From: Thioclava sediminum
Lineage (GTDB): Bacteria > Pseudomonadota > Alphaproteobacteria > Rhodobacterales > Rhodobacteraceae
Length of the DNA stretch: 39,660 nt
Direction: 5' to 3'
NCBI RefSeq assembly: GCF_002020355.1
Contig: NZ_MPZV01000006.1
Location: 1 to 39,660, forward strand
The notes under the pieces were generated by a model. The model did not search any database. It was not told the DNA's origin and worked only from the letters and a program-made list of their open reading frames with translations. Position numbers and translations under genes: made by a program. Positions 1-39,660 of the stretch are shown here, piece by piece. Each line of letters opens with the position of its first letter. Positions within the stretch are counted from its first letter, which is position 1.

Positions 1-77
1 GCCGGCCGCGAGGTGAGCTATCTTGCGATCGACATCTTCGTCGCTGTCCTGGCCGGTCAGAACCTCGGCCGGGAAGC
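1..77. repeat. Terminal overlap, left copy (circular join)
   Basis: These 77 bases are identical to positions 39584-39660. An exact overlap of this size is what a k=77 de Bruijn assembler leaves when it closes a circle. The minus-strand helicase frame runs uninterrupted across the join and gives an exact multiple of three (1446 nt). I read this as an assembly artefact of circularity, not as phage terminal repeats. Confidence 0.95.
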
Positions 78-777
78 CGGAATTGGAGAACTCCTTTGCG
101 ACGGCGAAGGCGTGCTTCACCGAGATGCAGAACCCGAGCGTTGGATCACCGACGCAGTGCTCGCGATAGGACCGGATTGCATCCCCGCAGATTTCGGATC
201 GCTCGACGGCCGCCTGGAGCGCGTCGAGATCATAATCATGGCCGCGCATCCGGACCGCTGAGAAATCAACGGTTTCTGGGCAATAGTAGCGTAGCGGAGC
301 GAGGTATCCATTCTCTGTGAGCCAAGCTGCATCACGGCCCCGGACGTGTGCTTGAAAGACCTCGAATGTCTCAGACTTCGGTGTCCCCGAGAACCCGATC
401 GCGATAGCATTTGGTGCGCAGTCTAGCACCCTGCGATACTGAGCCGCGGCGCCACCCATATGCACCTCGTCGACAAGGATCAGGGCGGCCGGGTCTGCTG
501 CAAGCCTCTCTCTGCGTCGGTCTGCGGCCTGCACCGTCATGACCGTAACGCCGGGCATATCCCCTGCCCGCTTGCGCAGCTGATTGACAACGGCGGATCG
601 GTTCGAGAGAACCCAGACGATCAGGCCTGCCGCTGAATACGCGGCTGCGAGATACTCGATGACGACCGATTTTCCGTATCCAACCGATGCCTCGAACAGC
701 ACCCGTTTCGCGCCATCGCTGAGCACGTGTCGCAGTTTGTCGATGTCGTCGGATTGATATTGTCGGAGAGATGCCAT
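1..777 (-). CDS. DEAD/DEAH-box helicase, N-terminal part (continues at 38915-39583)
   Basis: First 259 codons of a 481-residue superfamily 2 helicase whose remainder lies at the other end of the window. It starts with MASLRQYQSDDI, a Q-motif-like opening (RxYQ). A Walker A-like loop (EASVGYGKS, about residues 30-38) follows, then motif II DEVH (about residue 100) and motif III-like SGT. These indicate ATP-dependent nucleic acid unwinding or translocation. The start codon lies only five bases downstream of the conserved class B element at 783-813, so the mRNA may be leaderless. Downstream come a VRR-NUC nuclease and a 56-aa protein with overlapping or close starts. This helicase-nuclease pairing is common in phage replication modules. 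The helicase assignment is firm; the exact role is inferred. Confidence 0.88.
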   Translation of the reverse strand, partial: MASLRQYQSDDIDKLRHVLSDGAKRVLFEASVGYGKSVVIEYLAAAYSAAGLIVWVLSNRSAVVNQLRKRAGDMPGVTVMTVQAADRRRERLAADPAALILVDEVHMGGAAAQYRRVLDCAPNAIAIGFSGTPKSETFEVFQAHVRGRDAAWLTENGYLAPLRYYCPETVDFSAVRMRGHDYDLDALQAAVERSEICGDAIRSYREHCVGDPTLGFCISVKHAFAVAKEFSNSGFPAEVLTGQDSDEDVDRKIAHLAAG

Positions 778-782
778 GCCAA

Positions 783-813
783 GGATATCCGTCCTGGGCA
801 TGGTTTTTGCGCC
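783..813 (-). promoter_or_regulatory. Class B late promoter-like element (copy 7), upstream of the helicase
   Basis: On the minus strand it reads GGCGCAAAAA, eight bases, then AGGACGGATATCC. It is the most divergent of seven copies but keeps the exact 8-base spacing. It ends five bases before the helicase ATG. If ATATCC acts as a -10 box, transcription would begin at or next to the ATG. Confidence 0.6.
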
Positions 814-861
814 TCAGCAGCTGAGCGGTATTCAGCTCAGATACCGAGCATATACTCGTTA

Positions 862-2532
862 TCATTTTGTTCTCTGCGGCTGACCCGGCTCTTTGATTTT
901 TTTGACTTTCAGGACAGCCTCTCTCGATCCTGGGACGCGCTCATAATCGACCGCAGTTGCGAGATCTTCGATTTTCGAACTGAGGTCGAACGCGTAGTCG
1001 ATGAGAGACCCGAGCCGCTTCTTCATGTCTGCTACCTCTCGATAGCCAGCCTCGAGTCCGCGTGCATATTTCTCCGCCTTCTGGCGTCCGGCTTCGCGAG
1101 CCGCTTCGAGGGCCTGTTCTTCAGCGCGCAGTTCGAGCCTCTGCTCCTCGATCTCGTCATGTTCGGCCGCCTGTTTCTTGCGGATCTTCTCGTTGAGACG
1201 ATCAATCTCGCGATGGCGTTTCTCTTCATCATCCAGCCATTTGTGGAACTCCTTCATGCGTTTTTCGTGCTCGAGCTCAAACACATTCTGAGCGGTTTCG
1301 ATCTGCTCGCGCTCAGTTTTTAGCGCCTTCCGAGCAGCGAGAACTGGCTCAGAAATTATCTCCTCGGCCGAGCCAAACTGCTCCGTGAAGCGAGCGAGCA
1401 GCGCTGTCCGTTCGCGGCGTGTCGTAGCGTGCGAGCGCTCCCCGGCCGACAGGACGCCGAGTTCGACAAGCATGTCGAGGGCGAGCGATTCCTTGTCGTC
1501 TTTGCGAACTTTCTTGGCCGACCCTTTTTCAGCTATGAGCTTTTCTGCATGCCGACGCAGCACCCACATTTTCTTGGCGTTCTTGCTGCCATCTGGGATC
1601 TTCAGGCCGTCTTTTCCGGCGGCTTTGAGCGCAGCATCTGCTTCTTTGAAATGCTCCACCGCGATCTCTCGAGCTTCACGTTCAGCAGCTGCTCTGGCTT
1701 CGCCGCGGACGATGTTCATGTGCTTGTAGCGGTCCTGCGCGAACCACTCTCCGACTGCGTCTTGCGCGAGTTCATAGCCGCGCTTCATACCCACTTTTTT
1801 GAGCTTTCCATCCTTGCCTTCGCGCATGATCGGCTCACCTCGGATAAACCGATGGTCGAGCTGAAACAGCTTGCGTCCGGTCGCAAAACGAACACTCGGT
1901 TCGTGTTCGCGATGGCCTGCAACGATAGCATGAATGTGCACCGACTGTTCGTCGAGATCGACACGCGCATAGCGCAAAGTTTCGCCATGCTCTTGCCTCA
2001 GAAAACCGAGTCCAGCATCCGTGAATTCTTCGATCTTGCGCGTGTCGAACACCGCCTCGATGCCCGTGTCATCGAGGAATTTGAGGCGGAATTTTTCCGG
2101 GCAATCGTCGGCCGCGCGGTAGAAATCTCGATGCACGGTAAGCACCAATTCTCGAAGAGGCCCTCTGCTCTTTTTTTGCGGATCCCAGGGCTCTTGCTTA
2201 CCAGCGAGGAGTGCGCGCGCGTGGTCTTTCGGCCTGGTCTTGCGAAGGCCTTCGAGGTTCGATGCGAGGTTGTGATCGCGCATCGACTCGTATTCGAGTT
2301 TGAGTTCTTTCCCAATGTCATTGCTACCAAGGAGAATGCGATTGAGATGCTGACGAGTGAAGTCGATGTGATCGACGTTACCGATCTCTCTGAGAGCGTG
2401 TGCAATAATGCCTGCGACGTCGTTCGGGTGAATGCTCTCGTAGCGCAGAACGGCCGGGAATTTTCCGTCCGATCTCATGCGCTCTGCATACGTGAGCGAT
2501 TTCATACGCTCTGAGTGATTTAGTGGTTCCAT
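862..2532 (-). CDS. MobV/Pre-family relaxase (mobilisation protein)
   Basis: A 556-aa protein with a relaxase-like N-terminal half and a long charged coiled coil after about residue 265. Residues 191-204 (VDLDEQSVHIHAIV) resemble the metal-binding histidine motif of MobV/Pre plasmid recombination relaxases (HxDExxPHxH type), with His199 and His201. The segment around FATGRKLFQLDHRF resembles the following MobV block. Such enzymes nick the oriT strand and stay covalently bound to it for transfer by a helper conjugation system. Directly upstream lies a 240-bp untranslated stretch full of inverted repeats, the expected oriT position. No coupling protein or mating-pair genes are present, so the element would be mobilisable, not self-transmissible. 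A RepB-like relaxase of another Mob family is the alternative. Confidence 0.75.
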   Translation of the reverse strand: MEPLNHSERMKSLTYAERMRSDGKFPAVLRYESIHPNDVAGIIAHALREIGNVDHIDFTRQHLNRILLGSNDIGKELKLEYESMRDHNLASNLEGLRKTRPKDHARALLAGKQEPWDPQKKSRGPLRELVLTVHRDFYRAADDCPEKFRLKFLDDTGIEAVFDTRKIEEFTDAGLGFLRQEHGETLRYARVDLDEQSVHIHAIVAGHREHEPSVRFATGRKLFQLDHRFIRGEPIMREGKDGKLKKVGMKRGYELAQDAVGEWFAQDRYKHMNIVRGEARAAAEREAREIAVEHFKEADAALKAAGKDGLKIPDGSKNAKKMWVLRRHAEKLIAEKGSAKKVRKDDKESLALDMLVELGVLSAGERSHATTRRERTALLARFTEQFGSAEEIISEPVLAARKALKTEREQIETAQNVFELEHEKRMKEFHKWLDDEEKRHREIDRLNEKIRKKQAAEHDEIEEQRLELRAEEQALEAAREAGRQKAEKYARGLEAGYREVADMKKRLGSLIDYAFDLSSKIEDLATAVDYERVPGSREAVLKVKKIKEPGQPQRTK

Positions 2533-2559
2533 TGTCCCTGTCTCCCTGGACGGGAGTTA

Positions 2560-2690
2560 GGTCCGCTGGATGCTAGACGCACATTTCTGACAGCAGAATT
2601 TTCTGATGTGCGTTTGACGGGGACATACTCACTAGGTGTCTGTCAGAATGACAGTCCGCCTGCGGCGCCCGCAGGGGCGGGACCGTGAGC
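2560..2690. other. Candidate origin of transfer (oriT) with nested inverted repeats
   Basis: This lies in the gap directly upstream of the relaxase. It holds a perfect 8-bp inverted repeat ACGCACAT (2577-2584) and ATGTGCGT (2606-2613) enclosing the palindrome CAGAATTTTCTG (2594-2605). A second dyad CTGTCA-GAA-TGACAG lies at 2640-2654, and a GC hairpin CCTGCGG-CGC-CCGCAGG follows just after 2655. MobV oriTs typically lie directly upstream of the relaxase gene and contain several short hairpins. The nick site is not identified. The GC hairpin could instead terminate the 2773-2970 gene. Confidence 0.5.
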
Positions 2691-2772
2691 AAGGGGTTTG
2701 ATTGCATCATCCCCCAGACCCCCAAAACTGCGCCCGCCTGACGGCGGTAATTGAAGGCCCCTACCCTGCTCG

Positions 2773-2970
2773 TCAGTCGTCGTCTGACATGCGCTCAGCG
2801 CGCTTGAGTTTCCTCGCGCTCTCCGATGCATAGACGAGCTGCCCGTCCGCGCCAATTCCGACACCGAGGCCAGCAGCTCGGCGTCGCGCGAAGAACTCCT
2901 CTTCAGCAGGACCCGGCTGCGAGAATGCTCGCGTCAGCCGGTCGAGTTCCTGCTCATTGTCGCTCGTCAT
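2773..2970 (-). CDS. Small hypothetical protein upstream of oriT and relaxase
   Basis: A 65-aa charged protein beginning MTSDNEQELDRLTRAF. I chose the ATG at 2970 because AGGGAGA lies about 8 bases upstream. The longer open frame to 3255 runs through the divergent promoter of the next operon and looks non-coding. It has no cysteines or membrane segment. The middle is rich in Ala, Gly and Arg and the end is basic then acidic. Its position before the oriT-like region and relaxase, on the same strand, would suit a relaxase accessory (MobC-like) role, but I see no sequence support for that. No family recognised. Confidence 0.6.
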   Translation of the reverse strand: MTSDNEQELDRLTRAFSQPGPAEEEFFARRRAAGLGVGIGADGQLVYASESARKLKRAERMSDDD

Positions 2971-3045
2971 CAGAGTTCTCCCTGGCAGGGAACAGCACGT
3001 CTCAGTTCCTCTGTCTTTAGCACATTTTTTCGATTTTTCTTGCTC

Positions 3046-3080
3046 GAAAATTTGGGATCGTGGCGGCCGGGCGTATCTTC
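3046..3080 (+). promoter_or_regulatory. Class A promoter-like element (copy 1)
   Basis: Reads AAAATTTGGG, 17 bases, then TATCTTC. It lies 30 bases before the start of the 3110 gene. It is the weakest match in its -10-like box but has the conserved AAAATTTGG core and spacing. Confidence 0.5.
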
Positions 3081-3109
3081 TTTGAACCAACAGAGAAGGA
3101 GTTTGGAAA

Positions 3110-3406
3110 ATGAAAACAGCTAGCGAATTCAAGGCAGAACTCAAGGCCCGCGTCGACGGAATCCAGAAGCTTCCGACGAGCTGGAAATCGCTCGGAAGCC
3201 GTGTGAATGGCGATGTATGGAAGATGGCTGCACGCAAAGCCCATGACACACTCATCGCGATGATCTCTCAGTATTCAGACAGGGGCTATGACTGGTTCGA
3301 TGCGCAGTTCGAGGTGCTCATTGTCGAGCATTATAATGACGAGATGATCCGGCGCGCTGGACTCGAAGATGGTGCGTTCAACGGAACGTGTGAATGCTCG
3401 GCATGA
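3110..3406 (+). CDS. Hypothetical protein, first gene of the early rightward cluster
   Basis: A 98-aa protein beginning MKTASEFKAELKARVDG. A strong ribosome site (GAGAAGGAG) lies 9-10 bases before the ATG, and a class A promoter-like element precedes it. The composition is mixed, probably helical and soluble. The C-terminal CEC motif is not enough for a metal site. It overlaps the next gene by an ATGA junction, so the two are probably translationally coupled. It is probably expressed early with the recombination genes that follow. No family recognised. Confidence 0.75.
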   Translation: MKTASEFKAELKARVDGIQKLPTSWKSLGSRVNGDVWKMAARKAHDTLIAMISQYSDRGYDWFDAQFEVLIVEHYNDEMIRRAGLEDGAFNGTCECSA

Positions 3407-3690
3407 GCGTCGAAACCTACAGTATCGCAAGGGGTGTTGTCCGTCTCGAGTATCTCGAGAACGGGCGCACCGTTTCCCGCACATTCTCAGCGCCAGAGGG
3501 TGGCGGAATGGTCTGCGAGATGACGCGCCGCGGGATCAATTTTGAGAGTAAACCGACGGGCAGAAATCTTCGCCGCGTCGGCCGGCGCCTGCGCGTTGAG
3601 AGTGCAGAACAGCTTGAGGGTGTCGTGCGTGCAGAGGCAGAGCGCTACCTGCGAACATTCGGGAAAAAATCTTCTCCAGCGACTGTCTAA
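3403..3690 (+). CDS. Hypothetical protein coupled to the 3110 gene
   Basis: A 95-aa basic protein beginning MSVETYSIARGVVRLEYL. I chose the ATG at 3403, which overlaps the upstream stop as ATGA, over the in-frame ATG at 3394. The N-terminal part alternates hydrophobic and polar residues as beta strands would (VVRLEYLENGRTVSRTF). The C-terminal half is rich in Arg and Glu and probably helical. No recognised domain. The next gene begins after its own class A element, so this pair forms a short transcription unit or reads into the next one. Confidence 0.7.
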   Translation: MSVETYSIARGVVRLEYLENGRTVSRTFSAPEGGGMVCEMTRRGINFESKPTGRNLRRVGRRLRVESAEQLEGVVRAEAERYLRTFGKKSSPATV

Positions 3691-3723
3691 AATTTTGGAT
3701 CTGATCGCGATCGACCGATCTCC
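3691..3723 (+). promoter_or_regulatory. Class A promoter-like element (copy 2)
   Basis: Reads AATTTTGG (3691-3698), 18 bases, then GATCTCC (3717-3723). It starts at the stop codon of the upstream gene and precedes the 3751 gene. The spacer contains GATCGCGATC, a perfect 10-bp palindrome that could be an operator. Confidence 0.6.
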
Positions 3724-3750
3724 TCTCTATCGACAGAACGGAGAGAAAAA

Positions 3751-3954
3751 ATGGTTCAGCAAGCAATCGACCTACGCTCGCAAAAACTCAATGAGCTGCT
3801 GGAAATAGATGACGCAATCGCAAGTGCGAACGACGTCAGGATGAGATCCGAGCTCAAACTCAAGCGTGACGCGATCGCATTCGAAATCGAACGCTGCGAA
3901 TACGAGATCCGGGCCGAGCATATGCGTAGGAAAATTTCTTGGAGCGCTGCCTGA
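3751..3954 (+). CDS. Small helical hypothetical protein
   Basis: A 67-aa protein beginning MVQQAIDLRSQKLNELL. GGAGAG lies 6-11 bases before the ATG. The heptad-like pattern of Leu, Ile and Met with many Glu, Arg and Lys residues suggests a single coiled coil, perhaps a dimer. It has its own class A element upstream and another after it, so this small gene can be switched independently. No family recognised. A role in host takeover or in modulating DNA proteins is possible but unsupported. Confidence 0.7.
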   Translation: MVQQAIDLRSQKLNELLEIDDAIASANDVRMRSELKLKRDAIAFEIERCEYEIRAEHMRRKISWSAA

Positions 3955-3956
3955 GA

Positions 3957-3988
3957 TTTTGGAGCTAGGGACACATTTCCCTAACTCC
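3957..3988 (+). promoter_or_regulatory. Class A promoter-like element with GGGACA dyad (copy 3)
   Basis: Reads TTTTGG (3957-3962), 18 bases, then TAACTCC (3982-3988). The spacer holds GGGACACATTTCCC (3968-3981), nearly the core of the class B element. This suggests that one protein binds here and at class B sites. It drives the small gene at 4022 and the exonuclease operon. Confidence 0.65.
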
Positions 3989-4021
3989 AACTCAGAACAA
4001 AGCAGAAACGAGGGCAGAACT

Positions 4022-4222
4022 ATGAACCTGAAATATCTTGCATTCATCCGCCGCTATTTGAGCCGCTGTGAATTCATCGACGTCTTCGACGCATTTGCTG
4101 CGGCGGCTGATGCTAAGAGCCGCGTGGAGATCGCGGAGCTCGACGCCGAGCGGGCGCGCGAAGAGCATAAGAAAGCCGAAGCGCGCCTCGATGAGATCTG
4201 CATCTCGAAAGGCCTGATGTGA
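4022..4222 (+). CDS. Small hypothetical protein ahead of the exonuclease
   Basis: A 66-aa protein beginning MNLKYLAFIRRYLSRCEF. The start at 4022 is the first ATG after the class A element; CGAGGGCAG upstream is a modest ribosome site. The first half is hydrophobic and aromatic. The second half (RVEIAELDAERAREEH onward) is a charged helix. The stop overlaps the start of the exonuclease gene (TGATG), implying coupling. Similar small helical proteins often precede phage recombinases, but I cannot name the family. Confidence 0.65.
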   Translation: MNLKYLAFIRRYLSRCEFIDVFDAFAAAADAKSRVEIAELDAERAREEHKKAEARLDEICISKGLM

Positions 4223-5226
4223 TGAACGCCATCGACCATCCTCTGGGTGTGTTCCAAGGCAAATCAAATGCGGAATACCACGGCGGCCCTGGCATCTCGA
4301 AAAGTGGCCTGGATGTCGTATCGAAGAGCCCTGCGCACTATAAACAGTCTCGCGCAGACGGCTACACAGCGCCGACTCCGAGCCAGCGCCTTGGGACGCT
4401 CGCTCATAGTTTTATCCTGGAGAACGACACGTTCTGGGATCACTACGCGCTCCCGTTTGAAGCGCCGGAAGGCGCCCTCGATACGGTGGCGCAGATCAAG
4501 GATCAACTGAAAGAACTCGGTGAGAAAGTCGCGGCGTCTGCGAAGAAGGCGGACTTGATCGAGCAACTCCGCGCGGTCGATCCTGAGGCAGTTTTCCTCG
4601 ACGATGCGAAAGCCGCATACGCTGACGAGGTGGGTGATCGGGAGATCATCACTGCCAAGGAACTCGAAGATCTCGAAGGCATGCGCGCCTCGATCATGCG
4701 CCACCCGAAAGCGTCAAAGTTGCTCGAAGCAGGGTCGGGTGTAGCCGAGCTGAGCTGCTATTGGCGTGACGAAGAGACGGGTGCCCTGTGCCGGTGCCGG
4801 CCAGATTTCTGGAGGCATGATGGGATTATCGTCGACCTGAAGACCTCCCGGGATGCGTGCTATGACGGGTTCCAGAAGTCGATCAGCGGTTGGCGCTACG
4901 ACACGCAGGACCCCTACTATCTCGATGGCGCAACAGCGGCAGTAACGCAGGGCGAGAACCCGCTGAAAATGCCGGCGCCAAGAGCATTCATTTTTGTCGC
5001 GATCGAACCTTTCGCGCCCTACGCCTGCAGCGTTTTTGTGCTCGACCCCGAGAGTCGTGAGATCGGCCGCAGTGGGTATCGCAAGGCTCTAAACAGATAC
5101 GCTGAGTGTCTGCGCACTGGTGAGTGGCCGGCCTACAGCGACAAGATCGAGACGATCTCGTTGCCGGAGTGGCGGCTGCGTCAAGAAGCTTATGAACAAG
5201 ATGAACAGGGGGTCTATTCAGAATGA
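4222..5226 (+). CDS. RecE/Exo VIII-like PD-(D/E)XK exonuclease
   Basis: A 334-aa protein. The nuclease core lies at about residues 175-245: an acidic strand (AELSCYWRDEE), then RPDFW with the catalytic Asp, then IIVDLKT carrying the D-x-K pair, and a downstream YDTQDPYYLDG motif. This is the arrangement of RecE-type exonucleases that resect dsDNA 5'-3' for single-strand annealing recombination. A Lys/Glu-rich helical insertion lies at about residues 90-155. I chose the ATG at 4222, which overlaps the upstream stop, over the GTG at 4219. The next gene starts inside this stop codon, so the two products are probably partners. The role is replication and recombination of the phage genome early in infection. 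Confidence 0.87.
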   Translation: MNAIDHPLGVFQGKSNAEYHGGPGISKSGLDVVSKSPAHYKQSRADGYTAPTPSQRLGTLAHSFILENDTFWDHYALPFEAPEGALDTVAQIKDQLKELGEKVAASAKKADLIEQLRAVDPEAVFLDDAKAAYADEVGDREIITAKELEDLEGMRASIMRHPKASKLLEAGSGVAELSCYWRDEETGALCRCRPDFWRHDGIIVDLKTSRDACYDGFQKSISGWRYDTQDPYYLDGATAAVTQGENPLKMPAPRAFIFVAIEPFAPYACSVFVLDPESREIGRSGYRKALNRYAECLRTGEWPAYSDKIETISLPEWRLRQEAYEQDEQGVYSE

Positions 5227-5843
5227 AAGACATCGACATCACGCGCGCGATCAGAGCGAAATCTGATCAACTCAACGCCGACGACCTGCTCGCCGGCCCC
5301 ATGACGATCAAAATCCGAGATATCCAGGTCGTCGCCGGAGAACAGCCTGTCAGCGTCTATTTCGACGGCGATGATGGGAAGCCCTGGAAGCCCTCGAAAT
5401 CTGCTCTCCGCGTTCTGGCGGCTATCTGGGGCGCAAACGCTGCAAAGTGGCTCGGAATGTCCTGCACGCTCTTCAACGACGAGAGTGTGACGTGGGCTGG
5501 CGTCGCCGTTGGCGGGATCCGGGTCAGTCATATGGAAGGCCTATCGAAGCCGCGGGAGATCAAGCTAACGAAAACGCGCGGGAAGAAAGTTGGTGTGACG
5601 ATCCAGCCGCTTTTGCTTGAGAAGCATTCCCAGGCAGACAAGTGGAAAGAGCGTCTGTTCGCCGTTGCCGAGGATCCAGAGAAATCTGTCGAAGATGCTT
5701 GGGGAAAGGTCCCTGCTGAGATCAAAGCTGAACTCGCAGATGATATCTATGACAAGCTGATCGCAATGCAGGAAGCCGCAACGCTTGAGCGTGAGAGCGA
5801 CCCAGACGCAACTGCCAACGCGCTGAACGACGCGATCGGGTGA
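5223..5843 (+). CDS. Exonuclease-partner hypothetical protein (possible DNA-binding or annealing role)
   Basis: A 206-aa protein whose start overlaps the exonuclease stop (ATGA). The first 100 residues (YFDGDDGKPWKPSKS, then LRVLAAIWGANAAKWLGM) read like a conserved mixed alpha/beta fold. The C-terminal third is acidic and helical. I recall this type of protein beside RecE-like nucleases in phages, but it lacks the sequence signatures of RecT, Erf or Rad52-type annealing proteins. Position argues for an annealing or ssDNA-binding partner; that is inference from context. A terminator follows directly. Confidence 0.7.
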   Translation: MKDIDITRAIRAKSDQLNADDLLAGPMTIKIRDIQVVAGEQPVSVYFDGDDGKPWKPSKSALRVLAAIWGANAAKWLGMSCTLFNDESVTWAGVAVGGIRVSHMEGLSKPREIKLTKTRGKKVGVTIQPLLLEKHSQADKWKERLFAVAEDPEKSVEDAWGKVPAEIKAELADDIYDKLIAMQEAATLERESDPDATANALNDAIG

Positions 5844-5855
5844 ATGACTTGAACC

Positions 5856-5880
5856 GGGGCCGGATTTTCCGGCCTCTTTT
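5856..5880 (+). terminator. Rho-independent terminator of the exonuclease operon
   Basis: GGGGCCGG (5856-5863), loop ATTTT, CCGGCCTC (5869-5876), then TTTT. It lies 13 bases after the stop of the 5223 gene. Confidence 0.85.
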
Positions 5881-5930
5881 CAATGTATGGCGAGAAATTT
5901 TTCCGCACTGCTAGAAAAGTTCCAGAATAA

Positions 5931-5960
5931 TTTTGGACGGCATGTTTGCTGCCTAATTCC
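5931..5960 (+). promoter_or_regulatory. Class A promoter-like element (copy 4)
   Basis: Reads TTTTGG (5931-5936), 16 bases, then CTAATTCC (5953-5960). It lies 41 bases before the 6002 gene and just after a terminator, so it must start a new transcript if functional. The CTAATTCCTC box is shared word for word with copy 5. Confidence 0.65.
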
Positions 5961-6001
5961 TCATTGTCAGCACGACGCAACGGGCTGACAAAAAACAGAA
6001 A

Positions 6002-6241
6002 ATGGGACGTCACATGACACTTGTTAAATATATGAATTCCGCGAAGACTATCGCCGCGCTGTCCGAAGCAAAGATCCTTGAATATGCCAAGCAATTGGCG
6101 TTCACCCGTGAAATGCTTGGACCAGTTGACGAAGGATCAAAGCGAGCGATGTCTTTCGATACAAGAGATCCTGAGACAGGTGTTTATATCAAGATCGAGT
6201 TCGGCGAGGACCCGCTTGGCATACCACAATATCCAGGATAA
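6002..6241 (+). CDS. Small hypothetical protein, monocistronic
   Basis: A protein of 79 aa, or 75 aa if started at the ATG at 6014 (MTLVKYMNSAKTIAAL). Neither start has a strong ribosome site, so the start is uncertain. The N-terminal half is helical. The C-terminal half (AMSFDTRDPETGVYIKIEFG) looks like a beta hairpin. It lies between a terminator plus class A element upstream and a strong bidirectional terminator downstream, so it is a stand-alone unit. No family recognised. Confidence 0.65.
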   Translation: MGRHMTLVKYMNSAKTIAALSEAKILEYAKQLAFTREMLGPVDEGSKRAMSFDTRDPETGVYIKIEFGEDPLGIPQYPG

Positions 6242-6246
6242 CAGAC

Positions 6247-6270
6247 CGCCGGCCTCAGGGCCGGCGTTTT
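6247..6270. terminator. Bidirectional terminator with a stop codon in its loop
   Basis: Perfect 8-bp stem CGCCGGCC (6247-6254) and GGCCGGCG (6259-6266), with loop TCAG and a TTTT tract. It serves the 6002 gene. The loop contains the stop codon (TGA read on the minus strand, 6257-6255) of the convergent gene 6255-6605. Confidence 0.8.
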
Positions 6271-6605
6271 ACTTCGGCCCGCGAGAGAGCCTCTTGCATC
6301 ACCTGGTCGTGCGGCTTGCCCGGGCGCGGGTCGTCAAGGGCCTCTTGCACTCTGTCGCGAAACCACGTGTCGATCTCGACAACAATCCGGCTTGGCGCGT
6401 CCGTCGGAATCTCTGCTGTGCATCGCAGCGGCAGAGAGAGGTCTGGGTTGCGGGTCACGACGAAGGCCTGCGCAGACACGGGTAGCCTCTCAACACGCTG
6501 CATAGAGCCATCGACGCAGAGTCCGGTCTCAGCGCAGAGTGCTGCATAGCGCTCAAGGAATTCTCGCACGCGTGGTTCGTCATCAACTGATATGCTGTCT
6601 TCCAC
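6255..6605 (-). CDS. Hypothetical protein
   Basis: A 116-aa protein with a GTG start at 6605 preceded by AGAGGGA at a suitable distance. It begins with an acidic stretch (MEDSISVDDEPRVREF), has two cysteines (CAETGLC), and continues with likely beta strands (AFVVTRNPDLSLPLRC, RIVVEIDTWF). No transmembrane segment and no recognised family. It is convergent with the 6002 gene and divergent from the DnaQ-like exonuclease gene, with 56 bases between the divergent starts for both promoters. Probably part of the lysogenic or accessory gene set, judging by position only. Confidence 0.65.
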   Translation of the reverse strand: MEDSISVDDEPRVREFLERYAALCAETGLCVDGSMQRVERLPVSAQAFVVTRNPDLSLPLRCTAEIPTDAPSRIVVEIDTWFRDRVQEALDDPRPGKPHDQVMQEALSRAEVKRRP

Positions 6606-6661
6606 TTCGCAATTCCCTCTTTCGGCATATCTAAGATAAGATGGGATGAGGAGGTGCGCAA

Positions 6662-7324
6662 ATGGCGACAGATGACCTGATGTTCATTGATTTCGAAGCG
6701 TCCTCGCTTTCACCGAACTCGTGGCCGATCGAAGTTGGATTGTCATGGATCATAGACGGCGAGGTCGAGACCTGGAGTTCACTCATCAAACCGCACCCAC
6801 GCTGGCCGGCAGATGACTGGAGTGCGCGGAGTGAGGGGGTGCATCGTATCAGTCGCGACGAGCTAGACGACGCACCGACCTGCTGGGCTGTTGCCAACGA
6901 GTTGCTCCCCAGGATCCGCGGAAAAGTGCTGGTATCGGACTACACACACGGTGACCAGCGATGGCTCGACAGATTGCTGACGACCGCTGGCATAGATGGC
7001 CCCATGCCCCGCCTGGATGCGCTTGTTGTTGTAGCCTTCGCTCGCTTCGAGGGGCTCAAGCTCGATCTGCTGTATGAAAGGCTCGAGCGTCTTCCTATTC
7101 CGCACCGTGCCGGGCCAGACAGCGCAAGGCTAGCGAAAGCCGTTTTGAGCGCACAGAGGCTGGGAGACCTGGAGCGCTTTCGCGGTATGTTGCCGCCTGA
7201 TGAACACCTGAGCCGCGACGACGCACATGAGCGCTGGCAGCATGACGACATGACTGCCGAGGAAGTTGCCGAGGGGCTTCGACAGCGCCTGAGGTCTGCA
7301 TCTGGCTTGTCTCGTGATGAGTGA
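6662..7324 (+). CDS. DnaQ-like 3'-5' exonuclease (DEDDh type)
   Basis: A 220-aa protein. Exo I motif FIDFEASSL lies at about residues 8-16 (D10, E12). An Exo II-like aspartate lies in VLVSDYTHGDQRWL, and an Exo III-like HRAGPDSARLA supplies the His and final Asp. These four acidic positions plus His define the DEDDh nucleases, including the DNA polymerase III epsilon subunit and many stand-alone RNA or DNA trimming enzymes. No polymerase is encoded here, so it probably acts alone. AGGAGGTG lies just before the start. A 58-codon gene overlaps its end by 8 bases. The C-terminal 50 residues are acidic and helical. Confidence 0.8.
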   Translation: MATDDLMFIDFEASSLSPNSWPIEVGLSWIIDGEVETWSSLIKPHPRWPADDWSARSEGVHRISRDELDDAPTCWAVANELLPRIRGKVLVSDYTHGDQRWLDRLLTTAGIDGPMPRLDALVVVAFARFEGLKLDLLYERLERLPIPHRAGPDSARLAKAVLSAQRLGDLERFRGMLPPDEHLSRDDAHERWQHDDMTAEEVAEGLRQRLRSASGLSRDE

Positions 7325-7493
7325 TGGCCGCAAATACATAGATGACGAGCTGCTCAGGGAACTCCTCGAGCAGAGACAGTCAGGTCAGTTCATCTCGCTC
7401 GAAGAGGGAGAGCAGCGAACTCAAGACATGATTGCTCGAAAACATGCTAGTGCGAAGATTAGTTCGGCTAAGAGCCGTATAGTGGAACAATAA
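7317..7493 (+). CDS. 58-aa small protein overlapping the DnaQ-like gene
   Basis: Starts MSDGRKYIDDELLRELL, with an 8-base overlap into the exonuclease gene and a TAA at 7491. The product is strongly charged and helical, with an acidic first half and a Lys/Arg/Ser-rich second half. The overlap suggests translational coupling to the nuclease. Short proteins of this kind can be antitoxins or nuclease modulators; I see no diagnostic motif. The open frame and acid/base patterning make a coding role more likely than not. Confidence 0.55.
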   Translation: MSDGRKYIDDELLRELLEQRQSGQFISLEEGEQRTQDMIARKHASAKISSAKSRIVEQ

Positions 7494-7511
7494 TCCGGTT
7501 AAGGTCAGAAA

Positions 7512-7865
7512 ATGGCGTCTTTTCAAGTTCAAGCCGTGCTCAAGCAACTTGGCGCGGACATTCAGACGGCTCGCAAGCGCCGGATGCTTTCGGTGCAGGA
7601 TTTCTGCGAGCGGATCGGGGTCTCTGACAAGACCTTGCACAAGCTCGAGCGTGGAGATGGCGGCGTTCGGATCGAAACATTCGCGATGGCGTTGCTTGCC
7701 CTTGGCGAGCTGGATCGGCTCAAGGAAATGCTAGATCCTGCTCATGATGATCTTGGGCATAGTCTCGACCGAGCACGGTTACCGAAAAGAATTTCGCGGA
7801 AATCTGGACCCAGGCCCCCTGCCCTACGGTCTGATGAAATAAATGATGATGGAGTTGGATTTTGA
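7512..7865 (+). CDS. XRE-family (HipB-like) transcriptional regulator 1
   Basis: A 117-aa protein with a helix-turn-helix at about residues 13-60 (LGADIQTARKRRMLSVQDFC, then RIGVSDKTLHKLERGDGGV). Next come a helical dimer segment (LALGELDRLKEMLDP) and a basic tail beginning LPKRISRK. The architecture matches HipB-type XRE proteins, which repress promoters or act as antitoxins. The protein at 8670-9080 is a clear paralogue with the same tail (LPRRIARR). Between the two, on the other strand, lie a nucleotidyltransferase and an MqsA-like protein. No HipA kinase is present. It may be the lysogeny (plasmid-state) repressor or part of a toxin-antitoxin locus. Confidence 0.82.
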   Translation: MASFQVQAVLKQLGADIQTARKRRMLSVQDFCERIGVSDKTLHKLERGDGGVRIETFAMALLALGELDRLKEMLDPAHDDLGHSLDRARLPKRISRKSGPRPPALRSDEINDDGVGF

Positions 7866-7871
7866 TGTTAT

Positions 7872-8327
7872 TCACCCGAGGTCATCAAGGAAAGCGCGCG
7901 CATCGGACGTAAAATCCGCCGGACTCGCAACATGCTCCCACTGATCTGGCGTGAGTTCGGCACGCCGCTTAACCTCGGCCGCCAGTGGCTCTGCATCCAA
8001 CCGGACGCCTTCGCTGGCAACCGCGTGACTGATCGTGTTGAGCGTCGTTATGCTCTCAGCGAATTCGCCGGCCCGGACTGTCAGAAGGTCGACCGGCAGG
8101 CCCGAGGCGCGCTTCACCTTCCAGACGTTTTTGACGGAATCGCAATCTCGCGGTGCGCAATCTGGGATCACGGCGAGAACATCCCAATCGCTGCCTGGAT
8201 GCTCGTCTCCACGGGCACGGCTTCCGAACAGCCATACCTCGATCGCGTCGAGATCAGACTTGCATAGATCGACCAGGCCGCGGAGACGCGGTTCATCGTT
8301 CATGAGTTGCTGAACAGTCCTGCCCAT
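7872..8327 (-). CDS. MNT-type nucleotidyltransferase (possible toxin-antitoxin component)
   Basis: A 151-aa protein. Residues around 34-54 give the minimal nucleotidyltransferase signature: LFGSRARGDEHPGSDWDVLAV (GSxARG, then DxD as DWD), with a third acidic residue likely in PVDLL. Proteins of this size are usually MntA-type AMPylating antitoxins paired with HEPN toxins, or toxins in the MenT/AbiEii class. No HEPN gene lies nearby. Instead it follows an MqsA-N-like gene by six bases and faces two XRE genes. The stop lies six bases from the convergent stop of regulator 1. Transfer of an NMP group to protein or RNA is the family role; the target here is unknown. Confidence 0.8.
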   Translation of the reverse strand: MGRTVQQLMNDEPRLRGLVDLCKSDLDAIEVWLFGSRARGDEHPGSDWDVLAVIPDCAPRDCDSVKNVWKVKRASGLPVDLLTVRAGEFAESITTLNTISHAVASEGVRLDAEPLAAEVKRRAELTPDQWEHVASPADFTSDARAFLDDLG

Positions 8328-8333
8328 CGTCGC

Positions 8334-8540
8334 CTATCGAAGCCCCCTGCTCCGCATCTCTGCAATCGCGCTGTCGGATACTAACATGTCGTCTCTGTCG
8401 AATATTCCGCTCTCGCCGCTCACGTCGTCGATCGCATACCAACCTGGCATCTCCACGACCATTGATTGCGACTCGAGGGACAGGCGCACAGGGCGGACCC
8501 CGCGGACCAGCTCGACCCCAGTTTCTGGATGAACTCTCAT
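8334..8540 (-). CDS. MqsA/YgiT N-domain-like small protein
   Basis: A 68-aa protein beginning MRVHPETGVELVRGVRPVRL, then SMVVEMPGWYAIDDVSGESG and a helix (SDSAIAEMRSRGL). The pattern 'PETG...RGxRPxxL...PGWY...D.xVSDxA' resembles the N-terminal half of MqsA-family antitoxin proteins, but without the zinc cysteines and without the C-terminal helix-turn-helix. GGGAG lies 6 bases before the start. It is the first gene of a two-gene unit with the nucleotidyltransferase, so it may be that enzyme's partner. Family resemblance is from memory and moderate. Confidence 0.6.
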   Translation of the reverse strand: MRVHPETGVELVRGVRPVRLSLESQSMVVEMPGWYAIDDVSGESGIFDRDDMLVSDSAIAEMRSRGLR

Positions 8541-8669
8541 ACCGACTCCCGCACAATGTAATGCAGTTCAACATAGCTGAAGGGGAGGCATTTTGACAAA
8601 CACTGCTCGCCCTGCGTCAATGTCCGACAGATGAGACATAAGGGTCGCTTTTGTGCGATGTGACAGACA

Positions 8670-9080
8670 ATGACAAAGGAACGCAAAGTCGTCAGAACAA
8701 AGGGCAGCGCCGTCCACCCATCGGTTGGACGGGGACTTTCCAAACTTGGAGTTGATCTCGGTTTCGCGCGGCGTGCGCGGCAGATCTCGACGACCGACAT
8801 GGCCGCCCGGATGGGCGTGAGCCGCAGCACGCTGCACCGACTGGAAACAGGAGATCCGGGTGTGTCGCTCAACACGCTCGCTATGGCACTCTCGGTGCTC
8901 GGTCTCTTCGACCGGCTCACCGATCTCGTCGATCCGGCCAGCGACGAGATCGGCCTCTTGATGAGTAGGAAGGCCCTGCCCCGCCGGATAGCGAGGAGGC
9001 ATGCAAAGCGCCCGCCCGCCGACGCGGTGGAGAACCCGGCAACACACGGCTCCAACGACGACGAGCCGGAGGGGTGGTGA
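8670..9080 (+). CDS. XRE-family (HipB-like) transcriptional regulator 2
   Basis: A 136-aa paralogue of the regulator at 7512. The helix-turn-helix is at about residues 30-75 (ARRARQISTTDMAARMGVSR, then STLHRLETGDPGVSLNTLAM). A conserved dimer helix follows (LGLFDRLTDLVDPASDEIG) and a basic LPRRIARRHAKRPP tail. The N-terminus is about 18 residues longer and basic. The gene is divergent from the MqsA-like/nucleotidyltransferase unit, with 129 bases between them in which a shared operator could lie. Three direct repeats (9089-9208) follow its stop codon. Either XRE could control the lytic-lysogenic choice. Confidence 0.82.
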   Translation: MTKERKVVRTKGSAVHPSVGRGLSKLGVDLGFARRARQISTTDMAARMGVSRSTLHRLETGDPGVSLNTLAMALSVLGLFDRLTDLVDPASDEIGLLMSRKALPRRIARRHAKRPPADAVENPATHGSNDDEPEGW

Positions 9081-9088
9081 TGGCGGCC

Positions 9089-9208
9089 CGTCCAACTTCA
9101 AGTAGTTAGCGTCAAATTCGATCGTCCAATTTCAAGTAGATAAATGCGCTTTCTGGTGACTATCTAGCTTTGTCAGCAACTTAGCACCGTCCAACTTCAA
9201 GTAGTTAG
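9089..9208. repeat. Three direct repeats, consensus CGTCCAACTTCAAGTAGTTA
   Basis: Copies start at 9089, 9123 and 9188. The first and third are identical over 21 bases; the second differs at three. Spacings are 34 and 65 bases. They fill most of the gap between XRE 2 and the class A element at 9280. They could be operator sites for the XRE regulators or a second centromere-like site. No coding frame spans them. Confidence 0.75.
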
Positions 9209-9279
9209 AGAAAAATCTCTTCGGTTTTCCTCCATCTTTCGACGATCTTGCAAAAAATCTGAAAAATCTTTGCTCTCAA

Positions 9280-9310
9280 ATTTGGGGATGCCTGTCGTCT
9301 CTCTAATTCC
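9280..9310 (+). promoter_or_regulatory. Class A promoter-like element (copy 5)
   Basis: Reads ATTTGG (9280-9285), 17 bases, then CTAATTCC (9303-9310). It lies 38 bases before the 9349 gene. The -10-like box and following TC match copy 4. Confidence 0.6.
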
Positions 9311-9348
9311 TCTCCAGGGACAATGAACAAACACCTTGGAGGGATAAA

Positions 9349-9765
9349 ATGTTCAATTTCATGAAGAAGCTCAAAGCGAAGAAGCAAGCTCCGGAGGCTC
9401 GAGTGGCGAGCCCGCGTGAAACGATGGCATTCGCGATGCAGGTCAATGACGACATTGCGGCCGGCCGGTTCGAGGAAGAGCGTAAAAGCATCATGGCTGC
9501 GGTTAATGTCGCAGCTCGCGAGCGGATGGAGCGCCGCAGACCGAAAAGCCGGTTCGACGAGCGCCTCGATGCACTCTCCGACGAGCGCATGCGTCATGAA
9601 GCGGCTGGTCGCAGAGGAATGGCTGCTGCTCGGGCCGCAATGGGCAAGGGTGACGATATGGAGATCAATGTCGAGGAGTTCGCGATGAAATCCGGAGCGC
9701 CCCTGCCCGAGCCTGCGATCAAGCCGCGTCGAGTGCGCGAACGGAACAGCGGACGGGAGAGGTAA
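9349..9765 (+). CDS. Basic, helical hypothetical protein
   Basis: A 138-aa protein beginning MFNFMKKLKAKKQAPEAR. CTTGGAGGGA sits at ideal distance before the ATG, and a class A element lies upstream. It is rich in Arg, Glu, Met and Ala throughout with no clear globular core (ERMERRRPKSRFDERL), suggesting an extended helix that binds nucleic acid or a protein partner. Two bases separate it from the next gene, so they form an operon. No family recognised. Confidence 0.7.
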   Translation: MFNFMKKLKAKKQAPEARVASPRETMAFAMQVNDDIAAGRFEEERKSIMAAVNVAARERMERRRPKSRFDERLDALSDERMRHEAAGRRGMAAARAAMGKGDDMEINVEEFAMKSGAPLPEPAIKPRRVRERNSGRER

Positions 9766-9766
9766 G

Positions 9767-10084
9767 ATGCAGCAGGATATCTATGTTTCCGCAGCCGATC
9801 TTAATGATCTCCTCAAACGCTCTCTCGATGCACTTGAGGTAGGTGCAGACAGCTTCCTATCTGAAATGAAGAGGACCCATACAGAGGAGATCTCAGCTTC
9901 ATTTGTTCCGGAAACTGGACTTGTCGATCTGATATTTGGGTTGTGCGATGCTTCTGTTCCGACCATGGCATTCATGGAGCATCCATCGAGAGACGAGCTG
10001 ATGCATGAGGCCAAGAACCTCTTCTACATCGCTGCCTTGAGCCACCTATCCGGCTTGGATGGCTTTCTTTACCCAGATGACTGA
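9767..10084 (+). CDS. Hypothetical protein
   Basis: A 105-aa acidic protein beginning MQQDIYVSAADLNDLLKR. GGGAGAGG precedes the start. The pattern is helix, then strands (EISASFVPETGLVDLIF), then a helical C-terminus ending in an aromatic tail (GFLYPDD). No membrane segment by eye. It is the last gene before the non-coding partition region, in an operon with the basic 9349 protein; the opposite charges of the two could mean they bind each other. No family recognised. Confidence 0.65.
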   Translation: MQQDIYVSAADLNDLLKRSLDALEVGADSFLSEMKRTHTEEISASFVPETGLVDLIFGLCDASVPTMAFMEHPSRDELMHEAKNLFYIAALSHLSGLDGFLYPDD

Positions 10085-10090
10085 TTGATG

Positions 10091-10163
10091 GCCGGTCGAG
10101 CGTCGTCAGAAGGAGGGAAAACAGAAAGCGCAAACAATACGATGAATGCGTGGCTCGACCGGC
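10091..10163. other. Long-range perfect inverted repeat (11 bp arms) after the 9767 gene
   Basis: Arms GCCGGTCGAGC (10091-10101) and GCTCGACCGGC (10153-10163) are perfect complements separated by 51 bases. The loop holds an AAGGAGGG sequence with no start codon at usable distance. As RNA it would form a stable stem closing a large loop. It may end the upstream operon (though no T tract follows at once), encode a small RNA, or be a protein-binding dyad beside the centromere. Confidence 0.5.
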
Positions 10164-10202
10164 TACAGACTATATATGCTCTTTTTTTGGAAACGGAAAC
10201 AG

Positions 10203-10350
10203 ATATGATATGAAATGGTTTCCGATGGTAGCATACGGGAGCATTTGGGATCATAGCCTAGCACAGTTGAAACTTTCCTTTTTGGCGTTGATACCTGAGG
10301 GGATGGGATGATATGAAATCAAATGATAGCATTGGGGAGCATATGATATG
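10203..10350. repeat. Candidate partition site (parS): paired repeats upstream of parA
   Basis: Two imperfect copies of a roughly 40-base block lie about 100 bases apart. Each has ATGATATGAAAT followed by GTAGCAT or ATAGCAT and then GGGAGCAT. The second copy runs up to the parA start. Repeats just upstream of type Ib parA genes usually serve as centromere and autoregulatory operator for the ribbon-helix-helix partner. No gene fits in 10085-10347. Confidence 0.5.
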
Positions 10351-11016
10351 CCTGTGATTTCGATGGCAAACAGCAAAGGCGGGTCTGGGAAAAGCACGTC
10401 TGCTCTTGTGCTCGCATGTGAACTCGCGAGGGGAGCAGATGTTGTTCTAATCGACGCAGATCCGAGGAGGCCTTTGTCAGCATGGTCTACGCTTGCGCCT
10501 CCTCCTGAGCGTCTCGATGTGGTTTCCTCTGCAGGGGAGCGAGCAATTCAGGACGAGATAGATGAGGCCGCGTCTCGCGTGCCGTTCGTCGTCGTCGACC
10601 TTGAGGGCACAGCCAGCCGTCTCGCGAGCTACGCGATGGCAGAGAGCGACCTCGTGCTCATTCCTACGCAAGAACAGTATCAGGACGCCCAGGCGGCCGT
10701 TGATACGCTCGCAGAGCTCAAGAGAGCAGGGCGGGCAGCTCGTCGAGAAATACCATCTGCGATCCTCCTTACTCGCACACGCGCCGCAGTTAAGCCCCGC
10801 ACAGCCAGGCACGTCGCTGAGCAGCTGCGTGGATTGCCTGGGACCCGAGTTCTCAATGTTGAGCTCGTAGAGCGCGACGCATTCTCGGCTCTGTTTGCGT
10901 CTGGTGGGTCCCTTCACAGTTTAGACCCAAGGGACGTCCGCGGCATCGAGAAAGCGATTGAGAACGCAGAGGCCTATGCCGGGGAGGTTGTCAAAATTCT
11001 GAGGGAGGTTGTGTGA
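10348..11016 (+). CDS. parA: ParA-type partition ATPase
   Basis: A 222-aa protein. The deviant Walker A KGGSGKST lies at residues 10-17 after VISMANS. Walker A' is VVLIDADPRRPL at about 32-43, and Walker B is VVVDLEG at about 82-88. The short length without an N-terminal helix-turn-helix matches type Ib ParA (ParF/VirC1-like), where the partner protein does the repression. ParA forms dynamic ATP-dependent gradients on the nucleoid that position plasmid copies. The stop overlaps the start of the RHH partner gene. Its presence supports stable low-copy maintenance as a plasmid prophage. Confidence 0.92.
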   Translation: MPVISMANSKGGSGKSTSALVLACELARGADVVLIDADPRRPLSAWSTLAPPPERLDVVSSAGERAIQDEIDEAASRVPFVVVDLEGTASRLASYAMAESDLVLIPTQEQYQDAQAAVDTLAELKRAGRAARREIPSAILLTRTRAAVKPRTARHVAEQLRGLPGTRVLNVELVERDAFSALFASGGSLHSLDPRDVRGIEKAIENAEAYAGEVVKILREVV

Positions 11017-11291
11017 TGAGTAGGCACGGATTAGACGCATCGAAGCTCGACGATTTTTCGCCGCGGAAACGAGAGCCGAGAGAGCGTAGGGCAGGGGGCT
11101 CGACTGAGAGTGAGGGCTGGGCAAGCCGTGAAACAGCGCCGGCCCAGGTTTCACAAAAGCCGCAAGAGGGGCAGTTCAATATCAGGGCGCCGGTTGCAAC
11201 GATCGAAAGGTTCAAGACTCTCTGCAAATCAGACAGGAGGACATATGCGGACATGCTGGAAATTCTGATGAACGAGTTCGAACGTAGATGA
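11016..11291 (+). CDS. ParB/ParG-like ribbon-helix-helix partition protein
   Basis: A 91-aa protein with a disordered, basic N-terminal half (residues 1-55, many Arg, Pro and Ser). The C-terminal ribbon-helix-helix unit has strand FNIRAPV, helix ATIERFKTLCKSD and helix RTYADMLEILMNEFE. This layout is that of type Ib centromere-binding partners such as ParG: the flexible N-terminus stimulates ParA and the C-terminal RHH dimer binds the centromere. ATG at 11016 shares a base with the parA stop; a GTG at 11013 is possible. The stop overlaps the next small gene by ATGA. Confidence 0.8.
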   Translation: MSRHGLDASKLDDFSPRKREPRERRAGGSTESEGWASRETAPAQVSQKPQEGQFNIRAPVATIERFKTLCKSDRRTYADMLEILMNEFERR

Positions 11292-11461
11292 GTGATGATG
11301 CACGTCGCGAACGAGCAATTTCTCATCTCGCGACAGTGACAGACACTATCAATTTCATCGAATCGAATTTCACTGGAGAGGTCGCTGTCAGGCTCGAGTA
11401 TGCTCTAGCGCTGCTCTATGTAGAGAGACTACGGCTGCAAGAGGGGCTCGGCGACAGCTGA
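11288..11461 (+). CDS. 57-aa small protein ending the par operon
   Basis: Starts MSDDARRERAISHLATVTD with an ATGA overlap to the RHH gene; stop TGA at 11459. The product looks like two amphipathic helices (TINFIESNFTGEVAVRLEY and ALLYVERLRLQEGL). The terminator stem begins inside its last codons, so it is the last gene of the partition transcript. It is too short for a confident family call. The overlap and the clean amphipathic pattern support coding. Confidence 0.6.
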   Translation: MSDDARRERAISHLATVTDTINFIESNFTGEVAVRLEYALALLYVERLRLQEGLGDS

Positions 11462-11475
11462 GCCCCTTCTTCTTA
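11442..11475 (+). terminator. Terminator of the partition operon
   Basis: GGGGCTC (11443-11449) pairs with GAGCCCC (11460-11466), followed by TTCTTCTTATT. The stem overlaps the stop codon of the 57-aa gene. It separates the par operon from the plasmid origin. Confidence 0.7.
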
Positions 11476-11545
11476 TTCAAGATTCTAAGATTCTAAGATT
11501 CAGAGCCGATTTTCCTTTTCATTGCAAAAACTTACGCGATTTAAT

Positions 11546-11667
11546 GTGAGGAAACTGGGGACTCCGGTGAGGTTTTCGGGGAATAGTGTGATGAAATCGG
11601 GGGTTATTGTGAGGTTTCCGGGGCAAAAAGTGAGGTTTCCGGGGAGAGGGTAGGGGACTTATCCACA
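11546..11667. other. Plasmid replication origin: five 21-bp iterons and a DnaA box
   Basis: Iterons of the form GTGAGGTTTTCGGGGA begin at 11546, 11567, 11588, 11609 and 11630, an exact 21-bp period, so all lie on one face of the helix. The last two are the most alike; the third is the most divergent. A perfect DnaA box TTATCCACA is at 11659-11667. An AT-rich stretch with GATTCTAA repeats lies just upstream (11480-11545) as a likely unwinding element. The Rep_3 initiator gene starts 78 bases downstream. This is a classic theta-type iteron origin. Confidence 0.92.
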
Positions 11668-11744
11668 GGATTGGCTTTCGAAAAAGTGAAGCTTACGATC
11701 CAAGGGAATTCACATTTGTTAAGAATCGGGGTAGCTTTTTACAC

Positions 11745-12635
11745 ATGAAAGAGTCGCGCCGAACCCTTGAGATAACTCCCACGCAAGACGAGGCTATCAA
11801 GCCCTCCGAACTTATACAAATTACGGGGCATCAACAGCTTAGCCTGAATGCGCGGAGGGCAATTACCCTGCTCTGGCACACTGCGCATCGCCAGGGAATC
11901 GAGGAAGGCAAGGACTACACGATCGAACTCGCTGAGCTGCGGCCTGATTCACATAAAGGCAGTGAAATGATCGAGGAGGCGATCCTCGCACTCATGCAGA
12001 CAGTCCTTATTGTGAAACTTTCGGGGGGCAAGACGCGCCGCGTTCAGTTTTTAGGCGGGAATGACATTGACGATCCTGACCGGCCGGCAGGTGTGCTGAC
12101 CTACAGCTTCGACAAGCGCCTGGTCGAGATCCTGAGGGACAGCTCAATCTGGGGCAGGATCGCACTGCCAGTTCTGATGGCGTTCTCGAGCAAGTATGCT
12201 GTCTCTCTATACGAAAACTCAAGTCAGCTCATAAACCTGTCCAAGAAATTCGCAGAAGACTACGCACTCGATGACTTTCGCACGATGTTGGGTGTAGAGG
12301 ATGGAAAGTATCCTGCATTTGGTGCACTAAACAAGCACGTCATCAAGCCAGCAGTTGATGAAATAAACGCTCTGGCGCCATTCAATGTGACTATCGTGCC
12401 TACAAAAACTGGCAAGAAGGTAACCGGCGTTCGAATGGGGTGGTGGCGAAAAAGCGAGGAAGAGCTGCGGGAGGCGTATGCTGAGGCGCAGAGGCCCAGA
12501 GTAGGGCGCCGCGCCAGGATCTCTGGCCGTGTTGAGCACGTAGCACCTATGCCGTCCGTAGAGTCTATGAGCAGAAAGGCGCGGCTTGAGATGCGTCGGA
12601 ATTCCCCGAATTCCTCACTTTTGGAAGACGAGTAG
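11745..12635 (+). CDS. Rep_3 (RepB/Pi-like) plasmid replication initiator
   Basis: A 296-aa protein with the paired winged-helix plan of Rep_3 initiators. The first unit spans about residues 20-130 (ELIQITGHQQLSLNARRAIT). The second spans about 135-240 (IALPVLMAFSSKYAVSLYEN, then FRTMLGVEDGKYPAFGALNK). The phrase SKYAVSLYE and the helix before FGALNKHVIKPAVDEIN are typical of this family, which binds iterons as a monomer to open the origin. The C-terminal 50 residues are basic and variable. The iterons lie directly upstream. Copy number is presumably set by iteron handcuffing, as in the family. Confidence 0.9.
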   Translation: MKESRRTLEITPTQDEAIKPSELIQITGHQQLSLNARRAITLLWHTAHRQGIEEGKDYTIELAELRPDSHKGSEMIEEAILALMQTVLIVKLSGGKTRRVQFLGGNDIDDPDRPAGVLTYSFDKRLVEILRDSSIWGRIALPVLMAFSSKYAVSLYENSSQLINLSKKFAEDYALDDFRTMLGVEDGKYPAFGALNKHVIKPAVDEINALAPFNVTIVPTKTGKKVTGVRMGWWRKSEEELREAYAEAQRPRVGRRARISGRVEHVAPMPSVESMSRKARLEMRRNSPNSSLLEDE

Positions 12636-12677
12636 CGATGACAGGAAGCAAGTGCCATGACAAAGCATCGAGCTGGA

Positions 12678-13097
12678 TCAGCCGCTCGATCCGGCCGATG
12701 ACTGAGCCTGGCGCCTCTTGAGTTCGAGCTCAACGACCTTAGCGAGGTCGAGTGAGAGGGAGAGTGCGAGCGTTTCCTCTGACATATACCCGTCGGTTAT
12801 GTGTGGGTTCGCGAGTGCAACGACGCCAAGATCTTTGAGGCCGTCAACGTGCTGCTGCGGGATGTAGTCAGTCTGCGGCTTTGTGTTCAGCTTGACCGAC
12901 CGGAACGCACCCGTAGGAGTCGTTGTCAGATCAACGCCGAAAATTATGTGGAATCCGTGGCGGGTCTCATCGCCACTGCCTGAGAACAAAGGAAAAGCAT
13001 CAAGAGATCTGAACTCGCCGATACTCATATGCATGAGCCGGCTGACCATTGCCCGCGAGGCCTCTTCGATCCGCTTGTGTGCTGTTTCTGTAAGCAT
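12678..13097 (-). CDS. Hypothetical protein downstream of the lysis genes
   Basis: A 139-aa protein. I chose the ATG at 13097 (MLTETAHKRIEEASRAM) because AGAGGA lies about 8 bases upstream; an in-frame start at 13142 has no such site. It has alternating strands and helices (HGFHIIFGVDLTTTPTGAFR) and a Ser/Gly-rich tail, with no membrane segment. It is convergent with rep. An AT-rich, GCGCAAA-containing upstream region (13143-13208) could hold its own promoter. No family recognised. Confidence 0.65.
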   Translation of the reverse strand: MLTETAHKRIEEASRAMVSRLMHMSIGEFRSLDAFPLFSGSGDETRHGFHIIFGVDLTTTPTGAFRSVKLNTKPQTDYIPQQHVDGLKDLGVVALANPHITDGYMSEETLALSLSLDLAKVVELELKRRQAQSSAGSSG

Positions 13098-13208
13098 GCC
13101 TGAATCCTCTGTTTTTGCTATGAATAGGATATAGGCGCGCAAATATTTCGTGCAAGTTTTGCGCGGTTTCTTTGCGCATAAATATCTTGTAATAAATATT
13201 ATGTAACC

Positions 13209-13301
13209 TTAGAGCAACACCGAAGCGCTCAGAAACTGCTGGGCAGCCATCGCGAGGATGATAGTCACGGACGCCGCGGCGTAGAGATGCAGATAGCTCA
13301 T
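13209..13301 (-). CDS. 30-aa membrane microprotein coupled to the endolysin
   Basis: Starts at 13301 with an ATGA overlap to the endolysin stop: MSYLHLYAAASVTIILAMAA, then QQFLSASVLL and TAA. The whole product is one hydrophobic segment of about 22 residues. The overlap with the lysis cassette suggests an accessory to lysis, such as a small holin or antiholin. The shortness limits confidence. A second ATG two codons upstream is also possible. Confidence 0.4.
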   Translation of the reverse strand: MSYLHLYAAASVTIILAMAAQQFLSASVLL

Positions 13302-13909
13302 GCCCATCTCGAGATCCGCTCGTTGAACTGAGCGCTGGTCAGACGGCACTGCGGGCTCATAAATTCCTCAGCGCGCCGGATCCATCCACCCTTGCGTCCG
13401 GCTCTTGTGCGACAGTATTTGCGGCTCGCTGGACGTGCGTCTGCGAGCGCGAAATAGTAGTTCCTCCTGGAGACGGCGTATGCGTCTGCGATGCCGTGCG
13501 GATCTGCATCAGTCGCGGCTCTGGCTTGTCTCAGCGTGTGCGGCCCGATTACGCCATCGTCGCTGCACGGATAGCCACGGCCCGAGAGAAGACGCTGCAA
13601 GATCTTCACGGCGTTCGCTCCGGAATTGACATACATGTCGAAGACGCTCGATCGCAGCTGCCTGGGAAGCTCGTCGATGTGCGGGCCGCGGAAGTAGTGC
13701 TCGAGAAAGATATCGGCGGCCTGGGTTTTTGTGAGCTGTTTGACATCGTCAGTGTCGATGTCGCCGTCGTGGTCGAGATCGAGCCCCAGGCGCCGCAGTG
13801 TGCCGATCGTCACGCCATGGTTCGTGGCACCACCAGGATCGCTCGGGTCATTGACGTAGCCGCCCTCGCGAGCGACGATTTCCCTGGCAAGTTCGAGGAC
13901 GGTTTTCAT
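13298..13909 (-). CDS. GH108 endolysin (N-acetylmuramidase) with PG_binding_3 domain
   Basis: A 203-aa lysin. The N-terminal GH108 domain shows REGGYVNDPSDPGGATNHGV at residues 14-33, with catalytic Glu15. The C-terminal half (residues about 100-180, ending in the RNYYFALADA region) matches the PG_binding_3 domain normally fused to it. It hydrolyses the glycan strands of the Gram-negative murein. No signal peptide is visible, so it needs a holin. The stop overlaps a microprotein and the start overlaps a lipoprotein gene, making a four- to five-gene lysis cassette transcribed from the class B element at 14825. Confidence 0.9.
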   Translation of the reverse strand: MKTVLELAREIVAREGGYVNDPSDPGGATNHGVTIGTLRRLGLDLDHDGDIDTDDVKQLTKTQAADIFLEHYFRGPHIDELPRQLRSSVFDMYVNSGANAVKILQRLLSGRGYPCSDDGVIGPHTLRQARAATDADPHGIADAYAVSRRNYYFALADARPASRKYCRTRAGRKGGWIRRAEEFMSPQCRLTSAQFNERISRWA

Positions 13910-14307
13910 GCTGCACCTCGTTTTCTGAAAGCTGCGATGATTGCGCCGAATGCGCGGCCGATACGATCAGCGATCTGTCTGCGCGTTGGCATTTCCCAGC
14001 CTGCGAGAAACGCGAGCAGAACGACCCAGGCTGGCATTTCATTGACTGTCATCTCATGCACCGCATCCGCTTTGACGCTCGAGCGGTCAGATGACTGCTG
14101 GACGTTCTGTGCTCCAGCCGCATTGAGGTGCTGCTCTGTCGTCGAACTGGCTCCGACGGTCTGTGAGTTTGTGCGGCCGGCTTGTCCGTTCGCCGCTACA
14201 TTTGGACCGCCGCCAAGCGCCGCCCCCGCCGCAGTCTTCAGTGCGGCTCCAGGCAGTCCAGAGCACGCTGTCAGTGCGAGGAGAGAGATGAGTGCGAGGG
14301 GCTTCAT
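13906..14307 (-). CDS. Lipoprotein with C-terminal transmembrane segment (spanin-like candidate)
   Basis: A 133-aa protein. MKPLALISLLALTAC is a lipoprotein signal with a lipobox ending at Cys15. A Gly/Ala/Ser-rich, probably disordered linker follows (to about residue 85), then a hydrophobic segment AWVVLLAFLAGWEM and a basic end. Acylated N-terminus plus membrane-spanning C-terminus is the architecture of unimolecular spanins, which fuse inner and outer membranes after murein breakdown. It lies between the endolysin and holin-like genes with 4-base overlaps on both sides. The spanin call is from architecture and context, not from sequence similarity. Confidence 0.65.
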   Translation of the reverse strand: MKPLALISLLALTACSGLPGAALKTAAGAALGGGPNVAANGQAGRTNSQTVGASSTTEQHLNAAGAQNVQQSSDRSSVKADAVHEMTVNEMPAWVVLLAFLAGWEMPTRRQIADRIGRAFGAIIAAFRKRGAA

Positions 14308-14519
14308 TTCGACCCCCGATTTTCCCAGGCAGCGCCGAAAACATAGCTTCCGACGACGCCGCCGGCGAAGCTCGTCAGATAGAGGAGTGCGGCCTGATTA
14401 AGAGCGTCATCGTGTCCGCGAAGGATCACGAAAGCGACGAAGACGGCGCAAAACAGAAGTGAAGCGAAGATTACCCTACGCCTGTTTTTCCAGCTGAATC
14501 CGCGGGGCTGCTCGGTCAT
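14304..14519 (-). CDS. Two-TM holin-like protein
   Basis: A 71-aa protein with a basic N-terminus (PRGFSWKNRRR), a first transmembrane segment VIFASLLFCAVFVAFVIL, a short charged loop and a second segment LLYLTSFAGGVVGSYVFGA. Size, topology and position in the lysis cassette fit a class II holin that permeabilises the inner membrane for the endolysin. It overlaps its neighbours by 4 bases on both sides. Confidence 0.7.
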   Translation of the reverse strand: MTEQPRGFSWKNRRRVIFASLLFCAVFVAFVILRGHDDALNQAALLYLTSFAGGVVGSYVFGAAWENRGSK

Positions 14520-14797
14520 TTCGCAACCCCGACAATGAGTTCCTCGAGCTTGTCGAATCTCTTGTCCATCCGATCTTCAAGCCGAGAAAACTGCTCATTG
14601 GACACATAATCCCTAGCAACCTCCACGCGGAAATCCGAGTGCTCTTTGCGTGACCTTTCAATGTCCGTCTTCGTATCGCTGATCTGCTTTGAATGGGCTT
14701 TTATGACCATCCCAACCACAGCGATCGCCAGGGACATTCCAATTCCGATGCCCCATTTTGCGAGGTCATATGCTGTGGAAAAATCGGGAGCGTTCAT
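14516..14797 (-). CDS. TM plus coiled-coil lysis-cassette protein (XhlA-like topology)
   Basis: A 93-aa protein. I prefer ATG 14797 (MNAPDFSTAYDLAKWGIG) to the TTG at 14803. One N-terminal membrane segment (WGIGIGMSLAIAVVGMVI) is followed by a long charged coiled coil (residues about 35-90). This resembles haemolysin XhlA-type or antiholin proteins, although in XhlA the membrane segment is C-terminal. It is the first gene of the lysis operon, with a class B element and a strong leader hairpin upstream. Confidence 0.65.
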   Translation of the reverse strand: MNAPDFSTAYDLAKWGIGIGMSLAIAVVGMVIKAHSKQISDTKTDIERSRKEHSDFRVEVARDYVSNEQFSRLEDRMDKRFDKLEELIVGVAK

Positions 14798-14807
14798 GAG
14801 CAAAATT

Positions 14808-14826
14808 CCAAGGGTTTTCCCCTTGG
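14808..14826 (-). other. 5' leader hairpin of the lysis operon
   Basis: On the minus strand CCAAGGG-GAAAA-CCCTTGG is a perfect 7-bp stem followed by AATTTTG. It begins at the last bases of the class B element and ends about 10 bases before the start codon. It may stabilise the mRNA 5' end or limit ribosome access. A terminator is possible but the T run is short. Confidence 0.6.
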
Positions 14827-14855
14827 ATATCTGTCCTCATGCCGCTTTCTGCGTG
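14825..14855 (-). promoter_or_regulatory. Class B late promoter-like element (copy 6), lysis operon
   Basis: Minus strand: CACGCAGAAA, eight bases, AGGACAGATATCC. It overlaps the stop region of the phosphoesterase gene and lies 28 bases before the first lysis gene. Confidence 0.65.
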
Positions 14856-15664
14856 TCCAGACGGTAGTTTCTCAAGAGCGAATTTGTCGAAATCTGCAAC
14901 AAATCAAGGTCGCCATCGCGGGGGTTGTTGAGCACGACGATGCCGCTCCATTCTTGCTCTGAGCATCTGCGCGGAGGCTTAAAACAGCCAGCGCAGACAG
15001 CGTGCATTCGTTGTCCGTCAGCTGCCACGCGCGTGTCATGTCCGAATGTGTGTGTATGGCCCCAAACGGCCGACCGTCCGAGCTTGTTGAGAGCCTGCGT
15101 GATCGGCACTGCCCTGCCGCGAACCCCGGATTCGAAGTAATGGCGAAAATTGATGCCAGAGAGCTGCAGGTTGTCGAGAAACCTGTGCGTCTGGATTCCT
15201 TGGCCATGCAGGAACTCATCGACGATGCCGCTGTCGAGCATCCCATCTAGCTCAGGAATGTGTGTTGGGATCTTGTTCAACCTGTCTTCATGGTTACCGC
15301 CGAGGAAATGGATTTCAGGCTCGTAGCATCGGTCTCTATGCCGTGCTCTGATGTGCCTGCGGTTCTCCGCCCGCATTGCCTCAAGCGTTGCTTTTAGAGC
15401 GTCTTCACCGGCGCGGAGATCGTTCAAAATTGTCTTTCCGGAGTGCCTTTTATTGCTACCAGCTCCGCCAACAGCACGCGATCCGTCATAGATAGAAAGC
15501 GACGGAAAATCCCACCAGTCGCCGCCCAGGACGACCTTCCCTGGGCGCGCAGTATTTATGAAATGGCCGAGCGCCGAGAACCGTTCAAAATCCTCTGCGC
15601 GCTCGTCGGGCCTGGCGTGAGCGTCAAAGACGCAGCAGATTGCGTCTTTCGACAGCTCGATCAT
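14837..15664 (-). CDS. Calcineurin-like metallophosphoesterase
   Basis: A 275-aa protein. I chose the ATG at 15664 (MIELSKDAICCVFDAHARPD), which overlaps the tail-protein stop as ATGA; the longer frame to 15718 lies inside that gene. The metal-binding blocks of the family are present: an initial D-x-H (FDAHARPD), GGDWWDF, GNHEDRL and WGHTHTFGHD. Substrates could be nucleic acid, nucleotides or phosphodiesters. Its place between a tail fibre-like gene and the lysis cassette is unusual for a DNA enzyme and might suit action on host surface polymer or on host signalling nucleotides, but this is only inference. Confidence 0.85.
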   Translation of the reverse strand: MIELSKDAICCVFDAHARPDERAEDFERFSALGHFINTARPGKVVLGGDWWDFPSLSIYDGSRAVGGAGSNKRHSGKTILNDLRAGEDALKATLEAMRAENRRHIRARHRDRCYEPEIHFLGGNHEDRLNKIPTHIPELDGMLDSGIVDEFLHGQGIQTHRFLDNLQLSGINFRHYFESGVRGRAVPITQALNKLGRSAVWGHTHTFGHDTRVAADGQRMHAVCAGCFKPPRRCSEQEWSGIVVLNNPRDGDLDLLQISTNSLLRNYRLDTQKAA

Positions 15665-18153
15665 TTCACTTCCTCGAGCTGCAAGATCGGATCTGCGAGA
15701 CTTCGGCCGAGCGTCCATTTTTCCGTCGGCGCTTCGGAGTAGAACAGGTCTCGCGAGGTTTCTGCATATCCCACGAGACGGCCGATGTCTGTGGGTAGGA
15801 TCGCACGATATGCAGTGCCGCCGATCGGCATGGCTTTTGCGACTGTCCAGGCCACAAGGTCCGGCGATGTCGAGACGTTCCCAGCCTGATCAGTCGCGAT
15901 CCATTCCTGCCGGCGCGCGTCGAATGCAACGAAAGATCCGGCCGCGATAGTCGATAGCGCATTCGTTGAACCACCGGAAATTCCAAGGATCGTTCCGTCC
16001 ATCAGAACGACTACGAGCCGCGGCTCTGCGATGATCTGGCTTGCGTCACTCGGCAGCGCGATTTTTGAGAACGTCGAGCCATTGTCTTCGGAGACTGCTG
16101 CCTGCGCGCCGGAGATAATCCCGATCGTCGCGTCGCGAGCTACGACAGCGCCAGGCGTGAACGGGACAGGTCCAATCCGAGACACATTATTCGCAGTGAC
16201 TTGATGCAGGGACTCTGGCGTAGCGATGATATTCCGGCGCCGCGTGAGGTCTCTGCAAACAGTGAGCGCCGTCTCGTTTCTCTGCGCGACTGTAACAACG
16301 CCGACATTGTCGAAATATGTGTTTGCTGGCGTTCCAGCCGACGCGATTTCGATGGTCACCTGCTCTGATTCCACAGCATCGAGTGAGCATGAGATCGTCT
16401 GCCAGAACCCAGGGTTGAGACCGTCTGTGTTCACCGATGCCTGGCGCCCACCTTGGCGAGTTCCGATCGTGTAGGGGTATGCGCCCGTGTTTGAGCCCTG
16501 CGTTGTAGACAGAGTCAGGATTTGTGTCGACCCAGAGCTAAAACTTACCTTTCTGCCGACCGGAGGGCGCCACCCACTCGGAATTGTTAGTGTAATCGTT
16601 TGGCCAGGGTATTGAGCGCTATTAAGTGAAATCTGAGTCTCGTTAATGAGGTCACCGTTACTCCAGCTCAGAAGCTCCAGTAACGACTTTGCTTCATTTA
16701 CAGTGCTCGGTATTGCTGCATGATTGACGTATGCACTTCCGCGCCAGCCATTGTTGAACTTAAACTCAATAGACTCGGTGAACTCATTCGATGTTTTTGT
16801 ATAATTCAGATCTACAACAATATCCTCGAGATGAGTTATGCTTGATGCATCACCATCAATAGCAATCTCAGACAGAGGATCTGAAATTTGCTCAGATGTA
16901 TAAAATCTGTATGGCCTCACTCCAGCATCATCATCAAAAACAGTCAGATCTGATGTTTTCAGAGTGAGCGTCCCGGTGCTGCCACTTGAGACAAAAACCT
17001 CGGCAAGGACAGTGACACTTGATCCGCTGCGGACTTTTGCAGCTTGCGAAATAGCAAAAGAACCATCTCCAGCGGACTTTGCGTCGCGTGTGAGATAGTA
17101 TTTCGAACCAAGCCTCTGCCGCGGTTGCTGTGTGTTCAGGACAGCCGGCTGAACCCCGCTCTCGAGCGTCCAGCCAGTGATATCTCCGGTCTCAAAATCA
17201 CCGTTCTCGAGTATCCCTTTTGTCTCTTGCTTGCTCTCGAGTTTTAGCTCTTTGAACTTATGCAGATCTGTCCCGAAATGTGCTTTCCCATCCGTAGTGA
17301 CGATAACAGTTCCGTCAGCCCCGAGTGTGGAGAACGAACTCGCATCTGATGGAGATCCTGGGATGCGGCTCCACGTTGCGCCGCAGTCGTCAGTATAGCT
17401 CAGCGCATTGAGGTGCAGTGCCACGAGAGAGCCAGAGCTTACATCTGGCGCGACCGGGACCATCGGATCTCCGGTTTCCGGGTCAGTGTATGAGTTGTCC
17501 GGCGTGTCGATCGTGCCGTCTCCATCGACAGGATCTGATGGCGCTGGCTCAGTCGGATCAGCCGTCGGTGTCTCTGGATCAACTGCAGAGAATGCGAGGT
17601 TCTCGGCGCTGATAAACCACTGTCCGAGCCGTTCGATATAGACAGCCTCAAAACGGTCTGCTGTTCCGGCTGCGCGCGGGTTAGATGGGGGGCCTCCAAC
17701 AGCATTTAGCGTGCTGGCTCCTGAATCGAACTCATACCCAAGGCGACCCCATGTTGCGGTCGGCCATGAGATGTTTGCGTCGACAGCGTGGAAGATGAGA
17801 ATACCAACGCGCCAAACGCGATAGCGTGATGATCCATCAGGCAGGAGTTGATTTTCTGGAACGGCTGGTGGCTTGTTGAGAGAGATCTGAACATCACCCT
17901 CGGCGCGAATGATGTAGTCCCCAAATTTGCCAGGCGAGATGTCACCAGACTTCTGATAGACAGAGGTCTCGACGCGGTTTCTCAGCTCAAGCTGATCATA
18001 GATCCTCTGACCGATGTGCTCATGTCCGCGCTTGTCGAGATTGACAGCGCCACCGGTTGCGGATGCAGATCCACCTGCGCGATCGCCAGTGGGGTCAGGG
18101 TTTGCGCCGACTGTGGATTTCAGGCCCTGCTGAGCGATCTGCCGTTCAAACAT
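15661..18153 (-). CDS. Large tail fibre/tip protein, likely host-recognition
   Basis: An 830-aa protein encoded directly after the tail hub gene. The N-terminal 150 residues look structural. A Pro/Asp/Thr-rich linker (about 195-235, DPTEPAPSDPVDGDGTIDTP) follows. The centre contains a segment beginning NGDFETGDITGWTLESG that resembles the first strand of carbohydrate-binding jelly-roll modules, and a second similar segment around residues 560-640 (FWQTISCSLDAVESEQVTIE). The C-terminal 180 residues have repeated beta patterns (EDNGSTFSKIAL, DGTILGISGG) like propeller blades. I infer sugar binding at the tail tip. The DNA around 16600-17000 is visibly richer in A and T than its flanks, suggesting an acquired module. 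Confidence 0.65.
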   Translation of the reverse strand: MFERQIAQQGLKSTVGANPDPTGDRAGGSASATGGAVNLDKRGHEHIGQRIYDQLELRNRVETSVYQKSGDISPGKFGDYIIRAEGDVQISLNKPPAVPENQLLPDGSSRYRVWRVGILIFHAVDANISWPTATWGRLGYEFDSGASTLNAVGGPPSNPRAAGTADRFEAVYIERLGQWFISAENLAFSAVDPETPTADPTEPAPSDPVDGDGTIDTPDNSYTDPETGDPMVPVAPDVSSGSLVALHLNALSYTDDCGATWSRIPGSPSDASSFSTLGADGTVIVTTDGKAHFGTDLHKFKELKLESKQETKGILENGDFETGDITGWTLESGVQPAVLNTQQPRQRLGSKYYLTRDAKSAGDGSFAISQAAKVRSGSSVTVLAEVFVSSGSTGTLTLKTSDLTVFDDDAGVRPYRFYTSEQISDPLSEIAIDGDASSITHLEDIVVDLNYTKTSNEFTESIEFKFNNGWRGSAYVNHAAIPSTVNEAKSLLELLSWSNGDLINETQISLNSAQYPGQTITLTIPSGWRPPVGRKVSFSSGSTQILTLSTTQGSNTGAYPYTIGTRQGGRQASVNTDGLNPGFWQTISCSLDAVESEQVTIEIASAGTPANTYFDNVGVVTVAQRNETALTVCRDLTRRRNIIATPESLHQVTANNVSRIGPVPFTPGAVVARDATIGIISGAQAAVSEDNGSTFSKIALPSDASQIIAEPRLVVVLMDGTILGISGGSTNALSTIAAGSFVAFDARRQEWIATDQAGNVSTSPDLVAWTVAKAMPIGGTAYRAILPTDIGRLVGYAETSRDLFYSEAPTEKWTLGRSLADPILQLEEVK

Positions 18154-19818
18154 TTATACTGTCGCCTGTTTCGGAATTCCGACCTCCCCAGTCACCGTCA
18201 CATCAAGATCCAGTTCGAGCTCAGTTGATGCCGCTGGCGTCGTCTGAACGGTCAGGGTTGTGCTCTGGATATCTGTCCCGGCGTTGAAATCTGCGCGTTG
18301 TTCCTCGCCGTTTCCACTGACCGAGACGGACACGCGCGCACCAGATGCGACAGGGATATTTCCGGCCGTGCTTACGCTTGCAGTGTCTGCCTGCCCGGTT
18401 CCTGCCGCGGCTGCGATAGTCCCGCTCATAATCCTCGAGCCGTCATCTCCACTCCATTTCAGAGAATACTGCACGAGTCGGCCGGTCACTGTTCCGCCGG
18501 GGATCCGAGGGTGCGTTAGCGTCACGGTGCAGTCGTCTGTGACCATCGCAGGCTTCGGCATTTTTGCTTCGAAACTCACACGGATGCAGCGAGAGGCAAT
18601 CCGCGCACGGGCTCGGATTCGCTCGACTGCATGAGCGATAGCTGCCTGTCCGCGGTCAGCGAGGAAGAAAGAGCTCTGGCGCCGACTCGCGAGATAGCTC
18701 GTCTCGCCAACGAGGATCCAATTTTCAGCATCTCTTGTTGCGCCTGATGTGTGGTCTGCACGCGCTTTGTAGGTATGTGACCCGTCGATCACCAGATCGT
18801 CTGCGAGATAGTCTGTGAATGGCTGCCAGAGAACGGCGCTCGGCAGATCGGTGATGTCGCGCAGATCAATGCTCTCGACCTCCGCGTCACTTCCGACTGC
18901 GCCAGACTGAATTCCGGCCTCGACAGAAAACGCGCAGGTCTCAGACCTGTTGAGCTCGGCTGAATAGCTGATGCCGAGCTCTGCGAGCATAGGAGCGAGC
19001 TCAGCGCGCTGTGGAATTTTACCAGCTGCGATCCACGCAGGGTCGAGTTCGTCGTCAGGCACGTCGATTTCGCGCTCGAGCTTCTCACGCTGCTGACGGC
19101 CAAACCCATCGAGCTGCTCTTTGCAGACAGCATGAGTGATCCTGAACCCGTCGCCAATCGTGCCGCCCTCTTTCGGAAAGTCGCTCGCGAAGGCCTCCGG
19201 CGTCATCGTCGAGAGGCCGCTGAACCAGCCGTCATCTCGGAAGCTCGTCGAGATGAGCTGTTTCCAACGCACTCCGAGCGAGACTCCGAAGGTCTTAGCG
19301 ACGTCGCTGCGGTCATATTGCAGCGACCCATCGAGCGGCATGAGCTGCAAATTCGACGCGCCGCTGAGAGCATCGACGGCTGCAACTCCGCCGCCGGTGC
19401 GGCTGTATGCGAGAACCTTCGAATATCCTGCGAGCACCTCAGCTGGATCGTCCTCAGAGCCGTCCGGAATGAATAGAGGGTCGTATCCTGGGGCAACCTT
19501 GAGAGACTCGATTACGGCCGCAATCTGCTGATCCACTTCGCCGCGCTTTCCTGTCACCTCGATCGAGAGGGTTTCCGCAACAGAACCGCGTGGGACGCTC
19601 GAAACAACGCCGTCGAATAGGAGCACGCCGCTCTCGCTTGCAAGAACGCGCTCGCCAACAATCCCAGACAATGAGGTCCGCGGATTGTCGATGTCGAGCG
19701 TCATCAGCGCGAGCTCGGACTCCGCTTGCGAGATTTCGAGATTGTAGGCCGTAAGATCGTTGCGGCTATGAACCGACGCGTCGAACTCATCTGACGCGTC
19801 GACGATTGCGAGATACAT
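18154..19818 (-). CDS. Tail hub/baseplate-like protein
   Basis: A 554-aa protein. The ATG at 19818 shares a base with the upstream stop. The N-terminal 110 residues (VHSRNDLTAYNLEISQAESE, then LALMTLDIDNP) resemble the hub domain that caps siphovirus tails. The middle carries a charged segment and the C-terminal 130 residues are Ser/Thr/Gly/Val rich, probably beta. Gene order (tape measure, glycine-rich adhesin, small protein, hub, fibre) supports a tail-tip role. A class B element lies inside its 3' end (18267-18297), where it encodes FNAGTDIQ, and would start transcription of the following gene. Confidence 0.6.
   Translation of the reverse strand: MYLAIVDASDEFDASVHSRNDLTAYNLEISQAESELALMTLDIDNPRTSLSGIVGERVLASESGVLLFDGVVSSVPRGSVAETLSIEVTGKRGEVDQQIAAVIESLKVAPGYDPLFIPDGSEDDPAEVLAGYSKVLAYSRTGGGVAAVDALSGASNLQLMPLDGSLQYDRSDVAKTFGVSLGVRWKQLISTSFRDDGWFSGLSTMTPEAFASDFPKEGGTIGDGFRITHAVCKEQLDGFGRQQREKLEREIDVPDDELDPAWIAAGKIPQRAELAPMLAELGISYSAELNRSETCAFSVEAGIQSGAVGSDAEVESIDLRDITDLPSAVLWQPFTDYLADDLVIDGSHTYKARADHTSGATRDAENWILVGETSYLASRRQSSFFLADRGQAAIAHAVERIRARARIASRCIRVSFEAKMPKPAMVTDDCTVTLTHPRIPGGTVTGRLVQYSLKWSGDDGSRIMSGTIAAAAGTGQADTASVSTAGNIPVASGARVSVSVSGNGEEQRADFNAGTDIQSTTLTVQTTPAASTELELDLDVTVTGEVGIPKQATV
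18267..18297 (-). promoter_or_regulatory. Class B promoter-like element inside a coding region (copy 5)
   Basis: Minus strand: CGCGCAGATT, eight bases, GGGACAGATATCC. It lies within the end of the hub gene, 114 bases before the 830-aa tail gene. Conservation here despite coding constraint supports a real function. Confidence 0.65.
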
Positions 19819-20153
19819 CAGAGCGCCTCCCATTTTTGGAGGTCTTCATTCCAGCTGTATTCGCTCGTGTCTCCAGGGCATGCGACAGGCGCCTGCCAGA
19901 CCCCGGACGCGTCGAGAGTCCAGCTCGAAAATGGTTGGGCAGAGATGAACTGGTCAGTGTCTGCATGATATAGCATTCCAACAGATGCAAACCGTTCCCT
20001 AACCGACCCATCCGGAAAAGTCTCGATCCAGTTCCCGCCGAGCCCGAGATCTGATGAGAGATATTCCTGGGCACGCGATACCTGCACCGCTGGAATGCTT
20101 ACGACACGCACAACGCGCGAGCTCTCATCAATTTCTGCGAAGTAAATAGCCAT
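19818..20153 (-). CDS. Small virion-associated protein of the tail region
   Basis: A 111-aa protein beginning MAIYFAEIDESSRVVRVVSI. The sequence carries the layout of a small phage protein often seen near tail fibres: an N-terminal 'yFAeID...V..V..I' unit, then FASVGMLYHADTDQFI, QPFSSWTLDASG and a C-terminal YSWNEDLQKWE. I recall this pattern from many tailed phages, where it is annotated as structural or left unnamed. It overlaps the stops and starts of its neighbours by one base each. Confidence 0.65.
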   Translation of the reverse strand: MAIYFAEIDESSRVVRVVSIPAVQVSRAQEYLSSDLGLGGNWIETFPDGSVRERFASVGMLYHADTDQFISAQPFSSWTLDASGVWQAPVACPGDTSEYSWNEDLQKWEAL

Positions 20154-21472
20154 TATGCGATCCGATATCTGATGTAGAGAGCGCCGGAGCCGCCAGGACC
20201 TTGTGCCCCGCCGTTTCCTGTGTTGTCAGCACCGCCCTCTGTGTATGCCGCGCCACCGACAGCCGCCACGCCGCCTGTCCCGTCATTGCTCTGCCCAGGG
20301 GCTCCACAGCAGACGAACTTTTGCAATCCGATGAAGTCGCTGATATCGATACCAGCCCCGCCGGACCCGGCTTCGGTTGCTGTGGAATCCCCGCCCTTTC
20401 CTCCTGCTCCTCCACCACCGCCGCCGCGATACGCGCTACCGGTGGACGGAGTTCCGCTTGCTCCGCCGTTGTTGCCGATCGGGAAAATGCCAGTTCCGGG
20501 CGCGAGGGAGTCTGAAAGCCTTTGACCTCCTCCGCTCGCGCCATTGTATCTCCCAGGTGAGACCGTTCCACTGACGCCAACTGCTCCACCGCCTCCTGCA
20601 ACGCTCATTCCGAGGAAAACAGATGGAGAGCCAGGGAAACCGTGACGCCATGGTTCTCTTTCATAACCCTGAGCCCCACCAGCACCAATCGTAGCTGGAT
20701 ATGAACCAACAGCGACGGACGCCGTGAATTTCGCAAAGCCTCCGCCGCCTCCACCACCTGCTCCGTAGGTCGGGCCGCCATACGGACCTCCACCTCCGCC
20801 TGATAGTATGCACACCTCGATCTCTCCAGGCGCGGTGACGACAAAATTGTCGCTGTTTGTGATCTTGTGGGTGCGCCAGTTTTTCAGATCTGCATCTGTC
20901 CAGTCCCAAACAGTCCCGCCAGTCGCTTCGACGATCTGGTCTGGAACGGTTGGCTGAACGATCACCTCCGCCGCATCACTCTCCTCAGCAGTAATCGACC
21001 AGCTGCGCGACGCCTTGAACTCTTTGTCAGAGCTTGAGATCGCGGTGACCATAACAGTTAGGATCGGCCGGTATTCATAGTATGCGGCGCCGCTCACATT
21101 TAGCGTCCGTCCTGTCGGCTGAGCGATCTCAATGCCATCTGCATCATACGCCCGGATCGAGCCAGGGACAGGATCGCGAGCAAGCGTCACGGCCGGGCCT
21201 GGCTCTGTCATGATGGACGGCGAATGGATCGTTAGCACAGCACCGGGCCACAGCCCGGAAAGCGCAGGAATTTTCTGATCGCTGCATGAGATATCGACCT
21301 CGAGACGCTGGAATGCGCTATCTGAGAGATTGACGAGGTTTCCGTCGATCGTCCGACGCAGATTTGCCGATGCGCTGATCGGCTTCGCAGCGAAATCGAT
21401 AAACCGATACGCGCCAGGCGGCAGCGGAATTTCTGTGCCATCTTTGAAAATTCGAAGGCTCGATTTGATCAT
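20153..21472 (-). CDS. Glycine-rich tail adhesin
   Basis: A 439-aa protein. Residues 1-200 form a beta-rich virion-attachment region. From about residue 225 the sequence is dominated by glycine-rich segments (GGGGGPYGGP, GAGGGGGGG, RGGGGGGAGGKGG) separated by short variable segments, ending YIRYRIA. This pattern matches the polyglycine-II sandwich adhesin tips known from phage S16 gp38 and the glycine-rich domains of many phage tail proteins, where loops between the glycine runs bind the receptor. The start overlaps the tape measure stop (ATGA). A role in host recognition at the tail tip is likely. Confidence 0.72.
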   Translation of the reverse strand: MIKSSLRIFKDGTEIPLPPGAYRFIDFAAKPISASANLRRTIDGNLVNLSDSAFQRLEVDISCSDQKIPALSGLWPGAVLTIHSPSIMTEPGPAVTLARDPVPGSIRAYDADGIEIAQPTGRTLNVSGAAYYEYRPILTVMVTAISSSDKEFKASRSWSITAEESDAAEVIVQPTVPDQIVEATGGTVWDWTDADLKNWRTHKITNSDNFVVTAPGEIEVCILSGGGGGPYGGPTYGAGGGGGGGFAKFTASVAVGSYPATIGAGGAQGYEREPWRHGFPGSPSVFLGMSVAGGGGAVGVSGTVSPGRYNGASGGGQRLSDSLAPGTGIFPIGNNGGASGTPSTGSAYRGGGGGGAGGKGGDSTATEAGSGGAGIDISDFIGLQKFVCCGAPGQSNDGTGGVAAVGGAAYTEGGADNTGNGGAQGPGGSGALYIRYRIA

Positions 21473-23223
21473 CTGAAAGTCCGTGGGAGTGAGGTCGGGC
21501 GAAGCCCAGACTTGAGGTTTTGGTTTTTCGCCATCGCATCCGCGACGTCTTGACTCGCAGTCATGCCGTAGGTCTCACCGCCCACAGTGAGGTTGATCGG
21601 TGTGCCTGCCGCAGCTGGGTTCGATTTTCCGGCTGCGGTTTTGAGCTGTGCAGATGCCTGCTGAGCGCTTGGAATATTCACCGAGCCGCCCGTCAGCCAA
21701 TCTGGAAGGAAGCTTTTCAGCCAGTCATAGACCGCGAGAGCTTCTTTTTTGATGAATCCGAATGCGCCCGTGATCGCAGACGTCCACATATCGACATAGG
21801 CCTTGATGACCGTCGCGATGCCATTACCGACCGCGCTTCCGATATTTTTGAGCGTGTCCCAGATCCAGCTGAGAACCGTTTTCCAGGCGTTGATGTAGGC
21901 CTTGAACGCGTTCGTGATGTATCCAGCGAACTTGGACGCACCAGCCTTGAGCATACCCCAGAGCCAGTCGAAATTCTTGTAGATCAGCGCCACCCCGCCG
22001 ACGACAACAGCGACGAGAGCTGCGATGCCGATAGCGACCGGGCTCAGAGCGCCGGCGATTGCTCCGATTGCGGCAACGAGCATTCCGATGAAGATGATAA
22101 CCGGGCCAAGGATTGCGACCGCCGCTCCGATAACCACCACCCATGTTTGTGTGCTATCAGAGAGGCCTTGGAATTTTTTGGCTGCCCACGAGATCCATTT
22201 TGCTACCTTCGCAAGGATCGGGATCAGAACAGCGCCGACTTTTTCCATTGCATCGCCGATATCCATCAGCGCATGCTGCATCTTCCCGGAGTCGAGTTCA
22301 GACTGGGCTTTAGCCTGGCCTTTATATTGCTGCTCGAGAGCCTTCAGCATAACGCCCTGGGCCTCGGCAACCCTTCCGGCTTTCGACATGGCCTTGATTT
22401 GCTCAGTCTGCTGCGCACTGAATGACACACCGACACGGGTAAGTGCGGTAAGTCCCTTCGCTGGATCGTTGAGAGCCTTCCCGAGCATGATGGCGGAGCT
22501 TTGAAGATCCTGCCCGAGTAGAGCAGACATATCGGCTGCGAGCTTCTGCGTCCGGACGAACACATCGCCGGAAACATTGCCGAATGTCAGCAGGTTTGCA
22601 GTGACTTTTTGCAGGATCTCTTCGTCGCCGTAGAGCGAGTTATCCTGGATGCTCGACGCCATGTCTTGGAGCTGCTTCGACGTGAAGCCGGCAGTCTGGC
22701 CCATACTCGTGAGGGCGGCTTCAACAGACGCTACTGCCTTCTCCTGGACTTTCTGCGCCTCGACAGATTTGTAGAAAAACCCAACGATCGGGGCGGTCAG
22801 GCCAATGCTCATGTTGCGACCGATCGACTTCATTTTCGTGCCGGCCGCTTTGAGTCTATGGTCGAGTGTTCCGATGCTCCTGTTGAGATTATCAATCCGC
22901 ATATTCGCAGATTGAAAAGCCTTGCTATACTCGCGGCCAGTTATGACCCCTTGTTTTTTGAGCTCTTTCAGATTTGCGATATTTTCTTTGATAGATGCGA
23001 CTTGCTTCGCATGGGTCTTGTCTGATTTAACACCGAGTCTTTTTAGCCCCTTTTCCGCTGCTTCAGCGGCTTTCTTCGTCTCGTCGCTCGAACGCTTAAC
23101 CGCGTTGTCAGCATTCTTCGCCGCACCCGCGATCTTATCGATCGAACCTGCAAGCTTTTTCATCGACCGCATGGCGCCGTCGACCTGGGCTTTGATTGCA
23201 ACTACGAGGGGTTTCTTGGACAT
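21469..23223 (-). CDS. Tape measure protein
   Basis: A 584-aa protein. I chose the ATG at 23223 (MSKKPLVVAIKAQVDGAM), four bases after the stop of the frameshifted chaperone. The N-terminal third is coiled coil. The middle has a TP901-type tape-measure core (LTAPIVGFFYKSVEAQKVQE), then two hydrophobic stretches (VVVIGAAVAILGPVIIFIGM, then PVAIGIAALVAVVVGGVALI) that could insert in the inner membrane during DNA entry. By the usual ratio of about 0.15 nm per residue the tail would be roughly 85-90 nm. Position after the chaperone pair and before the tail tip genes is standard. Confidence 0.92.
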   Translation of the reverse strand: MSKKPLVVAIKAQVDGAMRSMKKLAGSIDKIAGAAKNADNAVKRSSDETKKAAEAAEKGLKRLGVKSDKTHAKQVASIKENIANLKELKKQGVITGREYSKAFQSANMRIDNLNRSIGTLDHRLKAAGTKMKSIGRNMSIGLTAPIVGFFYKSVEAQKVQEKAVASVEAALTSMGQTAGFTSKQLQDMASSIQDNSLYGDEEILQKVTANLLTFGNVSGDVFVRTQKLAADMSALLGQDLQSSAIMLGKALNDPAKGLTALTRVGVSFSAQQTEQIKAMSKAGRVAEAQGVMLKALEQQYKGQAKAQSELDSGKMQHALMDIGDAMEKVGAVLIPILAKVAKWISWAAKKFQGLSDSTQTWVVVIGAAVAILGPVIIFIGMLVAAIGAIAGALSPVAIGIAALVAVVVGGVALIYKNFDWLWGMLKAGASKFAGYITNAFKAYINAWKTVLSWIWDTLKNIGSAVGNGIATVIKAYVDMWTSAITGAFGFIKKEALAVYDWLKSFLPDWLTGGSVNIPSAQQASAQLKTAAGKSNPAAAGTPINLTVGGETYGMTASQDVADAMAKNQNLKSGLRPTSLPRTFR

Positions 23224-23227
23224 CTGG

Positions 23228-23473
23228 CTATAACTTCGCAAAGTCGATGACGTCGTCATCGTCATCGTATTCCTGGTCAGATTCGAAGGACGCTAGAATC
23301 CGGTCGAAATCGTTCTTGTCCGCGTGCTGAGCTGCCCTGGCTATGAGCATTGCGTCCTGTAGCTCGTATTGCCGCCGCTCGCGGGCCGCTGCATCAAATG
23401 CGAGAACCTGATGCAGCGTGAGTTCATACGGGTCATGGCCGTAGGCTATGAGGCGCTCAAAGAGCGCCGTCAG
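23228..23473 (-). CDS. Tail assembly chaperone extension, -1 frame (GT-like)
   Basis: An open frame of about 81 codons from the stop region of the 23470 gene to a TAG at 23228: LTALFERLIAYGHDPYELTL, then HQVLAFDAAARERRQYELQD and an acidic tail. It has no ATG, GTG or TTG at its 5' end and lies in the -1 frame relative to the upstream gene. Tailed phages usually make such a G-T fusion by programmed -1 frameshifting just upstream of the tape measure gene, exactly this position. The -1 frame is open back to a TGA just upstream of GGAAAAG (23536-23530), which is a candidate slip site, though not a canonical heptamer. Confidence 0.7.
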   Translation of the reverse strand: MTALFERLIAYGHDPYELTLHQVLAFDAAARERRQYELQDAMLIARAAQHADKNDFDRILASFESDQEYDDDDDVIDFAKL

Positions 23474-23889
23474 TCCGCCGACGCCGTTTCGCCGAACCCG
23501 AGACCCGCGTTCGCCAGGCCGGCGTGAACCTTTTCCAGCAGCTCATCCGGAATCGAATGCTTGAGGATAGCGTTCAGAATATTGAACTGCTCAGACAGAT
23601 CGAGCTCGAACTGCGAGACTTCTTCGCGAGTGGCTTTCAAGCCAGCAGCGATCAGGTGGTCAATAACATCGAGACCGGCGGAGCTTAGCGCCTCAGCAAT
23701 TTTCGTAGCTCGCCCCTCCCCTTCTTCGGTCCATGCATCGAGGAGCGCAGGCGCCTTGCCGACAGCATAAAGAATATCCCCTGCAGCGATGCGGAATACA
23801 TCCACGTCATGACCGCGGAGTTTCACGGCTGCGACAGGGAGATGTTTTGCGAGCGTTTCAGCGTCTTTTGCGAGTTCAGAAAATTTCAT
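23470..23889 (-). CDS. Tail assembly chaperone (G-like)
   Basis: A 139-aa acidic helical protein beginning MKFSELAKDAETLAKHLP, located between the tail tube and tape measure genes. GAGGTG precedes the start. The family guides tape measure folding and tail tube polymerisation and is not part of the finished virion. A -1 frame extension follows. The end is GFGETASAD; the frameshift, if at 23530-23536, would replace the last 20 residues. Confidence 0.78.
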   Translation of the reverse strand: MKFSELAKDAETLAKHLPVAAVKLRGHDVDVFRIAAGDILYAVGKAPALLDAWTEEGEGRATKIAEALSSAGLDVIDHLIAAGLKATREEVSQFELDLSEQFNILNAILKHSIPDELLEKVHAGLANAGLGFGETASAD

Positions 23890-23900
23890 ATGTGATCACC

Positions 23901-24653
23901 TCAGCCTTTGATCTCGCGGAAGACACCGAACTGCGCGCCGGCCGGCTTCGAGGTGTCTTGGACAACATCGAATTTGACTTGGATGGTCGCAGCGTCAGTG
24001 CCCTCTTTGCTGAGAGTAAAATCTCCGTCCGGGTAAATCCGGACTTTCGCGTTGTATTTGAAGCGATTTCCTCCGCGGGTCTGGCGCTGGATCACCATCA
24101 ACTCGCCAGAGATTCCCTCAGATGCAGACAGTGCAGCGATCAAAGCCTTGTCATCAGCGTCAGTGATCGCGGCCGTGTCATATGCGCCAGTGTATGTCGT
24201 GATATCGACGAGGAAGGTCAGGATGCCAGCAGCTGCGTCGAGCTTATAGTCTTGCCCCTCAACCAGCGGGTCAGTTCCGTCTGTCAAGCTGGTGATAGTC
24301 ACATTCAGCGCGCCGAGATCGATGGTGTCACCAGCACTTGCAGATCCGCTAAGCGTGAGGCTGGTCTGCGCGTCCTGATTGATGAGGCCTTTGTTTGCAA
24401 GGGACGCCATCGCGATCTGACGGGCGCCAGTTTCACGCAGAACAGCTCCACCAGTGACCTTGCGCTCCGTTACCTCAGTATCGGCAAGGCTTCGGACGCC
24501 AGTGATCGACGAGAAAATCTCGTCTTTTGTGACCTCGGTATTGATCGAGATACTCTCGGTATGACCGAGCGACAGGAACACATTGGTGCCGTCGAGCTTG
24601 AAATACCCCTCGCCGGCTAGATTTCGGATTTTTTTGACGTCGGGCGAAGCCAT
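23901..24653 (-). CDS. Major tail tube protein
   Basis: A 250-aa protein beginning MASPDVKKIRNLAGEGYFKL. It is beta rich with a loop-insertion region (residues about 95-150, TLSGSASAGDTIDLGALNVT), and position after the terminator gene and before the chaperones supports the tube role. GAGGAGACC precedes the start. The class B element at 24685 lies 32 bases upstream, giving this abundant structural protein its own promoter. The likely homologues are siphovirus tube proteins of the lambda gpV fold, though I recognise it mainly by context. Confidence 0.75.
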   Translation of the reverse strand: MASPDVKKIRNLAGEGYFKLDGTNVFLSLGHTESISINTEVTKDEIFSSITGVRSLADTEVTERKVTGGAVLRETGARQIAMASLANKGLINQDAQTSLTLSGSASAGDTIDLGALNVTITSLTDGTDPLVEGQDYKLDAAAGILTFLVDITTYTGAYDTAAITDADDKALIAALSASEGISGELMVIQRQTRGGNRFKYNAKVRIYPDGDFTLSKEGTDAATIQVKFDVVQDTSKPAGAQFGVFREIKG

Positions 24654-24684
24654 TGGCAGGTCTCCTCGTGTGTATATTCATGAG

Positions 24685-24715
24685 GGATATCTGTCCCAGC
24701 CGTTAAAACTGCGCG
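24685..24715 (-). promoter_or_regulatory. Class B late promoter-like element (copy 1), tail tube gene
   Basis: Minus strand: CGCGCAGTTT, eight bases, GGGACAGATATCCC. It abuts the stop codon of the tail terminator gene and lies 32 bases before the tail tube start. Confidence 0.7.
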
Positions 24716-25141
24716 TCAGTCGCGCTCGATTTCGAGCGAAAGTTCCACAGAGATTCCTGCGATACCGGAGCGATCTGAGACCTCGATCATGTCTTTCCGC
24801 AGTCCGGGCTTCGTGCCGTCTCGAATGAGATCCTGGAGCGACGAATTCATGATCTCAGCGCGCAGAGCTGCCCAGTGCCCATTCAGCGCTGAACGCAGCG
24901 CCCACGGGTCATCCTCCGGAACAAGCACCTCGATCGACGGTCCGACGCGCCAGAAATCTTGCCAGCTTTCGAGCGGATATCCGTCATCCTCAATGACTTC
25001 TTCTTCGCCGGTTCGAACGATAATCAGTGGGAGCTCGTTTTCGTCAAAATCATATGGCCGATCCAGCTCAACTGGCAGCCCAAGAACTCCAGCGATCCGC
25101 ACAACCTCGTCGACGATCTGGTCGACTTTGTCATTTGCCAT
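24716..25141 (-). CDS. Tail terminator-like protein
   Basis: A 141-aa protein with ordered alpha/beta pattern: helix (VDQIVDEVVRIAGVLGL), strand (LPLIIVRTGEEEVI), then helix (WALRSALNGHWAALRAEIMN) and a closing strand (GISVELSLEIER). This order and size fit the lambda gpU-type terminator, which caps the tail tube and docks it to the head. It sits between the tail completion gene and the tube gene, as expected. It overlaps the upstream gene by 11 bases. Confidence 0.68.
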   Translation of the reverse strand: MANDKVDQIVDEVVRIAGVLGLPVELDRPYDFDENELPLIIVRTGEEEVIEDDGYPLESWQDFWRVGPSIEVLVPEDDPWALRSALNGHWAALRAEIMNSSLQDLIRDGTKPGLRKDMIEVSDRSGIAGISVELSLEIERD

Positions 25142-25631
25142 TTGTCAATTCCTCCTCATAGAGATCCGCGTATTTGTCGAGCTTGCTCTCGAGAATATGG
25201 GACAGCTTTTTGTTGCTGGAGACCGCAAATCTGCGGACAACCTTTTTGAGCACAGCGATCGGTCGGGCGGTCTTTCCGTGGCCCGTGAAGAGGAGCTTTT
25301 TCCCGTTCACGTCGGCCGTGAATGTGCCATTCACATCGCGGTTTTCCGGCCCGAAATTCACCCGTAGGAACTGGCTTTTCTCCGGCTTGATCGTCGCGCC
25401 GTATTCTCTGACCCGAGCATCAGCCCCAGTGTCCTTGACAACGAGAGTCGCGTTCTTGGCGACCTTGGCGGTGATCCTCTTTTTCCGTGCCGAGGAAACT
25501 TTCCCGAGTGCCTTCTTCCCTTCACGCTTCACCTCTGCCCCGATCTTCCGGCCAGCCCGCTTGCGCGCATTCAACTCCTCGCGCTCGAACTCTTTGACAA
25601 ATCGTCTCGCATCCCATCCGTGCATCGCCAT
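25131..25631 (-). CDS. Tail completion/head-tail joining protein
   Basis: A 166-aa strongly basic protein, beginning MAMHGWDARRFVKEFEREEL. Starts at 25637 (GTG), 25631 and 25625 (ATG) are all possible; I list 25631. The N-terminal half is a Lys/Arg-rich helix; the C-terminal half is mixed (KSQFLRVNFGPENRDVNGTF). Basic proteins of this size between the head-closure gene and tail terminator are usually HK97 gp10-like tail completion factors. Identity is by context and general character. Confidence 0.6.
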   Translation of the reverse strand: MAMHGWDARRFVKEFEREELNARKRAGRKIGAEVKREGKKALGKVSSARKKRITAKVAKNATLVVKDTGADARVREYGATIKPEKSQFLRVNFGPENRDVNGTFTADVNGKKLLFTGHGKTARPIAVLKKVVRRFAVSSNKKLSHILESKLDKYADLYEEELTNGK

Positions 25632-25633
25632 CG

Positions 25634-26206
25634 TCACACCATCAATTTCACGAGCCCGAGCCCGTCGTTCATGACCCGCTCGACAGACCGCCGCCGGCCG
25701 TCAAGACGCACAACAGATCCAGGTTTGGCGCTGGCAGCATCTGCTGCGCGCACTGCGACAAAAATTTTCGAGACAGTTAGCCTGGATCCGCTGCTGTCGA
25801 TCGTATCAACTTCGACGCTCCAGGAGATATTCGCCGGGATCGTGACGCCATCGAGATCAACAGTATCGTCAAGAGGGGCTAGGTCAGACGCGTCAAATAG
25901 TGCGATCGCGTCGCCCTCGATGCGTGCAAGCTTGAGATCTGAGAGACCTGGAACCGTCGATTTTAGAACACTGTCGATGCGATAGATCTGGCCAGTCGCG
26001 AGCTGGAGTTTTCCGCCCTTCCTCAGAAGTGAATTTTCCAAGACAACTCCGGAGACGTCCGAGCCTATCAGGCTGTCGCGGCGGCTCGTGCGGAATGCCT
26101 GATCACTTTCGACGATAACAACCCGCAGATCAGCAGTATCCGGCCCGCGCGAATAACTCGCGGGGACAGGGCTCATTGCGTCGAAAATGTCATCTGCAAA
26201 GTTCAT
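25634..26206 (-). CDS. Head closure/head-tail connector protein
   Basis: A 190-aa protein. The ATG at 26206 (MNFADDIFDAMSPVPASY) has GGAG about 7 bases upstream; the GTG at 26212 is less likely. It is mainly beta-patterned (TADLRVVIVESD, LQLATGQIYRIDSVL). It lies between the capsid and tail completion genes, where lambda has its FI/FII-type joining proteins. No signature recognised beyond this. Confidence 0.58.
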   Translation of the reverse strand: MNFADDIFDAMSPVPASYSRGPDTADLRVVIVESDQAFRTSRRDSLIGSDVSGVVLENSLLRKGGKLQLATGQIYRIDSVLKSTVPGLSDLKLARIEGDAIALFDASDLAPLDDTVDLDGVTIPANISWSVEVDTIDSSGSRLTVSKIFVAVRAADAASAKPGSVVRLDGRRRSVERVMNDGLGLVKLMV

Positions 26207-26277
26207 GCGCACTCCGGATTTGAAAGAGGCCCCGCCGTTGCGGGCGGAGCCTCATGTCATCTTACTCGGCTGACCGA

Positions 26278-27273
26278 TCAGACGGTCGTGTCGGAGCCGC
26301 CGATCAGCGCCTCGGGGCGCGTCACATAGTGCAGCGGCAGCGACGCAAGCTCGACGCCAAGGCCTTTGCCGTAGGGCAGAACCTCGGGGGTCGCGTAGAA
26401 CGGGAGGCCGAGCGTGTTCGCGGTTTCCGGGTTGTCCAGCGGCGTCCACTTGGTCTGGAACAGGCCGGGCATGACCGGGATTGCGCGCCACTCGTCGTCG
26501 CCAATCGAAGCGCCGTAGTAGGGGACGTGCTTCACATTGAAGAGCTCGAATGCCTCACGCTTACCACCAACAGACTGGCGGTTCACAGCCCCCTCTTGGT
26601 AGCGATCATAGAGCGAAGCAACCGCGTCGTTCTCGCGGAAATTCCGCCACGCGGTCTTGCCGTAGACAATCACCACATCCTGGGCCATATCAGCCTCGAC
26701 GCCGAGGCCGGTGCGGACATGATCGTCGGAATCGGAGAAGAACTCTTGGAGTTCCTTCCTGGTCGCTGTCGCGAGCGCAATGTCGAGCGGCGTCGGCTCA
26801 GCGATGCCGGCAGCAGCATAGAAATCGAAGATGACAGTCGTGCCGTCGGACGCCAGCTGCTTACCTTTCACGGTGCCGAAGCGCAGATTTTCGTTCGAGT
26901 AGTCGATCCAACGACGAACCGTTCCGGTTTGCTCATTGATGACTGTATCGAGGGTCTCTTCCTGATCCTCCGAGCCGAATGCGCGGACATCCTGAATATC
27001 CGAAGCGGCGATCTCGATAACGCGGCCAAGCTTGACCGAGCTGATGTTCATCAGCGAACGGGTGCGGCCAGCGCCGGTAGCCGTCGGCGAGACAGAGCCG
27101 CGGGCAGTCGGGTCGATCAAATTAAGGCCGGTTTCGCCGCGCTCGATCTGGAGGCTGGTCTTGCTGAGACGGCCCGTGGTGAAAAACCTGGACAGAAACA
27201 GATCCAGCGGGGGCTGGACATTGACTGCGTCAGTCAGCTGACTGAGAGTGAAGTCTGCGAGATTGTAGGACAT
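26278..27273 (-). CDS. Major capsid protein (lambda gpE / Phage_cap_E type)
   Basis: A 331-aa protein with features of the lambda gpE family. It has a short N-arm (MSYNLADFTLSQLTDAVNVQ), a region like FLSRFFTTGRLSKTSLQIER, an EETLDTVINEQTGTVRRWID helix, and a C-terminal P-domain ending YVTRPEALIGGSDTTV. Length is close to the usual 340 residues. It forms the HK97-fold shell. Gene order terminase, gpW, portal, protease, capsid matches lambda, but no gpD-like decoration gene lies between protease and capsid. Confidence 0.9.
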   Translation of the reverse strand: MSYNLADFTLSQLTDAVNVQPPLDLFLSRFFTTGRLSKTSLQIERGETGLNLIDPTARGSVSPTATGAGRTRSLMNISSVKLGRVIEIAASDIQDVRAFGSEDQEETLDTVINEQTGTVRRWIDYSNENLRFGTVKGKQLASDGTTVIFDFYAAAGIAEPTPLDIALATATRKELQEFFSDSDDHVRTGLGVEADMAQDVVIVYGKTAWRNFRENDAVASLYDRYQEGAVNRQSVGGKREAFELFNVKHVPYYGASIGDDEWRAIPVMPGLFQTKWTPLDNPETANTLGLPFYATPEVLPYGKGLGVELASLPLHYVTRPEALIGGSDTTV

Positions 27274-27289
27274 ACCCTATTTTCCTTGG

Positions 27290-28309
27290 TTAGAAACGGC
27301 CGAAGTTGGCGTTCATGTTCGCGATATGAGCGTTCACCCGCGAAGGCTTGCGCTCGCGCATGGACTTGCCCGCTTCAGCCTTTTCCGGGCGGGCAGTCAT
27401 AACGGCGCCGTCATTGTCGGCGTCCGATTTCATAGAGGCGACGAACTCGTCGCCGGTTTCGTTCGTGGATTGTTCCCGAGCAAGCTTGGCGCCGGAGAAG
27501 AGTTCTGCGACATCCTTGCTCGCGGTCATCGTGACCTCGTTGCCATCGACAAGCATCGTCACCTCGACGCGCTCATCCTCGGTGACAGCGACCTCTGCAT
27601 CGGCCTGTGTCTCGGCTTCGTCGGGAGCTTCTTCTTCCGCGATCGCGAGCATCTCAGCGGGAGCTTTCCCGAGCATGACAGCGGCGAATTCCGGGTCGAT
27701 TTGCATACGGCTCGATGCCTTGTCCTCGAGCATCACATCCGCGAGTCCGAACTCGATAGCCTGGAGAGGCGTGTAGTATTTCTCAGCGTCCATTGCGGCC
27801 GACACCTCTTCGCGAGTGTGACCGGCTTTTTCAGCGCGCGCCGCATACCGATCGAGCATCTGATCGCGGATATTGTCCAATTGCTGCGCGGTTGCGCGGA
27901 CCTCATCAGCGGTGCCAATCGCGACGCCCATCGGGTTATGGATCATCATCGACGCGTCGCGTGCGATCTTGACCTCGTCGCAGGCCATCGCGATTGCCGA
28001 GGCCATGCTGTAGCAGCTACCCCAGATTTCCATCACGACGGTCGCTTCCATCTGGCCGATGGCAGTCATAAGCAAGACACCAGCTGGGACGGAGCCACCG
28101 GGGCTATCGCAGCGGATGGTCACGGTTTTCCCGGGGCCATCGAGAGCCTTTAGTTCTGAGACGAGCGACTGCGGATCGACTTCCCAATCGCCAATGACAC
28201 CGAAAATTTCGACAACAGCGTCGCCGCTGCCGAGCATTTTCACTTCATACCAGGTCTTGCCTGGCTCTGCTTTGTGCATCCGGAATGCTTCTTGCAGCTT
28301 TGCGCTCAT
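27290..28309 (-). CDS. ClpP-like prohead protease with C-terminal scaffold
   Basis: A 339-aa protein. The S14/ClpP-like domain (residues about 20-195) shows SPGGSVPAG, the nucleophile in GSCYSMAS (Ser101) and MMIHNP (His124). The C-terminal 140 residues are acidic and Ala/Glu rich (EEEAPDEAETQADAEVAVTE) ending in a basic helix, the usual built-in scaffold that is cleaved during maturation. This is the lambda gpC/Nu3 equivalent. It has a class B element 28 bases upstream of its start. It may also trim the portal, as in lambda. Confidence 0.9.
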   Translation of the reverse strand: MSAKLQEAFRMHKAEPGKTWYEVKMLGSGDAVVEIFGVIGDWEVDPQSLVSELKALDGPGKTVTIRCDSPGGSVPAGVLLMTAIGQMEATVVMEIWGSCYSMASAIAMACDEVKIARDASMMIHNPMGVAIGTADEVRATAQQLDNIRDQMLDRYAARAEKAGHTREEVSAAMDAEKYYTPLQAIEFGLADVMLEDKASSRMQIDPEFAAVMLGKAPAEMLAIAEEEAPDEAETQADAEVAVTEDERVEVTMLVDGNEVTMTASKDVAELFSGAKLAREQSTNETGDEFVASMKSDADNDGAVMTARPEKAEAGKSMRERKPSRVNAHIANMNANFGRF

Positions 28310-28336
28310 AGCTCAGTCCAATTCGTTGTTCACGAG

Positions 28337-28367
28337 GGATATCTGTCCCGGCCCGCTAAACTGCGCG
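28337..28367 (-). promoter_or_regulatory. Class B late promoter-like element (copy 2), protease-capsid
   Basis: Minus strand: CGCGCAGTTT, eight bases, GGGACAGATATCCC. It lies in the 75-base gap between portal and protease genes. A small TCGT-ACGA hairpin follows in the leader. Confidence 0.7.
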
Positions 28368-28384
28368 TCTGGAAATCCAAAAAA

Positions 28385-29962
28385 TCAGCCGGTAAGATTG
28401 CCGCCAGTTCGTGAGCGGTATTCCGAGATTTCGGCGTCTTTCCATCCAAGGTGGCGTCTGATCATCGCGTCGGTCCAATAGTCCGGAATTGGAGACAGAC
28501 CGCCCTCGATATCCTTGATGAGATCGTCGAGCTTTTCCCGTCGCACGCGTTCAGGGTCGTCACCCTTTTGGCGGATAATGTCGGAGTGTGTGGAGAAGCC
28601 CTTTTCGACCTCGAGATCCCACGACTGCACCTCTTGAAGCTTGTGCAGATACGGGAACGGCTGGCCGACCCACTCCGGATTCAGGAACTCCTCGATCGTT
28701 CTGCCATGCGGGACTTTCCATTTTCCCTCGGCAACAGAAATGCGGACGAAAGCATTCCAGATCGGATTCAAGAACCGCTGTGAGAATGTCCCGCGCACTG
28801 TCCTGACGTGGCGCTCGAACTGCGAGCTCACAGCGCGGAAGAGGCGGTCATTTACGCCACTCATATCGCCGAATAGGAACTCCAGAGGGATGTTCAGAGC
28901 AGCAGCGATATGCAGTGCAATCTGGCGAATGAACGGCGAGAACGAGTTGCCGCTCTCAGCCGGTGCCGTGACGTTGATTTTACCGCCTGGCGGGACCACG
29001 GCGACAGATCCGTCTTTCGCTGCTACCAGCGATTCCTCTTTCGGAGGCTGCACCTCTTGATTCAATGAGTTGAAGTATTTCCCACTTGTTGGATCGTAGC
29101 TGATATCCCGGAGCTCTTCTTTTTCTTCCGGCGTCAGATCTGGGAGCTCCAACCAGTATGCGATGTTCGCACTCAAGATTTTCCTCAGCAGGTCAGCGCC
29201 GAGGTATTTCTCCAGGTCATGAATTTTGATGAGCGCACGCGTTAGCCACGGTTCACCGCGGAGCTGACCAGCCTCCCGAGGAGTGAAGAGGTGAGCGACG
29301 AGCTGCGGCCTGAACTTTATGGTCTCTTTTTTATAAGCCTCCGTCGCGTCAAGCGTGTCGCCCGGATGCACCTTGTAGACGTAGTAACCCGCCGGCGAGC
29401 CTGCATTGTCGTAAAGGATCCCATCCGTCGCAGACTGTGCGAAAGGCGTCCGCAGCGGAACCATTTCCGTCGGGATAACCTGGATCTGCAAAGGAACTGC
29501 AAGGTCCTGCGCCGACGCGCCCTTGCGATACCTCAAAATCCCGAATGCTTCCCCGCCGACAACCCATTCGCGAAATGCAATGCGTTGGACCATCGAGATA
29601 TCACCGACGCCCTCGGCCCCAGCAGCACGACCCCAAGTTTTCCAGAGCCTCATCAGGTCTGCATCATCGTCAGGGATCGACGGCTTGAGACCAGATCCGA
29701 TAACATAGCTCTCGAGCACATCGACCGCGTGGGATGCGATGCCGTTCATTCGCTCAGCGTAACGCGACATGCGCGTGATCTCTGGTTTCGATCGGTTCAG
29801 CGCGCTGGCGATCGCCTCACCAGTGCCGCGCGGAAGGTCCTTGCGATCCTCGAGCCGGCGCGCAAAATCATAGTCCATCCGCGGCGCAAGGTCGCCGACA
29901 GTTCCACTCGATAGTGCCGTCGCGTTGCGAAAAAGTTTGACTCGATTGATCTGTTTCGTCAT
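28385..29962 (-). CDS. Portal protein (lambda gpB type)
   Basis: A 525-aa protein with lambda-type portal features: an N-terminal region with NRSKPEITRMSRYAERMNGI followed by DVLESYVIGSGLKPSI, a WVVGGEAFGILRY strand pair, and the late helix containing IPLEFLFGDMSGVNDRLFRA. It forms the dodecameric DNA gate at one capsid vertex and docks the terminase. The start overlaps the gpW-like stop (ATGA). Length matches the family. Confidence 0.92.
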   Translation of the reverse strand: MTKQINRVKLFRNATALSSGTVGDLAPRMDYDFARRLEDRKDLPRGTGEAIASALNRSKPEITRMSRYAERMNGIASHAVDVLESYVIGSGLKPSIPDDDADLMRLWKTWGRAAGAEGVGDISMVQRIAFREWVVGGEAFGILRYRKGASAQDLAVPLQIQVIPTEMVPLRTPFAQSATDGILYDNAGSPAGYYVYKVHPGDTLDATEAYKKETIKFRPQLVAHLFTPREAGQLRGEPWLTRALIKIHDLEKYLGADLLRKILSANIAYWLELPDLTPEEKEELRDISYDPTSGKYFNSLNQEVQPPKEESLVAAKDGSVAVVPPGGKINVTAPAESGNSFSPFIRQIALHIAAALNIPLEFLFGDMSGVNDRLFRAVSSQFERHVRTVRGTFSQRFLNPIWNAFVRISVAEGKWKVPHGRTIEEFLNPEWVGQPFPYLHKLQEVQSWDLEVEKGFSTHSDIIRQKGDDPERVRREKLDDLIKDIEGGLSPIPDYWTDAMIRRHLGWKDAEISEYRSRTGGNLTG

Positions 29963-30237
29963 TGGGTGCCGCCCGTGTTGTTCGTGTCAGCGAGGGGGCG
30001 GATCAATCTCGAGCCAGTGACATTAACCGGCTGCCATCCATTCTCAGCTGCGACCCGGCGGGTGATCTCACGCTGGATCTCCTCTGCAACGATGAGCATC
30101 TGGGCTGGAGACGAGTAGGTGAACGACTGCCCGTTATATGAAAACGAGCTCACTCCCTTTGCGCGCTGATCGAGGATTTTTCTCCGCAGCGCCTTCAGTT
30201 CATCGATCGTGTAGTCTTCGTAGAGGCTGGCAGCCAT
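29959..30237 (-). CDS. gpW-like head-tail connector
   Basis: A 92-aa protein beginning MAASLYEDYTIDELKALRRK. Residues 5-75 fit the small gpW fold: helix, beta hairpin (VSSFSYNGQSFTYSSPAQM), helix (LIVAEEIQREITRRV). In lambda, gpW lies between terminase and portal genes exactly as here and seals the portal after packaging. Its ribosome site region is partly inside a perfect 9-bp stem (30243-30267). Confidence 0.85.
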   Translation of the reverse strand: MAASLYEDYTIDELKALRRKILDQRAKGVSSFSYNGQSFTYSSPAQMLIVAEEIQREITRRVAAENGWQPVNVTGSRLIRPLADTNNTGGTQ

Positions 30238-30242
30238 TGATC

Positions 30243-30267
30243 ATCCCCGGGGTTTTCTCCCGGGGAT
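30243..30267 (-). other. Leader hairpin overlapping the gpW ribosome-binding region
   Basis: A perfect 9-bp inverted repeat, ATCCCCGGG and CCCGGGGAT, with a 7-base A-rich loop. One arm overlaps the last bases of the class B element; the other contains the only purine-rich Shine-Dalgarno-like sequence (GGGGAT) before the gpW ATG. Translation of gpW and the coupled portal gene may therefore be damped. Confidence 0.65.
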
Positions 30268-30294
30268 ATCTGTCCCGATCTGCAAAACTGCGCG
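30264..30294 (-). promoter_or_regulatory. Class B late promoter-like element (copy 3), gpW-portal
   Basis: Minus strand: CGCGCAGTTT, eight bases, GGGACAGATATCCC. It abuts the stop codon of the terminase large subunit gene and lies 26 bases before the gpW-like start. Confidence 0.7.
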
Positions 30295-32301
30295 TCACCG
30301 GTAGCCGAAACCTGGCCTGACTTTTATGAGCCCCTGCCGCGGTGTCGGCTTCTGCCGAACTTGCGGCTCAGGCGCAGGCTCAGGGTCTCTGCGCGGGCCA
30401 GTTGGCATTGCGAGTTCTGAGAGTTTTGGTTCCTCGCTCGCGGGTTCACTCTCTGTGACGATTGGCCTGATGTCTTCGGCGAGCTTGCGCTTGTATTTCT
30501 GGCTCCCTGGCATCGCGCGGAGGGCATGTGTTCCAGCATATGCATAGACGAGGCAGTCCCAAGGCTCTTGGTTTTTCGGACTTGTCCATTTTGTAAGACC
30601 AGGGCGGCCCGCAACTGGGACCTGCTTCTCGCGCGTGAGACGGTCGAAGAACTCCCTCGTCATCTCTTCGGCGCCAGGCATCGGGATTGCGGGAAACTCA
30701 CCTTTTCCTTCCGAAAGCGCGATCGCCAATTCGTCTTTCGCGAGGCTAACGTCGATCGTGTAGAGGATCGGGTTCTTGTTCGCGGCCGTATTCGGCCAGA
30801 TTTTTTCTTTCCGCGCGCCTGGTGCATTGTTCGCACCGCGGACAGCGAACCAGCGCCGGCGTCCCTTCCTGCGCATCGCCTCAATCCATGAGTAGACGCG
30901 CTGAGAGAAGCCACCGTGCGAGTCAATGCATAGAGCGTCCACGCGGTGCGCGACACCGTCTGCGTCCGTGAAGCTCTGAAGCCCGAGGGCCTCAAGACTG
31001 TCCCACGCCGCCTGACTTGTCAGTGGATGCTCGTCGAGAACCCAATGGCCGATCTGCGCAAAGCGCCCTCCCCTGCCCCAGGCATAAACACTGGCTTCGA
31101 GGTATGACATCGTGCCGTCTTGGTTGCCCTTCTGCACATCGACACCGACGGTGACGACCTCTGTCCAAGTCGGCGCCTCTCCTCCATAATCCACGACATA
31201 GTCGAGCAGCTCCTCCGCGTCTGCGCTTTGACCCGCTTCCTCAAAAAACGGAATCCCCTCGACCTCGTTTTTGAAGACCTTGATCTTCTTCATTCCACCG
31301 CGGAGAGCAGTCTTCCATTCTCGCGCGATGTCTTTCCATGTCACGAACTGCGATAGGATCTGAGGGTAGTGATAGCCGCGATCAGGATGCCCTGGGTTGT
31401 GCGGGATCCACTCACCAGCCTCGAGCATATCCAGGCGAGCTTCCTCTTCAATGCGGCACGCCCGCTCGCCTGAGCACTGATAATAGACATCGCTCAAATC
31501 ATCATTGTAGCGGACCCCTGCACCTTCACCGTTTCCGAACTCCATGATCTGCTTGTGGCCGCAGTGTGGGCATTTGACATAGAGATGTCGTTGGTCACTG
31601 TCGAGGAATTCAGCGTGCGTTCGGCCACCCTGATCGGCCGGAAGAACTGGAGATCCGCCAAGGATCAGCTTTGAGTTCCAGAACGTCGTGCCGCGCTTTT
31701 TCAGGCGTGTGAGCTTGTCACCACTTTTGTCATCCCAGTTCTTATCGTCGATCTCATCTGCGATATTGATCCGCGTCGTCAGTCGCCGGAAGTTCCCCTC
31801 AGCCGCGGCCCCGCGCATCCGGAAGATCGCACCGTTCTTGAACTTCCGCGTGTGCCACTGCTCCTTCGCCTTTCCGCCAGAGAAGCTGACATTCGAAAGC
31901 TCTCGAACCTCGCTTGTGTCTCTGATCATCGGAAGGATTTCGGACTCGTCAAAATCCTTTGCATCGTCATCTGTTGGCTGGAAGAACAGGATCGACGCAG
32001 GATCCCAGTGCATATGATAAGCCGATAGCCAGAGCAGAGCTTTTGTGAAGCCGATCCTGACACCCTTCATCATGACAACGCGGCGAATTTTGATATCAGT
32101 CATCGCGTCCATTGGCTCGCGCTGCGGGCCAAATGTCTTCCAGCGCCCAGGCTCGGCCGATGTCTCAACAGAGAGGCGTCCGAATTCGTCAGCCCACTGC
32201 GACAGCGTCATGAGAGGTTTTGGGGTGAGCGCTGAACGTCTCGTCGATCTCAGTCGAGAACGGCAGCGGTCTATCGTGCGCTGATCAGTCCTCAAGTTCA
32301 T
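30295..32301 (-). CDS. Terminase large subunit (lambda gpA type)
   Basis: A 668-aa protein. I chose the ATG at 32301 (MNLRTDQRTIDRCRSRLRST), with GGAG upstream and a 17-base overlap with the small subunit gene. The gpA-type atypical Walker A (KGVRIGFTKALL) is followed by the Walker B region (INIADEIDD). A Cys cluster (CPHCGH, later CSGERAC) sits mid-protein. The nuclease domain begins VTVGVDVQKGNQDG, with a later acidic site (LCIDSHGG). It translocates DNA into the prohead and cuts at cos. Length and order match the lambda family, which predicts cos-type packaging. Confidence 0.95.
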   Translation of the reverse strand: MNLRTDQRTIDRCRSRLRSTRRSALTPKPLMTLSQWADEFGRLSVETSAEPGRWKTFGPQREPMDAMTDIKIRRVVMMKGVRIGFTKALLWLSAYHMHWDPASILFFQPTDDDAKDFDESEILPMIRDTSEVRELSNVSFSGGKAKEQWHTRKFKNGAIFRMRGAAAEGNFRRLTTRINIADEIDDKNWDDKSGDKLTRLKKRGTTFWNSKLILGGSPVLPADQGGRTHAEFLDSDQRHLYVKCPHCGHKQIMEFGNGEGAGVRYNDDLSDVYYQCSGERACRIEEEARLDMLEAGEWIPHNPGHPDRGYHYPQILSQFVTWKDIAREWKTALRGGMKKIKVFKNEVEGIPFFEEAGQSADAEELLDYVVDYGGEAPTWTEVVTVGVDVQKGNQDGTMSYLEASVYAWGRGGRFAQIGHWVLDEHPLTSQAAWDSLEALGLQSFTDADGVAHRVDALCIDSHGGFSQRVYSWIEAMRRKGRRRWFAVRGANNAPGARKEKIWPNTAANKNPILYTIDVSLAKDELAIALSEGKGEFPAIPMPGAEEMTREFFDRLTREKQVPVAGRPGLTKWTSPKNQEPWDCLVYAYAGTHALRAMPGSQKYKRKLAEDIRPIVTESEPASEEPKLSELAMPTGPRRDPEPAPEPQVRQKPTPRQGLIKVRPGFGYR

Positions 32302-32863
32302 CGAGAAACTCCGCGCCTGGCAAGTGTCGCGTCTGTGGCTTTGCACCATCCGGCTGATCTGCCGTTAGGTTTGCGAGAGCTCCTTCAACAGCTTTGAAAA
32401 CAATCTCTTGGCATGCAGCAGGATCACTCGTCTTTGAGAGAACTCGGGCCACGGATCCAGAGATTTGCGAAAGGCCTGCGCGAAGGGCGCCATACTCTTC
32501 GGCGATTAGATCCTCGACATCTGGCATCATGACAGCGTCTCCGCGCAAGATCGTAAGCCGGAGCTCTGCCTCATCTGCGCGTGCTTTTGTGAGCCTGACC
32601 TTCTCGACCTCGAGATCTTTAGCACCAGCATCCTTCGGCTGGCCCTGCGCCTTCACGAAGTCCACATAGTTCTTCACGGTCTGCACGAGGTCGTATTTCC
32701 CGTGACCAACGCGCACCGCAATTCCTTGATCTGCAAGCTGTTGGACGCGCCTTGAGGAAACCCCGAGGATGAATGAGATGCGAGACGAACTCCAGGCGAT
32801 CGCTTCGTTTTCCGAAGAAGCGTCTGGATTTCCTTCGCTCTTTTCCTGACTGGCTTCGCCCAT
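32285..32863 (-). CDS. Terminase small subunit (Nu1-like)
   Basis: A 192-aa protein. Residues 25-60 form a winged helix-turn-helix (RISFILGVSSRRVQQLADQG, then IAVRVGHGKYDL), the Nu1-type DNA-recognition domain. A helical linker with many Glu, Arg and Lys residues and a C-terminal segment for large-subunit binding follow. It recognises cos and recruits gpA. A 165-base leader before its start holds a class B element and a GC-rich dyad that could be cos. Confidence 0.85.
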   Translation of the reverse strand: MGEASQEKSEGNPDASSENEAIAWSSSRISFILGVSSRRVQQLADQGIAVRVGHGKYDLVQTVKNYVDFVKAQGQPKDAGAKDLEVEKVRLTKARADEAELRLTILRGDAVMMPDVEDLIAEEYGALRAGLSQISGSVARVLSKTSDPAACQEIVFKAVEGALANLTADQPDGAKPQTRHLPGAEFLDELED

Positions 32864-32899
32864 GTTGTTGCTTATCCCAAATCAGAACCGAAACCCGGT

Positions 32900-32985
32900 T
32901 TTTCAGCGCTCGTAAGTAGCGATTTACCGGGCACTCGGCCCCCTGCATACATAACCCGGCGGGGTCCAGGGTCCCCGGCCGGTTT
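32900..32985. other. Candidate cos site upstream of the terminase genes
   Basis: The gene-free stretch before terS holds a GC-rich partial dyad: GGCGGGGTCCAGGGTCCCCG (32958-32977), with GGGG and CCCC arms spaced as a 16-bp near-palindrome. AAACCCGG and ACCGGG words lie to the left (32891-32931). Lambda-type phages carry cos just upstream of the small subunit gene, with GC-rich 10-12 base staggered ends. Nick positions cannot be read from sequence alone, and the circular assembly hides them. Confidence 0.35.
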
Positions 32986-32991
32986 CATGTT

Positions 32992-33022
32992 GGATATCTG
33001 TCCTGTTTGACCAAACTGCGCG
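32992..33022 (-). promoter_or_regulatory. Class B late promoter-like element (copy 4), terminase
   Basis: Minus strand: CGCGCAGTTT, eight bases, AGGACAGATATCC. It lies just after the sigma factor gene and 129 bases before the small terminase subunit. It is the first element of the leftward late block. Confidence 0.7.
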
Positions 33023-33028
33023 TCACCC

Positions 33029-33784
33029 TCACCAAATAAGCTCATCGAGCGAATGCCCGCGCGCTTTCAGTTCTTTCCTGAGCAGTTCAAGGCAGTTCCT
33101 CCTGCGGCTCGACAGATATTGGTGTGAAATCTCCATCTGTTTTGAGAGTGCAGTGAGAGAGACTGTGTCCTCGGACATAATCGTCTGCCGCATCAGCGCC
33201 TGGTCGATTGCCGGAAGATCCACGAGCAGCTCCTCTACAAGACCTCTCAGAGATGCTTGATGCACATCCTCAACAGAAACTGCATCGACGCCGATCCTGT
33301 GCTCCTCATCTTGAATGTCACTCGCCGGTGACCTGCTAAGCGTATATGCAGCGGAGACGTCTGCACCTGTGATGCCGAGTTCTGCCGCTGCGGCATTCAG
33401 TGCAGCTGATCGGCTATAACCCTCGCCCTCTAAACGAGAAACGATTGCACCGAGCCTATACCTCATGTTCCGGTCCGGCCTGCTCTTCGCCATACTCGCA
33501 GGTGTCGAGCTTGATCTCATCAGCTCGAACATCTCATTGCGCGCCAGAAAAAATACGAGCGCAGAGAATTTGCCCTGCTCCGGTTTGAATCGCTCGATCG
33601 CCTCAAGGATGCCGATCATTCCAGCGCCCTTGAGATCTTCGACGCTGATACCGCTCTGTTTGAACTGTCCGGCCATTTTCTTGATCATTGGCTCGACACT
33701 CTCGATGAGAGCAATGCGTGCATGCTCTGATCCGTTCTCTGTCCATTGACGCCAGAGTTCTGTCTGAAAGTTCTCAGGCCTCAT
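33029..33784 (-). CDS. Sigma-70 family RNA polymerase sigma factor 1
   Basis: A 251-aa protein. Region 2 lies at about residues 45-90: VEDLKGAGMIGILEAIERFK, then GKFSALVFFLARNEMFELMR, with core-binding and -10 recognition helices. Region 4 is at about 190-250 (SLTALSKQMEISHQYLSSRR, ending LKARGHSLDELIW). Size and the absence of regions 1.1 and 1.2 suggest an RpoH/SigB-like group 3 factor. It is a paralogue of the protein at 37541: both share a VEP(M/I)I segment near residue 32 and the closing RGxSLDxL motif. It starts inside the stop of a zinc-ribbon membrane protein gene, and a class A element precedes the pair. The first class B element follows directly. Confidence 0.88.
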   Translation of the reverse strand: MRPENFQTELWRQWTENGSEHARIALIESVEPMIKKMAGQFKQSGISVEDLKGAGMIGILEAIERFKPEQGKFSALVFFLARNEMFELMRSSSTPASMAKSRPDRNMRYRLGAIVSRLEGEGYSRSAALNAAAAELGITGADVSAAYTLSRSPASDIQDEEHRIGVDAVSVEDVHQASLRGLVEELLVDLPAIDQALMRQTIMSEDTVSLTALSKQMEISHQYLSSRRRNCLELLRKELKARGHSLDELIW

Positions 33785-34047
33785 TTAGACACCTGCTCAG
33801 TCTGCTCATCTGGATAGATTGTCTGGTCAGTGCGTATCGCAGCCGCGAGCAGCATTCCTCCGAGAAGAGTTCCGAGTAGAGCTCCACCGATCAGATCGCG
33901 AAGAATGCGGCGCCGTCCTCGGCTACGTGCGTCACGCTCGAACCAGCACTCAGTGCAGAGCTCTTTCCCTGGCTCGCGCTCATCGACACGCTCAGAGTTT
34001 TTCATGTAGCCGCAGCATGAGCACCGGACCATTCGTTTGTTGTTCAT
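33781..34047 (-). CDS. Zinc-ribbon membrane protein coupled to sigma factor 1 (possible anti-sigma)
   Basis: An 88-aa protein beginning MNNKRMVRCSCCGYMKNSER. Two Cys pairs (CSCC/CCGY at about residues 9-13 and CTEC at 31-34) form a likely zinc ribbon. A basic patch (RSRGRRRILRD) precedes one membrane segment LIGGALLGTLLGGMLLAAAI (about 54-73), and a short tail follows. A cytoplasmic zinc domain tethered to the membrane and translated in an ATGA overlap with a sigma gene is the classic setting of an anti-sigma factor. It lacks the HxxxCxxC motif of ZAS anti-sigmas, so the role is only inferred. Confidence 0.65.
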   Translation of the reverse strand: MNNKRMVRCSCCGYMKNSERVDEREPGKELCTECWFERDARSRGRRRILRDLIGGALLGTLLGGMLLAAAIRTDQTIYPDEQTEQVSK

Positions 34048-34071
34048 CGTCTCTCTCCCTGTTGTTTCAAG

Positions 34072-34102
34072 GGAGATGGAGAAATCTCAGGAAGATCCAA
34101 AA
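34072..34102 (-). promoter_or_regulatory. Class A promoter-like element (copy 9), sigma 1 operon
   Basis: Minus strand: TTTTGG (34102-34097), 18 bases, CATCTCC (34078-34072). It lies 25 bases before the zinc-ribbon gene and just after a terminator, so it should start a new transcript. Confidence 0.62.
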
Positions 34103-34121
34103 TTTCGAGAGGATCGCACGC

Positions 34122-34152
34122 AAAAAAAATGGGCCGCCCGAAGGCAGCCCAT
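34122..34152 (-). terminator. Terminator of the small membrane-protein operon
   Basis: Minus strand GGGCTGCC-TTCG-type loop-GGGCGGCCC followed by ATTTTTTTT. It lies after the stop of the 34167 gene and before class A copy 9. Confidence 0.85.
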
Positions 34153-34166
34153 GTAATGCAGGCAAT

Positions 34167-34391
34167 TCATACATTACCACGTATGATATTCACCACTCCG
34201 ATAAAAAGACCAAAGAACCAGATTGGCAAAAAGAACGCCCCAGATACAGCCTGCAGTGACGCTGTGAATGACGGCTCTGTAGATGCGTCAGCAATCCAAA
34301 CAAGCCATACCCCAAGTGATGCTATCAGCGCGCACACGATGAAATAGCTCAGGATCGTTAGCGCCATTAAAATCTTTTCGAGAGTTGTCAT
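34167..34391 (-). CDS. Two-TM membrane protein
   Basis: A 74-aa protein with two hydrophobic segments, LTILSYFIVCALIASLGVWL (about 11-30) and LQAVSGAFFLPIWFFGLFIG (about 46-65), and a short charged end. It overlaps the upstream gene by 4 bases. The pair is transcribed from a class A element and ends at a strong terminator, so it is an early, self-contained unit. Small early or lysogenic phage membrane proteins often block superinfection or DNA entry; that is a suggestion from context. No family recognised. Confidence 0.68.
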   Translation of the reverse strand: MTTLEKILMALTILSYFIVCALIASLGVWLVWIADASTEPSFTASLQAVSGAFFLPIWFFGLFIGVVNIIRGNV

Positions 34392-34666
34392 GCCGCACCG
34401 CCTTCTCCGAGCTTGTTCAATACATCGACAAAGATTTTGTCAGTCTCCTTGAGAACCCTCGCGCCGGCGTAGGTCTCTATGAAGGCGGACCACAAAGTCG
34501 CAATGAATATGCAGATGCCGATTTCAAAGCTGCTACATGCAACTCCAAAAATGAGAGCCACAACCGGAGAAAAGAAAAGCGTATAGTGAGCTCCGCTATA
34601 TATAAAACCGCGCCTGAAGCGAGACTGGACAGCCTTCAAGCTTGTGTCCAAAGCATACTTTTTCAT
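34388..34666 (-). CDS. Membrane protein, first gene of a two-gene operon
   Basis: A 92-aa protein. The basic N-terminus (MKKYALDTSLKAVQSRFRRG) precedes two close hydrophobic stretches (HYTLFFSPVVALIFGVACSS and FEIGICIFIATLWSAFIETY), then a charged helix (RVLKETDKIFVDVLNKLGEG). The arrangement suggests a helical hairpin in the inner membrane with both ends in the cytoplasm. GGAGGTTGGG precedes the start. Transcribed from class A copy 8. No family recognised. Confidence 0.68.
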   Translation of the reverse strand: MKKYALDTSLKAVQSRFRRGFIYSGAHYTLFFSPVVALIFGVACSSFEIGICIFIATLWSAFIETYAGARVLKETDKIFVDVLNKLGEGGAA

Positions 34667-34697
34667 CCCAACCTCCTACTTTCTATGCTGGTCTATT

Positions 34698-34728
34698 GGA
34701 CTTGGGTAAAACCCGCTCCGATCCAAAA
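34698..34728 (-). promoter_or_regulatory. Class A promoter-like element (copy 8), membrane-protein operon
   Basis: Minus strand: AAATTTTGG (TTTTGG at 34728-34723), 18 bases, CAAGTCC (34704-34698). It lies 31 bases before the 34666 start codon. Confidence 0.62.
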
Positions 34729-34750
34729 TTTCGACAGACAGAAAGACAGA

Positions 34751-34781
34751 AAAAGTTAGGCCGCCCCGAAGAGCGGACCTG
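34751..34781 (-). terminator. Probable minus-strand terminator with no clear gene upstream
   Basis: Minus strand AGGTCCGC-TCTTCGGG-GCGGCCT with one bulged base, then AACTTTTT. It implies a leftward transcript from the 34.8-35.1 kb region, which has no convincing long gene. Confidence 0.55.
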
Positions 34782-34785
34782 TTAG

Positions 34786-35215
34786 GCGAGGCGTCGTAGC
34801 GGCTATCCTTTCGACGCACGTAGTATCCCGCAGCTCAGCTCTGCCATCCGTAGATGCTCGCCTGTGCTGATATGTGTCCCTCTAATAGTTCCCGCGCGTC
34901 CGTAGCTCATCGAGCCCTGCACGCAGCTGCTCTACGTGCTCACGCGCACGCGCCAGTAGGTATGTCCCGTCGAGGAAAGATCTGCTCAGCATGCAGAGGA
35001 TATGCGTCCTTAGTCTGCGATCGCGTGTTGGTGTATCTCATGGCGCCCGTATTCCACGTCGAGCCACCTGAGAATGCAGGGCCAAATCACCAGCCCAACA
35101 TGACCAGGAAATTGCACAACCGCCGCAGCAAAGCCCGCTGTTTCTTCTCTTTTTCCTTTACATTACAGAGGTTTGCGGCCTATCGCTCCAAGAAACCGGC
35201 CTCATTTCTTTCCCT
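34786..35215. other. About 430 bases without a convincing gene; possible microproteins or small RNA
   Basis: No long frame here looks coding. Two overlapping short minus-strand frames are possible: 34882-34992 (36 aa, beginning MLSRSFLDGTYLLARAREHV) and 34803-34910 (35 aa, beginning MSYGRAGTIRGTHISTGEHL). They overlap, have weak ribosome sites and end just before the terminator at 34751-34781. The words AGGACGCATATCC (minus, around 35005) and GGGACACATATC (minus, around 34875) resemble the class B core. A small RNA or short-peptide transcript is plausible. Confidence 0.35.
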
Positions 35216-35223
35216 TAGGTAAT

Positions 35224-35515
35224 GGGACAGTGGGACAGAGGATGGGACAGAGGAATCGACCGTGTGTCCCACGATAAATCCCTGTTTTTCCTTATCTTTT
35301 TTACTTTTGGGACAGTGGGACAGAGGAAATACAAAAGTTTTGCGTGAGAAAGATAGAATACGGGGCACGCATACCCGTTATTCTATGTTTTCTATACCGA
35401 ACTTTTGGAAATTCAGTGTCCCATGTGTCCCATGTCTGTTTTTCTGTTTGTTTTTCGTGGCTTACGCTGTTCCAGAGGCCTTTTTTGTGTGTCCCAAGCA
35501 GTGTCCCACTGTCCC
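35224..35515. repeat. GGGACA/TGTCCC array, candidate lytic replication origin
   Basis: Eleven copies of GGGACA lie in 292 bases. Plus-strand copies are at 35224, 35232, 35244, 35309 and 35317; inverted copies (TGTCCC) at 35265, 35417, 35426, 35490, 35502 and 35510. A 20-base unit made of two words is repeated exactly around 35223 and 35308. Direct copies dominate the left and inverted copies the right, around an imperfect long dyad (ATAGAATACGGG and CCCGTTATTCTAT, 35354-35386) and T-rich tracts. A further copy lies in the promoter at 35592. Multiple binding words, a dyad and AT-rich DNA next to a primase/helicase gene are typical of a phage origin. Confidence 0.65.
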
Positions 35516-35573
35516 ACGATTAACCTTATCGGTTACGGCTCCGAAACTTTTTTCAGGAAAGTCAATCCCAAAA

Positions 35574-35605
35574 TTTTAGGATTATAGGACAGGGACACAT
35601 ATCCC
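35574..35605 (+). promoter_or_regulatory. Class A promoter-like element with GGGACA dyad (copy 6), primase gene
   Basis: Reads AAAATTTTAGG (TTTTAGG at 35574-35580), about 18 bases, then CATATCCC (35598-35605). The spacer and -10-like box together form GGGACACATATCCC, nearly the class B core. It may be regulated by the factor that binds the adjacent array. Confidence 0.55.
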
Positions 35606-35655
35606 TCCCACCCCGAGGAACAAAAACCCTCCCGGGGCTCACATGGGAGTGATAG

Positions 35656-37227
35656 ATGACAAAGAAAACCAAGCTTCCGAGCGTCAACAGGCGGCCAGCT
35701 GGCCTGACGCCGAAGATCGAGCAAGCAATTTCGAATGCAGCCGCTGGACTGACCGCGGCAGACGTTGAGGCCTATATCGACGGGCAAGCTGTCGAAGCAG
35801 TCTGCGAATGGCTGGAGAAGCGCCCGAGCGTCAAGGCAGAGCACCTTTGGTGGGTTCTCGAGCGGAACTGCAACGAGGACGAGATGCTGGCGGAGCTGGG
35901 CGTCGAAGAAGAGGCAGACCCGCTCCTCGACACAATGTCGAAGCTGCGTGATCGCTATGTGTATAGCACATTCAGGGATGAGGTATGGGATCGCCGTGCG
36001 AACTCGTGGATCTCGACCCGCGCTATGGACAATGCCGAAGCACATGCAATGCCGCTCGACGACAAGGGCCGCGCCTTCTCAGCGTTTGACGTATTCCGCC
36101 GCGATGCGAAGGCTGCCCGCGTGCATAACGAGCGCTACATGCCCGGCGTTGATCGCGAACTACCTGAGGCCGACGGCGTGAAGTGGCTCAATACCTGGAA
36201 GGCGCCGTCTGTGAAGCCCGCAAAGGGTGATGCGAGCATGATGCTCGATCACATGCTCTATCTGTGCAACGGTAACAAAGAGCAGGCCGGCCATCTCGCT
36301 GACTGGCTCGCCTACACCTACCAGAACCCCGGGAAGAAGATCACGCACGCACCGCTGATCATCAGCAACTATCAGGGCGTCGGAAAGGACACTCTCTCGA
36401 TCGCCATGAGCCGCGTAATCGGTGAGTCCAATGCATATTGGGTTCAAGACGAAGCTGTAAGCGAAGGCCGTTACCATTTCATGAAAGCGGCGCAGCTTGT
36501 CATCATTCCCGAGGTTATGTGCGGAGATCGCCGCGACATTGCCAACAAGTTCAAGCCTCTGATCACGCAGCCGACTGTCGAGATAAATGAAAAACACGTG
36601 AAGCCATATACCGTGCAAAACACAGCGAATTTCCTGATGTATTCAAACCAAGAAAACGCTGCGTATATCGAAGACAACGACCGCCGCTATTTCGTCGTCA
36701 TCTGCAAGCAGAAGCCACGTTCTCCGTCCTACTATGTCGACCTCTACGACTACATCAACGGCGACGACATTGCGTCTTTCGCGCACTTCCTCGCAACCCG
36801 TGACCTCTCGAAGTTCAACCCGTCGGCCCCTGCTCCTGACACCGAAGACAAAAAGGTCGTGCAGCGCGCTACCCGTGGCGGCGTCGAGGCATTCCTGAGC
36901 GATCTGTGGGAAAGCACTGCGGCCCCGTTCGACGGTGACGTCATCAATCTGCGCGAAGCCCTCGAGACGATCGCTGAGAAGAGAGGCGCCCCGAAAATGA
37001 CGATCCAGCAGATCTCGGCATTCCTCAAGAAAGTCGGAGGCGGCGATCTCAGCAAGAGGCGGATCGGCCGTGACGGCGGTTCCCAGATTCGCGTCTGGGC
37101 TGTCCGCAACTTCGAAGATCTTGAGAACGAAAGCCTCGCTGTGCTCGACAAGTGCTACATCGAGCGCAAGAGCCTCTCAGCTGCCCGCTTCGTTGTTCAG
37201 AACTCCGCGACGAGCAAAGCATCCTAA
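35656..37227 (+). CDS. Phage primase/helicase ATPase (DUF5906, SF3-like)
   Basis: A 523-aa protein. The central ATPase (about residues 200-390) shows a Walker A-like NYQGVGKDTLS (about 234-244) and Walker B-like QLVIIPEVM, then KPLITQPTVEINEKHVKPYT and FLMYSNQENAAYIEDNDRRY, the sensor and arginine region seen in DUF5906 and related D5/SF3 phage helicases. No N-terminal AEP primase motif (DxD with His) is evident, so it may be helicase only. The C-terminal 130 residues look like a winged-helix DNA-binding domain. It starts after a class A element next to the GGGACA array and probably drives lytic replication there. Confidence 0.82.
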   Translation: MTKKTKLPSVNRRPAGLTPKIEQAISNAAAGLTAADVEAYIDGQAVEAVCEWLEKRPSVKAEHLWWVLERNCNEDEMLAELGVEEEADPLLDTMSKLRDRYVYSTFRDEVWDRRANSWISTRAMDNAEAHAMPLDDKGRAFSAFDVFRRDAKAARVHNERYMPGVDRELPEADGVKWLNTWKAPSVKPAKGDASMMLDHMLYLCNGNKEQAGHLADWLAYTYQNPGKKITHAPLIISNYQGVGKDTLSIAMSRVIGESNAYWVQDEAVSEGRYHFMKAAQLVIIPEVMCGDRRDIANKFKPLITQPTVEINEKHVKPYTVQNTANFLMYSNQENAAYIEDNDRRYFVVICKQKPRSPSYYVDLYDYINGDDIASFAHFLATRDLSKFNPSAPAPDTEDKKVVQRATRGGVEAFLSDLWESTAAPFDGDVINLREALETIAEKRGAPKMTIQQISAFLKKVGGGDLSKRRIGRDGGSQIRVWAVRNFEDLENESLAVLDKCYIERKSLSAARFVVQNSATSKAS

Positions 37228-37271
37228 CCAGTTCCCGAGCAGCCCGGGTAAGGCTGCAACTCCCATGACCT

Positions 37272-37297
37272 GCCCCGGCTTCGGCCGGGGCTTTTTT
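37272..37297 (+). terminator. Strong rho-independent terminator after the primase/helicase gene
   Basis: GCCCCGGC (37272-37279), loop TTCG, GCCGGGGC (37284-37291), then TTTTTT. A perfect 8-bp GC stem with a stable tetraloop. Confidence 0.92.
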
Positions 37298-37312
37298 ATG
37301 CTATGATGCGTC

Positions 37313-37462
37313 ATGCGCAATCGAACCAAAGAGAACATCATTTACAGGCTGCTAGCTCGATTCCGCTTGCTGCTCATGCATCATAGACGGTCATCTGATC
37401 GCGCCTTCTCCGAGGCTTTCAAGAAATCGCGCGGCCGCATCGAAGATGACATCGAACTCTGA
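37313..37462 (+). CDS. 49-aa basic small protein
   Basis: Starts MRNRTKENIIYRLLARFRLL and ends GRIEDDIEL at TGA 37460. It is very basic in its first 30 residues and amphipathic, with an acidic tail. No clear ribosome site is present and the promoter is unclear, since a strong terminator lies just upstream and a class A element only begins after it. Coding is possible but uncertain. No family recognised. Confidence 0.35.
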   Translation: MRNRTKENIIYRLLARFRLLLMHHRRSSDRAFSEAFKKSRGRIEDDIEL

Positions 37463-37473
37463 CCGCTGAAAAT

Positions 37474-37503
37474 TTTTGGTTTCTATGAAATTTCCCCAAC
37501 TCC
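37474..37503 (+). promoter_or_regulatory. Class A promoter-like element (copy 7), sigma factor 2
   Basis: Reads TTTTGG (37474-37479), 17 bases, CAACTCC (37497-37503). It lies 37 bases before the second sigma factor gene. Confidence 0.62.
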
Positions 37504-37540
37504 CTCTCAAGACAGAAAGACAGACAGAGGGACTGGGACG

Positions 37541-38350
37541 ATGGGTGCGAAATTTGACTACAAAGGATTCCAGGACGCGTGGGTGAAAGCCTACCGAGAG
37601 GATGGCGATGAGAACGCGTTTAAGCTGTTGCTCGATAGCGTTGAGCCGATCATTCGCGGCGAGGTTCGTCACGCAGCGAAAATCCATCCTCATATCGACC
37701 GAGACGATCTTTACTCAGAGGGTGTTGTCGGAGTTATGAATGCGCTCGAGAGGTTCGACCTGTCGAACGAAGCTTCATTCGGGACCTATGCCAGGTTTTG
37801 GATCCGCGAGCGTGTGCTGATGTTTGTGCATATGAACAAGTCAGCGACGTCAGCGAAGACAGGCGCGAAGGAGCGCTCGGCGAACCTGCGCGCCCATGCT
37901 CTCGTGTCGAGCTATGAGCATGCTGGTATGAGTAACTCCAAAGCAATCGAACAGACAGCTGGCGAGCTAGACACTACAGTGCAGCATGTTAGCTCGATCC
38001 TCGTGCGCGATGCAGGCATTGACGTCGCATCCGCTGATGACTACGGGCTTCTCGTTGTAGGCGGGTGCGCTGATGACAGTATGAGCACGATCTCACGCGA
38101 AGAGCTCGCTGAGCTCATTGAGAATGCGATCCAAGGACTCGCGAGAGGGCGTGCAAGCGAGAAGCGCAAGCAGTTTGCGCGAGATGTGATGTCTCGTGCG
38201 TTTGCAGATGAAGAGAAGGTCGTTCTCAGCACGATCGGCAACGAGCTTGGGGTCACAGGTCAGACGATCCGGAACTGCATTCGCGACGTGACAGAACTCG
38301 CGCGCAGAGATCTCGAGAGCCGCGGCCTCAGTCTAGATGATCTACTGTGA
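37541..38350 (+). CDS. Sigma-70 family RNA polymerase sigma factor 2
   Basis: A 269-aa protein. Region 2 is very clear at about residues 50-100: RDDLYSEGVVGVMNALERFD, then ASFGTYARFWIRERVLMFVH, with the aromatic and basic residues that melt the -10 element. A linker with NSKAIEQTAGELDTTVQHVS follows (region 3-like), and region 4 is at about 210-265 (LSTIGNELGVTGQTIRNCIR), ending LESRGLSLDDLL. It is paralogous to the factor at 33029 but has a better-preserved region 2. It has its own class A element, so autoregulation is possible. It and sigma 1 probably read the two promoter classes on this element. Confidence 0.9.
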   Translation: MGAKFDYKGFQDAWVKAYREDGDENAFKLLLDSVEPIIRGEVRHAAKIHPHIDRDDLYSEGVVGVMNALERFDLSNEASFGTYARFWIRERVLMFVHMNKSATSAKTGAKERSANLRAHALVSSYEHAGMSNSKAIEQTAGELDTTVQHVSSILVRDAGIDVASADDYGLLVVGGCADDSMSTISREELAELIENAIQGLARGRASEKRKQFARDVMSRAFADEEKVVLSTIGNELGVTGQTIRNCIRDVTELARRDLESRGLSLDDLL

Positions 38351-38365
38351 GTGGATTCCATAGAA

Positions 38366-38395
38366 TTACAGACAGCTGGCCCTGTTTGTCTGTAA
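38366..38395. terminator. Bidirectional terminator between sigma 2 and the helicase operon
   Basis: Perfect 9-bp arms TTACAGACA (38366-38374) and TGTCTGTAA (38387-38395) with a 12-base loop. It lies in the 46-base gap between convergent stops. T tracts are short on both sides. Confidence 0.6.
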
Positions 38396-38396
38396 C

Positions 38397-38567
38397 TCAG
38401 CTTGTTTCGTCGGAATCCGTATCGTCTTCGACTTTAGTAAGTCTCGGCTGATGCCGTTTCGTAAGACTGCGCAGTGTAACATCTAGCGGCGGACCAGTGC
38501 GCGCGAGCTTCTCATAGATCTCGCGGCCGGTCGCAAACCTTTGGTTGTCTGTCTTTTTGTCTTTCAT
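38397..38567 (-). CDS. 56-aa small protein, last gene of the helicase operon
   Basis: Starts MKDKKTDNQRFATGREIYEK and ends DTDSDETS. It has a basic front, a central LARTGPPLDVTLRSLTKRH segment and a highly acidic tail. The start lies 9 bases after the stop of the VRR-NUC gene, and GGAG lies about 13 bases upstream. It is followed by a dyad terminator. The consistent spacing and composition make it likely to be translated. No family recognised; a DNA-binding or nuclease-regulating role is only suggested by context. Confidence 0.6.
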   Translation of the reverse strand: MKDKKTDNQRFATGREIYEKLARTGPPLDVTLRSLTKRHQPRLTKVEDDTDSDETS

Positions 38568-38576
38568 GCTTTGAGT

Positions 38577-38918
38577 CTACTCCGCAGCTTGACGTATGGC
38601 CAGACATTCCTTGATCTGTAAAATCGCCTCATCAGGTGAACGTGCGACGATGTAGATCCCCCCTGCCCTCTCAACAGCCGCCTGAAATCGCTTCTGCACA
38701 TCTCGCTGCTTCCCTGTAGCGGTCTTGACCTCGATGCCGATCCAGAGTCCATAGAGAACGCCCTGGATGTCAGGCTGACCTGGTATTCCGAACCTGATCG
38801 TCCGCTTGCCGTCCATACTCTTGGCGACGCCTGTGTCAGCCGTCCAGAAGATCCCGTCAGGGTGAAACTCCTTGGAGAGCGCCAGTAGGATCCGCTTCTG
38901 GATCTCGCGCTCTTTCAT
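38577..38918 (-). CDS. VRR-NUC nuclease
   Basis: A 113-aa protein with the full VRR-NUC core. It has an N-terminal helix (KEREIQKRILLALSKEF), the catalytic PGQPDIQGV with its Asp, then IGIEVKTATGKQRDVQKRFQ with the E-x-K pair and conserved Gln, and a closing GGIYIVARSPDEAI. Stand-alone phage VRR-NUC enzymes are structure-specific or Holliday-junction nucleases in the PD-(D/E)XK fold. Its start overlaps the stop of the helicase gene (ATGA), so the two are probably a functional pair in resolving or repairing replicating DNA. Confidence 0.92.
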   Translation of the reverse strand: MKEREIQKRILLALSKEFHPDGIFWTADTGVAKSMDGKRTIRFGIPGQPDIQGVLYGLWIGIEVKTATGKQRDVQKRFQAAVERAGGIYIVARSPDEAILQIKECLAIRQAAE

Positions 38919-39660
38919 TGCAGCACCGCCGGAAGATCGAGTTTGAATCCATTTGCCGCGAGGTCAGCCCGGATTGCTTCGGCAGCTTCTCGATCTCCTC
39001 GATCCCACGCCTTCTCCATTCGCGACTTCATGATGTGCTTTGTCGCGTGCCTGGCGCTGTGCCTGTTCCTTGTGCCCGGCCGGCGGGCGACCTGCTCGAG
39101 TAGTGCCTTAAAGGTCTGTGCCTGCCCCTGCTCCCGTCGTGCTGCTTTTGCCTGTGCCGCGCGTGCAGCCTCGATCTCTGCTGCCTCGACGGCGCGCAGC
39201 TCGATAGCTTTGCGCTGCGAGATCCGCGGGTCTTTGCCGTTGTCGTGCCCGCATGTCGGACAAATCGCGGTGCCGCCTGGGAAAATGAAGAAGCACTCGT
39301 CGCAGGTCCGGATCGACAGTCTCTCTCCGCTCTCTGTCTGTCTGTCTGTGCTGACCTCTCCTCCATCGCTCCAGTCGCGCGCCTCTGTCAGCGTGCCGCA
39401 TCGGAGAGTGTTGCCAGCATGGTCATAGACGGTCCCATGCGCCTTCCCGTCAGCCGATCGAGCGACGCGGCCGAGCTGCTGGACCCAGAGCTGATCCGAC
39501 TTGGTCGGCCGCAGCGAGATGATGTTTCGGAGGTCTGGTAGATCAAACCCTGCCGAGACTTTGTCGACGCTTAGTAGTAGGCCGCCGGCCGCGAGGTGAG
39601 CTATCTTGCGATCGACATCTTCGTCGCTGTCCTGGCCGGTCAGAACCTCGGCCGGGAAGC
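38915..39660 (-). CDS. DEAD/DEAH-box helicase, C-terminal part (continues from position 1)
   Basis: C-terminal 222 residues of the helicase that starts at 777 (positions 39584-39660 duplicate 1-77). It contains the motif V region (LLLSVDKVSAGFDLP), motif VI-like LRPTKSDQLWVQQLGRVARS (QxxGRxxR) and a zinc ribbon, CDECFF then CPTCGHD, near residues 375-395 of the whole protein. A Lys/Arg/Ala-rich coiled coil leads to the end (GFKLDLPAVLQ). Zinc ribbons of this kind occur in phage SF2 helicases that work with VRR-NUC nucleases. Confidence 0.88.
   Translation of the reverse strand, partial: FPAEVLTGQDSDEDVDRKIAHLAAGGLLLSVDKVSAGFDLPDLRNIISLRPTKSDQLWVQQLGRVARSADGKAHGTVYDHAGNTLRCGTLTEARDWSDGGEVSTDRQTESGERLSIRTCDECFFIFPGGTAICPTCGHDNGKDPRISQRKAIELRAVEAAEIEAARAAQAKAARREQGQAQTFKALLEQVARRPGTRNRHSARHATKHIMKSRMEKAWDRGDREAAEAIRADLAANGFKLDLPAVLQ
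39584..39660. repeat. Terminal overlap, right copy (circular join)
   Basis: Identical to 1-77. The genome length after removing it is 39,583 bp. Confidence 0.95.

Follow-up and report, generated by a model that had tools for sequence, protein, structure and literature searches.

The presence of two sigma factor genes on one mobile element raises the question of which promoters these proteins read and what those promoters control. The window, by which we mean the whole stretch of DNA analysed (39,660 nucleotides), is a complete circular phage-plasmid of ~39.58 kb from a Rhodobacterales bacterium. The explanation we favour, with a probability of roughly 55%, sees the element as a temperate phage-plasmid with sigma factors of its own, serving two promoter families that have built-in translation locks.

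The element and its relatives

A sister element from IMG/VR, G689, is also a complete phage-plasmid (45.8 kb, circular with a 127-bp overlap between its ends). The structural modules of the two elements are syntenic, and their structural proteins share 26-60% identity. Terminase, capsid and Rep searches of phage and plasmid records gave, for the structural genes, no relative closer than this sister. A capsid search of 394 family genomes matched the window and G160 (E 6.9e-41), and other IMG/VR scans yielded one weak match besides the sister and the element of the window itself. Four plasmids of 31-45 kb with a related Rep have no phage structural genes in their (incomplete) gene tables, the gene list of a Halomonas phage-plasmid holds no sigma factor, and an Rfam search gave nothing at gathering thresholds.

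Two distantly related sigma factors

The two genes are the following.

33029..33784, minus strand: 251-aa sigma factor S1, the second gene in its class A operon and the immediate upstream neighbour of the class B promoter at 32992 (Pfam/PHROG, model and fold search)
37541..38350, plus strand: 269-aa sigma factor S2, preceded by a class A promoter of its own (Pfam/PHROG, model and fold search)

Their assignment to the sigma-70 family in the preliminary description was borne out. Region 2 of the family (group 3-like) was found in both (Pfam Sigma70_r2, E 1.4e-11 for S1 and 5.2e-10 for S2, above cut-off), and both belong to PHROG 351, 'RNA polymerase sigma factor'. Region 4 gave no Pfam match in S1, a match under the curated cut-off in S2 (Sigma70_r4, E 5.8e-4) and a match at E 6.5e-12 in the single sigma factor of the sister. 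The AlphaFold models (pLDDT 73.0 for S1 and 71.5 for S2) align with solved sigma factors over nearly their full length, at low overall TM-scores of ~0.3. S1 and S2 are paralogs, as had been proposed, but at about 27% identity they are too distant for a recent duplication. They had also been called host-like, which is a weak description: in the tree they cluster with sigma factors of other mobile elements, apart from the host sigma-32 and RpoD-like proteins. The sister's protein is placed with S1, not S2 (82/79, open fork).

Phage records contained two matches to S1 and 24 to S2, and no SPO1-like phage is named among the matches listed (for S2, the best 20 of 24). A class-wide search with sigma profile A2 was too permissive to be informative, matching 382 of 385 genomes. 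The family search matched 20 of 295 genomes, the window's own among them, and the Salipiger search 20 of 20; many of these matches are probably sigma-32, the assignment that NCBIfam gave to all four proteins checked (two from the host, one from each search).

Class A promoters

Class A sites combine TTTTGG with a TANNTCC-like box at a variable spacing of 17-19 bp and lie before small early-type, recombination and sigma genes.

34066..34102, minus strand: class A promoter of the S1 operon, -35 at 34097-34102, -10 box at 34072-34081, predicted +1 at 34066 (pattern and model; close sister match at G689 36477)
37474..37509, plus strand: class A promoter of S2, predicted +1 at 37509 (pattern and model)
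34692..34728, minus strand: class A promoter before small ORF 34388-34666 (pattern)
3050..3086, plus strand: class A promoter with relaxed -35, before ORF 3110-3406 (pattern and model)
3693..3729, plus strand: class A promoter before ORF 3751-3954 (pattern; no lock gain)
3957..3994, plus strand: class A promoter of the exonuclease operon, 4022-5843 (pattern; no lock gain; candidate sister ortholog at G689 6704)
5931..5966, plus strand: class A promoter before ORF 6002-6241 (pattern)
9280..9316, plus strand: class A promoter with relaxed -35, before ORF 9349-9765 (pattern and model)
35575..35610, plus strand: hybrid element, class A-like -35 and class B-like -10, before the primase-like gene 35656-37227

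The pattern TTTTGG-N16-20-A(A/T)NTCC occurs six times in the window, against a mean of 0.06 and a maximum of 1 in 100 dinucleotide shuffles. Genome-wide it has 12 matches, six of them on this contig, and its reversed control has 3. Nine such elements had been reported; six are strict, and the relaxed sites at 3050 and 9280 and the hybrid at 35575 are needed to reach nine. The site before each sigma operon was confirmed. In the sister, only two class A matches (26.1 and 25.7) score above the best of 20 shuffles (20.6), and several weaker sites there may be false, since each shuffle gives on average 5.65 counts at scores of at least 12. Visual inspection showed class A-like sites immediately in front of the sigma gene in Salipiger bermudensis (G088) and in G253; the former scores 8.9 and the latter is absent from the model's listing. 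Two IMG/VR pattern matches, L046 and L049, have no window homologs and were put down to chance. Class A matches the RpoH consensus, CCCCATNT, only partially, and this reading of the motif was set aside.

Class B promoters

Class B sites consist of GCGCAGTTT, a fixed spacing and GGGACAGATATC, and precede structural genes, lysis genes and a helicase-like gene.

32986..33020, minus strand: class B promoter before the small terminase gene (sister site 35612)
30258..30292, minus strand: class B promoter before the head-tail adaptor gene (sister site 32790)
28331..28365, minus strand: class B promoter before the head protease gene (sister site 30825)
24679..24713, minus strand: class B promoter before tail gene 23901-24653 (sister site 27131)
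18261..18295, minus strand: class B element lying within the terminal part of 18154-19833, with 15661-18153 downstream of it (no orthologous class B site found in the sister)
14819..14853, minus strand: class B promoter before the lysis cluster (sister site 18034)
777..811, minus strand: class B promoter of the helicase-like gene, predicted +1 being the A of its ATG at 777 (sister site 4113, same geometry)

Six exact copies of GGACAGATATCC, all on the minus strand, are found in the window, and these are all the copies in the genome; the seventh site, at 783, has one mismatch and an orthologous site in the sister. The spacing is identical in all seven; four contain the full CGCAGTTT, six contain CGCAG and every one contains CGCA. 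The seven elements and the fixed spacing described previously therefore stand, with the qualification that the site at 18267 lies inside coding sequence. Their restriction to late genes does not, because the 783 site precedes a helicase-like gene (ResIII/AAA_30). A word count upstream of 51 genes, the kind of motif search suggested at the outset, ranked class B words highest: CAGATATC stands in 7 regions, where 50 shuffles reach at most 5. The class A word ATTTTGGA, in 5 regions, only equalled the shuffle maximum.

In the sister, six operons orthologous to those of the window carry class B sites, and the spacing in these is the same, which makes it rigid in all 13 sites. The upstream half has changed in concert from GCGCAGTTT in the window to GCCCGAAAC in the sister while the spacing and the -10 were kept, as would be expected of a single diverging reader. 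Sigma28 (FliA) was also considered. Its consensus is TAAAGTTT-N11-GCCGATAA, and class B, read as CGCAGTTT-N11-ACAGATAT, agrees with it at about 10 of 16 positions; this reading was dropped, since class B is compatible with the class A frame as well and the sister's upstream half does not look like Sigma28.

A shared -10 box and start register

Both classes are non-random families that look like promoters in sequence, and the common -10 box with differing upstream (-35) halves that had been described for them was recovered. With both classes taken together, 35 of 36 sites have a purine exactly 8 nt past the -10 T (p 5e-10), the sole exception being a match inside a gene that lacks the T. This purine is likely +1, and the common register makes the two classes look like promoters of one type. 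Predicted +1 positions in the window include 34066, 37509, 3994, 32986, 30258, 28331, 24679, 14819 and 777. For the helicase promoter, the predicted +1 A coincides with the A of the ATG in both the window and the sister.

A predicted hairpin linking promoter and ribosome-binding site

A feature overlooked in the preliminary description is that the TCC common to both classes doubles as the left arm of a predicted hairpin, in which it pairs with the Shine-Dalgarno (SD) sequence. The segment from the -10 to the start is complementary to the SD of the following gene, and the pairing is kept while the sequences of the arms change. The stems are stable, and most hold the SD in the right arm. This putative hairpin lock at phage promoters is what is new here.

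With arm windows and a score that were fixed only after the first hairpins had been viewed, complementarity at 23 unselected class A sites was 13.89 for a site's own arms and 11.72 for re-paired arms (0 of 20,000), and the excess at 13 class B sites had a p of 0.00125. The unselected sets (score cut-offs of 14 in the window and 12 in the sister, with overlapping registers of one site merged by hand) are the fairer test, since an 18-site set contained sites picked by eye (G088, G088b and G253). An inverted repeat between the promoter-proximal segment and the SD, which is the mark of a T4 gene e-type lock, is thus present, though the excess is weak when the class A sites of the window are taken by themselves (p 0.064 with 11 unselected sites; 0.04-0.10 with 8 sites).

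In silico, the median accessibility of the SD was 0.20 in read-through RNA and 0.74 in promoter-started RNA. The gain exceeded 0.3 at 20 of 27 sites, compared with 15% of 495 control gene-by-leader combinations, which are mutually non-independent. It was below 0.3 at window sites 3693, 3957, 13157 and 28337, at sister sites 27131 and 18034, and at L092 16067. The set omits four of the 23 class A sites (L092 5805, L100 2842, L100 10778 and L101 2983) that lie inside or near genes or have no assigned start, L100 2842 preceding a tail gene. It also omits five of the 13 class B sites with a long leader, a leaderless start or a position inside a gene (window 32992, 18267 and 783; sister 35612 and 4113). 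The hairpins of G253 and G088b do not fit the lock pattern. Near the sigma gene of a third element, G088, the lock signature was seen by eye.

Which sigma factor reads which class

We propose that at least one phage sigma factor, with the host core RNA polymerase, reads the class A and class B promoters, and that early expression from class A would supply the sigma factor that switches on class B. RNA entering from upstream would be poorly translated, as the segment just before +1 pairs with the SD behind it, and RNA begun at the phage promoter would lack the left arm, leaving the SD free for translation; both steps are suggested by the covariation of the arms. Promoter choice would gate transcription and translation together, since the arm before +1 would mask the SD in read-through RNA only. 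Genome-wide control with two keys of this kind, in which most of the phage promoters would serve also as anti-Shine-Dalgarno arms and only a message begun at the phage's own sigma promoter is translated well, seems to us an evenly balanced proposition. Autoregulation and an early-late switch are suggested by the positions of the sites. The earlier proposal that one sigma factor reads class A and the other class B was not established, and such one-to-one pairing is not general, since the complete sister has both classes and one sigma factor.

It is possible, if less probable, that a host sigma factor (RpoD or RpoH) reads class A and the phage sigma factor or factors read only class B, in an early-host, late-phage scheme. 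The single sigma factor of the sister, which groups with S1, would fit this, and TTTTGG recurs in the sister whereas the upstream half of class B differs there. A host reader of class A is also suggested by the likeness of its -10, CTAWNTC, to the alphaproteobacterial RpoD -10 GCTANAWC (PMC8144410) and by the presence of TAACTCC in the host groESL promoter. The match to this -10 is partial, however, and class A has TTTTGG where the RpoD promoter has TTGaCgS. The host genome, moreover, shows no enrichment: TTGACN16-19CTAWNTC has 2 matches against 6 in the reversed control, CTAWNTCC lies upstream of host genes 3 times in sense and 7 times in antisense (296 regions, 800 kb, crude ORF calls in a 64% GC genome), and the TTTTGG pattern has 6 matches in the remaining 4.09 Mb. 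That both classes have the -10 and the +1 register in common also speaks against this scheme.

A single phage sigma factor might instead read both classes through the common -10, with class B requiring an activator at GCGCAGTTT/GCCCGAAAC and the second sigma factor of the window being extra. The one sigma factor of the sister, the rigid class B spacing and the shared register agree with this. We consider it unlikely, as no conserved candidate activator was found and the small ORFs that separate the class A site from the small terminase gene in the sister match no window protein. More doubtful still is a reading in which transcripts start upstream of the TCC and all contain the hairpin, the box being a translational operator or a stabiliser of the mRNA 5' end rather than a -10. 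The stable stems with conserved pairing would suit such a role, but the fixed +8 purine, with which both helicase starts coincide exactly, argues for an RNA start after the left arm. That the elements are binding sites for a repressor or partition protein is very improbable: the element needs to be kept silent as a plasmid, and it encodes two Cro/CI-type proteins, but the orientation of the sites, their distance to start codons, the variable class A -35/-10 spacing and the fixed +1 purine argue against it.

Comparison with known systems

The Bacillus phages SPO1 and SP10 are large and lytic, and each of their middle and late sigma factors reads its own promoter class. The phage-plasmid resembles them in encoding more than one sigma factor; the window has two phage sigma factors together with distinct promoter classes, and the sister has one sigma factor. 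The setting differs, being a 40-kb plasmid-borne element in Rhodobacterales whose sigma factors form their own clade and whose two classes have a -10 box in common. In T4, gp55 is the phage sigma factor for late genes, and the late promoters are a -10-like TATAAATA (PMC3014915), whereas class B has a long upstream half, conserved among the sites of each element. The sigma genes of the lysogenic Bacillus phages Bcp1 and Wip4 were studied for effects on host traits (PMC2716549); in the present element the targets are evidently promoters of the phage itself. Among Roseobacteraceae, many plasmids of the related genus Sulfitobacter carry sigma genes (33, about 20%), and that survey reports no phage-plasmids among its plasmids (PMC13386836).

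The closest parallel to the predicted lock is found in T4 genes e, soc, 49 and I-TevI, where the 5' arm of a hairpin contains the promoter. In read-through RNA the hairpin masks the ribosome site, and in promoter-started RNA the site is free (PMC3014915, PMC2988022). The arrangement predicted here from sequence would be the same. The T4 lock is described for a handful of T4 and related genes, whereas the same device is apparently used at most of the class A and B promoters examined in two diverged elements (20 of 27).

Significance

No sigma programme in a temperate phage-plasmid was found described in the titles and opening lines of abstracts searched. If the proposed model is true, the element would carry a compact sigma-driven programme, and the T4 gene e lock, a device of single genes, would be extended to the majority of promoters in a genome. 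The window and its sister form a natural experiment on how the -35 half of a whole promoter family may follow a change in its reader. Gene expression in Rhodobacterales would gain useful parts in private promoters that are insulated at the level of translation. For the phage itself, such two-key control would help a plasmid-borne genome to stay silent when host promoters read through, and would tie its private sigma factors to translation.

Element and relatives

The window is a circular phage-plasmid, because its ends share an exact 77-bp repeat and it encodes both phage structural genes and plasmid functions (ParA-type ATPase and Rep3 initiator). The phage genes include a gpA-type terminase, lambda-type portal, ClpP-type protease, capsid E, tape measure and endolysin, and the element makes up the entire sixth contig of the 4.13-Mb genome. 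An exonuclease match identified a sister phage-plasmid, IMGVR_UViG_3300035698_014120 (G689), likewise circular (127-bp overlap of ends), with structural genes in the same order at 26-60% identity; RepA and ParA are 84 and 54% identical, respectively.

A related Rep protein (64-71% identity) is common to plasmids of Thioclava, Pukyongiella, Paracoccus and Acuticoccus (L107-L110), whose gene listings lack phage structural genes. By eye, short direct repeats at ~11560-11650 and ~9090-9200 (GTGAGGTTTCCGGGG-like before RepA; CCAACTTCAAGTAG) are possible plasmid iterons, and GGGACAG/CTGTCCC words, present in many copies in an AT-rich stretch (~35220-35600) before a primase-like gene, possibly mark a lytic origin. 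The protein encoded at 862-2532 shares 35% identity over 391 residues with a sister protein and gave no match in a Pfam search; a -10 box and a hairpin, without TTTTGG, lie upstream. The protein itself resembles a mobilisation relaxase.

Promoter families and start register

The motifs of both promoter families put forward in the preliminary description are real. The class A pattern (TTTTGG-N16-20-AWNTCC) occurs six times in the window, against a shuffle mean of 0.06 and a maximum of 1 (100 shuffles), and 12 times in the whole genome, with six matches on the window contig (reversed control, 3). Class B (GGACAGATATCC), which combines another -35 half and fixed spacing with the common -10 box, has all 6/6 genome copies on this contig, every one on the minus strand. 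Word counting upstream of 51 genes placed class B words at the top (8-mers in 7 regions, shuffle maximum 5). Class A 8-mers (5) did no more than match the highest shuffle count, and the 7-mers of either class likewise matched theirs (8) without exceeding it.

Six class B sites were found in G689:

Class B sites of G689
4113, minus strand, helicase
18034, minus strand, after tail genes
27131, minus strand, tail
30825, minus strand, protease
32790, minus strand, adaptor
35612, minus strand, small terminase

When aligned with the seven window sites, spacing is identical in 13/13. The -10 half is conserved as GGAC[A/T]GATAT (GGACGGATAT at window site 783). The upstream half, in contrast, is GCGCA(GTTT) or a close variant at the window sites but GCCCGAAA at those of the sister; GGGACWGATATC was not found in the genomes G088 (Salipiger bermudensis AmN7-7), G253 and G087. 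Such a family-wide upstream change with position and spacing kept is what co-evolution with one reader would predict. A hairpin, GGGGACCCTGG(G)ACCCC, with ATGCAGGGG after it, is conserved in the two elements between the small terminase gene and its class B promoter (window ~32940-32980, minus; G689 ~35560-35605), and is a candidate cos or pac site.

The best class A sites of G689 are 16067 and 36477; site 36477 lies where the window has its S1 operon. Weaker ones precede the exonuclease operon (6704, TTTTGA) and the sigma gene (43752, TTTCCG); some may be chance, because only the two best score higher than anything in 20 shuffles.

The transcription start register was examined in 11 window (score >=14) and 12 sister (>=12) class A sites and all 13 class B sites, with class A scored by a model built from window sites that takes no account of the +8 position. 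A purine lies exactly 8 nt after the -10 T in 35/36 sites (A 28, G 7, T 1; p 5e-10), compared with 26/36 at the runner-up positions among 15 offsets, and the sole non-purine site is an intragenic match without the -10 T. We read this purine as the predicted +1. The two classes would then share one geometry from -10 box to start and be distinguished by the -35 half. The helicase-like gene may have a conserved leaderless mRNA, judging from its ATG, which starts at this base in both elements (777 in the window, 4096 in G689, each on the minus strand).

Sigma factors and the reader of class A

The window encodes two sigma factors:

33029-33784, S1, sigma-70 family
37541-38350, S2, sigma-70 family

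Both fall under the curated NCBIfam cut-offs of the SigBFG, FliA/WhiG, RpoH and RpoS models, and S1 passes solely the general sigma70-ECF superfamily model. The structure predictions (pLDDT 73.0 and 71.5, respectively) align with sigma factors along almost their entire length; overall TM-scores are low. An 18-row tree unites S1, S2, the sister sigma, G088, G253a and G087 in one clade (support 91/97, slightly below the tree tool's star level), set apart from two host sigma-32 proteins and a 671-aa protein that we infer to be RpoD-like. Within the clade, which has several long branches, S2 is basal and S1 groups with the remainder (82/79, an open fork). Given these places, S1 and S2 are old paralogs that belong to a mobile-element sigma family.

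Close relatives are rare in the collections searched: for S1, IMG/VR gave one locus, in the same element as the window, 50,697 phage records gave two weak matches and plasmid records five. In G253 (L033, C101 2013-3315), two sigma genes of this kind adjoin, the second shorter as read. In Salipiger bermudensis AmN7-7, a member of the Rhodobacterales and of the same family as the window host, such a sigma adjoins a 62% identical exonuclease on a 591-kb contig (L090, G088:C4 ~133900-136300), apparently an element remnant. Genome G160, also of this family, may hold another relative, with a related capsid (C166 5535-6533, L113; E 6.9e-41) and, on a separate contig, a weak sigma match (C239 4858-5625, L029; E 9.3e-9).

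The proposal of one sigma per promoter class, acting as an early-late switch, meets its main contrary result in G689, which carries both classes and a single sigma gene (43802-44593) placed where S2 is. No second sigma was found by profile search of its six-frame ORFs (next best E 0.97), and small ORFs occupy the S1 position. We lean towards class A being read by a phage sigma: its +1 register is common to class B, visual inspection shows class A-like sites ahead of the sigma genes in G088 and G253, and the host genome shows no sign of the box. Points in favour of a host sigma are the single sister sigma, the recurrence of TTTTGG in that element, and the resemblance of class A to the host groESL promoter and to GCTANAWC (excerpts of PMC8144410). 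The region of the host groESL promoter (L132 1394-1460) contains TTGACA-N18-TAACTCC and then a repeat. We take this repeat to be of the CIRCE type.

Promoter arms and predicted Shine-Dalgarno masking

The bases directly preceding the predicted +1 can pair with the Shine-Dalgarno sequence of the gene behind. If sites merely shared TCC and GGAG, swapping arms would cost nothing; own pairing beats permuted pairing, so the arms are not interchangeable. At 23 unselected class A sites, own pairing scored 13.89 versus 11.72 (SD 0.52) for exchanged arms (0/20,000 permutations; p 0.00055 when restricted to the sister and 0.064 when restricted to the window), with an excess also at the 13 class B sites (p 0.00125). 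In RNA folding, median Shine-Dalgarno accessibility was 0.20 in read-through RNA versus 0.74 in RNA starting at the predicted +1, with a gain >0.3 at 20/27 sites and not at 7 (control, 15% of 495 combinations).

Single-gene locks are already known in T4; excerpts of PMC3014915 and PMC2988022 describe such promoter-arm locks for gene e and I-TevI, and the mechanism predicted for the window and sister from sequence and in silico folding would be the same. Several sigmas in one phage are likewise known (PMC9429907). Titles and abstract starts from a full-text literature search described neither a sigma cascade on a phage-plasmid nor genome-wide promoter-embedded locks, which is weak evidence because most subscription journals lie outside its coverage. 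Since the left arm precedes +1, selection to keep the arms paired is understandable if read-through RNA is of consequence, and on a plasmid-borne phage such locks may silence leak from outside promoters.
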